Source of the DNA: Candidatus Wallbacteria bacterium
GTDB lineage: Bacteria > Muiribacteriota > JAQTZZ01
Reading direction: 5' to 3'
NCBI GenBank assembly: GCA_028687545.1
Contig: JAQTZZ010000022.1
Span: 1 to 62,175 of the forward strand
DNA: 62,175 bases
This document shows positions 1 through 62,175 of the stretch, piece after piece. Each line of letters opens with the position of its first letter. Position 1 is the stretch's first letter. Both the position numbers and the translations under genes were made by a program. A model generated the notes under the pieces. The model was not told where the DNA came from. It made no database searches and saw only the letters and a list, made by a program, of their open reading frames with translations.

Positions 1-1
1 G

Positions 2-493
2 CAGAGTCTTTCCAAATCAGGTACTGCCTTCTCCGAAGCCTATGCAGCGATGCGCACCGGAAAATCCGAACTTCAGACAGCCAGAACCGGCTACACTGCA
101 TCCAGGGCAGAATTCGAGAGAACACTTGCCCTGATCGACAAACTCACAGCCCAGCTCCAGAGCACCATCGGCCCCCCCCAGCCTCAGCCGCCCCAGCCTC
201 AGCCGCCCCAGCCTCCCTGCCAGTTCTGCGTAGAGATCCGCAGGCAGCATGTCAATCCGGGAAATCAGATTGTGGTCAGCGAAAACACCCTTGAAGGTCA
301 GCGCGTGATGCAGGTAGTCAGAAATAAAATTAACAATGAAATGTCCACTCTTGAGAGGATCCAGGTCAAATTTGCGCTCAGCGGGGCCAATGGTTTCACC
401 TGCGCCCTCGTCAAGTGCAACAACCAGAGGTATGTCTTCTTCTGGTGGCATATTCTGGACGAGATCATGGACATCCTGCCGATCGATAAGTAA
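2..493 (+). CDS. Partial hypothetical protein with Pro/Gln-rich linker (5' end outside window)
   Basis: The reading frame is open from the window edge to a TAA at 491-493, so the true start lies upstream. I do not recognise the family. The visible part has a charged, helix-prone segment, then a Pro-Gln linker encoded by a 15-bp tandem repeat, then a compact C-terminal domain that opens with a CxxC pair and contains a second Cys pair and many aromatic residues. The helix, linker and small-domain plan suits a surface or secreted protein, but without the N-terminus a signal peptide cannot be checked. A strong bidirectional hairpin terminator follows the stop codon. It faces a convergent gene. 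Confidence 0.6.
   Translation, partial: QSLSKSGTAFSEAYAAMRTGKSELQTARTGYTASRAEFERTLALIDKLTAQLQSTIGPPQPQPPQPQPPQPPCQFCVEIRRQHVNPGNQIVVSENTLEGQRVMQVVRNKINNEMSTLERIQVKFALSGANGFTCALVKCNNQRYVFFWWHILDEIMDILPIDK
176..217 (+). repeat. 15-bp tandem repeat encoding PPQPQ linker
   Basis: Two full copies and a partial third copy of a 15-base unit (CCCCAGCCTCAGCCG) lie in frame in the first gene and encode a Pro-Gln-rich linker. Copy number could vary by slippage without shifting the frame. Confidence 0.8.
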
Positions 494-512
494 AAAATTC
501 ATTCTGCCAATC

Positions 513-541
513 AAAAAAGGCCCGGCAACGGGCCTTTTTTT
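513..541. terminator. Bidirectional Rho-independent terminator
   Basis: A 12-bp perfect stem (arms 513-524 and 529-540) with a GCAA loop has an A-run on one side and a T-run on the other. It can terminate both the plus-strand gene ending at 493 and the convergent minus-strand gene ending at 561. Confidence 0.9.
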
Positions 542-560
542 GATTCATTTTACTATAAAA

Positions 561-1079
561 TCAATCCAGTCGAGCGCATTCTACCAGTCTGACCAGCCCT
601 CTATCCTGAAAGTCGACGATGATTATATGAAGTCCGCCTTCTGTTCTCTCCTTGGAAACAACTTTTCCTTCCTCGCCGAAGATCCCATGATAAACCGTAT
701 CACCGACCCGGTACTCCTGTGTGATGTTGTATTCTTTCTTCACGACCCTGGTCTGAATTGTCTTCTTGCGGATCTCCTCTTTCCGGCCGTTGCGTTTAAG
801 TCCGAGACGGTTGAGTTTGCGGCAGATGGCGATCTCGCTGACATCGAAGTGCCTGGCCATATCCTTATCTTTAAATTTCACGTAGTTTTTGCGCAGATAA
901 TCTTCTTCAGTGCCGGTCCATTTTTTCTGGGTCTGCCTGATCAATCCCATGCGTGAGAGTTTACGCTGGATCGCAATCGTGGATACTCCAAAAAATTCAG
1001 CCAGTTCCTTGTTGGAAAGAGTCTTGAATTTTTCCCTGAGCAGTTCCTCGTCACCACGAGTCCAGTGTTTGGTAGCCAT
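561..1079 (-). CDS. Two-repeat SANT/HTH-like DNA-binding protein with PcrA/UvrD-type Tudor-like C-terminus
   Basis: The 172-residue protein starts at the ATG at 1079, which is preceded by AGGGAGTG; a longer in-frame extension lacks such a site. Residues about 4-47 and 53-96 are two similar repeats (WTRGDEELLREKF and WTGTEEDYLRKNY) with SANT/Myb-like or HTH character. A basic linker follows. Residues about 124-172 (YRVGDTVYHGIFGEEGKVVS) look like the small Tudor-like domain at the C-terminus of PcrA/UvrD helicases, which is known to contact RNA polymerase. A transcription-linked DNA-binding role is inferred; no target is visible. The gene lies 2 nt downstream of the HEAT-repeat gene, so the two probably form one operon. 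The domain combination is unusual. Confidence 0.8.
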   Translation of the reverse strand: MATKHWTRGDEELLREKFKTLSNKELAEFFGVSTIAIQRKLSRMGLIRQTQKKWTGTEEDYLRKNYVKFKDKDMARHFDVSEIAICRKLNRLGLKRNGRKEEIRKKTIQTRVVKKEYNITQEYRVGDTVYHGIFGEEGKVVSKERTEGGLHIIIVDFQDRGLVRLVECARLD

Positions 1080-1081
1080 GA

Positions 1082-1762
1082 TCACTCCCTTCCCGACAAA
1101 GCTTTCTCTGCAAACCCCAATAAAGCTATCAATGCGTTGCGACATATGTCCTCATCCTCATTCATAAGATAGTTGAAGAGATAATCCAGAAAATCATTGA
1201 TGCCTAGCTCTCCAAATGCATATAGGGCGGAAGCCTGCATCCACTTGTCCTTATTGGACAACATGCTCATGAAGATCCCCCGGACCTGCTCCCTCATTTT
1301 CGGATAAGCCCAGAGCGCCATCGCGGCGTTGGCTCGCACCCTGTTGTCGCCGTCTTCCAGGAGCGGCAGCAAATGCTCTTTGATCTTCTCGCTCTCGATT
1401 TTCCCGATGCCTTCCACAGCGTTGGCCCTTACTCTCCGGTCACTGCTCTTCAAAAATGGCAGCAGCTGTTCCAGAAATTCTTCATGCCTGAGTTCCCCGA
1501 TTACAATCAGCAGTCTGGCGATCACCTTATCGTTTTTTTCTTGATTGAGCCATTCGACAAGGAACTTTTCCAGTCCAGGCTTTGGAGATCTGAGGAGATA
1601 GTCAAGCACCAGCAGTTTGATCATCTCATTTTTGCCGGGTAAAATCCGGAAAAAATCCTGGTGCTTCCCGGGATCGTTCAGGTAAGCGTCGAAATCTTCC
1701 AGATAAAGCTCATCGTGTTCGAGCTTGTGAAAGATATCATTTTCCTTCTGTTCGATCGCCAT
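1082..1762 (-). CDS. HEAT-repeat protein
   Basis: The 226-residue soluble protein has no signal peptide. From about residue 60 it consists of repeated helical pairs with the HEAT/PBS-lyase pattern (RRVRANAVEGIGKI, NRVRANAAMALWAY, KWMQASALYAFGEL). Such repeats form curved scaffolds for protein-protein contacts; no enzymatic motif is present. The start ATG follows GGAGTG. The gene sits between a lipoprotein gene (1 nt upstream) and the SANT/Tudor-like gene (2 nt downstream), so the three are very likely co-transcribed. The partner protein cannot be named from the sequence. Confidence 0.85.
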   Translation of the reverse strand: MAIEQKENDIFHKLEHDELYLEDFDAYLNDPGKHQDFFRILPGKNEMIKLLVLDYLLRSPKPGLEKFLVEWLNQEKNDKVIARLLIVIGELRHEEFLEQLLPFLKSSDRRVRANAVEGIGKIESEKIKEHLLPLLEDGDNRVRANAAMALWAYPKMREQVRGIFMSMLSNKDKWMQASALYAFGELGINDFLDYLFNYLMNEDEDICRNALIALLGFAEKALSGRE

Positions 1763-1763
1763 T

Positions 1764-2468
1764 TCAATTCACTCCAACCAAATATACATCCGGCTCGAAC
1801 TCACCTACGACTTTTCCAACCCTGCCTGAGAGATTAAACTTCATGATCATTTCTTTTGTGGCATTCCTTGCGACTGAGAAAGGGGTGAACTGATTACCGG
1901 ATTCCAGGGCAACAAGTTTGTTGAAATTTTTTTCATGCCAGTTGATCAGGGTTCCGCTGTCTGTCTTGTATGTGACGCATACCTCTTCGATCTTCATTTC
2001 CATCCTTTTGTAACTGCCTTCCGGCGCGTCAGCGATCCAGTTGACATTTTCAGCTTTGAGGATGAAATTACTGGCTGTGACAGTTCTCGATGGTGCCGAA
2101 TCCACCATATTGCAGAGCGATCCTGAATTGTTGTCGAGCAGCAGGACTGCTCCGTCTTCGCGGTATTTAGCCGTAAAAATCGGGACTTCTTTTCCACCGC
2201 TTGTGATCAGATTGACCTTGGAGATGATAATGGCGCAACCCACCAGCTTCTTGTCCGCGATCGAATCAGTGATCAGTGTGGAAGCGGAAGTTTTCTGAGG
2301 AGCCGTACTATAGCCATATGGCGCTTCAGTCACGACTTCCATCCGGAGATTGACGATTCCGTCCACCACCGAGCTGGTGACTGAACTGGATTCACTGCAA
2401 CCGATGAAAATACCCAGCAAACCCGAGATGACCATGATTATCACTAACAATGTGTAAAACTTGTGCAT
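1764..2468 (-). CDS. Predicted lipoprotein, function unknown
   Basis: The N-terminus is a short basic start, a hydrophobic segment and a lipobox (IFIGC, acylated Cys24), so the mature protein should be lipid-anchored. The remaining 210 residues look beta-rich, with no recognised catalytic motif. The layout of alternating strands and Ser/Thr-rich loops faintly recalls small DUF4382-type lipoproteins, but I would not assign it. The start ATG has a strong AAGGAG site 7 nt upstream. It is the first gene of the lipoprotein-HEAT-SANT/Tudor run. Confidence 0.8.
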   Translation of the reverse strand: MHKFYTLLVIIMVISGLLGIFIGCSESSSVTSSVVDGIVNLRMEVVTEAPYGYSTAPQKTSASTLITDSIADKKLVGCAIIISKVNLITSGGKEVPIFTAKYREDGAVLLLDNNSGSLCNMVDSAPSRTVTASNFILKAENVNWIADAPEGSYKRMEMKIEEVCVTYKTDSGTLINWHEKNFNKLVALESGNQFTPFSVARNATKEMIMKFNLSGRVGKVVGEFEPDVYLVGVN

Positions 2469-2546
2469 TGAAAAACTCCTTGCATGGATTTTTAATAATC
2501 TTTTCGTCAGAATAAATAAAAAGGTTAATGGTAAAAAACTGATTTA

Positions 2547-4406
2547 CTATCTGAATCTATACAGAATGTTTAGCCCGACTTTTCCTTTGTCGGTTTCGCG
2601 GTCCAGTTCGTAGACAAGATCAGACACGAATTTTTTTGTATAAAATCTGAGCCCTGAATTCAAGAAATTGGAGTGCGATCGGAATTTGTCCCCTGTTTCG
2701 AGCATCAGATAAGCAGGGAGATTGAAAATCTTGGACTCGACCCCGAATGAAGAGAGGCAATAATTCCCTTTGCTCGATATATAGTTCAGATTATGCAAGA
2801 ACTGCAGCCCCAGGTAGCGCGGAGGATGATAGCTGCTTGCAAGATATGCCCTTCCCCGTTCATCCGAATCGTTTCCGGCCAGCCTGCCCTCCCCGCCCAG
2901 CGCGAATCTGAACGGGTGCAGTTCGTGATTGTTGAGCGCGATCTTTCCTCCCAAAGTAAGGGAATCGCTGCTTTCATAATAACCTTTGTCGAATTCAAGC
3001 AGTTCTCCGTAAAGATACAAATCAGCTCTTTTCCAGGGAGTATAATTCAAGCCCAGAAAATCGATTCCTGAATCAGTGGATTCATCAAGTCCATCATGAC
3101 TTTTGTATAAAGCAGCCCTGCTTTCCACGCACCAGACATTCTGAAGAAGCTCGGCGCATTTGAGATCAATCAGCCTGGGTGCTCTGCCTGGAGCATAATT
3201 ACGGTATCTGCACAGCTGCAAATCAATGGAATCCGCCTTTTTCTCGACTTCATTCAAGAATTCTCCCAGATTGTAAGTATAGCCATTCTCGAAACCGGCA
3301 GGCCTTTTCTCCAGGGCCTCTATCTCGGTTCCAGCTTTCGGTGTTTCGTTTTCACTGCAGTCGATTCCAGGTTTCGGGATCAATTTTCCAATCTCAGGTT
3401 TTCCGTTTCCCGGTTCATCATAATGCTTGGAGTCATCTTTTTTTTCTTTGATTTCTTTATCAATGTTATCCAGATTCTGTTCCAGCCGTTTCAGAAAATC
3501 GCTGAAATCTCCATAATCTCCTTTTTTGATCATTCCCTCAGGCAGTTTTCTGATTTTCTGATTTTCCAAAGGTTTTACCGGCTGAGGCTGAATCTCCAAT
3601 CCAGCAGAAGTTTTTGTCTCCTCTGTCATGATTTCATCTGTCTTCAGCGCAGTCTCGGCAGTATTTCCGCTGATGGTTTCCTGAGTATTATCCATCTGCT
3701 CCTGAAGTGAAGCTATCCGTTCAATCGCGCTCGAAAGTCCAGGATTGCTCAAGCCTATCGAACCTGGCTGAATTGATTTCACCTCGTCTGTCATGTCTTG
3801 AGTCTCGCTCTCCTGGTCTTTGATTTCAGACAGAAGGGAATCGACTTCTTCTGGCCCGTAAGTCTCGGTATTGGATTCGACAGTCAGTTGGACAGGTTTT
3901 TTTCCTGTCTCGTTTCCTGGGATCTCTTTTTTCCGCTTGAGAGCTGCAGATTTCTGTTCCTCAAGCTTATCTTCAAGCTGCCGCTCCTCCTCCTCGTCGT
4001 CCCTGGTGGTTCTGTAGGCAGCCAACCTGTCGAACTCCACGTTCAGAGTAGATACATTGATCTGATAATATTTCAGAAGTTCAGGTTTTAAAAAATCACA
4101 GATAGCTTTGGTTTCCCCGATAGCCTTGCGCAATCCAAAAAAAAGAGGTTTGCGTTTAGCCTCAGGCACTTCCAGGTCCACGTATGAATTTGCTACCAGT
4201 ATCTCTGAGATGACTCCTGCCATTTCAGCCTTTGTCATGCGGATTTTCGGGTCAAGATATTTATCCATTTCCCGGATTCCGGACACTGAAATAATTAAGT
4301 TGAGCTGGGAATAAGCAGGTGAACTCTGGGGGATCTCTTCAGCATAAAGAGAAAACCAACCGGAAAATACGATAGCGACAACGAGAATGAGCTGGAAAGC
4401 TTTCAT
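2547..4406 (-). CDS. SLH-like / coiled-coil / beta-barrel outer-membrane protein
   Basis: The 619-residue protein has a signal peptide (cleavage near residue 22). Residues about 30-75 (KIRMTKAEMAGVISEIL) resemble an SLH domain. A long charged, low-complexity, helix-prone middle (about 130-390) follows. The C-terminal ~200 residues alternate polar and hydrophobic residues with many aromatics and end LNILYRFR, as in outer-membrane barrels. SLH-spacer-barrel proteins in other diderms (the OmpM/Omp-alpha/Slp type) tie the outer membrane to the cell wall, and I infer a similar tether here. The RBS before the ATG is weak. It lies 53 nt after a TPR gene and before a lipoprotein gene, all on the minus strand. 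Confidence 0.75.
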   Translation of the reverse strand: MKAFQLILVVAIVFSGWFSLYAEEIPQSSPAYSQLNLIISVSGIREMDKYLDPKIRMTKAEMAGVISEILVANSYVDLEVPEAKRKPLFFGLRKAIGETKAICDFLKPELLKYYQINVSTLNVEFDRLAAYRTTRDDEEEERQLEDKLEEQKSAALKRKKEIPGNETGKKPVQLTVESNTETYGPEEVDSLLSEIKDQESETQDMTDEVKSIQPGSIGLSNPGLSSAIERIASLQEQMDNTQETISGNTAETALKTDEIMTEETKTSAGLEIQPQPVKPLENQKIRKLPEGMIKKGDYGDFSDFLKRLEQNLDNIDKEIKEKKDDSKHYDEPGNGKPEIGKLIPKPGIDCSENETPKAGTEIEALEKRPAGFENGYTYNLGEFLNEVEKKADSIDLQLCRYRNYAPGRAPRLIDLKCAELLQNVWCVESRAALYKSHDGLDESTDSGIDFLGLNYTPWKRADLYLYGELLEFDKGYYESSDSLTLGGKIALNNHELHPFRFALGGEGRLAGNDSDERGRAYLASSYHPPRYLGLQFLHNLNYISSKGNYCLSSFGVESKIFNLPAYLMLETGDKFRSHSNFLNSGLRFYTKKFVSDLVYELDRETDKGKVGLNILYRFR

Positions 4407-4430
4407 CTATCATATTATCGGTAAATATTA

Positions 4431-4450
4431 GTGAATGGTGAATGGTGAAT
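4431..4450. repeat. Short GTGAATG tandem repeat
   Basis: About three near-perfect copies of the 7-mer GTGAATG lie in the 53-nt gap between the barrel-protein and TPR genes. No function is evident. Confidence 0.5.
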
Positions 4451-4459
4451 TGATAATGA

Positions 4460-6346
4460 TCAGTGTCTGGTGAAGAGTGTCCTGAAAAAAGCTGCAATGT
4501 CCCGTGAAATGTCTGAATTATCGTCTTCAAATGCAGAAACCAGGATTTCCAGTTTTTCCCTGTTGAAATACTGGCTGATGAAATTGGATTCCCTGGTGAA
4601 TTCGAGCTGGTTCAGCTGCCAGCTCCGAAAAAAACTCTTCAATGATTCAGTGAGATCATTCACAATCAGAAAATACAGGCCAAGATAGTAATGAACTCCC
4701 CAGTGATAGTTGTCGACTCGTTCCGCGATTCTCAGTTCCCTTTGTGCGGATTCCTGCTCTTCCAGAAACAGATACGCCCGTGATTTCAAAAGAATCTCCT
4801 CCACATTCCTCGGTGAAATTTCAGCCAGCTTCTGCCACACTCCGCGGGCATTTCTGATTTTTTTCTGCTTGAGGTAGATTTTCCCCATCAGGTCGAGAAC
4901 CTGGTAATCGTCGGGGACCAGCTCCAGATAGCGCCGGAAATACTTAACTGATTTCTCGAGGATGTTTTCCTGGTAATTTATCAATCCCAGGTGATAGAGC
5001 GCTTTCCGCTCATCTGGATAGAATCGGATCACCCTGGAAAACATCTCCCTGGCCCGACTTGAATCGCCGTGTTTATAGTAAATCTGTCCAAGCAGCAGGG
5101 CCGGTTCCTGGAAGTCGGTACCGCAATTCACCGCTCGTTCGAGGAAAGAAGCGGCATCCTCGTCTTTTCCTTCCTCCAGGGCGATCATGCCTAGATACAT
5201 ATATGCAAGGCCGGATTTAGAGTCAACGTCAGCGATCTCGGTAAAAACAGCCCTCGCCTGTGAGTATTTTTTCAGCTCAAACAGCAGTCTCCCTCTCTCG
5301 ATCTGTACCCGGTCGACCTGCTGAGAAATTGAATCGTACGCTTCCAGGGCTTCCTCCAGCCTGTCTGCTGATTGGAGAAGCTGGGCCAGCCTCTCGATCA
5401 CTTCCGGATGACTGCCAAAGGAAGATACGTACTGTTTGAATCTGGCAATCCCGTTCTCAAAGTCTTTCCTGGAAACAAAATCACGATATTCCTGTTCAAG
5501 CTGATTCAGATTGAATTTCAATTCTCCGTTTCCCTGGGTGGGCTTTTCATCCTCTTTTTTTTCCGAAACAGTTTTTTCGGTTTTATGATTGATTTCCCGG
5601 AGCAGCCGGTTTCCAACGAAACTGTATGGATTAGTGATCAGAAAACCTTCGGTAACCCGCCGTGCCCTGTCCACGAGCCCATTGGATAAGTGAAAGTTCA
5701 CCAGACGGGCGAATATCTCCTGGTCGTTGGGATAAATATCATAGAGTACGCTCAGAACCTGCTCGACTTCTCCGATTTTATGCAGTTGTTCCAGGATGTC
5801 GGCAAGCAGCAGGAGCACAGGTTTACCGGTTTTATTAAGTTCCCGGGCTTGTTCTGCCGATTTGAGAGCTGCTTCGAAATCTTTCTGCAGAAAACTGCAT
5901 TTGGCCAGCTGATAATTTGCTTCCCAGTCATCTTCGCGGATTTTGAGAAGATGCTTGAAATTCAGTATCGCTTCCGGTATCTGGTTGAGTTCCAGGTGAG
6001 TGAGACCGAGATTTTTGGTGATCAGATAATCGCCCTGCCGGTATTTTTCCGCCATCTTAAAGGCTTTCAGAGCCTGAACAAGGCGTTTGAGCTGGAAAAG
6101 CACCACTCCCATGTTGAAAAAAGCGTCGCTGTCGTGGCGGTCATGGATCACTACCTTCTCAAAACAGGCCAGGCTGCCTTCCAGATCACCCAGAGCCAGA
6201 TCCACTACACCCAGGTTGTTCAATGCGGCAAAATTACCTGGATCCTGCTGCAGGACTTTCTGATAGCTGTCCTTGGCATCCTTGAAACTGCCCTTTTTCT
6301 GGTGCTTAAGACCCGCTTCGAAAAGCAGTTCAGTGCTCATCACCAT
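4460..6346 (-). CDS. TPR-repeat protein (628 aa)
   Basis: The cytoplasmic-looking protein has no signal peptide and is made almost entirely of tetratricopeptide repeats (for example AALNNLGVVDLALGDLEGSL). They fall in two blocks of about residues 1-245 and 285-600, separated by a charged linker rich in Lys and Glu. TPR arrays bind peptides or partner proteins; no catalytic domain is seen. The first ATG directly abuts the stop codon of the YhaM-like gene, and a second ATG two codons in is an equal candidate, so translational coupling is likely. The operon (STAS, histidine kinase, HD nuclease, TPR) suggests a scaffold in a signalling pathway; this is inference. Confidence 0.85.
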   Translation of the reverse strand: MVMSTELLFEAGLKHQKKGSFKDAKDSYQKVLQQDPGNFAALNNLGVVDLALGDLEGSLACFEKVVIHDRHDSDAFFNMGVVLFQLKRLVQALKAFKMAEKYRQGDYLITKNLGLTHLELNQIPEAILNFKHLLKIREDDWEANYQLAKCSFLQKDFEAALKSAEQARELNKTGKPVLLLLADILEQLHKIGEVEQVLSVLYDIYPNDQEIFARLVNFHLSNGLVDRARRVTEGFLITNPYSFVGNRLLREINHKTEKTVSEKKEDEKPTQGNGELKFNLNQLEQEYRDFVSRKDFENGIARFKQYVSSFGSHPEVIERLAQLLQSADRLEEALEAYDSISQQVDRVQIERGRLLFELKKYSQARAVFTEIADVDSKSGLAYMYLGMIALEEGKDEDAASFLERAVNCGTDFQEPALLLGQIYYKHGDSSRAREMFSRVIRFYPDERKALYHLGLINYQENILEKSVKYFRRYLELVPDDYQVLDLMGKIYLKQKKIRNARGVWQKLAEISPRNVEEILLKSRAYLFLEEQESAQRELRIAERVDNYHWGVHYYLGLYFLIVNDLTESLKSFFRSWQLNQLEFTRESNFISQYFNREKLEILVSAFEDDNSDISRDIAAFFRTLFTRH

Positions 6347-7306
6347 TCAATTGCCTTCCCTGTTTTCCTTGTAGATGTATATGTATCGCTCCAGAAATTT
6401 ATTGAAATCCGTCCAATCCCGACCCTGATTCTGCTGATAGAGTTTATCAATACCTGCCAGTTGGCTGTCAAGATAGTCGGAAAGAAAAAGGACCATTGCT
6501 TCCTTGAACTTTGGAAGCTTCGGAGAACCCCATTCATGATTCCCGTGGTGAGATACGATCAGATGAGTGAGGGCGTTTGCCAGTTCCTTGGGAAAATCAG
6601 GAATCTTCGCAATCATCTGCTCCAGCATCATGCTGCCGATCACTATGTGCCCGAGCAGCCTTCCCCTGGTGGAAAAATCGATCAGCGCCCCTCTGAATTC
6701 GTATTCCTCGATCTTGCCTATATCGTGCAGGAAGGATCCAGTGAGCAGCAGATCACTGTCAAGTCCGTAGTCTTCGGCGATTCGTCTGGAATGACGCATC
6801 ACAGAAGCAGTGTGCACCAGAAGCCCGTGGAGATAGGCGTGATGCCATTCCTTGGCTGCAGGCCAGCGCTCGAATTTTGAAATCAGATCCGTGTCTGATA
6901 AGACAAGGTCTATCAGACGGCGCAGGTGCGGGTTCCTGATCAGGCCTAAAAGTTCCTTCACCTCAGCCAGCACAGTAATATAATCATGACTGGAAACCGG
7001 CAGAAAGTCTTCAATTTCGAAGTCTTTAACCGGCGAAATTCTTGATACTTTCAGATATTCCTGGTTGTTGTATGATTCAGCTCTCACCAGGAACGAGTAT
7101 ATTCCTCCGATCTCCAGAAAATTCAGCCATGATTCGTAACTCTCGAAAGCCCTGGCATCGATTTCCCCGCTTTTATCAAAAACTGTCAGTTTCAGATATT
7201 TCTTGCCGGTCCTTCCCGAAGCTTCGTTGATCTGCTTCACAGCCAGGAGCGTGTTCAGTTCCTCTCCCCTGTTCTTCTTCAAATCAGCAATGTAGATTTT
7301 AGCCAT
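6347..7306 (-). CDS. YhaM-family 3'-5' exoribonuclease (OB fold + HD domain)
   Basis: Length (319 aa) and domain order match YhaM/CBF1-type nucleases. An N-terminal OB-fold lies at residues about 1-95, followed by an HD phosphohydrolase domain with the expected metal ligands: HGLLVHT (His165), FLHDIGK (His194-Asp195), a His near 220, SHHG (His253/254) and a downstream Asp in LSDYLD. YhaM degrades RNA and single-stranded DNA from the 3' end in an Mn-dependent manner. The start ATG overlaps the kinase stop by one base (TGATG), and the TPR gene follows with no gap. Why a nuclease is co-transcribed with a kinase and an anti-anti-sigma-type protein is unclear. Confidence 0.88.
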   Translation of the reverse strand: MAKIYIADLKKNRGEELNTLLAVKQINEASGRTGKKYLKLTVFDKSGEIDARAFESYESWLNFLEIGGIYSFLVRAESYNNQEYLKVSRISPVKDFEIEDFLPVSSHDYITVLAEVKELLGLIRNPHLRRLIDLVLSDTDLISKFERWPAAKEWHHAYLHGLLVHTASVMRHSRRIAEDYGLDSDLLLTGSFLHDIGKIEEYEFRGALIDFSTRGRLLGHIVIGSMMLEQMIAKIPDFPKELANALTHLIVSHHGNHEWGSPKLPKFKEAMVLFLSDYLDSQLAGIDKLYQQNQGRDWTDFNKFLERYIYIYKENREGN

Positions 7307-8904
7307 CAGTCACCTTCTTTTGGAATGTCTTCAATTTTAATGTCCCTGAGCGTGAAAAAAAATTCGCTGCCTACACCTACTCTGGATTCCAGCCAGATCT
7401 GCCCCCCCATTTTCGTGATGATGTCGTGCACGATATAAAGCCCGAGTCCGGTGCCTTTGGCGCTTTTATTGAGTCCGGTCTCGATCTGGTAAAACTTGCG
7501 AAAAATCTTTTCCCGATACTTGTCCGGAATGCCGCAGCCGAAATCGCGGACCGAGAAAAACAGTTTGCCTTCATCCCTGCGCAATACTTTGATCACGACC
7601 TTGCTTCCTTCAGGAGAAAATTTAATCGCATTTCCGACCAGATTTACGAAAATGCTCTCAAGCTTCTCCCTGTCGCAGACAAATTCGGTCAGAGGAGTCG
7701 AAAACTCCTCGGATACAGAAATTTTCTTTTCCAGAGCAAGGCTTTTAAAATTTTCCGACAGCTGCCTCAGAAATTCCGGGAAATTGATCAGTTCATACTC
7801 CAGTCGAAGGTCATTGCTCTGGAGCCTGGAAGCGTCCAGGATGTTGTTGATCAGCCTGATCAGATTGTTGCACTGGCGCAGTATCACACCCGAGAAATTC
7901 CTGTACTCTTCCGGAAGCTTGCCAAATCGTTCCATCAGGATCAGGGAAATGTAACCCTTGATGGAAGTGAGGGGTGTACGCAGTTCATGTGAGATGCAGG
8001 AAATGAAAAAATTCTTTTCCTCTTCGAGCTCTTTTTCCATAGTGGTGTCCCTGAGAACTGTGACTACGCCGATCGGGTCCCCCAGGGAATCTTCCATGAT
8101 TCTGGTCTTGGAGAGGAGAAAAATTCTGCCACGGTTAGGAAGATTCAAAATGATTTCTTTTTCCAGGACTTTTTCGGGATTGTTGAAAGTATGGAAAATC
8201 AAACCTTCCAGTTCCTCGATGCCCACTATTTCATTGAACGGCTTACCCTGGAAAGACAGGGGCGATTTGGAGGGGTCAAAAAGCCGGACTGCCTGCTCGT
8301 TAATATGCAGAATGCGATTGTCGAAATCTGTGATGATGATGCCTTCAGCGATTCCGTCCAGAACAGTCGAAAGTTCAATCGATGACTGATGCTTTCTCTC
8401 GTTCAGTATTTCGATCATCATGTTCTTTTCAAAGGCCAGGCGGAACACATCGAAAAAAGTCTGGAGCTTCAAAAGCTGCGGAACTGAGAATTTTTTCCGG
8501 CTGCAGTATCTGTCGAAAGCTACGATAGATTCCAGTTCATTGTTGAATTTGAATCCAGCCAGATAAAAGCTTTGCATCCTGAAATCCGAAAGAATGGGAA
8601 ATGCCTTGATCAGCCTGGAAATTTTTTCCGAGCCGATCAGATGGATTTTTCCATCCAGCAGAAAATTCAGGTATTTTCCAGCTCGCTTCCTGGAAAAGGA
8701 GAGCTTGCGCTCTCTCTTTTCGGGATACAGGTTTTTGCTGATCGAGAATTCGTGGAATTGTTCTCCCTTGCGGAGAAAGATGATCTTGCGCTCAATCCCG
8801 AAGTTTTCCAGAATCACAAAAAAATAGTCTAGGAATTCGGTAAAAGTGCTGAATTCAAGAAATTTCAGAAAAAAATCATGAAATTCGGCCGGATTTTTAT
8901 TCAA
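7306..8904 (-). CDS. Soluble sensor histidine kinase (GAF-like, PAS, HisKA, HATPase)
   Basis: The 532-residue protein has no membrane segments, so it should sense a cytoplasmic signal. An N-terminal GAF-like region lies at about 20-160 and a PAS domain at about 175-290 (LDGIAEGIIITD). A HisKA domain carries the phospho-acceptor His306 in SHELRTPLTSIKG. The ATP-binding domain has NLVGNAIKFSPEG (N box), FGCGIP (G1) and GTGLGLYI (G2). All catalytic boxes are intact. The start is a TTG at 8904, just after the STAS gene stop. No response regulator occurs nearby, so the partner must be encoded elsewhere. The operon with the STAS protein and HD nuclease suggests one signalling unit. Confidence 0.9.
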   Translation of the reverse strand: MNKNPAEFHDFFLKFLEFSTFTEFLDYFFVILENFGIERKIIFLRKGEQFHEFSISKNLYPEKRERKLSFSRKRAGKYLNFLLDGKIHLIGSEKISRLIKAFPILSDFRMQSFYLAGFKFNNELESIVAFDRYCSRKKFSVPQLLKLQTFFDVFRLAFEKNMMIEILNERKHQSSIELSTVLDGIAEGIIITDFDNRILHINEQAVRLFDPSKSPLSFQGKPFNEIVGIEELEGLIFHTFNNPEKVLEKEIILNLPNRGRIFLLSKTRIMEDSLGDPIGVVTVLRDTTMEKELEEEKNFFISCISHELRTPLTSIKGYISLILMERFGKLPEEYRNFSGVILRQCNNLIRLINNILDASRLQSNDLRLEYELINFPEFLRQLSENFKSLALEKKISVSEEFSTPLTEFVCDREKLESIFVNLVGNAIKFSPEGSKVVIKVLRRDEGKLFFSVRDFGCGIPDKYREKIFRKFYQIETGLNKSAKGTGLGLYIVHDIITKMGGQIWLESRVGVGSEFFFTLRDIKIEDIPKEGD

Positions 8905-8909
8905 ACGGA

Positions 8910-9248
8910 TTAATTTCCTGTCAGGGCTGCAATCGCTTCCTGCGTATCCTCGAAAATCTTGAAAAAATCGATCAGTCTGGTCAGTTCAAAGACGTTTTTC
9001 ACATCATGGGAAAGTTCGGATAAAATCAGCTTTTTCCCGGCTTCTTTGGCGGCGCGTAAAATCCCGGTAAGAATCCCGAGACCAGAGCTGTCGATGTAGC
9101 GTACATTTTTCAAGGAAATGACCAGGCCGTTGTGCTTTCCGAGAAGTTTTTTCAGTTCTTCTTCTAGTTCTTCTGAATTATAAAAATCGATATCCTCAAA
9201 TATCGATACTATGGCGTATCCGTCCTTGATTTCACTGCTCAGCTTCAC
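8910..9248 (-). CDS. STAS-domain anti-anti-sigma-factor-like protein
   Basis: The 112-residue single-domain protein has the SpoIIAA/RsbV fold pattern. The loop YIDSSGLGIL carries the conserved phosphorylatable Ser (Ser54 by comparison with SpoIIAA). In known systems the unphosphorylated form binds an anti-sigma kinase and frees a sigma factor or other client. No RsbW-type kinase gene is present here, so the partner is unknown. The start is a GTG preceded by GGAGGGG. The gene lies 5 nt upstream of the histidine-kinase gene and 25 nt after the permease gene. Confidence 0.9.
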   Translation of the reverse strand: MKLSSEIKDGYAIVSIFEDIDFYNSEELEEELKKLLGKHNGLVISLKNVRYIDSSGLGILTGILRAAKEAGKKLILSELSHDVKNVFELTRLIDFFKIFEDTQEAIAALTGN

Positions 9249-9273
9249 CTATCCCCTCCTCAAAAAAAATAGC

Positions 9274-10377
9274 TCAGCGCAGTTCCTTGATAATATCATT
9301 TTTCATGATGATAGTAAAGATGGCGGTCGAAAGCAAAAAGATAAACAACAGAATCAGCGAGTAACCTGACTTGTCGATGGCCAGGCTCAGCTTGAAATCG
9401 ATGGAGTCGATTCCGTAAACACCCTGAGGCAGTGGATAGCTTGGGAATACTTTGAAAATAAAAGCCAGCAGAGTCATGGCTCCCAGTAATCCGAGATGGG
9501 AATTAAGAGCGAGATCTGCGAACAGAACGGTAAAAAGCCTCAATCTGCCGATCCCCATCACTCTGGTGATCAGGATGTCGCGGCTGATCTTCGAAAGACG
9601 CAACTGGTAAATATTCAAAACAACCAGAAAAACCGTGAAATAATAGACTGCCAGGAACAACCTGAAAAACAGGTTTTCAGTGCTCTTCGCCTTGGCAAGT
9701 TCAGGATTGCGCTCCCAGAAGCTTTGAAGCCTGAAACCTTCGAATTTTCCTGCAGCCTGCCTGACCAGTTCAGACGAACCGTAGATCTCTATTTCATTGA
9801 TGCAGGGAATCTCCTTGAGCCTTGAAAGCCCTTCCAACCCAAGCAGCACATGGTAACTGTCGTAATCGTAATATCCTGTATCCACAAAACCTGAGCAATC
9901 GAAATCCGCGCTTTCATTCAAGAGGAAGATCCTGGCTTCGCAGCTCCCGGAAAGTGCCAGCTCCCGCTTCAGGTTGACACCCGGGATCATGCCTTCCCCC
10001 GGCTTGCGCTCCAATTTGTAGATTCCGGGATTACGCCGCAGCTTCGCAGGCAGATCCAGATAAGTGTCCAGCATTACTCCCAGAGCTTTTCCTCCTGATT
10101 CTATCACAGCCGGAGACGAGGCCACCGGAAAAAATTCGACTCCTGCCGGAGGCGCAGCATTTTTCAGCGCCACTTCCCATTGTTCAGGCAGGATCGCCTC
10201 CCGCTCAGGTATCAGATAGTATTCAGGATATACGCTGAGGAGCCGATTCCAGAACACCCCATGCAGATTACCCCTGAAAATGTTGAAAACAAACAGAACC
10301 GTCAGTGTGACTGTGAACAGGAGCACAGTCCAGAGCCCTGATCTGCGCCAGCAGAAAATGCGGAGAAAGTAGATCAT
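9274..10377 (-). CDS. FtsX/MacB-like ABC transporter permease
   Basis: The 367-residue protein has one N-terminal membrane helix (about 15-35), a large extracytoplasmic domain (about 40-230), and three C-terminal helices (about 235-260, 285-310, 335-357). This is the topology of FtsX/MacB/LolC permeases. No ATPase gene is found on either side; such permeases normally sit next to theirs. Upstream lies the edge of the defence island, so the ATPase gene may have been displaced. The ATG has GAGG about 8 nt upstream. Family assignment rests mainly on topology and so is moderate. Confidence 0.65.
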   Translation of the reverse strand: MIYFLRIFCWRRSGLWTVLLFTVTLTVLFVFNIFRGNLHGVFWNRLLSVYPEYYLIPEREAILPEQWEVALKNAAPPAGVEFFPVASSPAVIESGGKALGVMLDTYLDLPAKLRRNPGIYKLERKPGEGMIPGVNLKRELALSGSCEARIFLLNESADFDCSGFVDTGYYDYDSYHVLLGLEGLSRLKEIPCINEIEIYGSSELVRQAAGKFEGFRLQSFWERNPELAKAKSTENLFFRLFLAVYYFTVFLVVLNIYQLRLSKISRDILITRVMGIGRLRLFTVLFADLALNSHLGLLGAMTLLAFIFKVFPSYPLPQGVYGIDSIDFKLSLAIDKSGYSLILLFIFLLSTAIFTIIMKNDIIKELR

Positions 10378-10421
10378 TTCAAATACCTCGTGCGGAACAA
10401 GAAAATTTTGTCATTCCTCGC

Positions 10422-11474
10422 TTACTTCAGCGCAAATTCAAGAGCTCTTCTCAGTTCCTCTCGATCAGGTAGAAACAGCTGATACTTTGAAACAAACAGC
10501 TGACTTTCCATGCCATACATCGAGTATTCCACCAGGAGTTCGTCTTTTTCCCTTGTCAAAATGATGCCAATAGGCGGATTGTCTCCCTCAACATTTTCCT
10601 CATTGGCAAAGTAGCCCAGATACATGTTCATCTGACCTATGTCGTGATGCCTGATTTTCTCCACCTTCAAGTCTATCAGCACATAGCATTTGAGGTAACG
10701 GTGATAAAAAACCAGATCCACATAAAAATGTTCATTGTTAAGAGTTATCCTGTACTGCCTGCCGACAAAGGCAAAGCCCTTGCCCAATTCAAGTAAAAAC
10801 GACTGCAGATTATCCATCAGTTTCTGTTCAAGAAGACCTTCATTCAAGCGGGAGTTCTCGGGTATTTTGAGGAACTCAAATACATATGGATCGCGTAAAA
10901 TGTCCTGGGGATTTTCCTGAGCTTGACCATCAGCTGCCAGTTTCAATATAGCTTTTTTGTTTTTGCTTTGGGCAAGGCGTAAAAAGAGAGAGGATTGCTT
11001 CTGCCGCTTGAGTTCCCTGACCGACCATTTTTCCTTTTGGCACTGAGCTTCGTAAAACTGCCTCTCCATGTCGTCGGAGATATTCAACAATTCACAATAA
11101 TGCGACCAAGTCAGGGAATCGGAAATTCCAGACGTCTGGAATTTTGGGAACAGGATGAAAAACTGTCGCATCAGGTAGATGTTGCTGAGGCTGAATCCTC
11201 TGCCGTGCCGAAGTGAAAGATCTGCAGCAAGTTTTTTCAACAATGCCTTGCCATATTCGGCTTTGAAGTTCCCACCCTGTTCGAACTCAACGACAAATTG
11301 CCCTATTTTCCAGTAGGTTTCCAGCAGATATGAGCTGACTGCCTGATGGGCAAGAAATTGCCCCCTGGCATAGGTGTCTGAAATTTTACAAAGCAGGCTC
11401 TCGTATTCCGGAGTCTGCATATTATCTGCAGATTTCGTCAATCTTCTTTTACATGAATTCAATTTTGTTTTCAT
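10422..11474 (-). CDS. YhcG-type PDDEXK nuclease (DUF1016)
   Basis: The 350-residue protein has two parts typical of the family: an N-terminal helical DUF1016 region (about 20-160, with the Trp-rich SWSHY-like motif here as TWSHYCELL) and a C-terminal nuclease domain with FYVDLVFYHRYLKCYVLI followed by DLK, which supplies the Asp and (D/E)xK active-site residues. Family members occur in mobile and defence regions and are annotated as nucleases; the substrate is not settled. I chose the ATG at 11474, which overlaps the stop of the truncated rhuM gene as ATGA. It forms the edge of the defence island next to the ABC permease gene. Confidence 0.88.
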   Translation of the reverse strand: MKTKLNSCKRRLTKSADNMQTPEYESLLCKISDTYARGQFLAHQAVSSYLLETYWKIGQFVVEFEQGGNFKAEYGKALLKKLAADLSLRHGRGFSLSNIYLMRQFFILFPKFQTSGISDSLTWSHYCELLNISDDMERQFYEAQCQKEKWSVRELKRQKQSSLFLRLAQSKNKKAILKLAADGQAQENPQDILRDPYVFEFLKIPENSRLNEGLLEQKLMDNLQSFLLELGKGFAFVGRQYRITLNNEHFYVDLVFYHRYLKCYVLIDLKVEKIRHHDIGQMNMYLGYFANEENVEGDNPPIGIILTREKDELLVEYSMYGMESQLFVSKYQLFLPDREELRRALEFALK

Positions 11475-11890
11475 CCCGCCTCGCAATAATCAAGATCAAG
11501 TTCCCCAAACTCTCTAAACTCTTTTTCAAAATAACTGCCCCGCGAGCTGGAAACGGCATGCATAAACAAGTCTGTACCGCGGTGCGATTTTACCTGATAC
11601 CCGACAGATATTATGCCATCCAGGTTGTAGAATTCCACAGCGCGGGAAACCTTACGGTTTCCCTCTTTTCGAACTGTCAAGGATTCCTTGACAGTTGCCT
11701 CTGCCTGCAATCCTCCTTCTGTAAAGAAATTCTGGATATGCAAGCTCACATTCTGTTTAGAAGTTTGGAACAATTCAGCCATCTGGTTCTGCGTTAACCA
11801 GACAGTTTCATTCTCAAGCTGGACTTCAAGCCTGATCTTCCCGTCTTCAGTCTGATAAAGAAGTATCTGCGATTCATATCTGGATTTCAT
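11471..11890 (-). CDS. Truncated RhuM-family protein
   Basis: The first ~105 residues match the start of the RhuM virulence-associated family: LYQTEDGKIRLEVQLENETV, then VWLTQNQMAELF with HTH-like character, then YNLDGIISVGYQVKSHRGT. Full-length members run to about 330 residues, but here the similarity stops just after HRGT and an unrelated ~30-residue tail leads to a TGA. The stop overlaps the start of the YhcG-type nuclease gene (ATGA), so translation may still be coupled. I read it as a deletion remnant fused to the nuclease gene, although a functional short version cannot be excluded. Confidence 0.7.
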   Translation of the reverse strand: MKSRYESQILLYQTEDGKIRLEVQLENETVWLTQNQMAELFQTSKQNVSLHIQNFFTEGGLQAEATVKESLTVRKEGNRKVSRAVEFYNLDGIISVGYQVKSHRGTDLFMHAVSSSRGSYFEKEFREFGELDLDYCEAG

Positions 11891-11976
11891 GTTTTTTCAC
11901 CCTCATTCCTGTGCATTAGTCAGGAAACAGTGCTTAACTTGTGACTTTAACTTTGTAAAATGTAGAGCTCCGGTAC

Positions 11977-11996
11977 TGTTCTTGTTTGTTCTTGTT
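11977..11996. repeat. 10-bp tandem duplication in intergenic region
   Basis: Two perfect copies of TGTTCTTGTT sit between short inverted arms (CTCCGG at 11968-11973 and CCGGAG at 12002-12007). They lie in the 221-nt noncoding gap 11891-12111, between the rhuM remnant and the AT-rich island core. Nothing else recognisable was seen in this gap. Confidence 0.5.
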
Positions 11997-12111
11997 CTAT
12001 GCCGGAGAGAGCTGGCTGTACGGGAGGTCCTTGACTTTTACTAATGAACATCATCCTTTGCCGTGGTCCTTTGCATTGATAGGATTAGTTTGAAGTCGCA
12101 CACGGCGTAAA

Positions 12112-12729
12112 TTAATGATAATTTACTAACATTGTTTCACACAATAAAATATTTCCGTCCTCAAGATCAATACATCTCATACTTATCAAGTTACTTATCG
12201 ATTCGTTAAACTTATTAATATCTAATTTTTCAAATCCTAAGTTCGGTCTTTCAATATTAGTCATTTCGAAGCATTCTTCTTCAGGTAGCGAATACCTGCC
12301 ATTATTATGTTTCCAAAAAGCATAAAGAATTGTTGCTTCATCAGTAGACAAGGGTTCTTCAATATTTTCGTGAACTCTCTTCCAGAAGTAGAGAGTGAAT
12401 AAAACAACAAAAAAAATATCAGCACAACTCACACCTGACCCTGTAAGTATAACATCAAAACTTAAATTAGATAATTTTTTCCAGCTAATCCATAAGTTCT
12501 TTAGTTTTTTGGTTTTACTGTTTTTGAAGTTCCCTGTATCTATCTTTATAAGATCCCTTTTACTAACAACATCTTCTTTTTTATAAACAAATGAGCCGAG
12601 AATTAAGTTAATTATTGATTGTCGTTCAGAGGAATTCATTTTTTTAATAAGTTCTGAAAAATCATTAAGTGCATTTGAGACTTCTTTTGTAATACTTTTA
12701 CTCATTTTTTCTTTGTAAACTCGCTTCAT
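12112..12729 (-). CDS. Hypothetical protein of the metallopeptidase/DCD cassette
   Basis: The 205-residue protein is of no family I recognise. It is Lys/Asn-rich, in line with its AT-rich coding sequence. One hydrophobic stretch (about 108-122, IFFVVLFTLYFW) could be a buried or membrane helix. Acidic segments follow, and the second half (about 125-195) could form a winged-helix-like unit. The start is uncertain: the ATG at 12729 and the ATG eight codons in both lack a clear RBS. It lies 48 nt downstream of the dCTP-deaminase-like gene, the last gene of the cassette transcribed from near 15.35 kb. Confidence 0.65.
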   Translation of the reverse strand: MKRVYKEKMSKSITKEVSNALNDFSELIKKMNSSERQSIINLILGSFVYKKEDVVSKRDLIKIDTGNFKNSKTKKLKNLWISWKKLSNLSFDVILTGSGVSCADIFFVVLFTLYFWKRVHENIEEPLSTDEATILYAFWKHNNGRYSLPEEECFEMTNIERPNLGFEKLDINKFNESISNLISMRCIDLEDGNILLCETMLVNYH

Positions 12730-12777
12730 GAAACTGTAACATTGAAATGCAGATTTTCTTAACGAAGTTAATTTTAT

Positions 12778-13422
12778 CTAGTAAGATTTTGGCAGACACA
12801 ATTTGCGGGCAACATCATCAAGTTTGATAGTGCCTAGAACAGGTTTCCTTTTTCCAATAAAAGGACTGATATCTACCTTTGAGGTTGAATCAGTATCAAC
12901 TTGGTGGAAAAACAACTGGCAAATAGTCGTACCTGGCTTCATTACAATTGGTACTTCTCCAACATTTGTTAATTCTAATGTCAGACAACCAGTGAATCCA
13001 GGGTGCACACCAGTGGCTGTGGCAATAATTAATCCCTGCCTCCCCCAAGAAGAACGGCCAACAACGTATGCAGCTAAATTGTTGGGTAGCCTTATCCATT
13101 CTAAAGTAACACCAAGAACAAATGATTTTGGATGAAGAATAAAATCCTTCCCAAACGGAACATAATACATTTTTGTTAAAGACTCTTCACATGGAGCATC
13201 GTCCTGGTGATTGTAAACATTGAGCGTCCCAATCTTACTGCGTTTACACATTAAAAACCAACAGCCTAATCGAATATCAATAGAAGCAGCACCTGATTTT
13301 TTAAGTTCTTCAAGAGTTAAAAATGGTGTGATAATCAAAGGATCAACACGATCTGCATCATCAGCATTTAAATGCTCAGGGTTATTAAGAGAATGGGCAA
13401 TTTTATATGCTTTTACTATCAT
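12778..13422 (-). CDS. dCTP deaminase/dUTPase-superfamily protein
   Basis: The 214-residue protein has the core of the dCTP deaminase (Dcd) fold. VGRSSWGRQGL matches the Ser/Arg loop (R123, S124, S125, R128). GFTGCLTLELTN carries the catalytic Glu (E150), and PGTTICQLFF matches the conserved strand after it. The key residues of E. coli Dcd are therefore present, so it may deaminate or hydrolyse a pyrimidine dNTP. Dcd-type enzymes that drain dCTP are known anti-phage effectors, but those described carry other fused domains. The ATG overlaps the metallopeptidase stop by 4 nt (ATGA), indicating coupled translation. The genuine substrate is unknown. Confidence 0.82.
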   Translation of the reverse strand: MIVKAYKIAHSLNNPEHLNADDADRVDPLIITPFLTLEELKKSGAASIDIRLGCWFLMCKRSKIGTLNVYNHQDDAPCEESLTKMYYVPFGKDFILHPKSFVLGVTLEWIRLPNNLAAYVVGRSSWGRQGLIIATATGVHPGFTGCLTLELTNVGEVPIVMKPGTTICQLFFHQVDTDSTSKVDISPFIGKRKPVLGTIKLDDVARKLCLPKSY

Positions 13423-14780
13423 TCAGGTAACTCCCAGAGTCTCGATATTTCTATAATCTCTAAACTTTTTAAAATCATATCGTTCAATTCATTTAACTTT
13501 TCAAATCTAGCCTTTTCGTTTTTTCTATCCTCCTCTAGCTTCGTACTCAACTTTGGAGTCTCAAAAAGCTTGTTTTTGATAAAGCATTGCCATCCAGCAT
13601 TTATTATATCAACCATCTCTTCGGGGCCTAATATCGGGCTATTAAGTGATTCAAAAGTATTACAAATCGAATCTACCTTTTCTTGATTTCTAACAGGAAT
13701 ACTTTTTTTAGATAAAATTACATTAACATCATTCATAATCTCTTCAACTATTGTATCAACTACTTTATCTGCTATCTCCAATAAGAAAATTGGTTTATGA
13801 TCAGTTTCTGGTGATGGATCTAAGCTTTCACTTTCATCTAAAAAAAATGAGTTCAAATTAGGAGCTAGAGCAACATTTTGTTTTTGAGCATACTGGCACA
13901 AATACTTAACTCTAGCCCTAATATCTGGATAAAGAGAAGATCTTGTTCCTGTTGGATGTCCTGGCGTAGTAAGATAAGTAAATGCATGTAGATATGACTC
14001 TGCAAAAATTCGAATACCAATAAAATCACAAAACACTTCCTCTACCTGACGTAATGCCCATGATTGCGCATCTTCCCATAATTTAGGTAAATACAAAGAA
14101 GAGAACAAATCTTCTTTCTTATATCCAGGAAAATGTCTACAAAAATCATCCCAACTCTTTTCAATTTCTCTACGTATTTGATCATCAATTAAATCATTAT
14201 ACTTATTTGGTTTTATTAGATCTACTAGTTTACTGTTCTCATCTTGTAGTTTTAACCATAAGGTATGACCTATTTCATGCCCTGCTATGGGAATTATCAA
14301 TGGATTAGAAGATTCTGTAGCAGACAACCCAATACAAACAAAACTTTTAAGTAATTCATCGCCAAGTAAGTAATTGTATGGGGAATACTCCCACTCGGAA
14401 GCAACAATCAATTTTACGTGATTCGCATCAATACTTTTCCTATCTTCTCGTAGATCTTCATCAAAGATTCTTTTTGTTAGTTCAAGGAGAGGGAAGTAAA
14501 ATTCAAATGCAATTCGAACTTTTGTTGATCTAATAATAAACCCCATGATCGGTAAATATGTCTGTAACAAATCCAATGCAGCACAACACACCGTAAGTGC
14601 ACTTTCCCCCTCAACAGATATTTTCTCTAATGCACGTCTAGAAGAGTTGAAATTTTTTTCCAGAATAATTAAAGCCATTCGGGGATAATCATAAGCAAAA
14701 TCATCCTGTTTTAAACGATTAATCTCATCAACACAATATTTTAATCGTAACAAAGAATATTCAACAACTTGAGAAGCCAT
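13419..14780 (-). CDS. Predicted HEIGH zinc metallopeptidase
   Basis: The 453-residue protein is not from a family I can name. AGHEIGHTLW gives an HExxH zinc site (His168, Glu169, His172). About 75 residues on, VEEVFCDFIG provides a candidate third ligand (Glu247 or Glu248) and an Asp, the gluzincin arrangement. The rest is mainly helical. There is no signal peptide, so it should act in the cytoplasm. It lies between a small helical protein gene (1 nt gap) and the Dcd-like gene (4-nt overlap), so the three are tightly coupled. The start ATG has AGGAAG upstream. A role as a protease activating or silencing a nucleotide-depleting partner is a hypothesis. Confidence 0.8.
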   Translation of the reverse strand: MASQVVEYSLLRLKYCVDEINRLKQDDFAYDYPRMALIILEKNFNSSRRALEKISVEGESALTVCCAALDLLQTYLPIMGFIIRSTKVRIAFEFYFPLLELTKRIFDEDLREDRKSIDANHVKLIVASEWEYSPYNYLLGDELLKSFVCIGLSATESSNPLIIPIAGHEIGHTLWLKLQDENSKLVDLIKPNKYNDLIDDQIRREIEKSWDDFCRHFPGYKKEDLFSSLYLPKLWEDAQSWALRQVEEVFCDFIGIRIFAESYLHAFTYLTTPGHPTGTRSSLYPDIRARVKYLCQYAQKQNVALAPNLNSFFLDESESLDPSPETDHKPIFLLEIADKVVDTIVEEIMNDVNVILSKKSIPVRNQEKVDSICNTFESLNSPILGPEEMVDIINAGWQCFIKNKLFETPKLSTKLEEDRKNEKARFEKLNELNDMILKSLEIIEISRLWELPE

Positions 14781-14781
14781 T

Positions 14782-15243
14782 TTACTTCCTAAATTTATGT
14801 ACTGGTTTTAGTTCACGTATATATTTTCTATATGTTATTGTTGCCTTTGCAAGAGCAATGCAAAAGTCTCTCACATAAGTTAATTCATTATGTTCTTCCC
14901 TCTGTTCAATTGTAATTAATAGTTTAGTTATTCTGTCTGCTTCTTTAAGTAAATCATCAAGTTTAACGAAGAGTTTGTTTTCACCAGTTTTAGATAATGC
15001 ATCATTCAAAAAAGTTACAGTAGTAATATCCATTAAAGATTGCATTTTATTAGAGGTTTGGTCAATTGTGTATGAATTTTGTAGTCTTGTTGCAAGCTTT
15101 TTTAAAGCTGTAAAGTCTTTGTTTTCTTTACAAACTAACATGTTATCAATGTCAACAGCCGCTTCAGAAGCAAGAAGAGAAAGTTCCGGATCACCAATAT
15201 TCAGGCGTCTTGATGTCATTGAAGTGCTAGTATCATCAATCAT
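14782..15243 (-). CDS. Small all-helical protein, first gene of cassette
   Basis: The 153-residue protein is of unknown family, predicted to be almost wholly alpha-helical with heptad-like Leu spacing, and has no signal peptide, HTH or catalytic motif. Its ATG has a strong GGAGG site (ACGGAGGAAAT). Upstream lies a near-consensus sigma-70 promoter with a palindrome and a hairpin in the leader. It is followed by the metallopeptidase gene after a single base. As the first gene of a tightly packed cassette it could be a sensor, inhibitor or adaptor; this is speculative. Confidence 0.7.
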   Translation of the reverse strand: MIDDTSTSMTSRRLNIGDPELSLLASEAAVDIDNMLVCKENKDFTALKKLATRLQNSYTIDQTSNKMQSLMDITTVTFLNDALSKTGENKLFVKLDDLLKEADRITKLLITIEQREEHNELTYVRDFCIALAKATITYRKYIRELKPVHKFRK

Positions 15244-15271
15244 ATTTCCTCCGTTTTGAAAGGTTATTTTC

Positions 15272-15296
15272 AGGAGATTTCAGCCAGCATTCTCCT
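15272..15296 (-). promoter_or_regulatory. Leader hairpin before the cassette
   Basis: Inverted arms AGGAGA / TCTCCT with a 13-nt loop lie in the untranslated leader of the 15243 gene. The arm sequence resembles a Shine-Dalgarno and its complement, but the true RBS is a separate GGAGG nearer the ATG. Confidence 0.45.
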
Positions 15297-15302
15297 AAGA
15301 TG

Positions 15303-15312
15303 CACGATCGTG
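15303..15312. promoter_or_regulatory. 10-bp perfect palindrome, operator candidate
   Basis: CACGATCGTG is a perfect palindrome about 18 nt downstream of the -10 box of the cassette promoter, so it lies just after the expected transcription start. A repressor bound there would block the cassette. Confidence 0.45.
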
Positions 15313-15329
15313 AACTTATGTTGCGAAAT

Positions 15330-15358
15330 ATTTTAGTTGTTAGATAGTCCGATGTCAA
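15330..15358 (-). promoter_or_regulatory. Sigma-70 promoter of the metallopeptidase/DCD cassette
   Basis: On the minus strand TTGACA is followed after exactly 17 nt by TAAAAT. It lies about 90 nt upstream of the ATG at 15243, in the gap after the NUDIX gene, so the cassette has its own start site apart from the hsd operon. Confidence 0.75.
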
Positions 15359-15373
15359 GAATTTTTCACAAAT

Positions 15374-15988
15374 TTAGTATGTTAACTCATTGCCGATCCA
15401 TTCACTTGCATTATCAATGCATATCTGAGACCATGTTTCAAACATGTTGTAATTATCTTTAACAAAAGATATATCGACAACACTAACTTCATTAATTGAT
15501 TTTTCCTTCTTCCTTACCTCAGGAGAAGTTAAATTAAAAACATGTACAATACCTAAATGTACTTTTCCAACATCGTTAGAGTCATCATTTATTAATCCCA
15601 CAATTTTTTCTTGGTAGTGGCTATTTAACTTTAGTTCCTCATTTACTTCACGCAGCATTCCCTCTTTATATGTAGAGTTGAACAAATTGGAATCTTCAAA
15701 CGATATATGGCCACCAAATCCCAAAGAATAGTTAAATTTCAGCCTTTCTTCCGATAATTGCTTTCCCCTTTTATAGATGCAGACTTTCTTATCATGGGTT
15801 AATAGTGCATAAGGAATAATCTGTTTGTAATTCGGGTCATTTTCTACTGATCCTCTTTTTTTTATCTCGTAATGTTCATTTATATAGTCAACATATTTTT
15901 TATAATTGGCATTAAATCCCTGGAAACAACCCAATTGATCGAATGCTGATTTTGGTATAACCATTATCAATTCATCGAATTTATTCAC
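15374..15988 (-). CDS. NUDIX-fold predicted phosphoesterase (COG4112-like)
   Basis: The 204-residue protein has the pattern of MutT-like 'predicted phosphoesterases'. YSLGFGGHISFED leads into a Nudix helix ending GMLREVNEELKL (residues 110-121). The REVNEE core is present, but the usual upstream Glu of the box is replaced, as often seen in this subgroup. Substrate unknown; candidates are nucleotide derivatives. The start is a GTG with AGGAGG 6 nt upstream. It is the last gene of the hsdR-hsdM-hsdS-microORF-DUF3644-peptidase-NUDIX operon, 10 nt after the peptidase gene. AT-rich composition fits horizontal transfer. Confidence 0.78.
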   Translation of the reverse strand: MNKFDELIMVIPKSAFDQLGCFQGFNANYKKYVDYINEHYEIKKRGSVENDPNYKQIIPYALLTHDKKVCIYKRGKQLSEERLKFNYSLGFGGHISFEDSNLFNSTYKEGMLREVNEELKLNSHYQEKIVGLINDDSNDVGKVHLGIVHVFNLTSPEVRKKEKSINEVSVVDISFVKDNYNMFETWSQICIDNASEWIGNELTY

Positions 15989-15998
15989 TTATGTCCTC

Positions 15999-16565
15999 CT
16001 AGAGTTTTGGAATTATCTCCCAGATGCCATCTTTTTTAAAATGAATCGCCTGGTACAAATCAATTGATTGTACAACCTGTCTCCCGAATTTTTCTGGTCC
16101 AGGATCTAATAATATTACATTTTCATTCTCAATACCATAAATTATTGCCACATGACCAACTTTTTTATCTTCATGAAAATACAAAAACGGACTACAAAAT
16201 CCGCAAACAAGATGATACCCATTTCCAAGAATTTCTCGAATCTTATCATCAAATTGCCAGTCCTGAAATTGATTAATTGGGTAGTAATTTTCTTTCAGAG
16301 GGATATTGCCAGCTTTTAATAAATTGTTAATTCCATCTTTATGTATTTTTATCCCCCAATCATTGGGGTCTTTGCTTGTAATGGATTTATCGCTTATATA
16401 TGGATAATCAGACGGATATATTATATTGAAGAAATTAGCAATTTCTTGTTGTGAAATGCTCCGATTGCTATGAATCTGAATTATTGTCTTTAATACTGCA
16501 CAAACACAGAAATAATCTTCAGCTTTTTCTAAGATGTAATTGTATTTACTGTAAACGGCTTCCAT
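15999..16565 (-). CDS. Papain/C39-like cysteine peptidase
   Basis: The 188-residue soluble protein has the order of a papain-fold C39-like peptidase. An N-terminal helix starts with Cys (EDYFCVCAVL, Cys20 or Cys22), a central region follows, and then KVGHVAIIYGIENENVILLD supplies the His (138) and Asp (154). The usual oxyanion Gln before the Cys is not obvious, so activity is uncertain; it could also be a transglutaminase- or hydrolase-like relative. No export signal or ABC transporter is present, so it is not an ordinary bacteriocin-processing enzyme. It lies between the DUF3644 gene (15 nt gap) and the NUDIX gene (10 nt gap). Confidence 0.68.
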   Translation of the reverse strand: MEAVYSKYNYILEKAEDYFCVCAVLKTIIQIHSNRSISQQEIANFFNIIYPSDYPYISDKSITSKDPNDWGIKIHKDGINNLLKAGNIPLKENYYPINQFQDWQFDDKIREILGNGYHLVCGFCSPFLYFHEDKKVGHVAIIYGIENENVILLDPGPEKFGRQVVQSIDLYQAIHFKKDGIWEIIPKL

Positions 16566-16580
16566 TGCTTGTCCTTAATG

Positions 16581-17609
16581 CTACCAAATATCTAACTTTC
16601 CAGCTGATCTGATTTTTTTCGCCTTTTCTCTAGCCTTTAGAAAAAACATCGAATCATTCTGATATTGCTTAAGCAGCCAGTCGATAAACACCTGACTGTA
16701 TTGGGGAAAGGCTCCTTTGATTGTTCCAATATAAAAAAAATCAAGTCGTTTTCGTATTTCATAAGCTTTTTCAATGCATTGAATATCAAATTGGCTTATT
16801 TTAGAAGAGGATATTTTTGAATTCAATTCATTTTTTATATCTATTTGGCGGAAATGGTGGGTTTTGCTTGGGTCTTTGGGAACTTCTATTACTTGAGTAT
16901 TTACTCTACCGTTAGGACCAGTAGACAGTTTAATGTCCGCATCGTCATCGTTTTTTGATAGAACCAGGCGGTATTCGATACCTATGGAAAATTCAGCAGC
17001 CCGTTGGAATTGGTCGAATTCGCGTCTGATATCAGCGCAATACTTAGAAAGAAATTTAGCTGCATCCAAACCTAATTCACGTCGTAATCGTTTATCAGCT
17101 AGATCGCCATACTGTGGCTGAATATCGTATACTATGCTCATCATCCCAACATGGACGCGCTCGGAGAGTGACACCATAAACCAATTATTTAGTCTTTTGT
17201 GGTAATTTATTACACAAGCTTGAAACAAACACAATACATCTCTGGGAATTTCAGTAAAGACTAAGTGTACTGCTTCGTCACGCAATTCCACAATTCTTTC
17301 GATATTTCGACGTTCCGGATTGTTTTGGATTGGAAATACTCGCTCCAGGCATTCGCGCAATGATTTTGAGTCACGCCTTTCGCCGCGAATTTTTTTTCCC
17401 CTGTAAATTTCGTTATGATTGTTTTGTGTATCTTCAAGTATCTTTGCCTTGAGTAATAACTCCCAAGCATTACAGATTAGATAACAGAAAGCCTCAATTC
17501 GATAACGAATGGATAGTCGATTGATGGTTTCCAGAGAGAGAATGTAAGCGTCTATACTTTTATCCAGCAAACGACCTTTCAGCCCTGGATTGCCCCTGTG
17601 GCCTTTCAC
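16581..17609 (-). CDS. DUF3644 protein with HEPN-type Rx4H motif
   Basis: The 342-residue protein matches DUF3644 by its opening block LLDKSIDAYILSLETINR and CYLICNAWELLLKAK. Residues 110-115 read RDEAVH, the Rx4-6H signature of HEPN ribonucleases, in a helical context. DUF3644 genes are recurrent neighbours of type I restriction systems. Many HEPN proteins are RNA-cleaving effectors set off when a primary defence fails, so a back-up toxin role is plausible but not shown. The start is a GTG with a perfect GGAGGT site 6 nt upstream. Its GTGA overlaps the stop of the 25-codon ORF that links it to hsdS. Confidence 0.82.
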   Translation of the reverse strand: MKGHRGNPGLKGRLLDKSIDAYILSLETINRLSIRYRIEAFCYLICNAWELLLKAKILEDTQNNHNEIYRGKKIRGERRDSKSLRECLERVFPIQNNPERRNIERIVELRDEAVHLVFTEIPRDVLCLFQACVINYHKRLNNWFMVSLSERVHVGMMSIVYDIQPQYGDLADKRLRRELGLDAAKFLSKYCADIRREFDQFQRAAEFSIGIEYRLVLSKNDDDADIKLSTGPNGRVNTQVIEVPKDPSKTHHFRQIDIKNELNSKISSSKISQFDIQCIEKAYEIRKRLDFFYIGTIKGAFPQYSQVFIDWLLKQYQNDSMFFLKAREKAKKIRSAGKLDIW

Positions 17610-17683
17610 TTTTCTACCTCCACAAAGACTCTTTCAATCAGCCCCAAAAAATCATCACTCTTTTCGATTAATTCCGCCCTCAT
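17606..17683 (-). CDS. 25-residue micro-ORF linking hsdS and the DUF3644 gene
   Basis: The ATG overlaps the hsdS stop as ATGA, and the TGA overlaps the GTG start of the DUF3644 gene as GTGA, so the ORF exactly bridges the two genes with 4-nt overlaps at both ends. The peptide is acidic (many Glu and Asp, ending EVEK) and amphipathic. The GGAGGT inside its last codons is the RBS of the next gene. It may be a translational coupler, a small inhibitor of the HEPN-like protein, or the decayed end of a longer gene. It is too short for any family call. Confidence 0.5.
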   Translation of the reverse strand: MRAELIEKSDDFLGLIERVFVEVEK

Positions 17684-19101
17684 CTTTCAAACGCCTCTCT
17701 CATCACTGATCGCATAAACAATTGTGAACATTCTTTCATCTCCGTTGTTTGTTTTTCCAATTGGTTTACTGCAGCCAAAAAGCTATCAATTTTCTTAATA
17801 ATAATCCGCAGCTCTAAAAGACTAGGTAATGGTAGAACAAATCGATGTAACTCTTGACCAGTAAAATGTTTAATACCAGAACCGGTAAGATATTTATCTA
17901 AGTATCCTGTCATCTTAGATAAATACAAAAAATATAAAAAAAACTTATTAATTTCTTCCTCTAAAAAACGAACTCTATGTATCGCTTTTTGGTAGTAAAT
18001 CGCATAATCGCTATTCCATATTGCAGCTCTACCAGGATAACCTCCTTCACAAATCAGTAGGTCCCCTTTTCTCGCAGTACATTTTTCGTATTCATTCGTT
18101 TGAAATCGCATTTCGAGTAAATCCGACAAGTCGAAATCAAACCACCGAACATTAAGGTTTCTCAAATATTTTTGATGAGTGCCTTTGTTTTTTGACCTGT
18201 CCAACATTTTTCCGAGTGAGTGTAATGATATTCCCCCAACCCTGCACCACACCCAGCCTTTAGGTAAATTGAATGGTATTTCATTTTCTGAAATTGGTGG
18301 CTGCGGTTTTTCTTTCTTAATTTTATTTTCTTTAATCATCTGCTCTTTTTTAGATCTGATTTTCTCAAGCCATTTCGAAGCATGATTTTCGCCACTGATC
18401 AAATCAGGGTTCTGCTTCCGCCATTTTTCTGTAAGTTTGCCTTCAATTGCTTCCTGCAGAATTGCTTGCCTGAGAGATGATATGTATGACGATTGGTTTG
18501 AAAATTCATCTTGTAAATCTCTACAAGAAATATTGATTTTATTGAACAACTCGACAAACGAGATCTGTTCTCTCATAGGTGGAACCGTGATTTTAATTCC
18601 TGCAATGTCCTTGATTGCCAAAGACACATTTGCTGCACCTTTCATCAATGGTACAATTTTCTTATCTTTAAAAAACTGAAGATATCGATGCAGATATGCT
18701 GCTGACAGTACTTTAGGGTTCCTCGGTATCACAGCTGCTAAAATTGTACCAAGTGCAAATTTACCTTCTTGGTAATGAACATAATTCAGTGTTTTTTTTC
18801 CATGCCCTGTTGACGACACAAGCGGTATACAAACAGCTGCAGTGTTAAATTGGTATGAACTACAGGATTTTCTATCAGCACTAGTATTAACTAATGGATA
18901 TTTACCAGGTGTGGCACTGGCAATTCCAGTTTCACCCTTTTCAATTTTACAAAGTTCGCCCAAGGTAGAAGTTGGAAAAGCACTCTTTCTTTTCTCTTTG
19001 TCCATTTTCTTCACTGCTGGATCAGTATCTGAGTTATAAAATGAAGAGTCATTGGATAATTCTTCCTCCATGTATTGACCTTTTCCGATTTTATCAATCA
19101 C
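17680..19101 (-). CDS. hsdS: Type I restriction enzyme specificity subunit
   Basis: The 473-residue protein has two target-recognition domains in tandem, each ended by a long conserved helix. TRD1 spans about 40-180, with the central helix near 185-260 (SSYISSLRQAILQEAIEGKL). TRD2 spans about 275-430, and the distal helix near 430-470 contains FLAAVNQLEKQTTEM. It confers DNA sequence specificity on both the methylase and the restriction complex. The GTG start overlaps the hsdM stop by 8 nt and has AAGGAG upstream. The stop overlaps the start of the 25-codon ORF. Recognition sequence cannot be read from the protein. Confidence 0.92.
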   Translation of the reverse strand: MIDKIGKGQYMEEELSNDSSFYNSDTDPAVKKMDKEKRKSAFPTSTLGELCKIEKGETGIASATPGKYPLVNTSADRKSCSSYQFNTAAVCIPLVSSTGHGKKTLNYVHYQEGKFALGTILAAVIPRNPKVLSAAYLHRYLQFFKDKKIVPLMKGAANVSLAIKDIAGIKITVPPMREQISFVELFNKINISCRDLQDEFSNQSSYISSLRQAILQEAIEGKLTEKWRKQNPDLISGENHASKWLEKIRSKKEQMIKENKIKKEKPQPPISENEIPFNLPKGWVWCRVGGISLHSLGKMLDRSKNKGTHQKYLRNLNVRWFDFDLSDLLEMRFQTNEYEKCTARKGDLLICEGGYPGRAAIWNSDYAIYYQKAIHRVRFLEEEINKFFLYFLYLSKMTGYLDKYLTGSGIKHFTGQELHRFVLPLPSLLELRIIIKKIDSFLAAVNQLEKQTTEMKECSQLFMRSVMREAFER

Positions 19102-20527
19102 CTGAAATCTCCTTGCTCAGCTTGTTCAAGAGGACTTCACTTTTACAAAAAGAGTCATGAAGCAGTGATAGTAATTCACTACTCGAAAGAGTATGTTCAG
19201 ACTTAATAACATGAGGGTTTTTGATATCCAAATTAAATCCGGTTTCCTCAATCTGCTTGATGGCAACCTTCCACGCCTGCTCATTTTCCCTTCTGCTGTT
19301 CCACCATTTTTTGAGGCTGTCAAACTCTTCTACACGAATAGGTTTCGTTTTATTGTATGCCTTTACACTTTCTGGCAGCTTGTGTTCCCAGTACCAGATT
19401 TCTTCAGTTTTCTTTCCTTTTTCAAAGAAGAGAAGATTTGTGGCAACACTTGCATAGGGTTGAAAAACTGAGTTTGGTAACCTGACAATGGTATGAAGGT
19501 TGCAGTTTTCCAGGAAAAACTGACGAATTCGCTGTTTAACACCATCACCTGTTAAAGACCCATCCGGTAAAACTATTCCAGCCCGGCCGTCTTCATTTAA
19601 AAATCGAACCATCAGCAAAAGGAATAAATCAGCGCTTTCTGTTGTCCTGTAATTTAGAGGAAAGTTTGTTTCCACTCCATCGGTTACAGAAGCGCCAAAA
19701 GGTGGATTTGCCAGTATCACATCCACTTGGTCTTTTTGCCTTATAGAAGTGTATTCTCTGTTCAAACTGTCAGTGTAATCCACATTCGGGACTTCGATAT
19801 CATGAAGGATGAGATTAGTGACGCACAGCATGAAAGGCAATGGTTTCAGCTCCATGCCATGAATATTAGCTTCCAGTTTTTTCAGGTCTTCTACACCCTT
19901 CACATCTTGTCTTCTGATATTTTCAATTGCGCTGGTTAAAAATCCACCTGTGCCGCAGGATGGGTCAAGTATCTTCTCCCCAAGCCTTGGATTGACCATT
20001 TCTGTTATGAACTCAGTCAGTGCCCTTGGTGTGTAGAATTCTCCATAATTACCGGCACTTTGCAGATCACGCAGTATTGTCTCATAAATATCTCCGAAAA
20101 CATGCCTGTCTTCAGAGCTGTTAAAATCGATCTTGTTCAGTTCATTAATCACCTGGCGGATGATTGTTCCGTTCTTCATGTAGTTATTTGTGCCTTCAAA
20201 AATCTCCCGGATTATGAGAGCACGCTTGTTGCCTGGGCTGACCTCCAGATTTTTCAGATCAGGAATTAAAGTGCCGTCAACGAAATTCTTGAGCTTATCG
20301 CCTGTCAGTCCTTCATCATTGGCTGCCCAGCTTCTCCATTGAAGATGTTTGGGTATCGGAGATTTATATTTAACATTAAGAAGTTCCAGCTCCTGATCCT
20401 TGTCGTCAAGGATTTTCAGGCTGATCATCCAGCCCAGTTGCTCGATGCGCTGGGCATCTCCGGATACGCCGGAATCTTTTCTCATTATGTTCTGGAGCGA
20501 TTTGATAATGCTTCCAATGTTTTTCAT
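19094..20527 (-). CDS. hsdM: Type I restriction-modification N6-adenine methylase subunit
   Basis: The 477-residue protein has an N-terminal helical HsdM_N domain (about 5-130), then the methylase domain with the SAM-binding motif LDPSCGTGGFL and the catalytic NPPFG motif. These place it in the gamma class of N6-adenine methylases. With HsdS it methylates the host site; with HsdR it forms the restriction complex. Its ATG follows AAGGAG. The hsdR gene ends 9 nt upstream and hsdS overlaps its end. Length is normal for the family. Confidence 0.95.
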   Translation of the reverse strand: MKNIGSIIKSLQNIMRKDSGVSGDAQRIEQLGWMISLKILDDKDQELELLNVKYKSPIPKHLQWRSWAANDEGLTGDKLKNFVDGTLIPDLKNLEVSPGNKRALIIREIFEGTNNYMKNGTIIRQVINELNKIDFNSSEDRHVFGDIYETILRDLQSAGNYGEFYTPRALTEFITEMVNPRLGEKILDPSCGTGGFLTSAIENIRRQDVKGVEDLKKLEANIHGMELKPLPFMLCVTNLILHDIEVPNVDYTDSLNREYTSIRQKDQVDVILANPPFGASVTDGVETNFPLNYRTTESADLFLLLMVRFLNEDGRAGIVLPDGSLTGDGVKQRIRQFFLENCNLHTIVRLPNSVFQPYASVATNLLFFEKGKKTEEIWYWEHKLPESVKAYNKTKPIRVEEFDSLKKWWNSRRENEQAWKVAIKQIEETGFNLDIKNPHVIKSEHTLSSSELLSLLHDSFCKSEVLLNKLSKEISGD

Positions 20528-20536
20528 GTTTACTCC

Positions 20537-22927
20537 TTAGGCCACTTCGTAAAGCAAGTGTTCAAGCTCTTCAAGCGCTTTCATGTAGTTTTCCCGGCCG
20601 CCAAAACTCTGCACAATCTCAAGCGGTGTTCCGAACCCATTAAAAGGCTCAACCCTGAGTATGTCTAGGTCTTCAAGATTCATGACCCCACCATCAGCGT
20701 ACTTATCCAACAGGGCTTCCAGAACTTTCCGTACTTTCTCGCCATACTTGGCAAAATAGTTTCTCTTTTTCACTTTATCAACCCGCTCACGCCTTGTGAG
20801 TGGAGGCATATCCCAGGCAATGTGGCAGATAAGATCGAATACATCAAGATCTGCGTCCACTTCTGCTGCCAAGTTTTCAAGACTTACACCATGATTTTCC
20901 AATTCATCAATCACTGCTGACTTTCTCTGCGAACTGTTCCAGCGGGTCAGAAAGGAATCAAGCGATCTGTATTCTCTGAGAATGCCCTTCTTTGTGTAAT
21001 CCTTGAGACTCTCAATGATCAATTTTCCATCAGGGCCTGGAAATTGCCTGCGTTCGCTCAATACAGTGACATCAACACCATTGATGTAAACTTTTCTTGC
21101 GGGCTCTGAGATTATTTCGCCGCCCGGAACAATACCAGGAATTGGAGGCGGATCAGGATCTGAAATTATTGGTGGAAATCTTGGCTCAGGGTTCTTGCCA
21201 GAACCATCATCGTCTTCATCATCATCTGGGATTTCATCATCTCCATTGATCTGCTTGACCATTACTGGCTCACCGTCGAAATCAGGATCAGCAAACAGAT
21301 CAGTCACATTCCGGAAATCCATGATTGTAAAAAACATTTTTCCGTATTCTTCATTGATCCGCGTGCCTCTACCTATGATCTGTTTGAATTCAGTCATTGA
21401 TCTGATGTTTGAATCCAGCACGATCAGCTTGCAGGTCTGGGCATCCACCCCTGTTGTCATCAATTTGGAAGTAGTGACAATTACCGGATATCTTTCTTCA
21501 GGGTTGATAAAATTATCCACTTCCCTTTTTCCGATTTCGTCATCACCGGTTATCCTCATCACATACTTGTGGCTGGCTTGGACCAGATCAGGATTTTCAT
21601 TGACCAGGGCCTGCCTCATCCGCTCAGCATGTTCAATATCAACGCAGAAAACAATGGTTTTGTCATACTTCCCGGTTTTAGAAAGAAATTCAGTTATTAT
21701 TCTGGCAACAATCTGGGTCCGCTCATCAATTACCAGGTTTTTATCATAATCCAGGGTATTGTAAATGCGATCTTCTATGAGATTACCGTCTATATCCGTT
21801 TTGCCGGTTTCAGGTCTGTAGCCTTCCAGATCAGTGTTCAAACCTATTCGGAGAACTTTGTAAGGGGCCAGGAACCCGTCTTCAATGCCCTGCTTCAGAG
21901 AGTATGTATAGATTGGATCTCCAAAGTATTCGATGTTTGAAACATCCTCTGTTTCCTTGGGCGTTGCAGTGAGACCAATCTGAGTTGCTTTATTGAAATA
22001 CTTGAGTATGTCTCTCCAGGCGCTGTCCTCTTTTGCACTGCCCCTATGACATTCATCAACTACAACCAGATCAAAAAAATCACGGCTGAATTCTTTATAA
22101 ACATCTTTATCTTCATCATTACCTGATAAGCCCTGATAAAGAGCAAGATAGATCTCGTAAGCTTTATCAATGGTTCTTTGCTTTATCACAGTCATTTTTT
22201 CTTTAAAATGCCTGAAATCATTACGCTTTGCTTGACCGATCAGGATTTTACGATCAGCCAGAAACAGGATCCGTTTTTTCTGCCCGCTTTTCCAAAGCCG
22301 ATGAATAATTTGAAATGCTACTAAGGTTTTCCCGGTTCCAGTAGCCATGACCAGCAAGATCCGGTTTTGTCCGCATGCAATTGCTTCTACAGTCCTGTTA
22401 ATCGCGATTTGCTGGTAATAGCGAGGTTTCTTTCCTGTGCTATCAAAAAAATAATCAAAGGTAGCTATTCTTTCCTGATCCGGAGTATCGATTTTTTTGT
22501 ATTTTTTATAGCAAGTCATAAGTTCGGATAGCCGTGGGAATTCACTAAGTAAAAGATTACGTTCGACAGTGCCAAAGTGTCCGGATTTATCATGCATTAC
22601 AAAGCCGTCACCATTTGAACTGAATGCCACAGGTACGTCAAGAATTGAGGCATAATCCAATGCCTGCTGCATTCCTGCACCTAAAGAATGATTGTTATCC
22701 TTTGCCTCGATTACTGCAATCGGGATGTTGGGTTTCATGTACAGGATAAAATCAGCGAATTTCCGTTCGCCTCTGGCTGTCTTGTTACCTTTTAATAAAA
22801 TACGCCCGTCTGTAAAATAAACATTTTCCCTGATATGTTTCTGAACATCCCAGCCCGCCATGACAAGCGCTGGTAATATGAATTTAGTGCAAATATCACG
22901 TTCTGAAAGGTCTTTTTTATTCATCAT
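20537..22927 (-). CDS. hsdR: Type I restriction endonuclease subunit (EcoEI-like)
   Basis: The 796-residue protein opens with a nuclease domain (KFADFILYMK, AVIEAKD giving the (D/E)xK). SF2 helicase motifs follow: ATGTGKT (Walker A), VVDECHRGS (Walker B, DECH) and GLTATP, with motif VI at IGRGTRI. The C-terminal ~150 residues fit the EcoEI HsdR C-terminal domain. It translocates DNA and cleaves unmodified molecules. A very acidic then Pro-rich linker (about residues 556-604) separates the helicase from the C-terminal domain. It is the first gene of the operon, with an extended -10 promoter just upstream. All key motifs are intact, so the system is probably active. Confidence 0.94.
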   Translation of the reverse strand: MMNKKDLSERDICTKFILPALVMAGWDVQKHIRENVYFTDGRILLKGNKTARGERKFADFILYMKPNIPIAVIEAKDNNHSLGAGMQQALDYASILDVPVAFSSNGDGFVMHDKSGHFGTVERNLLLSEFPRLSELMTCYKKYKKIDTPDQERIATFDYFFDSTGKKPRYYQQIAINRTVEAIACGQNRILLVMATGTGKTLVAFQIIHRLWKSGQKKRILFLADRKILIGQAKRNDFRHFKEKMTVIKQRTIDKAYEIYLALYQGLSGNDEDKDVYKEFSRDFFDLVVVDECHRGSAKEDSAWRDILKYFNKATQIGLTATPKETEDVSNIEYFGDPIYTYSLKQGIEDGFLAPYKVLRIGLNTDLEGYRPETGKTDIDGNLIEDRIYNTLDYDKNLVIDERTQIVARIITEFLSKTGKYDKTIVFCVDIEHAERMRQALVNENPDLVQASHKYVMRITGDDEIGKREVDNFINPEERYPVIVTTSKLMTTGVDAQTCKLIVLDSNIRSMTEFKQIIGRGTRINEEYGKMFFTIMDFRNVTDLFADPDFDGEPVMVKQINGDDEIPDDDEDDDGSGKNPEPRFPPIISDPDPPPIPGIVPGGEIISEPARKVYINGVDVTVLSERRQFPGPDGKLIIESLKDYTKKGILREYRSLDSFLTRWNSSQRKSAVIDELENHGVSLENLAAEVDADLDVFDLICHIAWDMPPLTRRERVDKVKKRNYFAKYGEKVRKVLEALLDKYADGGVMNLEDLDILRVEPFNGFGTPLEIVQSFGGRENYMKALEELEHLLYEVA

Positions 22928-22954
22928 ACTTCACAGAAGGAAGATTACTTGAAA

Positions 22955-22963
22955 ATTATACCA
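22955..22963 (-). promoter_or_regulatory. Extended -10 promoter upstream of hsdR
   Basis: On the minus strand TGG directly precedes TATAAT (the TGn-TATAAT extended -10 form), about 28 nt before the hsdR ATG. No good -35 box is present, as expected for this promoter type. It would drive the hsd operon. Confidence 0.6.
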
Positions 22964-22979
22964 TAAAAAGATGATAGAG

Positions 22980-23009
22980 ATTGCTTCACGGCCATCGGCC
23001 GTTCGCAAT
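22980..23009. repeat. REP-like imperfect palindrome
   Basis: ATTGC and GCAAT outer arms enclose inner arms ACGGCC and GGCCGT. The sequence type (ATTGC...GCAATGACG) resembles short extragenic palindromes scattered through many genomes. It lies between hsdR and coaD at the right edge of the defence island. Confidence 0.6.
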
Positions 23010-23025
23010 GACGCATAATAATGAT

Positions 23026-23499
23026 TTACTTATACTTCTTTGCCAGCGCTTTGATCACGCATGCCGGAGCCACCCGGCTTACGTCTCCGCCAAGGCGCGC
23101 CAGTTCCTTGACCAGGCTGGAACTGATGAAGGCATATTCGCCTTTTGTGATCAGGAAAACAGTCTCCATCTTATGATACAGCCCCTTGTTGGTGAGAGCC
23201 ATCTGATATTCATAATCAAAATCGGACAAAGCCCGCATGCCGCGGATGGCGATTCTGGATTTCTTCTTCTTCATGTAATCGATGAGCAGCCCATTGAAAC
23301 TCTCTACTTCGACACCAGGGATCCCTTTTGTGGCTTCCCGCAGCAGCAAAATCCGCTCCCCTGGAGTGAAAAGAGTCTCTTTCGTGGAATTTTCAAGCAC
23401 AGCCACAATCAGAGGCTGGAACAGGCTGGCACTGCGGCTGATGATGTCAAGATGCCCGGTCGTGACAGGGTCAAAACTGCCGGGATAGATTGCTTTCAT
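23026..23499 (-). CDS. coaD: Pantetheine-phosphate adenylyltransferase
   Basis: The 157-residue protein matches CoaD in length and in the nucleotidyltransferase signature YPGSFDPVTTGHLDII at the N-terminus, and has the second motif ISSSLVKELARLGGDVS near the C-terminus. It transfers AMP from ATP to 4'-phosphopantetheine, the penultimate step of coenzyme A synthesis. It lies 1 nt downstream of rsmD, the usual rsmD-coaD pair. It marks return to the chromosomal backbone after the defence island. Confidence 0.97.
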   Translation of the reverse strand: MKAIYPGSFDPVTTGHLDIISRSASLFQPLIVAVLENSTKETLFTPGERILLLREATKGIPGVEVESFNGLLIDYMKKKKSRIAIRGMRALSDFDYEYQMALTNKGLYHKMETVFLITKGEYAFISSSLVKELARLGGDVSRVAPACVIKALAKKYK

Positions 23500-23500
23500 A

Positions 23501-24031
23501 TCATATGCCTTTCCTATAGAATCTCACTATTGAATCACCATACTTTTTTTCCTGAAACATGGTCAGTCCCTCGCCGGCTTCCAGCTGGTTTCCCCTGCAG
23601 AATCTGACTGCCAGGATCCCCTGATCCTTGAGGATTCTGATCGACTCGCTGAAATATTCCGAATTGATTTTGAATTTAAACGGCGGATCCAGGAAAATCA
23701 GGTCATACAGTTCATCAGCAAGCCTTTTCATCACTGGAAGAGCCTCACCCTGGAAAACTTCGTACCCTCCAGCCAGAAAATCGCAATTGTTCCGAAAATT
23801 CCCGGGATTCAGGTCGATGAAACTGACCTTGGCAGCACCCAGGGACAGGGCTTCGATCCCGAAACTGCCTGATCCGCAGAAGACATCGGCCACCACCTTG
23901 TCCTGGAATCTCATGAAATTGAACAACACGTTGAAAATCCCCATCTTGACCTGGCCGGTGAGCGGCCTGACACCTTGGGGATTGCTGAGCTTTAAAACTT
24001 TTCCCTTATACTTGCCCCAGACGATTTTCAT
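23501..24031 (-). CDS. rsmD: 16S rRNA (guanine966-N2)-methyltransferase
   Basis: The 176-residue protein has the RsmD hallmarks: RPLTGQVKMGIFNVL near the N-terminus, a SAM-binding VADVFCGSGSFGIEAL motif and the catalytic LDPPF (a DPPY variant). It modifies G966 of 16S rRNA in the small subunit. Translation of coaD, 1 nt downstream, is probably coupled to it. Upstream lies a noncoding stretch with a large inverted repeat and the rpmB terminator. Confidence 0.93.
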   Translation of the reverse strand: MKIVWGKYKGKVLKLSNPQGVRPLTGQVKMGIFNVLFNFMRFQDKVVADVFCGSGSFGIEALSLGAAKVSFIDLNPGNFRNNCDFLAGGYEVFQGEALPVMKRLADELYDLIFLDPPFKFKINSEYFSESIRILKDQGILAVRFCRGNQLEAGEGLTMFQEKKYGDSIVRFYRKGI

Positions 24032-24090
24032 GACAGTATGATACTACTACATGCAAAACATTGAAACTTACGCAACTCCCCTATAGGTTG

Positions 24091-24162
24091 CGAGGCTCGG
24101 GGTTCGGGGTACGAGGTTTAAGAACTGATCTTTTTACCCCGTACCTCGAACCTCGCACCTCG
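24091..24162. repeat. Imperfect 27-bp inverted repeat
   Basis: The arms 24091-24117 and 24136-24162 are imperfect reverse complements, with a GC-rich, GAGGT/ACCTC-rich sequence and an 18-nt spacer. They lie between rsmD and rpmB. The arms also contain internal degenerate repeats of CGAGGTT. This looks like a dispersed palindromic repeat; no gene is present. Confidence 0.7.
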
Positions 24163-24176
24163 ATCCCAATTAAATG

Positions 24177-24203
24177 AAAAAGCGGACTGTTAATCCGCTT
24201 TCA
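24177..24203 (-). terminator. Rho-independent terminator of rpmB
   Basis: On the minus strand the stem AGCGGA / TCCGCT with a 7-nt loop is followed by TTTTT. It lies about 20 nt after the rpmB stop codon. Confidence 0.8.
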
Positions 24204-24223
24204 TATTTCTAAACTTGGTCGAT

Positions 24224-24451
24224 TTAGACCGCAGCTGCCACTTTCTCGCCGGCTGGTTTAGAGATAGCTCTTTCCACTTTCCCGGCCTTGAGGCATCTGG
24301 TGCAGACCATCATTTTTTTAGTCCCGCCGCCGATCCTGGCTCTGACTTTCTGCAGATTAGGGTACCATCGCTTCTTGGTTCTGATATGGGAATGGGAAAC
24401 CTGAAAACCCATCCAGGGGATTTTCCCGCAGACTTCGCACATTTTGCCCAT
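24224..24451 (-). CDS. rpmB: 50S ribosomal protein L28
   Basis: The 75-residue protein matches L28: CEVCGK at the start, then the basic GFQVSHSHIRTKKRW block, then VCTRCLKAGKV. The two CxxC pairs make it the zinc-binding (C+) form. The start ATG has a good AAGGAGG site. It is transcribed alone with its own terminator. Confidence 0.96.
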   Translation of the reverse strand: MGKMCEVCGKIPWMGFQVSHSHIRTKKRWYPNLQKVRARIGGGTKKMMVCTRCLKAGKVERAISKPAGEKVAAAV

Positions 24452-24532
24452 TATGTCCTCCTTAGAAGCCGTTAAATCCGAGTTTAGCGAGGATTTTACG
24501 GATTCTTAGCCCCGCTGTAAGCGGGACATCTA

Positions 24533-24549
24533 ATATTTAGCCTAAATAT
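24533..24549. promoter_or_regulatory. Palindrome upstream of rpmB, operator candidate
   Basis: ATATTTAG and CTAAATAT form perfect 8-bp arms around a single C, about 80-100 nt upstream of the rpmB ATG. Nearby (24510-24525) is a CCCGC/GCGGG hairpin. The positions fit a control region for rpmB; no protein can be assigned. The rest of 24452-24614 shows no gene. Confidence 0.35.
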
Positions 24550-24614
24550 AATATCTCAATTCCGGGTATACGCAAGAAAAAAAACATTCGCTTTGCTCAG
24601 TACCGCAGTACCAA

Positions 24615-26456
24615 TCAGGCGTAAAGAACGGAGATCCTCTCCTTGGCGAGCATGAAATACGGGCTGTCAGCAGTGCCTTCGTTCACTATCCGCTGGTACT
24701 CTTCGATCGCCTTTTTGAGATCCTTCGAAGCTTCATAGACATTAGCCAGATTGTAGCGGGCTTCCAGGTATTTGGGATTGATGGAAATGGCTTTTTCAAG
24801 CATTTCAGTAGCTTGCTTGAAATCTTTGAGCAGGAAATACGTTTTGCCCAGGTAATTCATGCTGTCGGCAAAATGTGGAAATTCGGCGATCAATTCAGAC
24901 AGCACGATCTTGGCTTTGTCGAGCTGCTCGCCTTTCAGGTAGGCGAGTCCCAACAGATTCTTGGCTTCCTTGTACTTCTGGTTGATCTTCAGGGCAGACT
25001 GGAAACTGTCGGCTGCTTCAGTGAACAATCCCTTTTCCATATAGGCCTGCCCCAGATAATAATGGCAGTCAGCATAATTCGGATTCAGTTTGATCGCGTC
25101 CTTGTATTCCTGGATGGCTTCGTCGATCATGCCCTTGGCCTTATACGCCAGGCCGAGATTGTAGTAAGCTCCGGCATACTTGGGCTCCATTTCCTTGACT
25201 TTCTTCCACTTGTTGGCAGAGCCATAGACATTCTTTACGCTGTCCATGATTTTTTCCATGAAACCCGGCTCTGATTTCTTCTCCCCGCAGACCTTTGCGG
25301 CTAGTTCGTCGATTACCTTGCTGAAGCCGTTTTCCGGATCAAGCTGAAAGAGAGGCTGACCCCGGTTCAGGGATGCGATACAGGCTTCAGAAGAGTATGG
25401 AAGTTCGCTGTAAACAGGTTTTCCGAAGGAGTTGGTAATGTTTTCAGTGGTAATAGCCTTGTTTTTTCCGCTTTTATTAATCATCAGCTTGATCTTGTCT
25501 GTAGCATAGTTGAGATTTTCCAGGAGTTTCAGGGCAGCGCGGGAATTCTTGATCCCGATCAGGTCCACATCTGCGATCAGAAGCAGTACGTCAGCCAGGT
25601 CAAAAGCGCAGAGAGTGACATCCGAGAAATACGAGGCAGTATCAACTACCACATATTGATACTTACCTTTCAGATTGGCTAAAATTTCATATGCAGCCTG
25701 ACGCGGTATCAGTTCCGCCTCCTCAGGAATGTGCGGGGCAGGCAGAATTTTCAGATTGTCGGTCCCGGTCTTTTCCAGATATTTTTCCACCGTAGCAGCG
25801 GAAAACCCCTTTTCGTTCTGGATCAGATCTACTATGGTGTTGCTGTGCATCAGGTTGAACATCAGGGCCTGGTCCCCGAACTGCAGGTCATAATCCACGA
25901 TCACAGTGGAATGTCCTCGCTTGGCAATGGCGGTTGCCAGGTTGGCAATGATCGTGCTCCGGCCACATCCGCCTCGTGGCGAACAGACAGCAACAATCTT
26001 GCCTTCTTTGGGAGCCTGATCTCCTGCGGTTGTCGTTTTGGCAGCTCTCTCCTTGAATCTCTGAGACATGACTTTCATGATCTTGAGGCTGATGGAGAGA
26101 TTCACTTTCAGCAGAGTGTCGAATTTTTCTTTGGTGATCGCAAGGAGCTGGCATTCGGTCTCACAGATGATGGTTGCGTTTCTTGGCTCTCCCTCGATCA
26201 AAGCCATTTCTCCAAAAAAATCGCCTTCAGCCAGTTCAGCGACCTTCTGCTGTTCATTCTCGATCTTCTTCATCACACTGACGGTGCCTTTTTTTATGAT
26301 GTAGAAGATGTCGCCCGGGTCGCCCTGATAAAACAGGACTTTGCCTTTCTGAAAGTTTTTAGTCTCAATCAAATCATTGATTTTCTTCAGCGACTCCTCT
26401 TCGAGGTTGTGGAAGATCGGGATCTGCTTCAGAAATTCCATGAAGTCACCTGCCAT
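24615..26456 (-). CDS. cNMP-binding / CpaE-like ATPase / TPR fusion protein
   Basis: Three domains lie in 613 residues. Residues 10-125 form a cyclic-nucleotide-binding domain with its phosphate cassette (GDFFGEMALIEGEPRNAT; Glu83, Arg92). Residues 150-400 form a ParA/MinD-superfamily ATPase of the CpaE type. Its P-loop SPRGGCGRST has Arg in place of both usual Lys residues, while VDYD (188-190) and VVVDTASYFSD keep the remaining motifs. Residues about 420-613 are TPR repeats. CpaE proteins place pilus or secretion machinery at the pole. The ATG follows the STAS-TPR gene by 2 nt; the Met at residue 6 is an alternative start. Cyclic-nucleotide-gated positioning is inferred. Confidence 0.85.
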   Translation of the reverse strand: MAGDFMEFLKQIPIFHNLEEESLKKINDLIETKNFQKGKVLFYQGDPGDIFYIIKKGTVSVMKKIENEQQKVAELAEGDFFGEMALIEGEPRNATIICETECQLLAITKEKFDTLLKVNLSISLKIMKVMSQRFKERAAKTTTAGDQAPKEGKIVAVCSPRGGCGRSTIIANLATAIAKRGHSTVIVDYDLQFGDQALMFNLMHSNTIVDLIQNEKGFSAATVEKYLEKTGTDNLKILPAPHIPEEAELIPRQAAYEILANLKGKYQYVVVDTASYFSDVTLCAFDLADVLLLIADVDLIGIKNSRAALKLLENLNYATDKIKLMINKSGKNKAITTENITNSFGKPVYSELPYSSEACIASLNRGQPLFQLDPENGFSKVIDELAAKVCGEKKSEPGFMEKIMDSVKNVYGSANKWKKVKEMEPKYAGAYYNLGLAYKAKGMIDEAIQEYKDAIKLNPNYADCHYYLGQAYMEKGLFTEAADSFQSALKINQKYKEAKNLLGLAYLKGEQLDKAKIVLSELIAEFPHFADSMNYLGKTYFLLKDFKQATEMLEKAISINPKYLEARYNLANVYEASKDLKKAIEEYQRIVNEGTADSPYFMLAKERISVLYA

Positions 26457-26458
26457 AA

Positions 26459-27454
26459 TTATTTAAGATCCTTCTTTAATTTTCTGATCTCAGCCCTTAC
26501 TTTGTCTTTATCCTCATCGTTATTCAAGAATTTGACAAGAGTAGTAAGCTCCTTGATGGCGTTTTCCGGTTCTTCCATTTCCTCGTAGGCATGTGCCAGA
26601 TTTCTCAGGGCGTCAATGAATCCGGGATTGATTTTCAGTGCAGACTTGAAGCTCTTCACAGCCTCATTATAGTCTTTCTTCCCCTTCAGTGCTGCTCCCA
26701 GCTTGTTTAAAACGTCGGCATAGTTCGGATGCACATCAAGTGCCTTGCGGTAATGGCAGATGGCATCATCGAGCATGGAATCATCGTTATACAGCAGACC
26801 CAGGGCGATCAAGGCGTCCGAATACTTGGGATTGATCTTCAGGGCGGCCTTGTATTTTTCACCAGCTTCTTTAACTTTGCCGAGTTGTTTCAGGACATCG
26901 CCAAGCCGCTTATGGGCATCGGCGTAATTAGGATTGATGTCCAGAGCGCGCTGGAATTCATCTCTTGCTTCCTCGAACATGCTTTTATTTACATAGGCAA
27001 GCCCCAGATGGTAGTAAGCATCGGCATAATTAGGCTTGATTTCCACGACTTTCTTCCATTTCATGATTGCCCTGGAAATGTTGTCCTTGAAGTCGCTCGT
27101 TGCTTCCTCGTAGCTCTCGTAAATGCTGATGAAGAAATCCAGGTGGATCAAGTCGAACAAGCGCTTGATGTAAGGATGAAGCTTGACAATCTTCAGATCG
27201 CCGTTGTGATCCCTCAAAAGCTTCAGAGTTGCAGTGAAAAAGCCGATTCCGGAACTGTCGATGTACTCAAGTTTAGCCAGGTCCATCAGGATGTTAAACC
27301 GCTCCTGCTCCACCAGCATGTCAATGATTTCCTGGGCCCGGGGGAGCGTGTACATATCGAGCTCACCGATGAGTTCGAAAATTGTGATCCCTTCCTGAGT
27401 CCTGATGTTGTAAGAAATCCGGTTTAATTCCTGTTCATTGGTTTCCATCATCAT
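26459..27454 (-). CDS. STAS-TPR fusion protein
   Basis: From the first of three consecutive ATGs at 27454 (AAGGAGTGA upstream) the protein is 331 residues. Residues about 12-122 are a STAS domain with the loop YIDSSGIGFF (Ser67). Residues about 127-330 hold TPR repeats (YHLGLAYVNKSMFEEARDEF and similar). STAS proteins switch by Ser phosphorylation, and the TPR block offers partner binding. The repeats resemble those in the next gene, so the two may work together. It follows pnp by 35 nt in the rpsO-pnp operon. A longer start at 27499 would overlap pnp and lacks support. Confidence 0.87.
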   Translation of the reverse strand: MMMETNEQELNRISYNIRTQEGITIFELIGELDMYTLPRAQEIIDMLVEQERFNILMDLAKLEYIDSSGIGFFTATLKLLRDHNGDLKIVKLHPYIKRLFDLIHLDFFISIYESYEEATSDFKDNISRAIMKWKKVVEIKPNYADAYYHLGLAYVNKSMFEEARDEFQRALDINPNYADAHKRLGDVLKQLGKVKEAGEKYKAALKINPKYSDALIALGLLYNDDSMLDDAICHYRKALDVHPNYADVLNKLGAALKGKKDYNEAVKSFKSALKINPGFIDALRNLAHAYEEMEEPENAIKELTTLVKFLNNDEDKDKVRAEIRKLKKDLK

Positions 27455-27489
27455 AACTCTGCTCACTCCTTTTGCTTTATTTTGATAAA

Positions 27490-29577
27490 TTAAAGACAAT
27501 CCTTCCGGCTCAAGTTGACCCTGTTCTGGGAATCGATTTCGATCACCTTCACCTGGATCATGTCTCCCACGTTGACAACATCTTCCACTTTATTTACACG
27601 TTCCTTGGCCAGCTTGGAGATGTGGACCAGGCCTTCTTTTCCCGGCAGTATTTCCACGAAGGCACCGAAATTCATGAGCCTGGTGACGCGGCCGTCATAG
27701 ATCTTGCCTATTTCGACATCAGCAGTGATGTCGTCGATCATTTTCTTGGCCTTGTCCGATCCTTCTGCGGATACAGAATAAATACGTACTGAACCGTCGT
27801 CTTCAATGTCGATTTCCACACCAGTGTCGGCAATGATCTTCTTGATCATTTTACCGCCCGGCCCGATCACATCCTTGATCTTTTCGATGTCAATGAAGAA
27901 GGCTGTAATCCGTGGAGCGTGAGGAGAGAGCTCTTTTTTGGGTTCTGCGATGCATTGATTCATCTTTCCCAGAATGAACAGTCTGGCATCTTTGGCTTGA
28001 ACCAATGCCTGCTGCATAATTTCAAATGACAATCCTTTGATCTTGATGTCCATCTGAAGGGCAGTAATTCCGTCTTTGGTGCCTGCCACCTTGAAATCCA
28101 TGTCTCCGTAATGATCTTCCAGGCCCTGAATGTCGGTGAGAACCGTGAATTTCTCACCTTCTTTGACCAGTCCCATTGCCACGCCGGCAACAGCTTTCTT
28201 GATGGGCACGCCGGCTTCCATGAGTGCAAGAGATGTGGAGCAGACCGTCGCCATCGAAGATGATCCGTTTGACTCCAGGATTTCGGAAACTACCCTGGTA
28301 GTATAAGGAAACTCTTCATCAGAAGGGATCAGCGGTAAAATCGCCCGCTCGGCCAGTGCGCCATGTCCGATTTCTCTTCTGCCCGGGCCTCTCAGCTGTT
28401 TGACTTCTCCAACCGAAAAGGGAGGAAAGTTATAATGCAGCATGAAACGCTTATATGAGTCCTGGCCCATGGAGTCGATCATCTGGGCATCTTTGGCGGT
28501 TCCAAGTGTCACGATTCCAAGTGACTGGGTCTGGCCCCTGGTAAAGAGAGATGAACCATGCACGCGGGGCAGGACACTGATCAGACATTCGATCGGCCTG
28601 ATTTCAGTAGTTTTGCGGCCGTCGGCACGGAAGTTTTCCAGTACAATCAGTGAACGGACTTCCTGCTTGATCACTTCTTCGACAGTATTTTTTATGACGT
28701 AAATTTTTTCAGCCCGTTCCTGCTCCTGATACTTGCTTTCATATGAGGCGGTAATTTCCTGGTCAATAACCGCTAAAGCCTGGGACCGCTGCTTCTTATC
28801 AAAGATCTTGACCGCTTCTCTGATGCGGGAACGATTGGCCTTCGCGATCTCATCCGACAATGCCTTATCCGTAGGAACTTTTTTGTATTTTTTGACCGGT
28901 TTTCCGCATTTTTTCTTCAGCTCGTCCTGAATCGCGATAATTTTCCTGATCTCTTCATGGGCAATCCGGATTGCTTCGAGCATCGTTGCTTCAGAAGCTT
29001 CCTTTGCCCCGGCTTCCACCATGCAGATTGCATCTTTTGTTCCTGCCACGATCAGGTCAATCTCGCTCTGGACGAGTTCCGAATCAGAAATGTTGACGAT
29101 GAAACGGTCTCCGATTTTACCCATCCGAACGGCACCGACAGGATTTTCAAAAGGAATGTCTGAGATGGCAAGGGCGGTTGAAGATGCAACAATCCCTAAT
29201 GCCTGTGGCGAGTTTTCCTTGTCCATGGCAAGTGGAGAGACAATCACCTGCACTTCTTCACGGTAATCATCAGGGAACAGCGGCCGGATTGGTCTGTCGA
29301 TCATTCTGGCGGCCAGCACGGCCTCGTCCGCAGGGCGGCCTTCCCTCTTGAAGAATCCACCCGGGATCTTTCCTGTAGCATAATCGCGCTCGCGAAATTC
29401 TATGGTCAGCGGAAAAAAATCGCTGAAACCCGGTTTTTCCATCGCACAGACGGTTGCCAGCAACACGGTATCACCATATCTGAGAACGCATGCTCCGTCA
29501 GCCTGTTTTGCTACTCTCCCGGTTTCAATGACCAGCTTTTTTCCACCAATTTCTAGCTCTACTGATTCAATTGGCAT
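27490..29577 (-). CDS. pnp: Polynucleotide phosphorylase
   Basis: The 695-residue protein has the full PNPase layout: two RNase PH domains (about 10-230 and 315-540, the second with LRGPGRREIGHGALAERA), an alpha-helical linker, a KH domain (about 552-610, IGPGGKMIKKI) and an S1 domain (about 620-690, FVEILPGKEGLVHIS). It degrades RNA from the 3' end with phosphate as part of the degradosome. It lies 13 nt after rpsO, the classic rpsO-pnp order, and is followed by two TPR fusion genes. Confidence 0.98.
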   Translation of the reverse strand: MPIESVELEIGGKKLVIETGRVAKQADGACVLRYGDTVLLATVCAMEKPGFSDFFPLTIEFRERDYATGKIPGGFFKREGRPADEAVLAARMIDRPIRPLFPDDYREEVQVIVSPLAMDKENSPQALGIVASSTALAISDIPFENPVGAVRMGKIGDRFIVNISDSELVQSEIDLIVAGTKDAICMVEAGAKEASEATMLEAIRIAHEEIRKIIAIQDELKKKCGKPVKKYKKVPTDKALSDEIAKANRSRIREAVKIFDKKQRSQALAVIDQEITASYESKYQEQERAEKIYVIKNTVEEVIKQEVRSLIVLENFRADGRKTTEIRPIECLISVLPRVHGSSLFTRGQTQSLGIVTLGTAKDAQMIDSMGQDSYKRFMLHYNFPPFSVGEVKQLRGPGRREIGHGALAERAILPLIPSDEEFPYTTRVVSEILESNGSSSMATVCSTSLALMEAGVPIKKAVAGVAMGLVKEGEKFTVLTDIQGLEDHYGDMDFKVAGTKDGITALQMDIKIKGLSFEIMQQALVQAKDARLFILGKMNQCIAEPKKELSPHAPRITAFFIDIEKIKDVIGPGGKMIKKIIADTGVEIDIEDDGSVRIYSVSAEGSDKAKKMIDDITADVEIGKIYDGRVTRLMNFGAFVEILPGKEGLVHISKLAKERVNKVEDVVNVGDMIQVKVIEIDSQNRVNLSRKDCL

Positions 29578-29590
29578 CGTTTATTCCTTT

Positions 29591-29860
29591 TCAACCTCTG
29601 ATATTCAGTTTCTGGATCAAAGTGCGGTACTTTTCCAGGTCGCTGTTTTTCAGGTAATTTAGTAATCTGTGCCTGCGTCCAACCATTTTCAGCAGTCCCT
29701 GTCTGGAATGGTGATCTTTGGAATGAGCTTTGAAATGGTCGTTGAGTGATCTGATCCTCTCAGTGAGAACCGCAATCTGCACTTCGGCAGAGCCTGTGTC
29801 CCGCTCATGTTGGGCATAAGCCTTGATGACTTCGGTTTTCTTTTCCTTGGTGATGCTCAC
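29591..29860 (-). CDS. rpsO: 30S ribosomal protein S15
   Basis: The 89-residue protein starts at a GTG with a very strong GGAGGGAGG site 5 nt upstream. The frame stays open further upstream, but the extra residues do not belong to S15. The sequence carries the S15 core ([36 protein letters not shown]-like [10 protein letters not shown]). S15 binds 16S rRNA and in other bacteria represses its own leader. It heads the rpsO-pnp operon. Confidence 0.97.
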
Positions 29861-29921
29861 GAATTCCTCCCTCCACTGGATCAAGCAGCAAACAGCCCCT
29901 AAACCAGGGTGATTTTTGGCC

Positions 29922-29951
29922 ATTTTACCACACCATTGGCGGGCATATCAA
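29922..29951 (-). promoter_or_regulatory. Promoter of the rpsO-pnp operon
   Basis: On the minus strand TTGATA is followed after 18 nt by TAAAAT, about 62 nt before the rpsO GTG. The leader of roughly 50 nt could host S15 autoregulation, but I see no clear pseudoknot. Confidence 0.6.
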
Positions 29952-29953
29952 AA

Positions 29954-30490
29954 TCAATGGAATTCAGTTTTTTTGACCACGTCACCAGAGAGATCGGAAG
30001 CTCTTTCCAAAATTTCCCGGATCAGCATTTTATTCTGCTGAAAAACAAATCCGGCATAACTTTCATAGATGTAAATCAGAAACACTGCGGTCAGTACTAT
30101 TCCGCAGTAAAAAGAGAATAATGCCAAAATGAAGTCGAAGGTCAGCGCGAATCCGGAATACCTGAAGCTTTCAACGCCGGATTCGAGATCCAGTTCCAGT
30201 GAAAACACGCGTGGAGTCAGTTGAAGCATAGTAATACCGCCACAAATCCCGGCCGGATATATGCGGACCAGGTCAGCCTTACGTTCGAGGTATCCGGAAG
30301 AAGATATGCTTCCTTCAGGCAGACCTCTGACCAGATCCAACTCAGCTGCACTCATTTTTCTGCTTCCGAATCTGACTTCAAGGCCGGATCTCCGTGAGCT
30401 GCACCTGTGGTAAATGTTGAAAATCGAGATCAGAGCCGGGATAATCCAGAACCAGATTGGAACAATCCACAATTCAGACATCAGAATCAC
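29954..30490 (-). CDS. Hypothetical membrane protein (178 aa)
   Basis: It has a hydrophobic N-terminus (about 8-26), a soluble basic section, and one or two membrane segments (about 115-145), followed by a charged tail. I recognise no family. It overlaps the next upstream gene by 17 nt and is the last of four overlapping genes with a GT-C-type glycosyltransferase at their head. A function in envelope assembly is only a guess from context. Confidence 0.6.
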   Translation of the reverse strand: MILMSELWIVPIWFWIIPALISIFNIYHRCSSRRSGLEVRFGSRKMSAAELDLVRGLPEGSISSSGYLERKADLVRIYPAGICGGITMLQLTPRVFSLELDLESGVESFRYSGFALTFDFILALFSFYCGIVLTAVFLIYIYESYAGFVFQQNKMLIREILERASDLSGDVVKKTEFH

Positions 30491-30845
30491 CCCTGCCGAG
30501 ACATGTCATGCCAAGTGAGAGGAGCAAGGAACAGGCCAGAAAAAAAGAAGTCACTGGTATCACAAGACAGATCGACATCAGCAGAGAATACGAAAAAACT
30601 GCGGTATCATTCAGCATGCGTTTAGCTCCGAAGAGGGCTGCAGTCAGAAAATAAATCAACAGAGACATGCTGATCAGCCCAAAATAACTCAGCTGATCGA
30701 ACTGGCTGAAAAGATCGTTCCAGCCGGTATATTTCATGCCTGTTTCATAAAAATATCCAGTGAAGTATTCGAGAATTGAATACAGCAGAGTAAAGAAAGA
30801 AGCGAAATAAAGCAGGCTGGAGCTGATTTTATAGTTCCTGAACAT
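30474..30845 (-). CDS. Hypothetical four-helix membrane protein (123 aa)
   Basis: This small protein contains about four hydrophobic helices (near 10-28, 52-72, 82-104, 105-118) and few charged residues between them. No known family. It overlaps both neighbours by 17 nt, so all four genes here are likely translated as one coupled unit. Confidence 0.6.
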   Translation of the reverse strand: MFRNYKISSSLLYFASFFTLLYSILEYFTGYFYETGMKYTGWNDLFSQFDQLSYFGLISMSLLIYFLTAALFGAKRMLNDTAVFSYSLLMSICLVIPVTSFFLACSLLLSLGMTCLGRGDSDV

Positions 30846-31482
30846 GAAAATTCCTTTCCAGGTCTTTCAGATATGCCTCTTCATCACATCCGAGAGGAAA
30901 AAACAGCTCCAGTACATTACCTGGACCATACCAGAACTTTTCTTCAGGGTAAAGATACTGAAAAAACGTGTGAAATTCGGAAAAACCATAAAAAACTCCT
31001 GTCTTGTCAAAATGCTCTTTCAGTCTGACAAGATCCGCCGGGTTTTCTGCCCGGATGGCTTTGACATGGTATTCAGGCTTCCAGCGCAGCTCTGACAGAG
31101 CTTTAGTTAAACGGGGGTTTGCCAGAAAGCTTCCGAATGTTGTGCTGGAAATTACCCGGGAGTCACCGTTGGATTGGTTGATTTCAGCTAGAACAGACAG
31201 TTGATGCCCGTGATAAATTTCCAGATTTCTAAACCCTGAGGTTTTATCGAAATGGAAATTTCTGGGTAAAAAAACGGAATCAGCACTGGACAGGGATTTG
31301 ATTTCACTGGTGACAATGCCGGCCAGATTTCCTTCACGGATCATGATGGTGCTGTTTTGCAGCATGCGGTCGAGGTGAAAACTGGGATAGGGGAAAATAC
31401 CAAGATACAAAACCTGAACCATGATCAGGCCCACGAATAGACCGCGCATAAGGTCGGAAATATTTTCAGGAATGAATTTCAT
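30829..31482 (-). CDS. Hypothetical membrane-anchored protein (217 aa)
   Basis: One N-terminal membrane helix (about 13-33) is followed by a ~180-residue domain, probably outside the cytoplasm. It contains several Phe/Tyr-rich stretches (FYGFSEFHTFFQYLY) and no catalytic motif I can identify. It overlaps the glycosyltransferase gene by 4 nt and the following gene by 17 nt. It may act with the glycosyltransferase. Confidence 0.6.
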   Translation of the reverse strand: MKFIPENISDLMRGLFVGLIMVQVLYLGIFPYPSFHLDRMLQNSTIMIREGNLAGIVTSEIKSLSSADSVFLPRNFHFDKTSGFRNLEIYHGHQLSVLAEINQSNGDSRVISSTTFGSFLANPRLTKALSELRWKPEYHVKAIRAENPADLVRLKEHFDKTGVFYGFSEFHTFFQYLYPEEKFWYGPGNVLELFFPLGCDEEAYLKDLERNFHVQEL

Positions 31483-33035
31483 GCTGTGCCTGCGCTTTTT
31501 TTTACTTTATAGATTATGAAACGGTATTCCTGATAGCTGGTCTCGAAGATTTTCTCCAGACAGGGGGGTGGTTTATCGAACAGTTCCCGGCTTTTTCCGA
31601 AAAAGTAATGGTAAGCCTCGTCGATCACGACATAATCGATGCCGAGCAGTTTAAGATTTGCTTCGAAATTATCGTCAAATCTGATCTGGTCATGCCATTT
31701 TCCTTGCTTTTCATAAGCGAACCAGGGGTCCCGGACCATGATGGCTGAATTCGAGAGATCCAGCTCTGAACAGCGTTCCAGGAAGACCCTGTTCGGGCCA
31801 TAGCTGGATTGTTTATAGGAGGGCAGATAAACCGGATGCAGGATAAGAGTGCTGAGAAACAGAACGATCATGGCTGGAATCGGATTAAAGATCTTGAATC
31901 TGTCGGCAAGGTAGCGATAACCGACAGCCAGGTGGGGAAGGAAGACAGGGTAGAGATAAGCGAAGTGCCTGGTGCCAGGAGAATCCAGCTCTGTCCAGAG
32001 GTCACCGATCGGGAAGACAATGAAAGGGAGGAGAAACAGCAGGAAAAAACTGCGGTCCGCCCTGACCAGGTACAATCCGCAGAGCATGGCTATTAGGTCC
32101 AGTGGAAGAAGGGTATAGACAAAAAAGTGAAGGCAGTTCGTCATGAACCACATGTAAGACTGAAAAAGAAGACCTTTAAAGTACCAGACAAAATCGATTT
32201 CCGGTCTGCTTTTCGCCACCCAGAGACCCTTGTCAGTGGAAAGTGCAGTCTGCCCTATCCACTCCCATTCCAGCCGCTGAAATTGATCATAGCGCGAGGC
32301 TTCTCTATCGTCCGCATCATAGGAATTGTGATAGATGAGCATTGTGCCGTAAAGAAAGGGCATGGTCTTAGTGCTGAGCATCGCCTGACCTGAGAAAGAG
32401 CGGATCATCAATAGATATGGAAACACCAGCAGCAGGAAAAGTGCTGTTCCAATCAGGAACTGCCGCCATCTTCGGACAGTGATGAATATGACAGGTATCA
32501 GAAATAAAATCCCTTCAGGTCTTGTTAAATAGAGAAACGCGCATAACAGGAACATGACCCAGACCGGTCTGCCGGTTTTCCAGACATAAAGCAACAAAGA
32601 AAGCAGCAGCAGAAACAGGGATTCAGTCAGTGCCCAGTGAAAGGTCGTGATCAGAAGCGGAGAAAAAAGGTAGATTACTGAAGCCAGGTTTTTCAGTTTC
32701 GGATTCGATACTTCAAAATATTTCAGCAGCACTATATAGGTTGCGAAATCAAGCATAAAGGAGAAGATCATCTGCAGGATTTCCAGTCTGGCGATGAAAA
32801 TCGAAAGAAATGCCAGGATCAGCGAATACAGCGGTGAGATCCAGGCCAGCTGCCTGATCTCTTCCTCGGTCAGCATCCCGCTCTGCGCCAGATGTTTAAA
32901 GGTCTCTGCCAGCCGGATGTATTCCAGATTGTCGGACATGTGGGGCGGTGCGTAAAAATACAGGATTGCGCGCAGGGCAAAGGCCGTAAGCACTAGCCAG
33001 GGTGAGACACCGAAGAATTTCCTCATCTGGAACAT
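31479..33035 (-). CDS. GT-C-type membrane glycosyltransferase (PMT/ArnT-like)
   Basis: The 518-residue protein has about ten membrane helices and an acidic residue in the first periplasmic loop (HMSDNLEYIRLAE), as in dolichyl/polyprenyl-phosphate glycosyltransferases of the GT39/GT83 type. A ~120-residue soluble C-terminal portion (about 395-518) follows. Such enzymes transfer a sugar from a polyprenyl carrier to lipids or proteins on the outer face of the membrane. The acceptor is unknown. It heads a four-gene overlapping cluster. The divergent dxr gene starts 80 nt away. Confidence 0.75.
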   Translation of the reverse strand: MFQMRKFFGVSPWLVLTAFALRAILYFYAPPHMSDNLEYIRLAETFKHLAQSGMLTEEEIRQLAWISPLYSLILAFLSIFIARLEILQMIFSFMLDFATYIVLLKYFEVSNPKLKNLASVIYLFSPLLITTFHWALTESLFLLLLSLLLYVWKTGRPVWVMFLLCAFLYLTRPEGILFLIPVIFITVRRWRQFLIGTALFLLLVFPYLLMIRSFSGQAMLSTKTMPFLYGTMLIYHNSYDADDREASRYDQFQRLEWEWIGQTALSTDKGLWVAKSRPEIDFVWYFKGLLFQSYMWFMTNCLHFFVYTLLPLDLIAMLCGLYLVRADRSFFLLFLLPFIVFPIGDLWTELDSPGTRHFAYLYPVFLPHLAVGYRYLADRFKIFNPIPAMIVLFLSTLILHPVYLPSYKQSSYGPNRVFLERCSELDLSNSAIMVRDPWFAYEKQGKWHDQIRFDDNFEANLKLLGIDYVVIDEAYHYFFGKSRELFDKPPPCLEKIFETSYQEYRFIIYKVKKSAGTA

Positions 33036-33054
33036 GATAACAGTTTAGCTGAGA

Positions 33055-33084
33055 TTGGCAAATCAGGGAATTCTCTGTTAAGAT
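33055..33084 (+). promoter_or_regulatory. Candidate dxr promoter
   Basis: TTGGCA and TAAGAT are 18 nt apart, and the -10 lies 31 nt before the dxr ATG. The 80-nt divergent gap holds no other strong candidate. Confidence 0.5.
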
Positions 33085-33115
33085 TTCGGGAAAACATCGG
33101 AAATATACACTGATC

Positions 33116-34264
33116 ATGAAAAACATCGTGATTCTCGGCTCCACAGGCTCCATCGGGATCAACACTATCAATATCGTGAAGAATTTTCCGGAAAGATTCA
33201 GAGTGGTCGGCCTGGCAGTCAACCAGGATATAACAGCACTCAGAAAGCAGATTTTCGAACTGAATCCTGAAGTGGTGGCTGTAGCGTCGGAAGCCAAGGC
33301 GGCTGAGCTGAAAGAATCACTGGGCAGGAAAAAGCTCGCAATCATCACTGGACCTAACTGCCTGTCTGAAATCGCCTCCCATCCCGGCGCGGACACTGTC
33401 GTGAATGCTGTTGTAGGCGGGATCGGGCTCTCCCCCACCTATCAGGCACTCAAGCTGAAAAAAACCGTGCTGCTTGCCAACAAGGAAAGCCTGGTGGCAG
33501 GCGGACACCTGATCATGCCGCTCTGCAAAGGAAAGTCCAGGATCATTCCCATCGACAGCGAGCATTCGGCGATTTTCCAGTGCCTGCAGGGCCAGAATCG
33601 CGGTGAAGTCGATTCCCTGATCTTGACAGCTTCTGGCGGTCCTTTTTACAAGCTTCCCAGGAACAAATTCTCATCAATTACTGTGGAACAGGCCTTGAAT
33701 CATCCCCGCTGGAAGATGGGGAAAAAAATCAGCATCGATTCCGCTACCATGATGAATAAAGGCCTGGAGGTGATCGAGGGGCACTGGCTGTTCGGTATGG
33801 ATTACAGCATGATCAAAATAGTGATCCATCCCCAGTCAATCATTCATTCTCTGGTGCAGTTCAGGGATGGCTCCATCCTGGCCCAGCTAGGCGTTACAGA
33901 CATGCGCCTGCCGATCAGTTATGCGCTGAGCTATCCGGAAAGACTGCCATTGGAGAGTAAGCTCCATCTCAACCTGTCTGAACTTGGCAGCCTGGATTTT
34001 TCCGCGCCTGACATGGAAAAATTTCCCTGTCTCGGTCTAGCATATCAGGCCGGGAAAAGAGGAGGCAGTGCCACAGCAGTGCTCAACAGCGCCAATGAAG
34101 AAGCAGTAGCTCTGTTCCTTTCCGGCCGCATCGGATTCACAATGATCCCGAAATTGATTGAAAAAGCGCTTTCCAGGATCGATTTCGTGAAAAACCCCTC
34201 TCTGGACGAGATCCACGAAATCTCCAGGGAAACCCGGGAGTTTGTGACTGCTGAAATCAAATAA
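33116..34264 (+). CDS. dxr: 1-deoxy-D-xylulose 5-phosphate reductoisomerase
   Basis: The 382-residue protein has all hallmarks of Dxr: NADPH-binding LGSTGSIGINTINIV at the N-terminus, LLANKESLVAGG, the metal-site block PIDSEHSAIFQCLQG, LTASGGPF, and WKMGKKISIDSATMMNKGLE followed by EGHWLF, plus HPQSIIHSLVQF. It converts DXP to MEP, the committed step of the MEP isoprenoid pathway. Length is normal. In many genomes ispG lies close by; here it is on the same strand but about 6 kb downstream, after a block of secreted proteins. Confidence 0.97.
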   Translation: MKNIVILGSTGSIGINTINIVKNFPERFRVVGLAVNQDITALRKQIFELNPEVVAVASEAKAAELKESLGRKKLAIITGPNCLSEIASHPGADTVVNAVVGGIGLSPTYQALKLKKTVLLANKESLVAGGHLIMPLCKGKSRIIPIDSEHSAIFQCLQGQNRGEVDSLILTASGGPFYKLPRNKFSSITVEQALNHPRWKMGKKISIDSATMMNKGLEVIEGHWLFGMDYSMIKIVIHPQSIIHSLVQFRDGSILAQLGVTDMRLPISYALSYPERLPLESKLHLNLSELGSLDFSAPDMEKFPCLGLAYQAGKRGGSATAVLNSANEEAVALFLSGRIGFTMIPKLIEKALSRIDFVKNPSLDEIHEISRETREFVTAEIK

Positions 34265-34340
34265 AATAGTTGCTATTAATAATATCATCTTCAATCCGCA
34301 AGGCTGATTTATGTTTTACTGATTTGTAACAAAATGTAAC

Positions 34341-34368
34341 TTGATTAAATTACAACCTCAGATAAAAT
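34341..34368 (+). promoter_or_regulatory. Promoter of the TPR/caspase-like gene
   Basis: TTGATT and TAAAAT are 16 nt apart, with the -10 about 26 nt before the ATG at 34395, in an AT-rich gap after dxr. The inserted module thus has its own promoter. Confidence 0.6.
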
Positions 34369-34394
34369 AGATATATAGAGTAAAAGGCTGTTCT

Positions 34395-37300
34395 ATGAAA
34401 TCGATTTTCTCATTAGTTTTAATAGTTTTTTTTGCAAGTGCTTCATTCTCTATTGATATTAATAAATCATACAAGATTATAAATTTTCCCCCTGCGCCAT
34501 TCATGCCAAATTTAGTACCATTGGCCCCACAACCCGATTCCCTTGAAACCTCTTCTTGTCTAACTGAACTCAAATCCCTGGATAACCTGATCGCCGCCTC
34601 ACTCTGGACACTTTATCTTTCCAAACAGATAACAAACCAGACAGCATCGGGGTCTGGTCGCACAACCGGGGACAGGCTCGTTCCCCAAAGCCCTGCCCAA
34701 AATACGACCTGTCTCCATAGTCATGCGCCCAAATCCGACCTGCCCCCATCTTTAAGCGAAACCATCGAGCAAATCTATGCCTCCTCCCTCGATGAAATAG
34801 ACCGCGGTTCAGCCTCAATTGCTGGTAAAATCACCCAGTGCCTAAAAAGTGGCGATAATCATCCATTTCGCGAATTCGCGATCTTTTTTCATAGATCTAC
34901 AGAAAATCAGAAAAGCGGTTTATCAACCCTGACAATGAAAATTGAGGAAAACCTGCGGAGTTTGAAAGTGGACTCTGTTCGTTCCCTAGACAATTCCGGT
35001 GCCTGTGCCGTTCCCAAAACCAATACCCAAGTCACAGCCTGGCACCGTGAAACAGGCATTGACCTGTCCTCATACTTGGCAGAACTGAAAGAAATCATCT
35101 CAGAAGCCAACTCAGCCCAGGTCAGCTTCGCCGGGTTTCAGATGGGTATCCCTGAACTGATCGTCAAATTTGGCTTCCTCGTGGTGGAATGCCACTCCGA
35201 TGCTCTGAAATCTTTCCTGGATAGCGGGAACAAGGATGAGTTCGTGAAACAAATGACCTGGGTTAACAAAACCTTTGAACTATACGGCAGGCTTAATTTT
35301 CTTTATGGCTCTCCTTCTTCAGACAAAGCGACACCGGCTGCTGAACAGGCTTACAGTACAGCTATGGATGACTATTACGCTAAGAAATATGCTTCAGCCA
35401 TATCCGGTTTCGAGAAAGTGATCACGCTTGACCCTGCCTATGCCGCAAAAAACGGATGCTATTACTGGATTGGGAAATCTTACGCAGGGCTTGGCAACGG
35501 CGTTAAAGCGATCGAAAATTACAAAACCAGTATCCGGACTGACGCCACTGACCCATATAAACGGAACTCTTATCTGGCCGGATTATCCTGGTACACAGAC
35601 CAGAATACTGAAAATTCACTGCTTTCGGCAGTCAGGTACATCGATGAAGTTCTCTCATTCGTGACCGACGACTATGTAATCCAGCACGCAAGATACGATA
35701 AAGGCGACCTTTATGTAAAACTTGCCTGGAGTTTTGCATCCTCTCCTGAGAACAATGAAAAATATGTCCTTGCAGCCATCGAAGCATACAGGTTTTTCAT
35801 CGATAATTTCACGAATGCAGGGCAGCCATACGGGCAGGATCAGGCCCAGGAAAACATCGCTGCGGCATACGGACGCTTATGGAACGTCACTGGCCTGGAT
35901 CCTTCAAAAAGACTGCAATACGCAAAACTTTGTTCTGAAGAATACATAAAACTCGCTGAAACCTATCCTGGCAGCACGCGTGCTCCTGAAGCTTACTATT
36001 CCGCGGCAGGCAATTACTGGTCAATGACTTCAAGTCTGATCAGCGAACTACCTGATAAGGAATCATACTTTCTGAAAGCCATCGCAGTTTATGAAAAGCT
36101 GCGTGCCGGATACCCTGCCCATCAGAAAAGCGAATTGGCTTTGTTCAACATTGGTACAGCTTACTGGCAGATCGGAGTTAGTATTTATACTTATCACTAT
36201 AATGAAACCGGGGAATGGATCATAAAACGGGACTATCTTCTCAAAGGCATCGAAACCTTGAAGAAGTACTTAGCCGACTATCCGGACGGGAGTCAGTATG
36301 CCGGCGCATTGAACTACCTTGGCAGCATATACAGTTCACTCGCAGAATCATATAAACAGGATGCTGATTTTGATATGATCAAGGAAAGTTACGATGCAGG
36401 CATCGGATGTTATCAGAATTACCTTTCACAGGTTGGTCTCAGTCTTGATAATAAAAGACAGACAATGGACGCAATTGCCATCTATTACAGGGAAATCTCC
36501 CGCGACTATCTCAAATACAAACAAGACGAAGTGAATCAGAAAAAATACGGACTGCTGGCAGTGGAGCAGTACAAAGAGCGTTACAATTTCGCTGGACTGG
36601 AAGGTTGGAAACCAGCTGCAGCCAGGGAGATCGGCAATACCTACAAGGAAATCAAAGATTATGATTCAGGGATCGAATGGTATGGGAAAGGCACAGGCAC
36701 AGCGGATACGTATTTCAATGGCCTGTGCTATCTGGGACAGGCTGAATGTTATTTTGAAAAGGGCCAGTACCAGACAGCCAGGGATTTGATTCAGAAGATT
36801 TTTAATGAAGGCAGTCCTTCGCCAGAGGCTTACTATTGCAGGGGAAGAATCGAAGCCATCTTTGGGAATTATTCCAAAGCGCATCAAGACTTTGCCCTTA
36901 TAGTGCAATATTGTGCTTCTGCATCCTGGGAATACAATGACATCACCGACAAGTGTAAAGATGAAATCCGAAAACTTCTCAAGGTCAGGATCACGCCAGT
37001 CACCGACTACATAGAACCGAACACCAAACAGAATTTCACTGCCGAGATAGTCTACAACGACTCGATGGAAACACTAGCAATGGTGCCTGGGTCAGCGATC
37101 AAGGAATGGGTCTGGCTTGTAAATGGAGGTGCTCCCGGAGCAGGCTACCTGCCAAGCAGTACAAACATCCTGACTTATACGGGACAAGGCGATTTCAACG
37201 ATATTCTTACTGCTAAATGCAGGATCGATGCGGGGGTATACGGTGTAAGGGCGGTTACACCAGAAATTTGGATTGAGGGGAATAACCAGGTACCGGTCAG

Positions 37301-38765
37301 TTTGGTGAATGAGGATGAAAAAAGAGTCAGGGTTGTACCGATTTACTATCCGGATTGCGGGAAAAGTTGCGGCATTTCCCCGAATAATAAAAACACACAC
37401 GGATTCACGATCATATTCAAGGCCCCTTATTTTACCGACAATGCCAGCGCTCTGAATTTGATTTACGATTCCAATGATTTTTCCCTTGGCGTGGTGTCCG
37501 AAATGACTGAGACTCAAAAAGGAAAGTTTGAAACGTCTGCTGGAAAAGTGCGAATTGTTATTACAAAACCCCTTCCATCAGAGCCAATAATCACTAAGTC
37601 TTTGCATGAAGATCAGGGTGACCTGGAATTTGTATTGACTGGGCTTGGTTTTGATAATGAGAAAATCACCATACCTATGATCCAACTACAGCAATTCTCA
37701 ACAGACCCTTCAGCTCCGAGTAAATACTATGCTGCTTCTAATCAAGTTCATGATGAGGGTGATTGTCAGAATATCCCGCCTGAAACCGGCTTGACAAAAA
37801 ACTGCAAATTTTTCGTCAAGATCGTCGATAACAGCGTCAATACTGATAAAATACTTATAAATCTCAAAAGCAATTCCGATCATATTGACAACTTGGAATG
37901 CGCGAGAAAAAAGTCCGGCAATTACATATCAAAACCTCTCTACCTTGTACCAGCTTCATTCAACGCACAAGATGTTTCTATAAACGGAGAAAAGTTCTCT
38001 GTTTTGAAAATAAATTCCCAGGAATCCTTGAATTACCAACCAGATATTTTTATTGATTATCCATTATCTGCAAGAAGAAAATCTGATGTGGCAGTCGGGC
38101 AAGGAAAAAATAAGGCGTATTTGACAACTGGATATAAAGATCTGGGAATCATTGGCCTGTTTGACCATCCTTTGACCATTAAAAAGGAGTTAGTAACGAA
38201 ACTTGGCTATTTTGCTGAAGCCGACTATAGTGCCACAAAAAGCGAAATCACAAAAGAAGTTATCAATACTAGCCTTTTCTATCTTGAAGTCCATGGAATG
38301 GTGGATGATGAGAATAAACCGAAAAAGTTTTTCGGATTTGGTGTTGAAAATTGGAAAACCTGGTTTCTAATGTGGCTACCTCTGACAGGAAGCAGTTTCT
38401 CAGCCGATCTTTTCTTGACTGCAAAAGATCTTCCACAAACCAAGTGCGGATTCGTATTCATCAATGCCTGCTACTCTGGAAAAGATACAGTTGCTCCATT
38501 GGAAAATCAGAATGAATCGTACCAGACCATTTTCACCAAATTAAATCCTACTGCAATTTTAGGATGGAAAGAATTTGTAAATACTACTCAGTCCAAGAGT
38601 TTTGCCACGTTGCTGTTTGAAAAAGTGAATGATCCTAAAAAATTAAAATTAACTGATGCGATTGACGCTGCTTTTGATGCTCTTCAACCAATTGGAGACA
38701 ACAGTGCCAACAGGGAAAACTTATGGCGTGAAGGCGACCTGGAAATGCAGGTAAAGGTCAATTGA
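34395..38765 (+). CDS. Secreted TPR protein with C-terminal caspase-like (clan CD) domain
   Basis: The 1456-residue protein has a signal peptide (about 1-22). Residues about 300-870 are TPR-like helical repeats (AYYNLG-like units such as APEAYYSAAGNYWS and YAGALNYLGSIYSSLAESY). Residues 875-1000 look like an Ig-like domain. The last ~220 residues resemble a caspase-fold peptidase: a strand then LEVHGM (His1300), and 59 residues on FINACYSG (Cys1359), the HG and (D/N)ACxSG pair of clan CD/CHAT enzymes. Secretion makes it unlike cytoplasmic CHAT effectors and nearer to gingipain-type exoproteases. A 713-bp part of its TPR region is copied downstream. Protease activity is inferred. Confidence 0.8.
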   Translation: MKSIFSLVLIVFFASASFSIDINKSYKIINFPPAPFMPNLVPLAPQPDSLETSSCLTELKSLDNLIAASLWTLYLSKQITNQTASGSGRTTGDRLVPQSPAQNTTCLHSHAPKSDLPPSLSETIEQIYASSLDEIDRGSASIAGKITQCLKSGDNHPFREFAIFFHRSTENQKSGLSTLTMKIEENLRSLKVDSVRSLDNSGACAVPKTNTQVTAWHRETGIDLSSYLAELKEIISEANSAQVSFAGFQMGIPELIVKFGFLVVECHSDALKSFLDSGNKDEFVKQMTWVNKTFELYGRLNFLYGSPSSDKATPAAEQAYSTAMDDYYAKKYASAISGFEKVITLDPAYAAKNGCYYWIGKSYAGLGNGVKAIENYKTSIRTDATDPYKRNSYLAGLSWYTDQNTENSLLSAVRYIDEVLSFVTDDYVIQHARYDKGDLYVKLAWSFASSPENNEKYVLAAIEAYRFFIDNFTNAGQPYGQDQAQENIAAAYGRLWNVTGLDPSKRLQYAKLCSEEYIKLAETYPGSTRAPEAYYSAAGNYWSMTSSLISELPDKESYFLKAIAVYEKLRAGYPAHQKSELALFNIGTAYWQIGVSIYTYHYNETGEWIIKRDYLLKGIETLKKYLADYPDGSQYAGALNYLGSIYSSLAESYKQDADFDMIKESYDAGIGCYQNYLSQVGLSLDNKRQTMDAIAIYYREISRDYLKYKQDEVNQKKYGLLAVEQYKERYNFAGLEGWKPAAAREIGNTYKEIKDYDSGIEWYGKGTGTADTYFNGLCYLGQAECYFEKGQYQTARDLIQKIFNEGSPSPEAYYCRGRIEAIFGNYSKAHQDFALIVQYCASASWEYNDITDKCKDEIRKLLKVRITPVTDYIEPNTKQNFTAEIVYNDSMETLAMVPGSAIKEWVWLVNGGAPGAGYLPSSTNILTYTGQGDFNDILTAKCRIDAGVYGVRAVTPEIWIEGNNQVPVSLVNEDEKRVRVVPIYYPDCGKSCGISPNNKNTHGFTIIFKAPYFTDNASALNLIYDSNDFSLGVVSEMTETQKGKFETSAGKVRIVITKPLPSEPIITKSLHEDQGDLEFVLTGLGFDNEKITIPMIQLQQFSTDPSAPSKYYAASNQVHDEGDCQNIPPETGLTKNCKFFVKIVDNSVNTDKILINLKSNSDHIDNLECARKKSGNYISKPLYLVPASFNAQDVSINGEKFSVLKINSQESLNYQPDIFIDYPLSARRKSDVAVGQGKNKAYLTTGYKDLGIIGLFDHPLTIKKELVTKLGYFAEADYSATKSEITKEVINTSLFYLEVHGMVDDENKPKKFFGFGVENWKTWFLMWLPLTGSSFSADLFLTAKDLPQTKCGFVFINACYSGKDTVAPLENQNESYQTIFTKLNPTAILGWKEFVNTTQSKSFATLLFEKVNDPKKLKLTDAIDAAFDALQPIGDNSANRENLWREGDLEMQVKVN
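35947..36659 (+). repeat. 713-bp direct repeat, copy A (within TPR/caspase gene)
   Basis: This internal TPR segment is matched by 39687-40399 at a constant offset of 3740 bases, without gaps. I found only a handful of mismatches, near the two ends. It is the source copy, inside an intact gene. Confidence 0.9.
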
Positions 38766-38766
38766 G

Positions 38767-39666
38767 ATGAAATTATTAATCTTATTTTTTCTCATTTCAT
38801 TTGATACATGCTCAATGGCGGCAGACGCGGAACAGTACAAAGAACGAATCGATGGATATGTTTCAAAAGTTCTGTCAATTCCTCCTGTATTAGATTATAA
38901 AGACGCATCTATTTCCAAAAATATTTTCTATCCTGGTATCATCGAAATCTGTGTTTTTGATAATACGCGAAATGCCTGGAGTTTCATGTTATCTGATAAT
39001 TTTTTAATGCTTATCAAAAATCGACCAAACAAAGAAACGGCAAATCCGGTTTGTGATACTGTTGAAGCGCTTACCAACGCAAGAAACATTGTAAAATGTT
39101 TTACTTCAGAATCAGAGTGCTTGATTCTGGACAAGTCCAAAATTAAACCACCAAAATTCGATGATTTGATTCCATCATGGGAATTCACATGGAACAGATA
39201 TTGGAGTGGATACCAATATAATTATGAATGGATTACAGTAAAATTGTATCCAGATGGTTCCTTCTTCTCTTATAAAAACACTTGCATGTCTGATACATGC
39301 GAGACCAACAGTAAGCTACCCACCTCTGAGGTGATGGATTGTGCAATAATAGGACTCGAAAAAGCCTGGGGTTGGTTTGTAAAAGTTAAAAAAATCGATG
39401 CAGTTATAACTGGACCATACATTATTAACCGCAACGATTTTACAGACTATATTCACGTTAGAGACAGATGGCCAAAATATAATCCTGAAACAAGGCTTGC
39501 CTGGCTGTTGGATGCCAGTGTCCAATTTTATCACCCGATTTTTACTCCTCTGATGAAACTTGTTGATAAATTTAGCGAACCCAGTGTACAAAAGGGACGT
39601 ACAAGATTCTGGCTATATATTGATGCTGAAAACGGAGAATTAATTGGAGGCTTTCCGGGTGATTGA
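38767..39666 (+). CDS. Secreted protein with PepSY-like C-terminus
   Basis: The 299-residue protein has a signal peptide (about 1-18). Its C-terminal third (LAWLLDASVQFY ... FWLYIDAENGELIGG) has the pattern of PepSY/YcdB-type domains, which often act as inhibitors or chaperones for secreted proteases. The ATG begins 1 nt after the stop of the TPR/caspase gene (TGA-G-ATG), so the two are translationally coupled. An inhibitor or folding partner of the caspase-like domain is an attractive but unproven reading. Confidence 0.75.
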   Translation: MKLLILFFLISFDTCSMAADAEQYKERIDGYVSKVLSIPPVLDYKDASISKNIFYPGIIEICVFDNTRNAWSFMLSDNFLMLIKNRPNKETANPVCDTVEALTNARNIVKCFTSESECLILDKSKIKPPKFDDLIPSWEFTWNRYWSGYQYNYEWITVKLYPDGSFFSYKNTCMSDTCETNSKLPTSEVMDCAIIGLEKAWGWFVKVKKIDAVITGPYIINRNDFTDYIHVRDRWPKYNPETRLAWLLDASVQFYHPIFTPLMKLVDKFSEPSVQKGRTRFWLYIDAENGELIGGFPGD

Positions 39667-39679
39667 AGGTAGCCAGGAC

Positions 39680-40411
39680 ATGACTTTAAAACTCGCTGAA
39701 ACCTATCCTGGCAGTACGCATGCTCCTGAAGCTTACTATTCCGCGGCAGGCAATTACTGGTCAATGACTTCAAGTCTGATCAGCGAACTACCTGATAAGG
39801 AATCATACTTTCTGAAAGCCATCGCAGTTTATGAAAAGCTGCGTGCCGGATACCCTGCCCATCAGAAAAGCGAATTGGCTTTGTTCAACATTGGTACAGC
39901 TTACTGGCAGATCGGAGTTAGTATTTATACTTATCACTATAATGAAACCGGGGAATGGATCATAAAACGGGACTATCTTCTCAAAGGCATCGAAACCTTG
40001 AAGAAGTACTTAGCCGACTATCCGGACGGGAGTCAGTATGCCGGCGCATTGAACTACCTTGGCAGCATATACAGTTCACTCGCAGAATCATATAAACAGG
40101 ATGCTGATTTTGATATGATCAAGGAAAGTTACGATGCAGGCATCGGATGTTATCAGAATTACCTTTCACAGGTTGGTCTCAGTCTTGATAATAAAAGACA
40201 GACAATGGACGCAATTGCCATCTATTACAGGGAAATCTCCCGCGACTATCTCAAATACAAACAAGACGAAGTGAATCAGAAAAAATACGGACTGCTGGCA
40301 GTGGAGCAGTACAAAGAGCGTTACAATTTCGCTGGACTGGAAGGTTGGAAACCAGCTGCAGCCAGGGAGATCGGCAATACCCCTAAAGAAATCAAAGATC
40401 ACTTACATTAA
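39680..40411 (+). CDS. Duplicated TPR fragment of the caspase-like gene
   Basis: The ORF (243 residues from the ATG at 39680) is nearly identical to residues about 518-756 of the 1456-residue TPR/caspase protein. It has no signal peptide, no TPR beginning or end and no peptidase domain, so it looks like a gene fragment rather than a working protein. The RBS is poor. An alternative TTG start at 39644 overlaps the preceding gene. It ends with TAA one base before the ispG ATG. Copying has placed it directly in front of ispG. Confidence 0.65.
   Translation: MTLKLAETYPGSTHAPEAYYSAAGNYWSMTSSLISELPDKESYFLKAIAVYEKLRAGYPAHQKSELALFNIGTAYWQIGVSIYTYHYNETGEWIIKRDYLLKGIETLKKYLADYPDGSQYAGALNYLGSIYSSLAESYKQDADFDMIKESYDAGIGCYQNYLSQVGLSLDNKRQTMDAIAIYYREISRDYLKYKQDEVNQKKYGLLAVEQYKERYNFAGLEGWKPAAAREIGNTPKEIKDHLH
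39687..40399 (+). repeat. 713-bp direct repeat, copy B
   Basis: Near-identical to 35947-36659 with no insertions or deletions. Differences seen are two bases close to the left end and about four near the right end. Such low divergence points to a recent duplication or ongoing gene conversion. Confidence 0.9.
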
Positions 40412-40412
40412 A

Positions 40413-41456
40413 ATGAATAAAATTGAAATCTCAGTCGGCAATTTAAAGCTCGGCCCGGGAAATCCGGTGCGGGTACAGACCATGCTCAACACTGATCCTG
40501 AAGATTACAGGTCTTCCCTGCGCCAGCTGAGAAGCGTGGAGAATCGCGGGGCTGAAATCGTGCGGATCAGTGTTCCGACCATGCAATCGGTAAAGATCTT
40601 TGAAAAACTCAAATCAAAAGCCAGAGTCCCGCTTGTGGCAGACATCCACTTTGATCATAAAATGGCCATCTCAGCCATCAAGGCTGGTGCCGACAAGGTC
40701 CGGATCAACCCAGGGAACATTGGTGATGCACGGAAAGTGGCTGAAGTGGTGAAAACAGCTTCTGAATTCCTCATCCCCATCCGAATCGGAGTCAATTCCG
40801 GGTCATTGCCTAGAGACATCCTGAAAAAGCATGGTCATCCAAATCCTGAAGCAATGCTGGATACTATGAAAAGATTCGTGCGCCAGCTGGAAGACCTTGG
40901 TTTCAAAGCAATCATCCTCTCAGCCAAAACCTCATCCATGGATGGAACAGTGACCATCAACCGGCTGCTGGCTGACTCATTCCCCTACCCGCTCCATATC
41001 GGCGTGACTGAAGCAGGACCTCTGATCCCCGGACTGTTGAAATCCACGCTTGCCCTCTCCAGCCTTCTGCGGGACTGCATCGGCGATACGATCCGCATTT
41101 CTCTCACTTCTCCACCGGTTGACGAAGTCGATGCCGCAATCTATCTGTTAAAATTTCTGGGGCTGCGCAAGGAAGGCATTGAGATCATCAGCTGCCCAAC
41201 TTGCGGCAGGACGAAAGTGGACCTGATCAGCCTGGTAAATAAAATCTATCAAAGGCTTCCATTATCTTCCGGAAATCTGAAACTGGCCCTGATGGGTTGT
41301 CCTGTAAATGGCCCTGGTGAAGCAGCCGAAGCAGACATCGGTCTCGCTTTCGGGCCTCTGGAAGCCGTTTACTTTGAAAAAGGAGTGGCAATAGAAAAAA
41401 TCAGAAATAGAGAAGCGATCGAGTACATTCTTGGAAAAATCTCAGAATTCCGCTGA
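40413..41456 (+). CDS. ispG: 4-hydroxy-3-methylbut-2-enyl-diphosphate synthase
   Basis: The 347-residue protein carries the bacterial IspG signatures: RVQTMLNTD, ADIHFDHKMA, KVRINPGNIGD and the 4Fe-4S ligands in ISCPTCGRT and MGCPVNGPGEA. It reduces MEcPP to HMBPP in the MEP pathway, next after IspF. The ATG lies 1 nt after the duplicated TPR fragment, and no clear Shine-Dalgarno is visible, so it may depend on upstream translation. It converges on the FnIII lipoprotein gene, 22 nt away. Confidence 0.96.
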   Translation: MNKIEISVGNLKLGPGNPVRVQTMLNTDPEDYRSSLRQLRSVENRGAEIVRISVPTMQSVKIFEKLKSKARVPLVADIHFDHKMAISAIKAGADKVRINPGNIGDARKVAEVVKTASEFLIPIRIGVNSGSLPRDILKKHGHPNPEAMLDTMKRFVRQLEDLGFKAIILSAKTSSMDGTVTINRLLADSFPYPLHIGVTEAGPLIPGLLKSTLALSSLLRDCIGDTIRISLTSPPVDEVDAAIYLLKFLGLRKEGIEIISCPTCGRTKVDLISLVNKIYQRLPLSSGNLKLALMGCPVNGPGEAAEADIGLAFGPLEAVYFEKGVAIEKIRNREAIEYILGKISEFR

Positions 41457-41478
41457 AGCAGAAATCATGAATTTCCGT

Positions 41479-44433
41479 TTAAATATTTGAGTCTAATTTT
41501 CTGAACTCGAGCCTGTTAAGACAGAGCTGACACGGACTGTTCGTGGCGAGGTATGGCTTGTTGGCTACGTCGAAGTTAAAGGTACCGTCAAAAAGATTTG
41601 TAGTAGCAGTCTGATATTGCGTCCCCAGCGCATAAAAGTAGAAATCCAGCCTGTCCTTGTTGGAAGCGAAAACGTTCGGCCAGGTGACCTGTTCTTTATT
41701 TGTGGTGTCACTGACTTCCTGAAGTGTGCCTATCAATGCTCCATTTTTCCGGAGACCGATCAGATAATGCCCTGCGATTCCGGGAATGGAGTTGAAATAC
41801 ATGGTCACAGCGTAAGAACCGGTTTCAGGGACAAAGTATTTGAATCTGAACTCTTCCTGAAACATGTCGTAATTATTCTTTGCGAGATCATTGCTCCAGC
41901 CGGAACTGGTATAATCGATCGGATCGCCGTTATTGAGGTCCCACATCAGTGTGTTGTCCTTTCTGACTGCCCTGATCAGGCTGTTTTCAGAAGTGATTCC
42001 ATTGGCTGCCTGAGTGGCCTTGTCGGCGAAGATTATCTCGTGTGCGGAATTTGGCCAGGTCCCTGCGGCAGCCGGCCATGTGCCGAAATAGTTACCTTCC
42101 CACCTTACGAGCAGCTGCTGCCCTGAGGCCAGAGTTTCTCCGTAAAAGTCCCGGGCAATGTATTTTTTCTTGCTGTCCGGACCAAGATAGCAAGCGCATC
42201 CTCCACCCTTGGTTTTTACAGTTCCCCAGTCGTTCAGCAGGTTTCTGGAACAGCGATCCCAGGGCGCCACTCCATTCTGATTGTATAGCGTTTCCCAGAA
42301 ATCCGGATATTTTGGGTTGTTTGCTTTCACCTGAAGGATGTCCCAGGTCTGGCCATAATATGTCCAGGGATCCACATCAGTGTCCAGTTTCAGGGTATCT
42401 CCTTCCATGCCATGCTGGAGCAAAGCGAATTCCTCGTCCTGGTAAAGAAAATCGTGCAGGTCCACCCCGTCACCGGCAGAATCGCGCCAGAAAGACAAGC
42501 CGTCGTCATTATAAGCCGGGAGATAATAATAAGTTTCGCGGGAATCCGCCAGTGCCATCCCTGAAATTACTGAAAACAGCGGTCTGACTGAATCAACCAG
42601 ACCCAGCTCACTGGTGTTCGTCGAAGACAGGTCTGTGTATACAAAATCCCCGACTTTGATTTCCTGGGTGATACTTGTGGAAGCAAGCACAGTAGCGGAA
42701 TTCGAGAGCGGCGGAGGCTGCATTCCCATGGCATCGAGCACCAGCCAGGAATCATTGGGGCCATCGATCTTATCAATCCTGTAATGCACTCCCTGGCGGA
42801 TGTCGTATCCCCAGAGGCTGTCTTCAGCAGCCTGACTCAGTCCATAATGCTTACGTACAAACCAGGCCTGCTGGATCGACCTGGCTTCGAAGAGCCCGGA
42901 AAGGTCTCCGGCATAAAGGACAAGTCTGCCGTTCTGAAAGGGTCCCGGTTTCTCAATCCTGACATAATATGTCAGATTCGAGGAAAAAATATAGGCATTG
43001 TCGTAAGCCTGCAGCTTGAGATTGATCTTCTCGTTATCACCCAAAGACATGCTGCTGATTTTGTAGGAAATGAGATCACCGTTTTTGTATCCTTCCAGTT
43101 CCTTCTTGGCATCAATCTCCCTGAAAACATCGAATTTTGTCGTATTCTGTGAACCCCACAGCCTGTATGTCTCGACTCCGCTCTCCAGCTTCCAGTGGAA
43201 TGTAGGTTCGCCTGCAGCGTTCACTTCAATGTAAAAACCCTCTGGAGCGGGAGTCGCTGTGGTAGGAACGTCCAGATAATAACTGACAGGATATGACAGA
43301 TCGCCTTCATGATCCTTGGTATCTACAGCTGAAACACGGTAATAGTAATAAAGATCCTTGCGGGTGATGTCGATTTCGTTGTCGATGTATTCCAGGGTGT
43401 TGTAAACCACATTGATCAATGTATAGACCTGTGATTCGCCAAGACTTGTTTCGAATCTTTGATTCTGGTAGCGGTAGATCTTGTAAGCCACTACATCGCT
43501 TGCCATGTTGGTTCCGCTCCTGCCGTCATCGTTCCAGGCCGGCATTTTCCATGTCAGTTTGACAGCTCCCGGCGTTCCAGCCTCGGTCCTCTGCAGGGTA
43601 AGACTGGTAGGTGCTGTCGGCCGGGCGAGATCCTCATTGGAGAGATTCGTGATCTGTGCATCCCTCAATTCCGAGCCGACACCGATGTTGCCGATGCTGG
43701 TGATTGCGAATATCTGGTACTTGTAGGCGGTATTAAGTTTAAGCATGGAATCGATGAACATCTGATTTTCCGCAGGCACCAGTGCGACAGTCTGAAACAG
43801 TCCGCCGGATTCGCTGCGGCAGATCCGGTACATCCTGATCTGGTCGCCGTGGGTCACGCAGTATTCCCGGTTACCTGGAGGTGACCAGTAAAGTGTGACC
43901 TTATCGCCGTTGCAGAGAATGAAAAAATTCCTTGGCGCATCAGGATAAACTCCGCCCACTTTAAGTTCGGCATTCTGGACATCAGACACAGATTCACGCA
44001 TTTTACTGTCAATGGCACTGACGTAATAGCTGTGTTTGGTGCCGTCAAGCAGCACCTTGCGGTCGAGATCCTCGTACTTGGTCTTCTCTGGGTCCATGAT
44101 CACCGCAGCAGCTGTTTTCCGGTTGTCGCGGTAAATCTTATAACCCATTACATTCTGCTTGAGGTCTCCCTTGTAATTGGTTGTGACCTTCTTCCATTCC
44201 AGGAACACTCCGAAATTCCTGGTCTGTTCGCCGTTCTGGTTTTCCCGGACAAAGAACACTTCAGGCTGCACGTTAATCCAGACCGGCTTTGCTGGGACCT
44301 CATTGTCGTCCGGAAAATACTGGTCGACAGAGAGAGTCTCCTGTTTGGAAGCCTTATCGAGGCAGCCTGAAAAACCCAGCAGAACTGCTGCGATCAGCAG
44401 GCAGAAAAAAGAGATTTTCCTAATTAGTCTCAT
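41479..44433 (-). CDS. Giant FnIII-repeat lipoprotein C (984 aa)
   Basis: A lipobox (GFSGC, Cys24) marks it as a lipoprotein. Residues about 45-400 hold repeated fibronectin-type-III-like units (AVDTKDHEGDLSYPVSYYLD-type blocks, VTLYWSPPGN). The middle and C-terminal part is shared with its two neighbours: a block with QHGMEG followed by a Lys-Leu-rich turn and DPWTY, a D-x-x-G-x-GVD loop with Ca-binding character, and a C-terminal ETGSY-YF domain ending LNRLEF. The family is not one I recognise. It overlaps the preceding paralogue by 14 nt, and the three form one operon. A surface-exposed adhesive or carbohydrate-binding role is inferred. Confidence 0.82.
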   Translation of the reverse strand: MRLIRKISFFCLLIAAVLLGFSGCLDKASKQETLSVDQYFPDDNEVPAKPVWINVQPEVFFVRENQNGEQTRNFGVFLEWKKVTTNYKGDLKQNVMGYKIYRDNRKTAAAVIMDPEKTKYEDLDRKVLLDGTKHSYYVSAIDSKMRESVSDVQNAELKVGGVYPDAPRNFFILCNGDKVTLYWSPPGNREYCVTHGDQIRMYRICRSESGGLFQTVALVPAENQMFIDSMLKLNTAYKYQIFAITSIGNIGVGSELRDAQITNLSNEDLARPTAPTSLTLQRTEAGTPGAVKLTWKMPAWNDDGRSGTNMASDVVAYKIYRYQNQRFETSLGESQVYTLINVVYNTLEYIDNEIDITRKDLYYYYRVSAVDTKDHEGDLSYPVSYYLDVPTTATPAPEGFYIEVNAAGEPTFHWKLESGVETYRLWGSQNTTKFDVFREIDAKKELEGYKNGDLISYKISSMSLGDNEKINLKLQAYDNAYIFSSNLTYYVRIEKPGPFQNGRLVLYAGDLSGLFEARSIQQAWFVRKHYGLSQAAEDSLWGYDIRQGVHYRIDKIDGPNDSWLVLDAMGMQPPPLSNSATVLASTSITQEIKVGDFVYTDLSSTNTSELGLVDSVRPLFSVISGMALADSRETYYYLPAYNDDGLSFWRDSAGDGVDLHDFLYQDEEFALLQHGMEGDTLKLDTDVDPWTYYGQTWDILQVKANNPKYPDFWETLYNQNGVAPWDRCSRNLLNDWGTVKTKGGGCACYLGPDSKKKYIARDFYGETLASGQQLLVRWEGNYFGTWPAAAGTWPNSAHEIIFADKATQAANGITSENSLIRAVRKDNTLMWDLNNGDPIDYTSSGWSNDLAKNNYDMFQEEFRFKYFVPETGSYAVTMYFNSIPGIAGHYLIGLRKNGALIGTLQEVSDTTNKEQVTWPNVFASNKDRLDFYFYALGTQYQTATTNLFDGTFNFDVANKPYLATNSPCQLCLNRLEFRKLDSNI

Positions 44434-47400
44434 TCAGCTGTACTTTGGTAATCTCGAGTCTGTCCAGATACATCTCAAAAACGCTGCCCATGCTCATCTC
44501 GTAATTTGTGGTGAATACATCGCGCACCTTATTGCTGCCAAGGCAGCAGAAGATGAACTCTACCGGCTGGTTTTCATAGAGGTACACTTTTTTGAGTGAA
44601 CCGTCCCTTGCGATTGTGGCATCGAAGGTACTGGATGTAGCCTTGGTAAGGTTGTTGAAACCGCCTGAATCCTTATCAGTCCCACGTTCGCTCAGATTGA
44701 TGATGAACGGGGCGCCAACCACCTGATTCTTCTGCTTGACGATCACCATGTAATTGCCCGAGTGAGACGTTTCAAGGAAATACAGGTCGATGTTGTAATA
44801 CCCGGTTTCCTGTGGAGACCAGGTGAATTCCAGCTGCTCCTGATACATGTCATAAGTGTTGTACATGATGTTCGAGAAATTATTGCCCTCAGGAGAGATC
44901 CAGGAAGTCCCGGTATAATCCTGACCCTGTCCGTATTCATCGAAAGTGATGGAATTGTCTTTTCTCCAGTTCCTGGTATAGACGATCTGATGGGCGTCGT
45001 TGGGCCACCATCCTGTGTACCAGGGGGAGGAATTCGAGTAAAGGGGTCCGAAGTAGTTTGATCTCCAGTTGATCGGATAAACCTTGTCCCAGCCGTAGGC
45101 ACGGAAATTATCCGCGAAATAGTCCTTGGCCACGAACTTGGTGTTGCTGTCCGGGCCGATGAAGTAAGCGCAGCCGCCATTGTAAAGTCCTACAGTGGGC
45201 AGCACATCGCGAGACGTGAACGTCTTGTCCCCGGATATTTCGATCTGCAGCCACATCGGATTCAAATAGTTGTTGGCCGGCCAGTTGTCCAGCTGCTTCC
45301 AGGATTCGAACCAGTAATAGTAGTTGAAATCCCTGTCCTTGTATGTTGTGAGCATCCACCAGAAATCGTAGTAAGGAATGTGGTAGAGATACCAATCCTC
45401 GTAGTACTGGTAATTCCAGTTGTAATTGTTGTCCCAGAGTCCCAGGTGGTAATTGGAGAAATTGGTGGGGGTTTTATTGGTCCATGGGTCTACGTCATAG
45501 TCGAGGTGCAGGTCTTTGCCTTCCATGCCATGCTGCAGCAGCGGATTTTCGGTCAGGACATAGTAGAATTCATACAGATCCACACCATTGCCGTCAGTAT
45601 CGTTCCAATAGCTGTATCCATCGTCGTTGTAAGTCGTGATGTACTGGTAATTATAGTTGTCGCTCGAAGAGAGCTTGGATTTGGCCTTGAAGATGGGGCG
45701 CACTGAGTCGCACATCCTCGGGACAGTGGCGTAATCCGGGCTCTGGGCAGGATAGAGCACTCTGATTCTCTCATCCAGCAGCGTATTGGAATAATTATTG
45801 TCGATCAGGTCGGTGTAAACATAGTCATCGTGATAAACCTCATCGCTGATTCCCACGAACAGGTTGCTCGGGGAGCTCTCCTGTGGCGGATGCTGCCGTC
45901 CCATTGTGTCGAAATACAGGCACTGATAAGGTTTGGAATCGTCGGTGCACCAGACTGTCTTCACACCCATGTTGTAATGTTCACCGCGCTGAAGATCGTA
46001 ATCCCAGAGCGAACTTGCTGAAATATTCCGGTCATGATAGAGATTCTGAGCGTACCACGCATACCAGACTGACCTGACCTTGCATGATTCCACCAGATCT
46101 TCAGCTTCGATCACGACCTTATCCGAAGTCAGGAAAAAGGGTTTCTCTGCTTTAACGTAATAACCGTAATTGGAAGCCGTGTTACGTGTGGCATGATCAT
46201 AGGCCTGCAGCTTAAAGTACAGGATATCCTGGTCCAGGATGTAATTTTCATCCCTGCAGGTGACTTCATCGCCGGTCTTGTAACCGGGAAAGGAATCCTT
46301 GCTCAAAGTCTTGAAAGACTGATACACGATCCCGTTTTTGCTATAGAGAATGTTGTATTCTTCCACATTTGCATCGAATTCCCAGTAAAAAGTGATCTTT
46401 CCCTCATTGTCGGTCGTACAGCGGAAACGCAGCGGTGTCTTGGTGCCGGTTGTTGTATATCCGGTGTAGACGGAAACCGGATATGACAGGTCTCCTTCCA
46501 CTCCCCTGGTGTTGACTGCGCTGATCCGGTAAAAATGGGTTTGAGTGTCGGTATGGAGATTGACAGTAGAGTCCACATAAAAATCCAGGTTATAGACAAT
46601 TTTGATCGGTTTGTAAATCAGTCCCCAGGCACTGGTCAGGTCAAATGTTCCGGTATCGGCCCTGTAGACCTTGAATGCCACCACATCGGTGCAGAGATCC
46701 TGCCCGTTCTGGCCGTCGTCGTTCCAGATCGGCCGCTGCCAGGCTACTTTGACTGCATAGGGATTGGAAGTGGTTTCGAACATCACAGCCGAGACATTTT
46801 CAGGGGCAGTCGAGCGTGCCAGCAGATCCTCTGATTTGTGCTCGAAATAGATCGAGCGCTCATCCGACGGCAGGCTGCCATTGCCGGAATGGGTAATGGC
46901 ATAGACGCGGTAGTAATATGTATTGCCAGGGCTCAGGCCTTCATCCACATAATAATTGCTTTCGACCGGGATCATGGCAATGGTCTTCCAGGCATCGTTG
47001 TTGGCATGTTTCTGGATGCGGTACTTGCTGATTTCATCACCTGAGTTCTTGCATAACTGCATGTTCTCCGGTTCGGTCCAGGAAAGCGTCACCTGATTCC
47101 CAGTCCCCGGGATCAGGAAAAAATTCATGGGCGGCTGCGGTTCTGCGCCGTAAGTCTGCAGATCCACCATCTGCGGGCCTGAGAAAGATTCGCGCATTTG
47201 CGAATCCACCGCGCTCACGTAATAAGTGATTCTCTTGCCGCTCTGCAGGACCGTCAGATCCTGGTCCTCGTATTCCTCCTTGCCGTAACTCACGACTCCC
47301 ACAGCCTTGTCCTTGTCATCCCTGTAAATCTTGTAGGCAATGATATTCTTCTTGGTACTTCCCTTGCTGTTGGTCGTTACGGGTTTCCAGCTCAGATAAA

Positions 47401-47617
47401 CGGAAAAATACTTAGTGCTCTGATTCGGGGATTCGTCGGTATAGAGAAATTCCGGCTGTACATCCTGCCAGAGCGGAGTCTGCGGGGATTCACCGTCATC
47501 CTGCACTACGGTGGTCGTGAGATCGCCGCTGTTGTTATTGTTGCATCCGATGAATATCAGGAAAAACCCGATTATCGGGACCATTGCCAGCAGGACGAAT
47601 TCCTTTTTTCTTTTCAT
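44420..47617 (-). CDS. Giant FnIII-repeat lipoprotein B (1065 aa)
   Basis: A paralogue of its neighbours, with lipobox IFIGC (Cys25), about four FnIII-like units (residues 50-400, for example YYVSAVDSQMRESFSG) and the shared C-terminal module. The conserved blocks appear as QHGMEGKDLHL, then DVDPWTN, and DTDGNGVDLYEF. The middle is unusually Trp/Tyr-rich (near residues 720-800), which suits ligand binding. It starts 15 nt after protein A and overlaps protein C by 14 nt. No enzyme motif was seen. Confidence 0.82.
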   Translation of the reverse strand: MKRKKEFVLLAMVPIIGFFLIFIGCNNNNSGDLTTTVVQDDGESPQTPLWQDVQPEFLYTDESPNQSTKYFSVYLSWKPVTTNSKGSTKKNIIAYKIYRDDKDKAVGVVSYGKEEYEDQDLTVLQSGKRITYYVSAVDSQMRESFSGPQMVDLQTYGAEPQPPMNFFLIPGTGNQVTLSWTEPENMQLCKNSGDEISKYRIQKHANNDAWKTIAMIPVESNYYVDEGLSPGNTYYYRVYAITHSGNGSLPSDERSIYFEHKSEDLLARSTAPENVSAVMFETTSNPYAVKVAWQRPIWNDDGQNGQDLCTDVVAFKVYRADTGTFDLTSAWGLIYKPIKIVYNLDFYVDSTVNLHTDTQTHFYRISAVNTRGVEGDLSYPVSVYTGYTTTGTKTPLRFRCTTDNEGKITFYWEFDANVEEYNILYSKNGIVYQSFKTLSKDSFPGYKTGDEVTCRDENYILDQDILYFKLQAYDHATRNTASNYGYYVKAEKPFFLTSDKVVIEAEDLVESCKVRSVWYAWYAQNLYHDRNISASSLWDYDLQRGEHYNMGVKTVWCTDDSKPYQCLYFDTMGRQHPPQESSPSNLFVGISDEVYHDDYVYTDLIDNNYSNTLLDERIRVLYPAQSPDYATVPRMCDSVRPIFKAKSKLSSSDNYNYQYITTYNDDGYSYWNDTDGNGVDLYEFYYVLTENPLLQHGMEGKDLHLDYDVDPWTNKTPTNFSNYHLGLWDNNYNWNYQYYEDWYLYHIPYYDFWWMLTTYKDRDFNYYYWFESWKQLDNWPANNYLNPMWLQIEISGDKTFTSRDVLPTVGLYNGGCAYFIGPDSNTKFVAKDYFADNFRAYGWDKVYPINWRSNYFGPLYSNSSPWYTGWWPNDAHQIVYTRNWRKDNSITFDEYGQGQDYTGTSWISPEGNNFSNIMYNTYDMYQEQLEFTWSPQETGYYNIDLYFLETSHSGNYMVIVKQKNQVVGAPFIINLSERGTDKDSGGFNNLTKATSSTFDATIARDGSLKKVYLYENQPVEFIFCCLGSNKVRDVFTTNYEMSMGSVFEMYLDRLEITKVQLNETN

Positions 47618-47632
47618 ATCTCACAGCCCCCT

Positions 47633-50600
47633 TTAATTTGAATCCAGGCGAACGAATTCGATGCGGTCCAGGTAAAACTCGAATGGTGACCCCTGGCTGA
47701 AGTCATATGTGTCGTCATGGAAAATGTCCGTATTGCTGCCGACAGGGCAGAAATAGAAGTAGATCGGATAATTGGCCTCTAGGTAAGCTTCGAAATGCCC
47801 GTCCCTTGCGTCGGCCTGGTCATAAGGCGAATCAGTGGGCTGCTCAGGATCATTGAAATTACCTACAACTTTCACTGTAGTCCCGTTGAACTGATAATCT
47901 GAGTTCCGCGAGAGGTTGATGATGGAAGGGGCTCCGATGATGTTGCCTCGATGCTTTACGATCAGGAGAAATGTCCCGGAATTCGGAGTTTCATAGAAAT
48001 ACATGTTGATGGCGAATCTCCCGGTTTCAGGAGGATTCCAGCTGAACATAAACTGATCCTGATACATGTCGTACATGTTCTTGTCCAATTGCTGGATATA
48101 TTCGTGGCTGTTGTAATCAATGCCATTGCCCTGCAGGTCGTATGACAGGCAGTTGTCCTTGCGCTGGGGACGGTCAGTCGGATACCTGAAAACCCAGCTG
48201 TAGGCGTCTGTCGGCCATTTCCCTGCATAGCCCGGATAGGAATTTGAATAGAGAGGTCCGAAATAGTTCTCCCGCCAGGTGATCTTGAAATTGGTCATGT
48301 CTCCGTGTCCATCCGCGTAATAGTCCCTGGCCATGATCGCAGTTCCGGACATCGGCGCTTTGTAATAAGCGCAGCCTCCGCTGATGCCTCCCCCGCCGTT
48401 CCAGTCGAAGTCTGTCTTGTCCCAGGCTTTCGGACCGGATGCGTCGGTGATCACAGAAGGCCAGAAATCGTATAAGCCTCCGCCCTTGGTGTAGTCGACC
48501 TGGGTTTCATCCGTGGGAATCAATGGGTGGACAATCACAGAGGCAGTATCGATTCCGAGGTAGACATTGGCAAAGCTGACAGGAGTCCTGTAAGTCCAGG
48601 GATTGACATCATAGGTCAGTTTGAGCTCTGTTCCTTCCATTCCATGCTTGAGGAGAGGCATCTGAGTTTCCCTGTAATACAGTTCCTCGAATTCCACACC
48701 GTCGTAGTCGAGATCCTGCCAGTAGCTGTATCCGCAGTCATTGTAAGCAGTCACATAGTTGTAAGCGTATGAGTCTCCGCTGTATGTTCTGGAAATCGCA
48801 GTCACGACCGGCCGGGCAGTGTCTTCGAGATAGACCCAGCCGCCCCTGATGCTGATTTCATTGGTCACGAGATCGCAGAACACATAATCGCCTGTGGAGT
48901 AGCTCACTTCGTTTGAAATTCCGGCGCTGGCGCCCCAGCAGTCAGAGGGATCTTTGGCCCTGGGTGGAACCTGAGTGCCCATCGGATCGAAGAAAAGAGC
49001 CTGCCCGGATTTTCCTGAAACTGAGAATCCTCTGGTGGCAAGGGTATAATGTTCTCCCCGATTGAGATCGTAGTCCCACAAGGAATTCCGACCGGTCTCA
49101 GAGTTCGGATAAAGGAAATTGGCATACCAGGCATAATGGACGTCGCGCACTTTGACAGAGTTCAGCAGATCCTCAGCCTGAAGCACATATTTATTATCCT
49201 TGAGCAGGGAGAATTTCTCGGCTTTGACGTAATAAGTGAAATTGGAACGGAACGTCTTGTCAGGATTGTATCCGGAAAGTTTGAAATAAAAGATATCATT
49301 GTTCTGCATCTTTTCGGTCAGGGTGAATCTGGCGTAAATCTCGCCAGTGTTGCTGTCCAGGGTGAGTGAGGTATGAGGAACTTCATACACCTTCGTGTAA
49401 TATCTCTTGTTGAGACTGCGATAAAGCAAGTAGGTTTTCTTCTCATCAAAGGTAGGAGATCCGGTTTCATACTTGAAATAAAATGTGACTGCTCCATCCT
49501 TATCCACCAGACAGGTGAATTTCTGAGGACAGGAGGTTGAAGTCGAACTGTTTCCAAGGTAATAGGCAGGAACTGACATGTCTCCTTCCAGCCCCTTGTT
49601 GTTGATTGCCGACAACCTGTAATAGTAAACCTTGTTGGAATTGACAGTGTCGACGGCAGTGTCGATATACTTCAGTTGAATCGGAACCACCTTGATCAGC
49701 TGATAAGTCAGGTTTTCGATCTCAGAAGTGCTGTTGAGAACTCCAACGCTTTCAGCGCGATAGACCCTGTAAGCTACAACTCCTGAGGCTGAATTTCTGC
49801 CATTGGTTCCGCTGTCGTCCCAACTTGGGACAGTCCATTCGATCAGCTTGGCATTGGGGATGCCTGAAGTGTTGTCAGGCTGAACTTCTGTGATATAAGG
49901 CGCGGTGGGGGGAGCAAGATATTCTGATGCACCGAATGTGAAGCTGATGGTTCGTTCAGGTGAACTCGGCCCGACATTGCCGCTTGTGGTCACAGCATAC
50001 ATTCTGTAGGAATAGGTCTTACCCTCCATGATCGTATCGTCGTAATAAATAAACACATCGGACGGAACATGGGCGATGGTGATCCATGTGGTAGAACCGC
50101 CTTCCTTTCTTCTGACCTTGAATTTGCAGATCGGATCGGCACCTGCACTGCAGTCATCGAAATTCAACGGTTTATCCCAGCACAGGATCGCCACTTTGTT
50201 CTCAGCTGGTATTACATAGAAGTTTTCAGGAGCTTTGGGTTCCACTCCGTTGACTTTGAGGGTAACCTTGACCGGGTCGGAGAATGATTCCCTCATCATG
50301 CTGTCGATTGCACTCACGTAATATGTGTATGTCCCGCCTTCCTTGAGATTCTGATAATCATAATCCTCATACAGCATCACACCGTAATCGGTGCTGCCGA
50401 TGGCCACTGTTTTCTGGTTGCGGTAAACTTTGTATCCGATTATATTGCTCTTTTTAACGCCTTTTAAATTTTTGTCGACAGCCTTCCATTGGACAGTCAC
50501 GGCGAAATGTTTCTGGGAAGAATCCACGCTGTCTTCCTGATTGTACAGGTATTCCGAATTGCCGGAGAGCAGCTCCGGCGCCATCGGCGACTCCCCGTCG

Positions 50601-50725
50601 TCGCTCATGGCGTAGCTCAAGACGCTGCTGTCTTTCGTGCCGCATCCGACAACCATGAAAATCAACCCCAGCAGGGCCGTTAATGATATGGAAACTATCA
50701 ATCTCTTTTCGAAAAGAGTGAACAT
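47633..50725 (-). CDS. Giant FnIII-repeat lipoprotein A (1030 aa), first of operon
   Basis: The lipobox is MVVGC (Cys28). It has FnIII-like units at about 50-400, and the same C-terminal module as B and C (KHGMEGTELKL, DVNPWTY, LDYDGVEFEELYY, ending LDRIEFVRL). The ATG has GGAG upstream. Its 5' side is a 184-nt gap shared with the divergent aminotransferase gene. I found no firm promoter there, only an AGGAG/CTCCT mini-hairpin at 50778-50792. A three-gene array of lipoproteins over 980 residues each is unusual. Confidence 0.82.
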   Translation of the reverse strand: MFTLFEKRLIVSISLTALLGLIFMVVGCGTKDSSVLSYAMSDDGESPMAPELLSGNSEYLYNQEDSVDSSQKHFAVTVQWKAVDKNLKGVKKSNIIGYKVYRNQKTVAIGSTDYGVMLYEDYDYQNLKEGGTYTYYVSAIDSMMRESFSDPVKVTLKVNGVEPKAPENFYVIPAENKVAILCWDKPLNFDDCSAGADPICKFKVRRKEGGSTTWITIAHVPSDVFIYYDDTIMEGKTYSYRMYAVTTSGNVGPSSPERTISFTFGASEYLAPPTAPYITEVQPDNTSGIPNAKLIEWTVPSWDDSGTNGRNSASGVVAYRVYRAESVGVLNSTSEIENLTYQLIKVVPIQLKYIDTAVDTVNSNKVYYYRLSAINNKGLEGDMSVPAYYLGNSSTSTSCPQKFTCLVDKDGAVTFYFKYETGSPTFDEKKTYLLYRSLNKRYYTKVYEVPHTSLTLDSNTGEIYARFTLTEKMQNNDIFYFKLSGYNPDKTFRSNFTYYVKAEKFSLLKDNKYVLQAEDLLNSVKVRDVHYAWYANFLYPNSETGRNSLWDYDLNRGEHYTLATRGFSVSGKSGQALFFDPMGTQVPPRAKDPSDCWGASAGISNEVSYSTGDYVFCDLVTNEISIRGGWVYLEDTARPVVTAISRTYSGDSYAYNYVTAYNDCGYSYWQDLDYDGVEFEELYYRETQMPLLKHGMEGTELKLTYDVNPWTYRTPVSFANVYLGIDTASVIVHPLIPTDETQVDYTKGGGLYDFWPSVITDASGPKAWDKTDFDWNGGGGISGGCAYYKAPMSGTAIMARDYYADGHGDMTNFKITWRENYFGPLYSNSYPGYAGKWPTDAYSWVFRYPTDRPQRKDNCLSYDLQGNGIDYNSHEYIQQLDKNMYDMYQDQFMFSWNPPETGRFAINMYFYETPNSGTFLLIVKHRGNIIGAPSIINLSRNSDYQFNGTTVKVVGNFNDPEQPTDSPYDQADARDGHFEAYLEANYPIYFYFCPVGSNTDIFHDDTYDFSQGSPFEFYLDRIEFVRLDSN

Positions 50726-50909
50726 GGCGTTCTCCTTTATACCCGTAATAATGTCTTCATTTACATACTTTATCGGTAGGAGTGAAGCTCCTGATTACAG
50801 CAAAAAGTACCACTCACCAATTCGCGCCTGGCTGGAATTTCGATTTGACTTCTTCATGGTTCCGGTTTAAATTGAAAATGGGGAGTATCAGACTCAATTG
50901 GGGGATCAA

Positions 50910-52160
50910 ATGTCGCTAAATTACGACGCTATGTTTTCTTTGAACGCCCAGAATATGAAAAAGTCCGCGATCAGGGAGCTCCTGAAGCTCACCAACAATC
51001 CGGACATCATCTCATTCGCAGGAGGACTGCCTGCGCCTGCCACTTTCCCTGTTGAGAAGATCCGCGAGATCGTACTCGATGTTCTCGACAAGGAATATAA
51101 AAAGGCTCTCCAGTATGGCGCCACTGAAGGCGACACCGGCCTCAGGGACGAGCTCATCAAGTATATGCATGAGCGCAACTGCCCGTGGATAAAGCAGGAC
51201 AACGTCCTGATCACGAGCGCTTCCCAGCAGGCTCTGAACATGATCCCTGAAATTTTTCTGAACCCGGGGGATTCGATTATCGTGGATCTCCCCAGCTATC
51301 TGGGTGCACTGGGAGCATATTACTCTCACCGCGCTGATCTGATCGGTATTCCCTTGACCGACGAGGGCACTGATATCCAGGAAGTAAAAAAAGCTCTTAA
51401 AAAACTGAAACTGGAAGGAAAAGTCCCGAAGTTCATCTATGTGATTCCAGATTTTCAGAACCCGGCTGGAGTGACTTTCTCCCTGAAAACCCGCAAGGAA
51501 CTTTTGAGCCTGGCAAAAGAATATGGCTTCTTCATCCTGGAAGACTGTCCATATAGAGAATTGAGATACAGTGGGGATCATATTCCCTCGATTCTGGAAC
51601 TCGACAAAGGCGAAGGCTATGTAATTGGTCTTTTCACTTTTTCCAAGATCTTCATCCCCGGATTCAGGCTCGGATGGATCATCGGCCCCACTGAGGTTAT
51701 CAACAAGCTGGTTGTAGCCAAACAGTCGATCGATCTCTGCACATCGCCTTTCACTCAATGCATCGCAAGGGACTATCTCAAAGCGGGATTGATCAACGAA
51801 CGCATTCAGAAGAACATTGAACTCTACAGACCGAAAAAAGACCTGATGCTGGAATGCCTGGAAAAGGAAATGCCTAAGGATGAAGGTATCCTATGGACAA
51901 AACCTGAGGGCGGACTGTTTCTGTTCGCTTATCTGCCTGAACGGATCAGCGCTGATGAGATGTTCATGGATGCCATCAAAAACAATGTGGCCTATGTGAT
52001 CGGCAGCGCGTTCTATTGCAACGGAAAAGGTCATAACACCTTCAGGCTCAATTTCTCTTATCCCTCATATTCCGAGATCCGGGAAGGCATCAAACGTCTG
52101 GGCATCTGTGTCAGAAAGAAACTTTCAGAAACCACAAAACACAGCTCAGCAGCTTGTTAA
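50910..52160 (+). CDS. PLP-dependent aminotransferase (class I/II, 2-aminoadipate/aromatic type)
   Basis: The 416-residue protein has the fold-type I pattern: ISFAGGLPAPATFP and ALQYGATEGDTGLRDELIKY near the N-terminus, an Asn-Pro pair in PDFQNPAGVTFS, EDCPYRELRYSG, and the PLP-lysine block FTFSKIFIPGFRLGWI. This matches the LysN/ARO8/MocR-like aminotransferases acting on 2-aminoadipate, aromatic or branched-chain substrates. The substrate is not decided by sequence. I use the ATG at 50910 with GGGGG upstream; a TTG four codons earlier is an alternative. Confidence 0.9.
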   Translation: MSLNYDAMFSLNAQNMKKSAIRELLKLTNNPDIISFAGGLPAPATFPVEKIREIVLDVLDKEYKKALQYGATEGDTGLRDELIKYMHERNCPWIKQDNVLITSASQQALNMIPEIFLNPGDSIIVDLPSYLGALGAYYSHRADLIGIPLTDEGTDIQEVKKALKKLKLEGKVPKFIYVIPDFQNPAGVTFSLKTRKELLSLAKEYGFFILEDCPYRELRYSGDHIPSILELDKGEGYVIGLFTFSKIFIPGFRLGWIIGPTEVINKLVVAKQSIDLCTSPFTQCIARDYLKAGLINERIQKNIELYRPKKDLMLECLEKEMPKDEGILWTKPEGGLFLFAYLPERISADEMFMDAIKNNVAYVIGSAFYCNGKGHNTFRLNFSYPSYSEIREGIKRLGICVRKKLSETTKHSSAAC

Positions 52161-52187
52161 TAGGACGGACAATGGAAATTTTTTTTC

Positions 52188-52307
52188 AGGCTGTTCAAAA
52201 GCGGCCAGATGCTAGGCGCACGAAACCGAAGGATGGAGACGTACTTAAAGGTACGGCGACGACTGAGGTTGAGTGTAACGAAGCAGATGGTCACTTTTCA
52301 ACAGCCT
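52188..52307. mobile_element. MITE-like element with 16-bp terminal inverted repeats
   Basis: The ends AGGCTGTTCAAAAGCG and the reverse complement of CACTTTTCAACAGCCT match at 14 of 16 positions. The 120-bp body has no ORF and has a partial internal palindrome around GTAC. Elements with AGGCTGTT ends recur in many bacterial genomes, in my recollection. No target duplication is clear. It lies between the aminotransferase and cupin genes. Confidence 0.65.
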
Positions 52308-52323
52308 ACTGAAGAGGTGAAAC

Positions 52324-52668
52324 ATGTTTTATGCAAAACATTATACTGAAGTCTCTGCACAGGAAGTGGAAGTGGAAGGAGCCAGCAATGTCAAGATCCG
52401 CTGGCTGGTAGATCAGAAGAAGGGTGCTCCCAATTTCGCCATGCGCCTCTTTGAAATCGGTGCTAAAGGGCATACCCCTTTTCATGCCCATCCCTGGGAG
52501 CATGAAATCTATGTGCTGGAAGGAAGCGGTGTGATGCGGATCGAGGATGCGGAATATCCCCTTTCCAAAGGTTCTGTAGCGCTGGTGCCTGAAGACAAAA
52601 AACATCAGTTCGCTTCAGCGGGTAAAGCCATGAAAATGATCTGCGTGATTCCCAACAAAGGAAAATAG
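52324..52668 (+). CDS. Small cupin-domain protein
   Basis: The 114-residue protein is a single cupin barrel. Motif 1 is seen as GHTPFHAHPWEHEIYVLEG (metal ligands HxH, Glu), and motif 2 as PEDKKHQF with the final His. Such proteins bind a metal and may act as dioxygenases, isomerases or sensors; the substrate cannot be named. The ATG has GAGGTG 5 nt upstream. It ends at a strong bidirectional terminator. Confidence 0.9.
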   Translation: MFYAKHYTEVSAQEVEVEGASNVKIRWLVDQKKGAPNFAMRLFEIGAKGHTPFHAHPWEHEIYVLEGSGVMRIEDAEYPLSKGSVALVPEDKKHQFASAGKAMKMICVIPNKGK

Positions 52669-52716
52669 CATTCCATTTCCAGCACAGAAAATAAAAATTC
52701 AAATCATGATTCCAAA

Positions 52717-52746
52717 AGGGGCTGGGGTGAACCCAGCCCCTATATT
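52717..52746. terminator. Bidirectional Rho-independent terminator
   Basis: The 10-bp stem AGGGGCTGGG / CCCAGCCCCT has a 5-nt loop, with AT-rich tails on both sides. It serves the cupin gene (plus) and the flippase gene (minus). Confidence 0.85.
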
Positions 52747-54108
52747 TTATTCATTTTTTCGTGCGGGTGAACGGCCTTTCACCCCTACTTTAATGAACGG
52801 CAGATAGATACTCAATATTCCATACTTTCTATAAAGATAAATCACTGAACAAAGATTCAAGGTCACGATGCTCGAAAAATTTGCCAGCGCAGCTCCATTG
52901 ATCCCAAAGGCAGGAATCAGCAGCCAGTTCAAGATGACATTGACAGCTGTAGCAAGGAAGGCGATGTTCTGGAAAGCCACCTGCCTGCCGGTCATCTGCA
53001 TCAGGGAAATCACGGAACCTGTAGCCGCGTCAAAAATGTTTCCTGTGCAAAGAATCAGCATGGCAGCAGCTCCAATCCTGAATTCCGACCCGAAAAAATA
53101 GTCCAGTGTGAAGCCTGGAAACAGCACAAGAAAGAGGAGCGCTGGGACAGAAGTCCAGAAGATCAACAGATTGGACTGCCTGGTGATCCGGTCGAGGCCG
53201 GATATGTCACCCCTGGCATGCATCTCTGCAAACTTGGGAGCAGAAATGCTGTTCACAGCCATCTGCGTAATTGATACCAGCCTGGAAACCTTGATTGCCA
53301 CGCTGTAAATCCCAACATCTTTGGTCGACCCCAAAATCCCAAGTATCAAAGTGTCGATGGAACCCATCAAGAAGACCAGTGAATTGGCAAGCATCAGCGG
53401 CAGGGCAATGCCAAGAATCCCGGAACGGCTGTATGTTTCTATACTCCCTGTGGAGAGTATTCTGGAACGCAGAACCCACAGAATGATTCCTATCAGGCAG
53501 GCTCCGAAAGATGCTGAGACATAGCTGATCACAGGCATGTACTCGTTCCTGCAGAAAAGTACAGCTGCAGCCAGTACCAGGGTCATCAGCAAGTTTTCAA
53601 CAGTGAACTTCAGGAAGGAATAATCGTTGATTTTCTTCAGGCCACGCAGACCTTCCTGATGGATGAAATTCAGCACTACAGGAAAAATCATCAGGGCGGC
53701 AATTCTGATGTAAGGTGTGAGCTGCTCTTTGCCGAAGCAGATGACCGCTATCTCCCTGGAAAACATGAAAATCGCCGTTGTGAGGAGCAGAGAAACAGGT
53801 GTGATCATGGAAATGATTTTTAAGTAGATGTCCCTGATCCTGCCGATCTGATTTCCGGCATAATGCTCTGCAGTAAGCCTGAGCAGGGCGATATTGGTGC
53901 CGAACCTCCCGAATATGCCGGAGATTTCCACCACTATGGATGCAATCATCAAACAGCCCAAGGCGTCAGCTCCGAAAAAACGGGTCATGAGCATGGTACT
54001 AATATAGCCAAAGAGCATTCCGGCGATTCTGAAAGTAAAAGAAGCCCCGCTGCCGCGGACAAGTTCCTTGAAATCCAGGTCGAATTTCATGATGCTTTGG
54101 ATCGTCAT
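52747..54108 (-). CDS. Wzx/MATE-like polysaccharide flippase
   Basis: The 453-residue protein has about 12-14 membrane helices spread along its length. It opens with GASFTFRIAGMLFGYIS and the LMTRFFGADALGC block typical of the MVF/Wzx oligosaccharide flippases. It should move lipid-linked oligosaccharides across the inner membrane. Its last residues (VGVKGRSPAR) are encoded within a REP-like palindrome, so the C-terminus may have been extended by a repeat insertion. It has no nearby sugar-transferase genes. Confidence 0.87.
   Translation of the reverse strand: MTIQSIMKFDLDFKELVRGSGASFTFRIAGMLFGYISTMLMTRFFGADALGCLMIASIVVEISGIFGRFGTNIALLRLTAEHYAGNQIGRIRDIYLKIISMITPVSLLLTTAIFMFSREIAVICFGKEQLTPYIRIAALMIFPVVLNFIHQEGLRGLKKINDYSFLKFTVENLLMTLVLAAAVLFCRNEYMPVISYVSASFGACLIGIILWVLRSRILSTGSIETYSRSGILGIALPLMLANSLVFLMGSIDTLILGILGSTKDVGIYSVAIKVSRLVSITQMAVNSISAPKFAEMHARGDISGLDRITRQSNLLIFWTSVPALLFLVLFPGFTLDYFFGSEFRIGAAAMLILCTGNIFDAATGSVISLMQMTGRQVAFQNIAFLATAVNVILNWLLIPAFGINGAALANFSSIVTLNLCSVIYLYRKYGILSIYLPFIKVGVKGRSPARKNE
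52765..52784. repeat. REP-like palindrome overlapping the flippase 3' end
   Basis: Arms GGGTGAA and TTCACCC are separated by a 6-nt loop (CGGCCT). The sequence lies inside the final codons of the flippase gene. Confidence 0.55.
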
Positions 54109-54174
54109 TGTTTTGGATTATATCAGAAAGAAGATTCCTGAAAAACCAGTTCGAGAATAATTTTATTAAAGTAC

Positions 54175-54202
54175 TTTACTCTGATGATTTTCTGTTTATA
54201 AT
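54175..54202 (+). promoter_or_regulatory. Promoter of the secreted protein gene at 54238
   Basis: TTTACT and the perfect -10 TATAAT are 16 nt apart. The -10 lies 35 nt upstream of the ATG. Confidence 0.65.
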
Positions 54203-54237
54203 TAACTTATAAGTGGATCGACATGAGTGGGGGTACT

Positions 54238-55059
54238 ATGTTTAAAAAAATTTTGATTAGTTGTAGTTTATTATTTTCAATCTCTTCATTTGCATCTCTT
54301 CCAGACGAAAATGTCAGAGCCATCAATGAAACAATCCGCAGCTTGAACGACATCAATGCACCTCTGGAAAAATCCCTGAAAGATTTCGACAAACTGATCT
54401 TTGAGGATGCCTTTGACTCCACCCAGGCAGCCGTGATCTGCGCTACAGGCGATCAGGCCAACTGCAAGGCGGCTGAACTCAAGACCCTGGTAAAAATTAT
54501 CAGCAATGCCTTTGACAACGGTTTCATGAACTCCGAAGCCAGGGAACTCTGCAACAACATCGACGTCACAACCTCCACCCTGAAAAATGTACTCGATATC
54601 ATCCAGGGCGATGACTGTACCACTGCTGAAAACCTGTCCCATGCCAGGGACCTCTATAAAACCTGGAGAAAGCTGGCCACTCAGGTCATCTTCGACTGCA
54701 GGGATTATTCCAAAGGCGTGGAACTGGCGATTGCCGCTGAAAACAGAGAAAAAACCGCAGTTGCGGTTAACAAAGCGCCTGATACATCTTCTGAATCCAA
54801 GACCGAACAATCTCACCAGACTGTCGCCATTGTTAAACCTGAGATCCAAGTCGAAGCAGCCAAATCTGATTCCCAGGCTGTGATTGCGGAGAACCCTTCT
54901 AAACCAGAGATTACTGTCTCAGCCAAACCGACCGCCGAAAATATTAATCATGAAGCCCTGTCTCCTGACGGCATTCTCAAACAGACAGAAAAATTTAATG
55001 CTTCAGCTGTTGAAAAATCAAAGGGAACTGAAGAATTCAACAACCTGCTCGGAGAATAG
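54238..55059 (+). CDS. Secreted hypothetical protein (273 aa)
   Basis: From the ATG with GGGGG upstream the protein has a clear signal peptide (MFKKILISCSLLFSISSFA). An alpha-helical domain of about 150 residues follows, with four Cys that could form disulphides, then a long Ala/Pro/Ser/Lys-rich unstructured tail. I recognise no family. A strong bidirectional terminator follows. The N-terminal-domain-plus-tail plan is like that of envelope-associated proteins. Confidence 0.75.
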   Translation: MFKKILISCSLLFSISSFASLPDENVRAINETIRSLNDINAPLEKSLKDFDKLIFEDAFDSTQAAVICATGDQANCKAAELKTLVKIISNAFDNGFMNSEARELCNNIDVTTSTLKNVLDIIQGDDCTTAENLSHARDLYKTWRKLATQVIFDCRDYSKGVELAIAAENREKTAVAVNKAPDTSSESKTEQSHQTVAIVKPEIQVEAAKSDSQAVIAENPSKPEITVSAKPTAENINHEALSPDGILKQTEKFNASAVEKSKGTEEFNNLLGE

Positions 55060-55078
55060 GAAAACAACTGTAAAATTA

Positions 55079-55107
55079 AAAAGCCCGGTGAATGCCGGGC
55101 TTTTTTT
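55079..55107. terminator. Bidirectional Rho-independent terminator
   Basis: A stem of GCCCGG / CCGGGC, extended by A/T pairs, with a 6-nt loop and T-run, separates the convergent genes ending at 55059 (plus) and 55125 (minus). Confidence 0.9.
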
Positions 55108-55124
55108 AATTGTTAAACTTAATT

Positions 55125-55841
55125 TTATTCTGCCAGAGAATAAGTGATCAGTTTGTAAATTTCTATCGCCAGTGTCTTGCCATTCAAATTTTTATCATTG
55201 AAAGCACTGTCAGCAAATTCGAACAGTTTCTTGAAATCAGCCTTTTTTTCCACTCCGCTTGCCAAAGCTCTGGTAACCTGCTCGATCTCCAGGCCGCTCC
55301 ACTGGTGCATCATCATGAAACTCACCAGAAGCTCGGAAATTTTGATGGGAACGCCATGACGTGTAGCTGCCTCGTATGAGAACGTTGCACAGTCATAGTC
55401 TCCAGGTGCTTTGAATTCGCATTTTCGGGCTATGTCAGAGAGAGCCTCTTTTCCTTTGTGCTGTTCGTAGAGCCATTCTTCCTGCTCCTTATTGGACCAG
55501 TTTTTCCATTCTGCAGGCTTCTCTTCCAGGAATTTCTTCAAAGCCGGATTCAGCTTGCCGATTTCCCAACCTGTCTTGTCCCCAACACCCCAGCCCGGAG
55601 GATTGAACAATGGCAGTTCTTTCTTGGGACAGGAGGAACATTTGACTGCACATGTGCCTGCACACGAGCAGTTTGTATTTTCCTTGGTTACTTTCTTTTC
55701 CACGTGAATCTTCGGTTTGCTTTTCTGATTACCCTGGGCTTGCCCGGCCCTTTCCTTTACTTCCTGTGCCATCAGGAACAGCGGCGAGACAAGAAACAGC
55801 ACCAGAATCAGCATGGTAAGTCTTGAATTCTTTTTAGCCAT
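55125..55841 (-). CDS. Secreted Cys-rich hypothetical protein (238 aa)
   Basis: A signal peptide (about 1-25) is followed by a basic stretch and a dense cysteine cluster (CSCAGTCAVKCSSC, residues about 58-71). The rest is a mainly helical domain (about 75-235) with a conserved-looking Trp-rich segment (EWKNWSNKEQEEWLYEQH). The cysteine spacing could bind a metal or form disulphides. No family is recognised. The ATG has a perfect AAGGAGG site, and a near-consensus promoter lies upstream. Confidence 0.78.
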   Translation of the reverse strand: MAKKNSRLTMLILVLFLVSPLFLMAQEVKERAGQAQGNQKSKPKIHVEKKVTKENTNCSCAGTCAVKCSSCPKKELPLFNPPGWGVGDKTGWEIGKLNPALKKFLEEKPAEWKNWSNKEQEEWLYEQHKGKEALSDIARKCEFKAPGDYDCATFSYEAATRHGVPIKISELLVSFMMMHQWSGLEIEQVTRALASGVEKKADFKKLFEFADSAFNDKNLNGKTLAIEIYKLITYSLAE

Positions 55842-55868
55842 GGCTCCTCCTTAAGATGAATTTAGATA

Positions 55869-55897
55869 ATCTTATCACCGGGTCTTCAAAATTTCAA
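55869..55897 (-). promoter_or_regulatory. Promoter of the Cys-rich secreted protein gene
   Basis: On the minus strand TTGAAA and TAAGAT are exactly 17 nt apart, with the -10 about 28 nt upstream of the ATG at 55841. Confidence 0.65.
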
Positions 55898-55938
55898 GAT
55901 TTACTGTTTATGAAAACTGAAGAAGGATCTGAAAAAAA

Positions 55939-56015
<77 letters not shown>

Positions 56016-56024
56016 ACAAATAGA

Positions 56025-56053
56025 ATATTAAACAAGGAAAGCATATTTTTCAA
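56025..56053 (-). promoter_or_regulatory. tRNA-Arg promoter
   Basis: On the minus strand TTGAAA and TAATAT are 17 nt apart; the -10 ends 9 nt before the tRNA 5' end, fitting a start at or just before the tRNA. Confidence 0.7.
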
Positions 56054-56124
56054 GATTTTTTTCGCTGATCACTCGTCACCATGCTTCTTTGACATCATTC
56101 AACAATTCCAGCAGAATAATCCGG

Positions 56125-57279
56125 ATGCATAAATCCATTGTCGCAGCAACCCGCTGCCTTGCATATGAACCCGCTGCAGTAAAACAAGCGCTGCTGAGCG
56201 TGCTTGAAAATTCCAGAGTCCTGGCTACTTATAGTTTCAAGGATAAAAAAGTCCTGCTCAAGCCGAACCTGCTCAGAGAAACCCGCCCTGAAGATTGCGT
56301 CTGCACCCATTTCGAGGTAGTCAGACAGCTGGCAGTGATTCTCCGGGAACGAGGGGCGGAAGTGATTGTCGGTGAATCCTCAGGAGGGGTTAGTTACGGA
56401 AAAACAGCCAGGGCTGCGGAAACCAGCGGTCTCAAATCCGCTCTGGATGAGTCAGGTTTTCCTTTCGTCAACCTGGACGGAAAAGGCGCAAAAACAATTT
56501 TCATCAACGGAAAAATTCTCGGTTCAGTCAGCCTCTCTTCCCTGCTTGATGAAATTGACATCCTGGTTTCAGTACCAAAAATGAAGACCCACGTGGAAAC
56601 AATGATCACAGGTGCAGTCAAGAATCTGATGGGCCTGATTCCCGGAACAGGCAAACTCGACCTGCACAGGATGGGGCCGAATTCCCGCGCGCTCGGGGAA
56701 GCGGTTGCTGATCTTCTTTTGGCTGTCAAACCGCATTTCTCGGTGATGGACGCTGTCTGGGCCATGGAAGGAAACGGCCCGAATCAGGGGACAAAAAGGG
56801 AAGTCGGCCTGATCCTCGCGAGCCTTGATCCTATCTCTCTGGACAGCGTGGCTGCCTGGGTCATGGGGTTTAAAAGCATGCAGGTCGGATTTCTGAAATC
56901 CGCCCACAGCCGCGGCCTGGGAATCGCAGAACGCAAATCGATCAGAATCGCAGGAGATTCTCTCGACGGTTTTCCTATCAGGGATTTCAAGAAAGGACGC
57001 TTTTCCCTGCTGCACGCGCTGCCTAATCTGCTGCTTAAAATCGCGGTCAGACTGCTGATTTCGGTTGACCCGGAAATTCTATCCCGCCGCTGTAGAAAAT
57101 GTATGGTCTGCAAAAATTCCTGTCCTGCGAAAGCCATCAGTCCGGAACTCAGAATTGATTACAAGCTCTGCACGCGCTGCCTGTGCTGCCACGAACTGTG
57201 CCCGCATCATGCGGTAGGTTTGAAGAAGAGCTGGGTGATGAAAGTGTTAACCGGAAAATTAGTTACCGATTCGTTCTGA
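56125..57279 (+). CDS. DUF362 protein with C-terminal 2x[4Fe-4S] ferredoxin domain
   Basis: From the ATG at 56125 the protein is 384 residues. Residues about 25-290 match DUF362 (KVLLKPNLLRE, VGESSGGVSYG, SVPKMKTHVETMITGAVKNL). The C-terminus holds two 4Fe-4S motifs, CRKCMVCKNSCPAKAI and CTRCLCCHELCPHHAV. DUF362-ferredoxin proteins are common in anaerobes, but the reaction is unknown. The RBS is weak and a start 12 codons upstream cannot be ruled out. It converges on the next gene, overlapping its end by 17 nt. Confidence 0.87.
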   Translation: MHKSIVAATRCLAYEPAAVKQALLSVLENSRVLATYSFKDKKVLLKPNLLRETRPEDCVCTHFEVVRQLAVILRERGAEVIVGESSGGVSYGKTARAAETSGLKSALDESGFPFVNLDGKGAKTIFINGKILGSVSLSSLLDEIDILVSVPKMKTHVETMITGAVKNLMGLIPGTGKLDLHRMGPNSRALGEAVADLLLAVKPHFSVMDAVWAMEGNGPNQGTKREVGLILASLDPISLDSVAAWVMGFKSMQVGFLKSAHSRGLGIAERKSIRIAGDSLDGFPIRDFKKGRFSLLHALPNLLLKIAVRLLISVDPEILSRRCRKCMVCKNSCPAKAISPELRIDYKLCTRCLCCHELCPHHAVGLKKSWVMKVLTGKLVTDSF

Positions 57280-58639
57280 TGAACAATGGCGAGATCACGT
57301 ACAGCATGATCACGCCAAAGAGCATCTCGAAGGCGTAGATTTCTTCCAGTATCCTCACTTCCAGCAGTTTGGCGAAAGTGAGTAAGCTGGCGAGGATCGT
57401 GCAGACCGCCAGCAGCAGGAAAAATTTACGTTTCTTGGCAACTCCAAGATGAGCATAGGGTACCCTGGACACCATCAGCAGTGATGAAAACAGCACGATC
57501 CAGGGAAATACTTTCAGTGTGTTGAGATACGGGGAAATCGCGCTGACCAGCACGAGCGCTGCGCCGACAGGCGACGGCAGGCCGGCGAAGAACTCCGTAT
57601 GTCCCTGCTGCTTGTCGAATCTGTTCAGCCTGTACCAGACGCTGAAGGCGTATAAAAGAGCGAGGAAAAATCCGATCGTGCCTGTGATCTCCACGCTCAG
57701 GTTGGTCATGAAAGCATCAGGATCGCTGAAATATCGGAAAATCAGCACAGTGGGCGCAATCCCGAAAGAGATCAGGTCAGCCTTGGAATCAAGCCTTGCT
57801 CCGAACTTGCTTGATATCTTCAGTTTACGCGCCAGAGGGCCATCTACCGCATCCGCAAAGATGCCGAGAATGATGCAGAGCACGGCCAGTCCGTAATGGG
57901 TTTCAAAGGCAAGATAGGATGCCAGTATGCCCATGCTGAAGTTGAGGACTGTGAAAGTGTTGGGAATTGCGGCCTTGTACCAGCTGATATCCCGCTTGGG
58001 AAATTTCTGCAGCTTCAGATAGCCGATGATGTATTCTCTGAAATAATCGAAGAATGAGATCAGGGTGATGATCACTACCAGCCAGATATAGGTCAGGATG
58101 ATGATTTTGGGCCAGCTCTGCACCCATTTCATCAAAAGATAGAGCGGCCAGAGCACGAATGGAATTCCCTGGCTGTCCGGTGCATGAACCATGCCGAGCA
58201 GAATGCCGAGCAATGGCATGGTGAAGGCTGTCTTGATCTTGCCCAGTTTCTTGGCCTCGATCTGCTGGCCGAGCTGGGCGGCTCTGATCCGCAGCGCAGA
58301 AATAGCGAACTCCCGCGCCAGGATCACAAACACGGGGAATGATGTGATAACCTGCATTTCCAGGAGTGGAAGCAGGGTCAGGATCAGGATCTTGTCCGCG
58401 ATCGGGTCAAGTATCTTGCCGGTTTCCGTAACTCGTCCGTATTTTCTAGCGAACCAGCCATCCCATGCGTCTGTCGTGGCAATCAGGATATAGATCACGA
58501 TCACGAACAGCTGCATCAGTGAACTTTGAAATGGTGTAAACCAGAAAATCAGCGAAACGCCGAAGATCCTCAGTGTTGTGATTATATTTGCACCATGGTC
58601 TTTTATACAGGTGTAAAGATTACTATGCGGATTTTCCAT
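57263..58639 (-). CDS. Fused CDP-alcohol phosphatidyltransferases (PgsA-PssA)
   Basis: The 458-residue membrane protein carries two complete CDP-alcohol phosphatidyltransferase signatures, DGx2ARx8Gx3Dx3D. The first is at D60, G61, A64, R65, G74, D78, D82 (PgsA-like half, residues about 1-205). The second is at D266, G267, A270, R271, G280, D284, D288 (PssA-like half, residues about 215-458). Both active sites look intact, so one chain may make both phosphatidylglycerol phosphate and phosphatidylserine. Normally these are separate genes of ~180-250 codons. Its 3' end overlaps the DUF362 gene and its 5' end overlaps tsaB. A sequencing-caused merge is unlikely since the frame is unbroken. Confidence 0.85.
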   Translation of the reverse strand: MENPHSNLYTCIKDHGANIITTLRIFGVSLIFWFTPFQSSLMQLFVIVIYILIATTDAWDGWFARKYGRVTETGKILDPIADKILILTLLPLLEMQVITSFPVFVILAREFAISALRIRAAQLGQQIEAKKLGKIKTAFTMPLLGILLGMVHAPDSQGIPFVLWPLYLLMKWVQSWPKIIILTYIWLVVIITLISFFDYFREYIIGYLKLQKFPKRDISWYKAAIPNTFTVLNFSMGILASYLAFETHYGLAVLCIILGIFADAVDGPLARKLKISSKFGARLDSKADLISFGIAPTVLIFRYFSDPDAFMTNLSVEITGTIGFFLALLYAFSVWYRLNRFDKQQGHTEFFAGLPSPVGAALVLVSAISPYLNTLKVFPWIVLFSSLLMVSRVPYAHLGVAKKRKFFLLLAVCTILASLLTFAKLLEVRILEEIYAFEMLFGVIMLYVISPLFIRTNR

Positions 58640-59243
58640 ACGAACCGGCCTTTTTTTCCTTTCTCATGGTTATACCCGGAGATTTAAGATAGAAAATTTC
58701 AAGCCCCCTGTATTCGTCAAAAGATTCCAGATCTGCCATCACCTGTGACAGGCACTGTCCGGGAAGATAAGTCTTTCCCAGACGGTCAAGCATTTGATTC
58801 CGCTCTCCACAATATACCGAACAGGCACTTGTTTCTGAGACAAGTTGTGTATCATCTACCAGTTGCGGATTTTTCCCGGTCAAGTGCAGATAGTAGTCCT
58901 TGATACCAGCGGGCAGAACCACTGCGAAATTCCCGGATCCATTCTGAAACAGTTTTTCATAACAGACAAAAGTCGGGATCAGCCTGACTCTGTCTGCATT
59001 TCCGCCCGACAGTCCAAACAGGAAGCTGAGGGCGGATTTCAATCCGGTAAAGGAACCGGGTCCACCGCAGCCGGCGAAGATTTCGAGCTCTGAAAGCCTG
59101 ATCCCATAAGCTTCTGCAATCGCCCGCAAGTAATCACCGATCGTCTCAGAGTCGTCGCAGCTCTGAAAGAAATACCTTTTACCCTCCCAGACAATCGTAA
59201 AATTGAACTCGCGACGGTGACAGTCCAGGCTAAAAAGGTTCAT
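58623..59243 (-). CDS. tsaB: tRNA t6A biosynthesis protein TsaB
   Basis: From the ATG at 59243 the protein is 206 residues and contains the family signature GCGGPGSFTGLKSALSF. TsaB is the inactive Kae1-like partner that, with TsaD and TsaE, makes t6A37 in tRNAs reading ANN codons. It overlaps tsaE by 14 nt at its start and the PgsA-PssA gene by 17 nt at its end. The otherwise divergent sequence lowers certainty slightly. A start ten codons further upstream is possible. Confidence 0.85.
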   Translation of the reverse strand: MNLFSLDCHRREFNFTIVWEGKRYFFQSCDDSETIGDYLRAIAEAYGIRLSELEIFAGCGGPGSFTGLKSALSFLFGLSGGNADRVRLIPTFVCYEKLFQNGSGNFAVVLPAGIKDYYLHLTGKNPQLVDDTQLVSETSACSVYCGERNQMLDRLGKTYLPGQCLSQVMADLESFDEYRGLEIFYLKSPGITMRKEKKAGSYGKSA

Positions 59244-59649
59244 GGCTGCCTTCGATGACAATCCTGCGTTCATCTCCGGACAGTTTGTCTATCTTTACTG
59301 TATAGTCTGGTTGTTCCGGACAGGCTTCCCCCCATTCGACAACCGCAATCCCGGTACTCAGTATCTCATTCCAGTCGAATCTATAGCCCGCATTTTCGCA
59401 CACCAGCCGGTAGAAATCAAAATGATACAGTATTCCCCGACTCCCGCAATATTGGTTGAGCAATGCGAAGGTGGGACTTTTCACTGCATCCTGCGGAATG
59501 CCTAAGCTGCCGGCGATGCCCTTCACAAAAATTGTTTTTCCTGATCCCAGTCCACCCAGAATGGAAACAAGATTCCCTTTCTGCAGGCGTACTCCGAAAT
59601 CGCCTGCCAGGTTCAGTGTTTTTTCCGGGCTTGTGCTTAAATATTCCAA
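59230..59649 (-). CDS. tsaE: tRNA t6A biosynthesis ATPase TsaE
   Basis: I place the start at a TTG (59649), 1 nt after the rpoN stop and preceded by AAGGAAGGA. This gives 139 residues, near the usual 150. The frame extends upstream but there encodes non-homologous residues antisense-like to rpoN's end. It has GGLGSGKTIFVKGIAGSLGI (P-loop), SPTFALLNQY, LYHFDFYRL and VEWGE, the TsaE motifs. It supplies ATPase activity to the TsaBDE complex. Confidence 0.9.
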   Translation of the reverse strand: MEYLSTSPEKTLNLAGDFGVRLQKGNLVSILGGLGSGKTIFVKGIAGSLGIPQDAVKSPTFALLNQYCGSRGILYHFDFYRLVCENAGYRFDWNEILSTGIAVVEWGEACPEQPDYTVKIDKLSGDERRIVIEGSHEPF

Positions 59650-59650
59650 A

Positions 59651-61072
59651 TCAGAATTCCTTCCTTTTGCTGGCAGAGGGGATTCCAAGTTCTTCACGGT
59701 ACTTTGTGACAGTACGCCTTGCCAGCACAACTCCCTTCTGTTTGAGCATCTCCACCAATTTCTGGTCGGAATATGGATGTTTCTTGTTCTCCCCGTCCGC
59801 CAGTTCCCTGAGCAGATCTTTGACTGATTCACGCGACGAGTCTTCCCCGGTCTCGCTGGTATAACCGGTGGTGAAAAAAAATCGCAGAACGTACATCCCA
59901 CGGGGAGTAGCCATGTATTTGTTGTTCACGGCTCTGGAAACAGTAGATTCATGCACTCCCACCTTCTCTGAAGTTTCCTTGATGGTGAATGGTTTGAGAT
60001 AGCGGATCCCTTTATAGAAAAATTCATTCTGGCGTTCCAGGATATGATTGGCAATCGCAAGCAGGGTATCACGTCTCTTCTCGATACTGTTGATGAATTC
60101 CTCGGCGGCCTGGGAACGCTCTTTCAGGTACCTCTCAGCGTCCTTGGTCAGGTTTCCTTTTTTCATCATCAGCTGAAGGTAATATTTGTTCCTGCGGAGT
60201 CTTGGCAACCCCTTCTCGTTGAGTTCCACTTTCAGCAGGCCGTTTTCATCCTCGCTCATTATAATGTCAGGGTCAGGTACGTAATTGTCATCATCTGTCA
60301 CGAAAGCGTCTATCGCCGGCCTGGGGGAAAAATCCCGCTTGATGATTTCTGAAGCTTCCTTGACTTCTTCGATGGATACATGAAGCTTGCGGGCAATGTC
60401 CCGGAGCTTGTTCCTGCCAAGATCCTCCAGATGATTCTGAATTATTTCGGCCACGACCTCGTTTTCCATTTCCTTTTCCAGGTACTGGAGGAAAAGGCAT
60501 TCCTTCAAATCCCTGGAACCAACTCCGGTAGGGCCTAGTTCCTGAAGCAGATAGAGCACAGATTCGACTTCGTCTTCTGTGACATTCAGGTATTTTGAGG
60601 CTTCTTCAAGGGAGATCCTCAGAAATCCATCATGGCTGAGATTTCCGATTAAAAATTCACCGATTTTCAGGTCATGTTCGTTCACTGTAAGACGCAGCTG
60701 CTTCTGCAGGTATTCGGCCAGGGATTCATTGCGGCTGACAAATTTTTCGAAACTCTTGTCTTCTTCGTCGTTCTGATACTTAGGATTAGGCAGATATCCG
60801 TCATCTTCGATTTCCTGCTGCCACTCATAATCAATTTTTTCAATATAAGCAGGCGGTTCGGCAGGTTTTTCCACGTTTGTTTCAGGAGCTGCCTCCTGGG
60901 GTTGTTCTTCCTCTTCCAGCACAGGATTCGTTTCCAGTTCCTTTTCGATTATCTGCTCCAGTTCGGCCTTTTGAAGCTGCAGAATATTCAAAGAAAGAAT
61001 CTGTTTCTGAGTCAGAGTCTGGATCTGGATCTGCTTGGTTTCAAGTTTTTGTACTTGTGTAAGATCCGGCAT
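59651..61072 (-). CDS. rpoN: RNA polymerase sigma-54 factor
   Basis: The 473-residue protein has the three RpoN regions: a Gln/Leu-rich activator-interacting N-terminus (TLTQKQILSLNILQLQKAEL), an acidic linker, the core-binding domain (about 105-290) and the HTH plus RpoN box (ARRTVTKYREELGI) at the end. It directs transcription from -24/-12 promoters with enhancer-binding ATPases. No such activator is encoded in the window. It lies between glmS (10 nt gap) and tsaE. Confidence 0.97.
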   Translation of the reverse strand: MPDLTQVQKLETKQIQIQTLTQKQILSLNILQLQKAELEQIIEKELETNPVLEEEEQPQEAAPETNVEKPAEPPAYIEKIDYEWQQEIEDDGYLPNPKYQNDEEDKSFEKFVSRNESLAEYLQKQLRLTVNEHDLKIGEFLIGNLSHDGFLRISLEEASKYLNVTEDEVESVLYLLQELGPTGVGSRDLKECLFLQYLEKEMENEVVAEIIQNHLEDLGRNKLRDIARKLHVSIEEVKEASEIIKRDFSPRPAIDAFVTDDDNYVPDPDIIMSEDENGLLKVELNEKGLPRLRRNKYYLQLMMKKGNLTKDAERYLKERSQAAEEFINSIEKRRDTLLAIANHILERQNEFFYKGIRYLKPFTIKETSEKVGVHESTVSRAVNNKYMATPRGMYVLRFFFTTGYTSETGEDSSRESVKDLLRELADGENKKHPYSDQKLVEMLKQKGVVLARRTVTKYREELGIPSASKRKEF

Positions 61073-61082
61073 GGCAGCCTCG

Positions 61083-62175
61083 CTATTCCACAGTTACGCT
61101 TTTAGCCAGATTCCGGGGTTTGTCGATATCGCAGCCGCGCCCCTTGGCTACGTGATAAGCTAAAAGCTGCAGCGGAACAATGTTCAGGATCGGCATCATA
61201 TATTCTTCAAATTCCGGGACTTCCAGACAGTGATCGAGCAGCTCTTTGGCTCTGCTGTCTCCGCTGCTGACCACTCCTACAACCATGCCTTTCCTGGCTT
61301 TGATTTCCTGGAGATTGGAAAAAATCTTCTCCTGCACGCGGTTTCTGGTCACCAGGGCAATTGTGGGCATTTTTTCGTCGATCAGAGCGATCGGGCCGTG
61401 CTTCATCTCTCCGGCTGGATATGCTTCTGCGTGGAGGTAAGAGATTTCCTTGAGTTTCAAGGCTCCCTCGAGGGCGATGGGAAAATCCAGATTACGTCCG
61501 AGGAAAAGAAAATGGGAATAGTTGGCAAGATTCCCAGCCACGCAGGCCACCTTATCCTGCTGTGAAAGGCAGGTTTCCATTACCTGGGGAAGCTTCTTCA
61601 TTTCTTTGTGGAATTTTTTCATCTGCGGCAGGGTGATCTTCCCTCTCAGCCTCCCCAGATGGATGGAGAGAAGCAGAAGTGCTGCCAGCTGGGTGGTGAA
61701 AGCCTTGGTGGAAGCCACACCGATCTCAGGACCGGCGTGGGTATAGATCACATGCCGGGCCTCCCTGGTGATGGTGCTGCCTACCACGTTCACCAGGCCC
61801 AGGGTATCTTCGGTAAAATCCTTGGCAAGCCTCAACCCTGCCAGCGTATCCGCTGTCTCACCTGACTGGGAAATCACTATCACCAAGTGGTCGCTTTCAA
61901 TCAAAGGATCGCGGTAGCGGAATTCAGAAGCGTAATCAACTTCCACGGGTAATCCACTGAAGCGTTCCAGCCAGTATTTTCCGACCAGTCCCGCATGATA
62001 TGAAGTGCCGCAGGCCACGATGAAAATCTTTTTCAGCTCTGCTGCGCGGTCCTTGCTGATCTGGAAATTTTCAAAGTCGATTCCTTCAGCGATCTTGAAA
62101 TAGGTGCCGATCGTCTGCTGCAGGGCTCTTGGCTGTTCCATGATCTCCTTCAGCATGAAATGATCATATCCGTCC
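61083..62175 (-). CDS. glmS: Glucosamine-6-phosphate synthase, partial (isomerase domain)
   Basis: The reading frame stays open to the right edge of the window (HFMLKEIMEQP directly at the edge), so the N-terminal glutaminase part lies outside. The two SIS sugar-isomerase domains are present (VACGTSYHAG, ISQSGETADTL, EIGVASTKAFTTQ, EISYLHAEAYPAGEMKHGP), and the C-terminus ends with the family's DKPRNLAKSVTVE. The enzyme makes glucosamine-6-phosphate for peptidoglycan and lipopolysaccharide. It is followed by rpoN after 10 nt. Confidence 0.97.
   Translation of the reverse strand, partial: DGYDHFMLKEIMEQPRALQQTIGTYFKIAEGIDFENFQISKDRAAELKKIFIVACGTSYHAGLVGKYWLERFSGLPVEVDYASEFRYRDPLIESDHLVIVISQSGETADTLAGLRLAKDFTEDTLGLVNVVGSTITREARHVIYTHAGPEIGVASTKAFTTQLAALLLLSIHLGRLRGKITLPQMKKFHKEMKKLPQVMETCLSQQDKVACVAGNLANYSHFLFLGRNLDFPIALEGALKLKEISYLHAEAYPAGEMKHGPIALIDEKMPTIALVTRNRVQEKIFSNLQEIKARKGMVVGVVSSGDSRAKELLDHCLEVPEFEEYMMPILNIVPLQLLAYHVAKGRGCDIDKPRNLAKSVTVE

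Follow-up and report, generated by a model that had tools for sequence, protein, structure and literature searches.

In bacterial cells MinD, ParA, FlhG and CpaE set the sites where machines are built, and these proteins are known to be switched by ATP, partner proteins, DNA and lipids. CpaE carries a C-terminal amphipathic helix, which is thought to attach it to the membrane (PMC13170226). In CpaE/TadZ proteins, loss of P-loop lysines is usual. In Liberibacter crescens the CpaE motif reads KGGVGSS, and in pathogenic Liberibacter CpaE has an arginine or a histidine at the signature lysine (PMC8513845). TadZ of E. rectale retains ATPase activity without either lysine, and K-to-A changes did not abolish the activity of a mycobacterial MinD (PMC10482377). 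CpaE/TadZ proteins are thus known to tolerate such changes of the P-loop (PMC8513845, PMC10482377). Literature on cyclic-nucleotide domains paired with MinD, ParA or CpaE was searched as well, and nothing on a cNMP-MinD/CpaE fusion family was found. Here we describe such a fusion, encoded in a window of 62,175 nucleotides (the whole stretch of DNA that was analysed) from a Candidatus Wallbacteria bacterium. On balance, the protein is probably a membrane-attached scaffold of the MinD/CpaE type that is modulated by a cyclic nucleotide and recruits a client through its TPRs.

Domains, ligand pocket and predicted membrane helix

The gene and the parts of its product, all on the minus strand, are as follows.

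24615..26456, minus strand: open reading frame of 613 aa for the cNMP-MinD/CpaE ATPase-TPR protein, or of 608 aa with Met6 as the start
26106..26360, minus strand: cNMP-binding domain, residues 33-117 (Pfam PF00027 cNMP_binding, 1.4e-25)
26172..26219, minus strand: phosphate-binding cassette FFGEMALIEGEPRNAT, residues 80-95, with E83 and R92 kept
25272..26000, minus strand: MinD/CpaE-type (SIMIBI) ATPase domain, residues 153-395 (Pfam, NCBIfam, 3ea0)
25953..25982, minus strand: variant Walker A SPRGGCGRST, residues 159-168; the signature and P-loop lysines are replaced by R161 and R166
25872..25898, minus strand: CpaE-type acidic motif VDYDLQFGD, residues 187-195, D188 invariant in the 24-sequence alignment
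25632..25652, minus strand: Walker B VVVDTAS, residues 269-275, D272 invariant in the same alignment
25221..25265, minus strand: predicted membrane-targeting amphipathic helix GFMEKIMDSVKNVYG, residues 398-412, matching the C-terminal helix of TPR-less relatives
24648..25184, minus strand: TPR tail, residues 425-603 (Pfam TPRs at 428-603)

The order of a cNMP domain, a CpaE-like ATPase and TPRs had been proposed in the initial annotation and was confirmed by Pfam, AlphaFold2 and Foldseek. Translation may start at Met6 (26441), for which the AGGTGA ribosome-binding site is better placed and which agrees with the position where the relatives begin. With 24 relatives as alignment input, AlphaFold2 folded the cNMP, ATPase and TPR parts at a mean pLDDT of 87.6, and values below 50 were limited to residues 142-148 and 395-422.

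The N-terminal domain was matched by the solved cyclic-nucleotide domains of PKA and PKG by sequence, and also by fold (Foldseek: PKA). Its pocket residues, stated earlier to be intact, proved to be so: the core G82-E83 and R92 are present and were kept in all 17 of the closest relatives in the alignment, one of which (L122) is partly masked outside the pocket positions. The protein thereby has both the Glu and the Arg by which the cassette of cNMP-binding domain proteins is recognized. The residue that follows the cassette Arg is Asn, as it is in many of these 17 relatives. The genome encodes 8 cNMP domains and 24 class III nucleotide cyclase domains, and the latter are a possible source of the ligand.

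The ATPase domain was recognized by the Pfam models AAA_31 (4.8e-13) and CbiA (1.8e-11), both starting at residue 153, and by NCBIfam minD_bact at 1.9e-21, which is under the equivalog cut-off of that model. Its best solved relative by sequence is 3ea0 (8.2e-19). The same ParA-family ATPase was the closest structure in Foldseek, with a TM of 0.91 on target length, and MinD and FleN were found besides. Both the MinD/ParA profile and the SIMIBI fold that mark the MinD/ParA/CpaE superfamily are thus present.

The nearest relatives have about 405-425 aa and stop shortly past the ATPase domain in a helix (GLMGKIKSLFG, KNIFSAVKDWFNS, GFMDKLKNMFS). Since the amphipathic moment alone was weak and uneven among the relatives, a sequence profile was used, which was built from eleven C-terminal helices of TPR-less relatives. 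Its best match in the focal protein was residues 401-412, EKIMDSVKNVYG, at 13.6 bits. This score was reached by 7 of 1000 shuffles of the focal protein and by none of the 192,333 12-mers of the background, which consisted of proteins from the gene neighbourhoods compared, with the last 30 residues of each excluded. By sequence, residues 401-412 resemble the membrane anchor of MinD and CpaE. In the focal protein the stretch is internal, with the TPRs following it. The linker that carries it has a pLDDT below 50, and the stretch may, as an alternative, cap the TPR array: a BLAST alignment to the adjacent STAS-TPR protein passes through it ungapped, though with few identities ahead of residue 416.

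A probable regulated scaffold with a two-arginine P-loop

In the reading that we favour, the ATPase of the MinD/CpaE family would be held at the inner face of the membrane by the short amphipathic helix, and the cNMP-binding domain occupies the position that the receiver domain usually has in CpaE. Binding of cAMP or cGMP would alter the dimerisation of the ATPase module or its hold on the membrane. The TPR tail would bring a client protein to the site of the complex. With its two arginines, the P-loop is probably still capable of ATP binding, with a turnover that would be slow or nil, and for this reason the protein is regarded as a regulated scaffold more than as a fast cycling ATPase. Computation shows the domains and fold, the kept E83/R92 and D188/D272, the conserved helix, the phylum-wide family and the many cyclases in the genome; that the protein binds a ligand, dimerises, attaches to the membrane, turns ATP over slowly and recruits a client is inferred.

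The P-loop SPRGGCGRST was found as described in the initial annotation, with arginine at both lysine places, and the remaining ATPase motifs are retained as claimed there: besides D188 and D272, also G163 and G165 are invariant in the 24 sequences, and the Ser behind the P-loop Arg is kept. The unusual nature of this P-loop stood in part. Among 58 homologues, all from the phylum, the residues at the signature/P-loop lysine positions were K/K in 28, R/K in 9, K/I in 6, K/R in 5, D/K in 3, K/C in 2 and T/V in 2, while R/R (the focal protein), K/L and G/K were found once each. The pair of arginines is thus unique in this set, whereas each of the two lysines is replaced in whole subfamilies, and the idea that this P-loop is a unique oddity was rejected. 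In the tree the focal branch is long and joins other long branches at weak forks, so its placement is uncertain and a single origin of the lysine loss cannot be read from it. A deviant Walker A motif has the signature lysine and the P-loop lysine, where the focal protein has R161 and R166. Because lysine loss is already known from CpaE/TadZ (PMC8513845, PMC10482377), the protein was classed with the superfamily as a relative of variant type, short of canonical membership. The natural sets of replacements in the family are material for asking what the role of these lysines is.

The two substitutions could also mean that the protein is a nucleotide-independent scaffold, that is, a pseudo-ATPase without useful ATP binding or hydrolysis, whose function would lie in the cNMP sensor, the helix and the TPRs alone. 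Both lysines are indeed replaced, other relatives in the phylum have lost the P-loop lysine too (to I, L, V, C or R), and the long focal branch fits a relaxed constraint. However, D188, D272, G163, G165 and the Ser behind the P-loop Arg are all kept, both changes preserve the positive charge, and E. rectale TadZ, which has neither lysine, is able to hydrolyse ATP (PMC10482377). We consider this reading unlikely. For the cyclic-nucleotide-modulated scaffold that we prefer, binding of ATP is plausible and fast turnover is not.

Gene neighbourhood and possible origin of the TPR tail

The focal gene lies in the rpsO-pnp cluster, of which the upstream members are listed here.

26459..27499, minus strand: protein with a STAS domain (Pfam STAS, 1.8e-19) and TPRs, two bases upstream of the focal gene
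27490..29577, minus strand: pnp, polynucleotide phosphorylase (TIGR03591), the gene upstream of it in the conserved cluster
29591..29923, minus strand: rpsO, ribosomal protein S15 (PF00312, 1e-35), first gene of the conserved cluster

The focal gene is probably co-transcribed with the STAS-TPR gene. The order rpsO-pnp-STAS-TPR is conserved at loci L174-L177 from three other families of the phylum, and none of these clusters has an ATPase gene after the STAS-TPR gene. In one of them (L176 5956-8058, genome G002) pnp is in two reading frames of 411 and 265 aa, owing to a sequencing error or a real break. A search at E <= 1e-20 did not recover the focal gene itself in G001, the only further genome of its family in the sample; even between these two genomes it is thus not conserved. 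No pilus, secretion, flagellar or division genes adjoin it.

The TPR part of the focal protein is 39% identical to the STAS-TPR protein over 194 aa (398-591) in BLAST. Given this resemblance between the two tails, the focal tail may have been captured from the adjacent gene; the similarity can also stem from the repeat itself. In the simplest history a cNMP-ATPase gene with a terminal membrane helix would have been inserted here, after which the TPRs would have been copied from the neighbour.

The proximity of the two genes also bears on a stress or partner-switch pathway, in which the STAS-TPR and the focal protein would use their related TPR tails to hold the same or paired clients, the former answering a kinase or phosphatase and the latter a cyclic nucleotide. 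The two bases between the genes, the likeness of the tails and the conservation of STAS-TPR behind pnp in several families of the phylum are in its favour. Yet in the other clusters the STAS-TPR gene has no ATPase gene behind it, which indicates that the pairing is recent or local. We hold such a pathway to be improbable; it is compatible with the scaffold modulated by a cyclic nucleotide, and both can hold together.

Elsewhere in the window several other features were observed. A type I restriction-modification set that looks complete is present on the minus strand at 17680-22927 (HsdS 17680-19101, HsdM 19094-20527, HsdR 20537-22927). At 41479-50725 three long minus-strand proteins of 984, 1065 and 1030 aa succeed each other, which weakly match fibronectin-type-III/Ig-like domains and belong to no further family. 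On the plus strand, an open reading frame of 1456 aa at 34395-38765 gave zero Pfam matches at 1e-6.

Family distribution and relation to known positioning systems

In a sample of 40 genomes from the phylum (Riflebacteria/Wallbacteria), matches that span the cNMP and ATPase domains were present in about 30, with nine copies in one genome (G015), as counted from the match list. With this distribution the view that the fusion is rare was rejected. Outside the phylum, 247 genomes were searched at E <= 1e-35 with the best 6 candidates per genome scored, and no match spanned both domains; eight of these genomes had a match, which fell in the ATPase part in seven of them and in the cNMP part in one. 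Among 50 genomes reached via other loci, fusions were found only in two Wallbacteria genomes (L085, L074), which have the same match coordinates as the phylum members G007 and G019. A cyclic-nucleotide-responsive positioning protein had been regarded as new in the initial annotation. The architecture is common within the phylum, including the order cNMP-ATPase-TPR, which recurs at L158, L164 and L189 in a separate subfamily of the tree that has no helix match. What stands of the claim is that no characterisation was found in the literature.

In another subfamily (L161) an FHA domain takes the place of the cNMP domain. At this locus a cNMP-ATPase gene (4361-5575, plus strand) and an FHA-ATPase gene (8181-9359, minus strand) are within 3 kb of each other, and the FHA-ATPase has Ile at the P-loop lysine (SPKGGTGIST). 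Similar pairs occur at L155, L157, L159 and L162, with the FHA domain confirmed by Pfam in L161 only. The subfamily with the P-loop NVKGGAGKS (L161 4361-5575, L155 4957-6189 and relatives) has lost the conserved cassette Arg of the cNMP domain, e.g. YGEVEILNGTKSLAT, and for that reason its cNMP domain has probably lost the capacity for cyclic-nucleotide binding.

The novelty is in the swap of the sensor and in the phylum-wide expansion, not in the P-loop. It is possible, although we put it forward tentatively, that a phylum-specific expansion of MinD/CpaE proteins has swapped its sensor repeatedly (cNMP, FHA, receiver), that the place and time of a client's retention at the membrane are thereby under the direct control of a cyclic nucleotide, and that the focal member took its client-binding TPRs from its neighbour. 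With up to nine copies per genome, the family may be a main signalling output in a phylum for which environmental genomes are almost the only source of knowledge. If the family is wired to cAMP or cGMP, control of positioning by a second messenger would become directly testable.

The other CpaE-like protein of the genome, at C8, has a receiver (REC) domain and its gene adjoins a CpaF-type ATPase gene. By this comparison the sensor is what differs in the focal protein, and the latter was rejected as the Tad CpaE of the genome, its neighbourhood being different. In the genus g5 (L125, L130) a cNMP-ATPase relative directly follows genes for a REC-CpaE, CpaF, two T2SSF proteins and DUF192, and in the family f5 the relatives are in another conserved cluster with YtfJ-like and diacylglycerol-kinase-like genes. 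These findings divide what the initial annotation had suggested, a cyclic-nucleotide-responsive polar or secretion positioning protein. The data support a CpaE-like ATPase that stands under a cyclic-nucleotide sensor, and the predicted helix and the Tad location in g5 agree with a role in positioning. The focal gene itself has no link to a cell pole or to secretion: it follows rpsO-pnp, and the CpaE-CpaF pair is elsewhere. That the protein is a second, cNMP-controlled CpaE for a CpaF/TadBC machine whose genes lie in another part of the genome is improbable, since against the g5 relative directly behind a Tad-type cluster and the presence in the focal genome of a CpaE-CpaF pair and many T2SSE ATPases stand the location of the focal gene in the rpsO-pnp cluster, the f5 relatives next to YtfJ-like, diacylglycerol-kinase-like and other genes instead of Tad genes, and a tree that does not establish orthology between the g5 gene and the focal gene.

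Compared with CpaE/TadZ of Tad pili, the focal protein shares an ATPase domain of the same family, an acidic motif of the DxDLQFGD type, a sensor domain at the N-terminus, the (here predicted) amphipathic helix that is C-terminal in CpaE, and tolerance of P-loop lysine loss (PMC13170226, PMC8513845, PMC10482377). It differs in that cNMP_binding is found at the N-terminus in place of the REC domain, that TPRs follow the helix, and that the gene belongs to the rpsO-pnp cluster instead of accompanying CpaF and TadB/TadC in a Tad cluster. With MinD and FlhG (FleN) it has in common the SIMIBI fold, solved MinD and FleN being among the best fold matches, and the predicted membrane-targeting helix, but it has no MinE, MinC or flagellar neighbourhood, its sensor and TPR domains are additional, and its P-loop is a variant. 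The closest solved structure, 3ea0, is a ParA-family ATPase from Chlorobium tepidum. Its P-loop, SAKGGDGGS, is likewise without the second lysine; the chain that was solved consists of an ATPase domain, with no cNMP or TPR domains. The Riflebacteria/Wallbacteria cNMP-MinD/CpaE fusions share the cNMP-ATPase order and, at L158, L164 and L189, also the TPRs. The nearest of these end at the helix without TPRs, and the focal protein alone among the 58 has both arginines.
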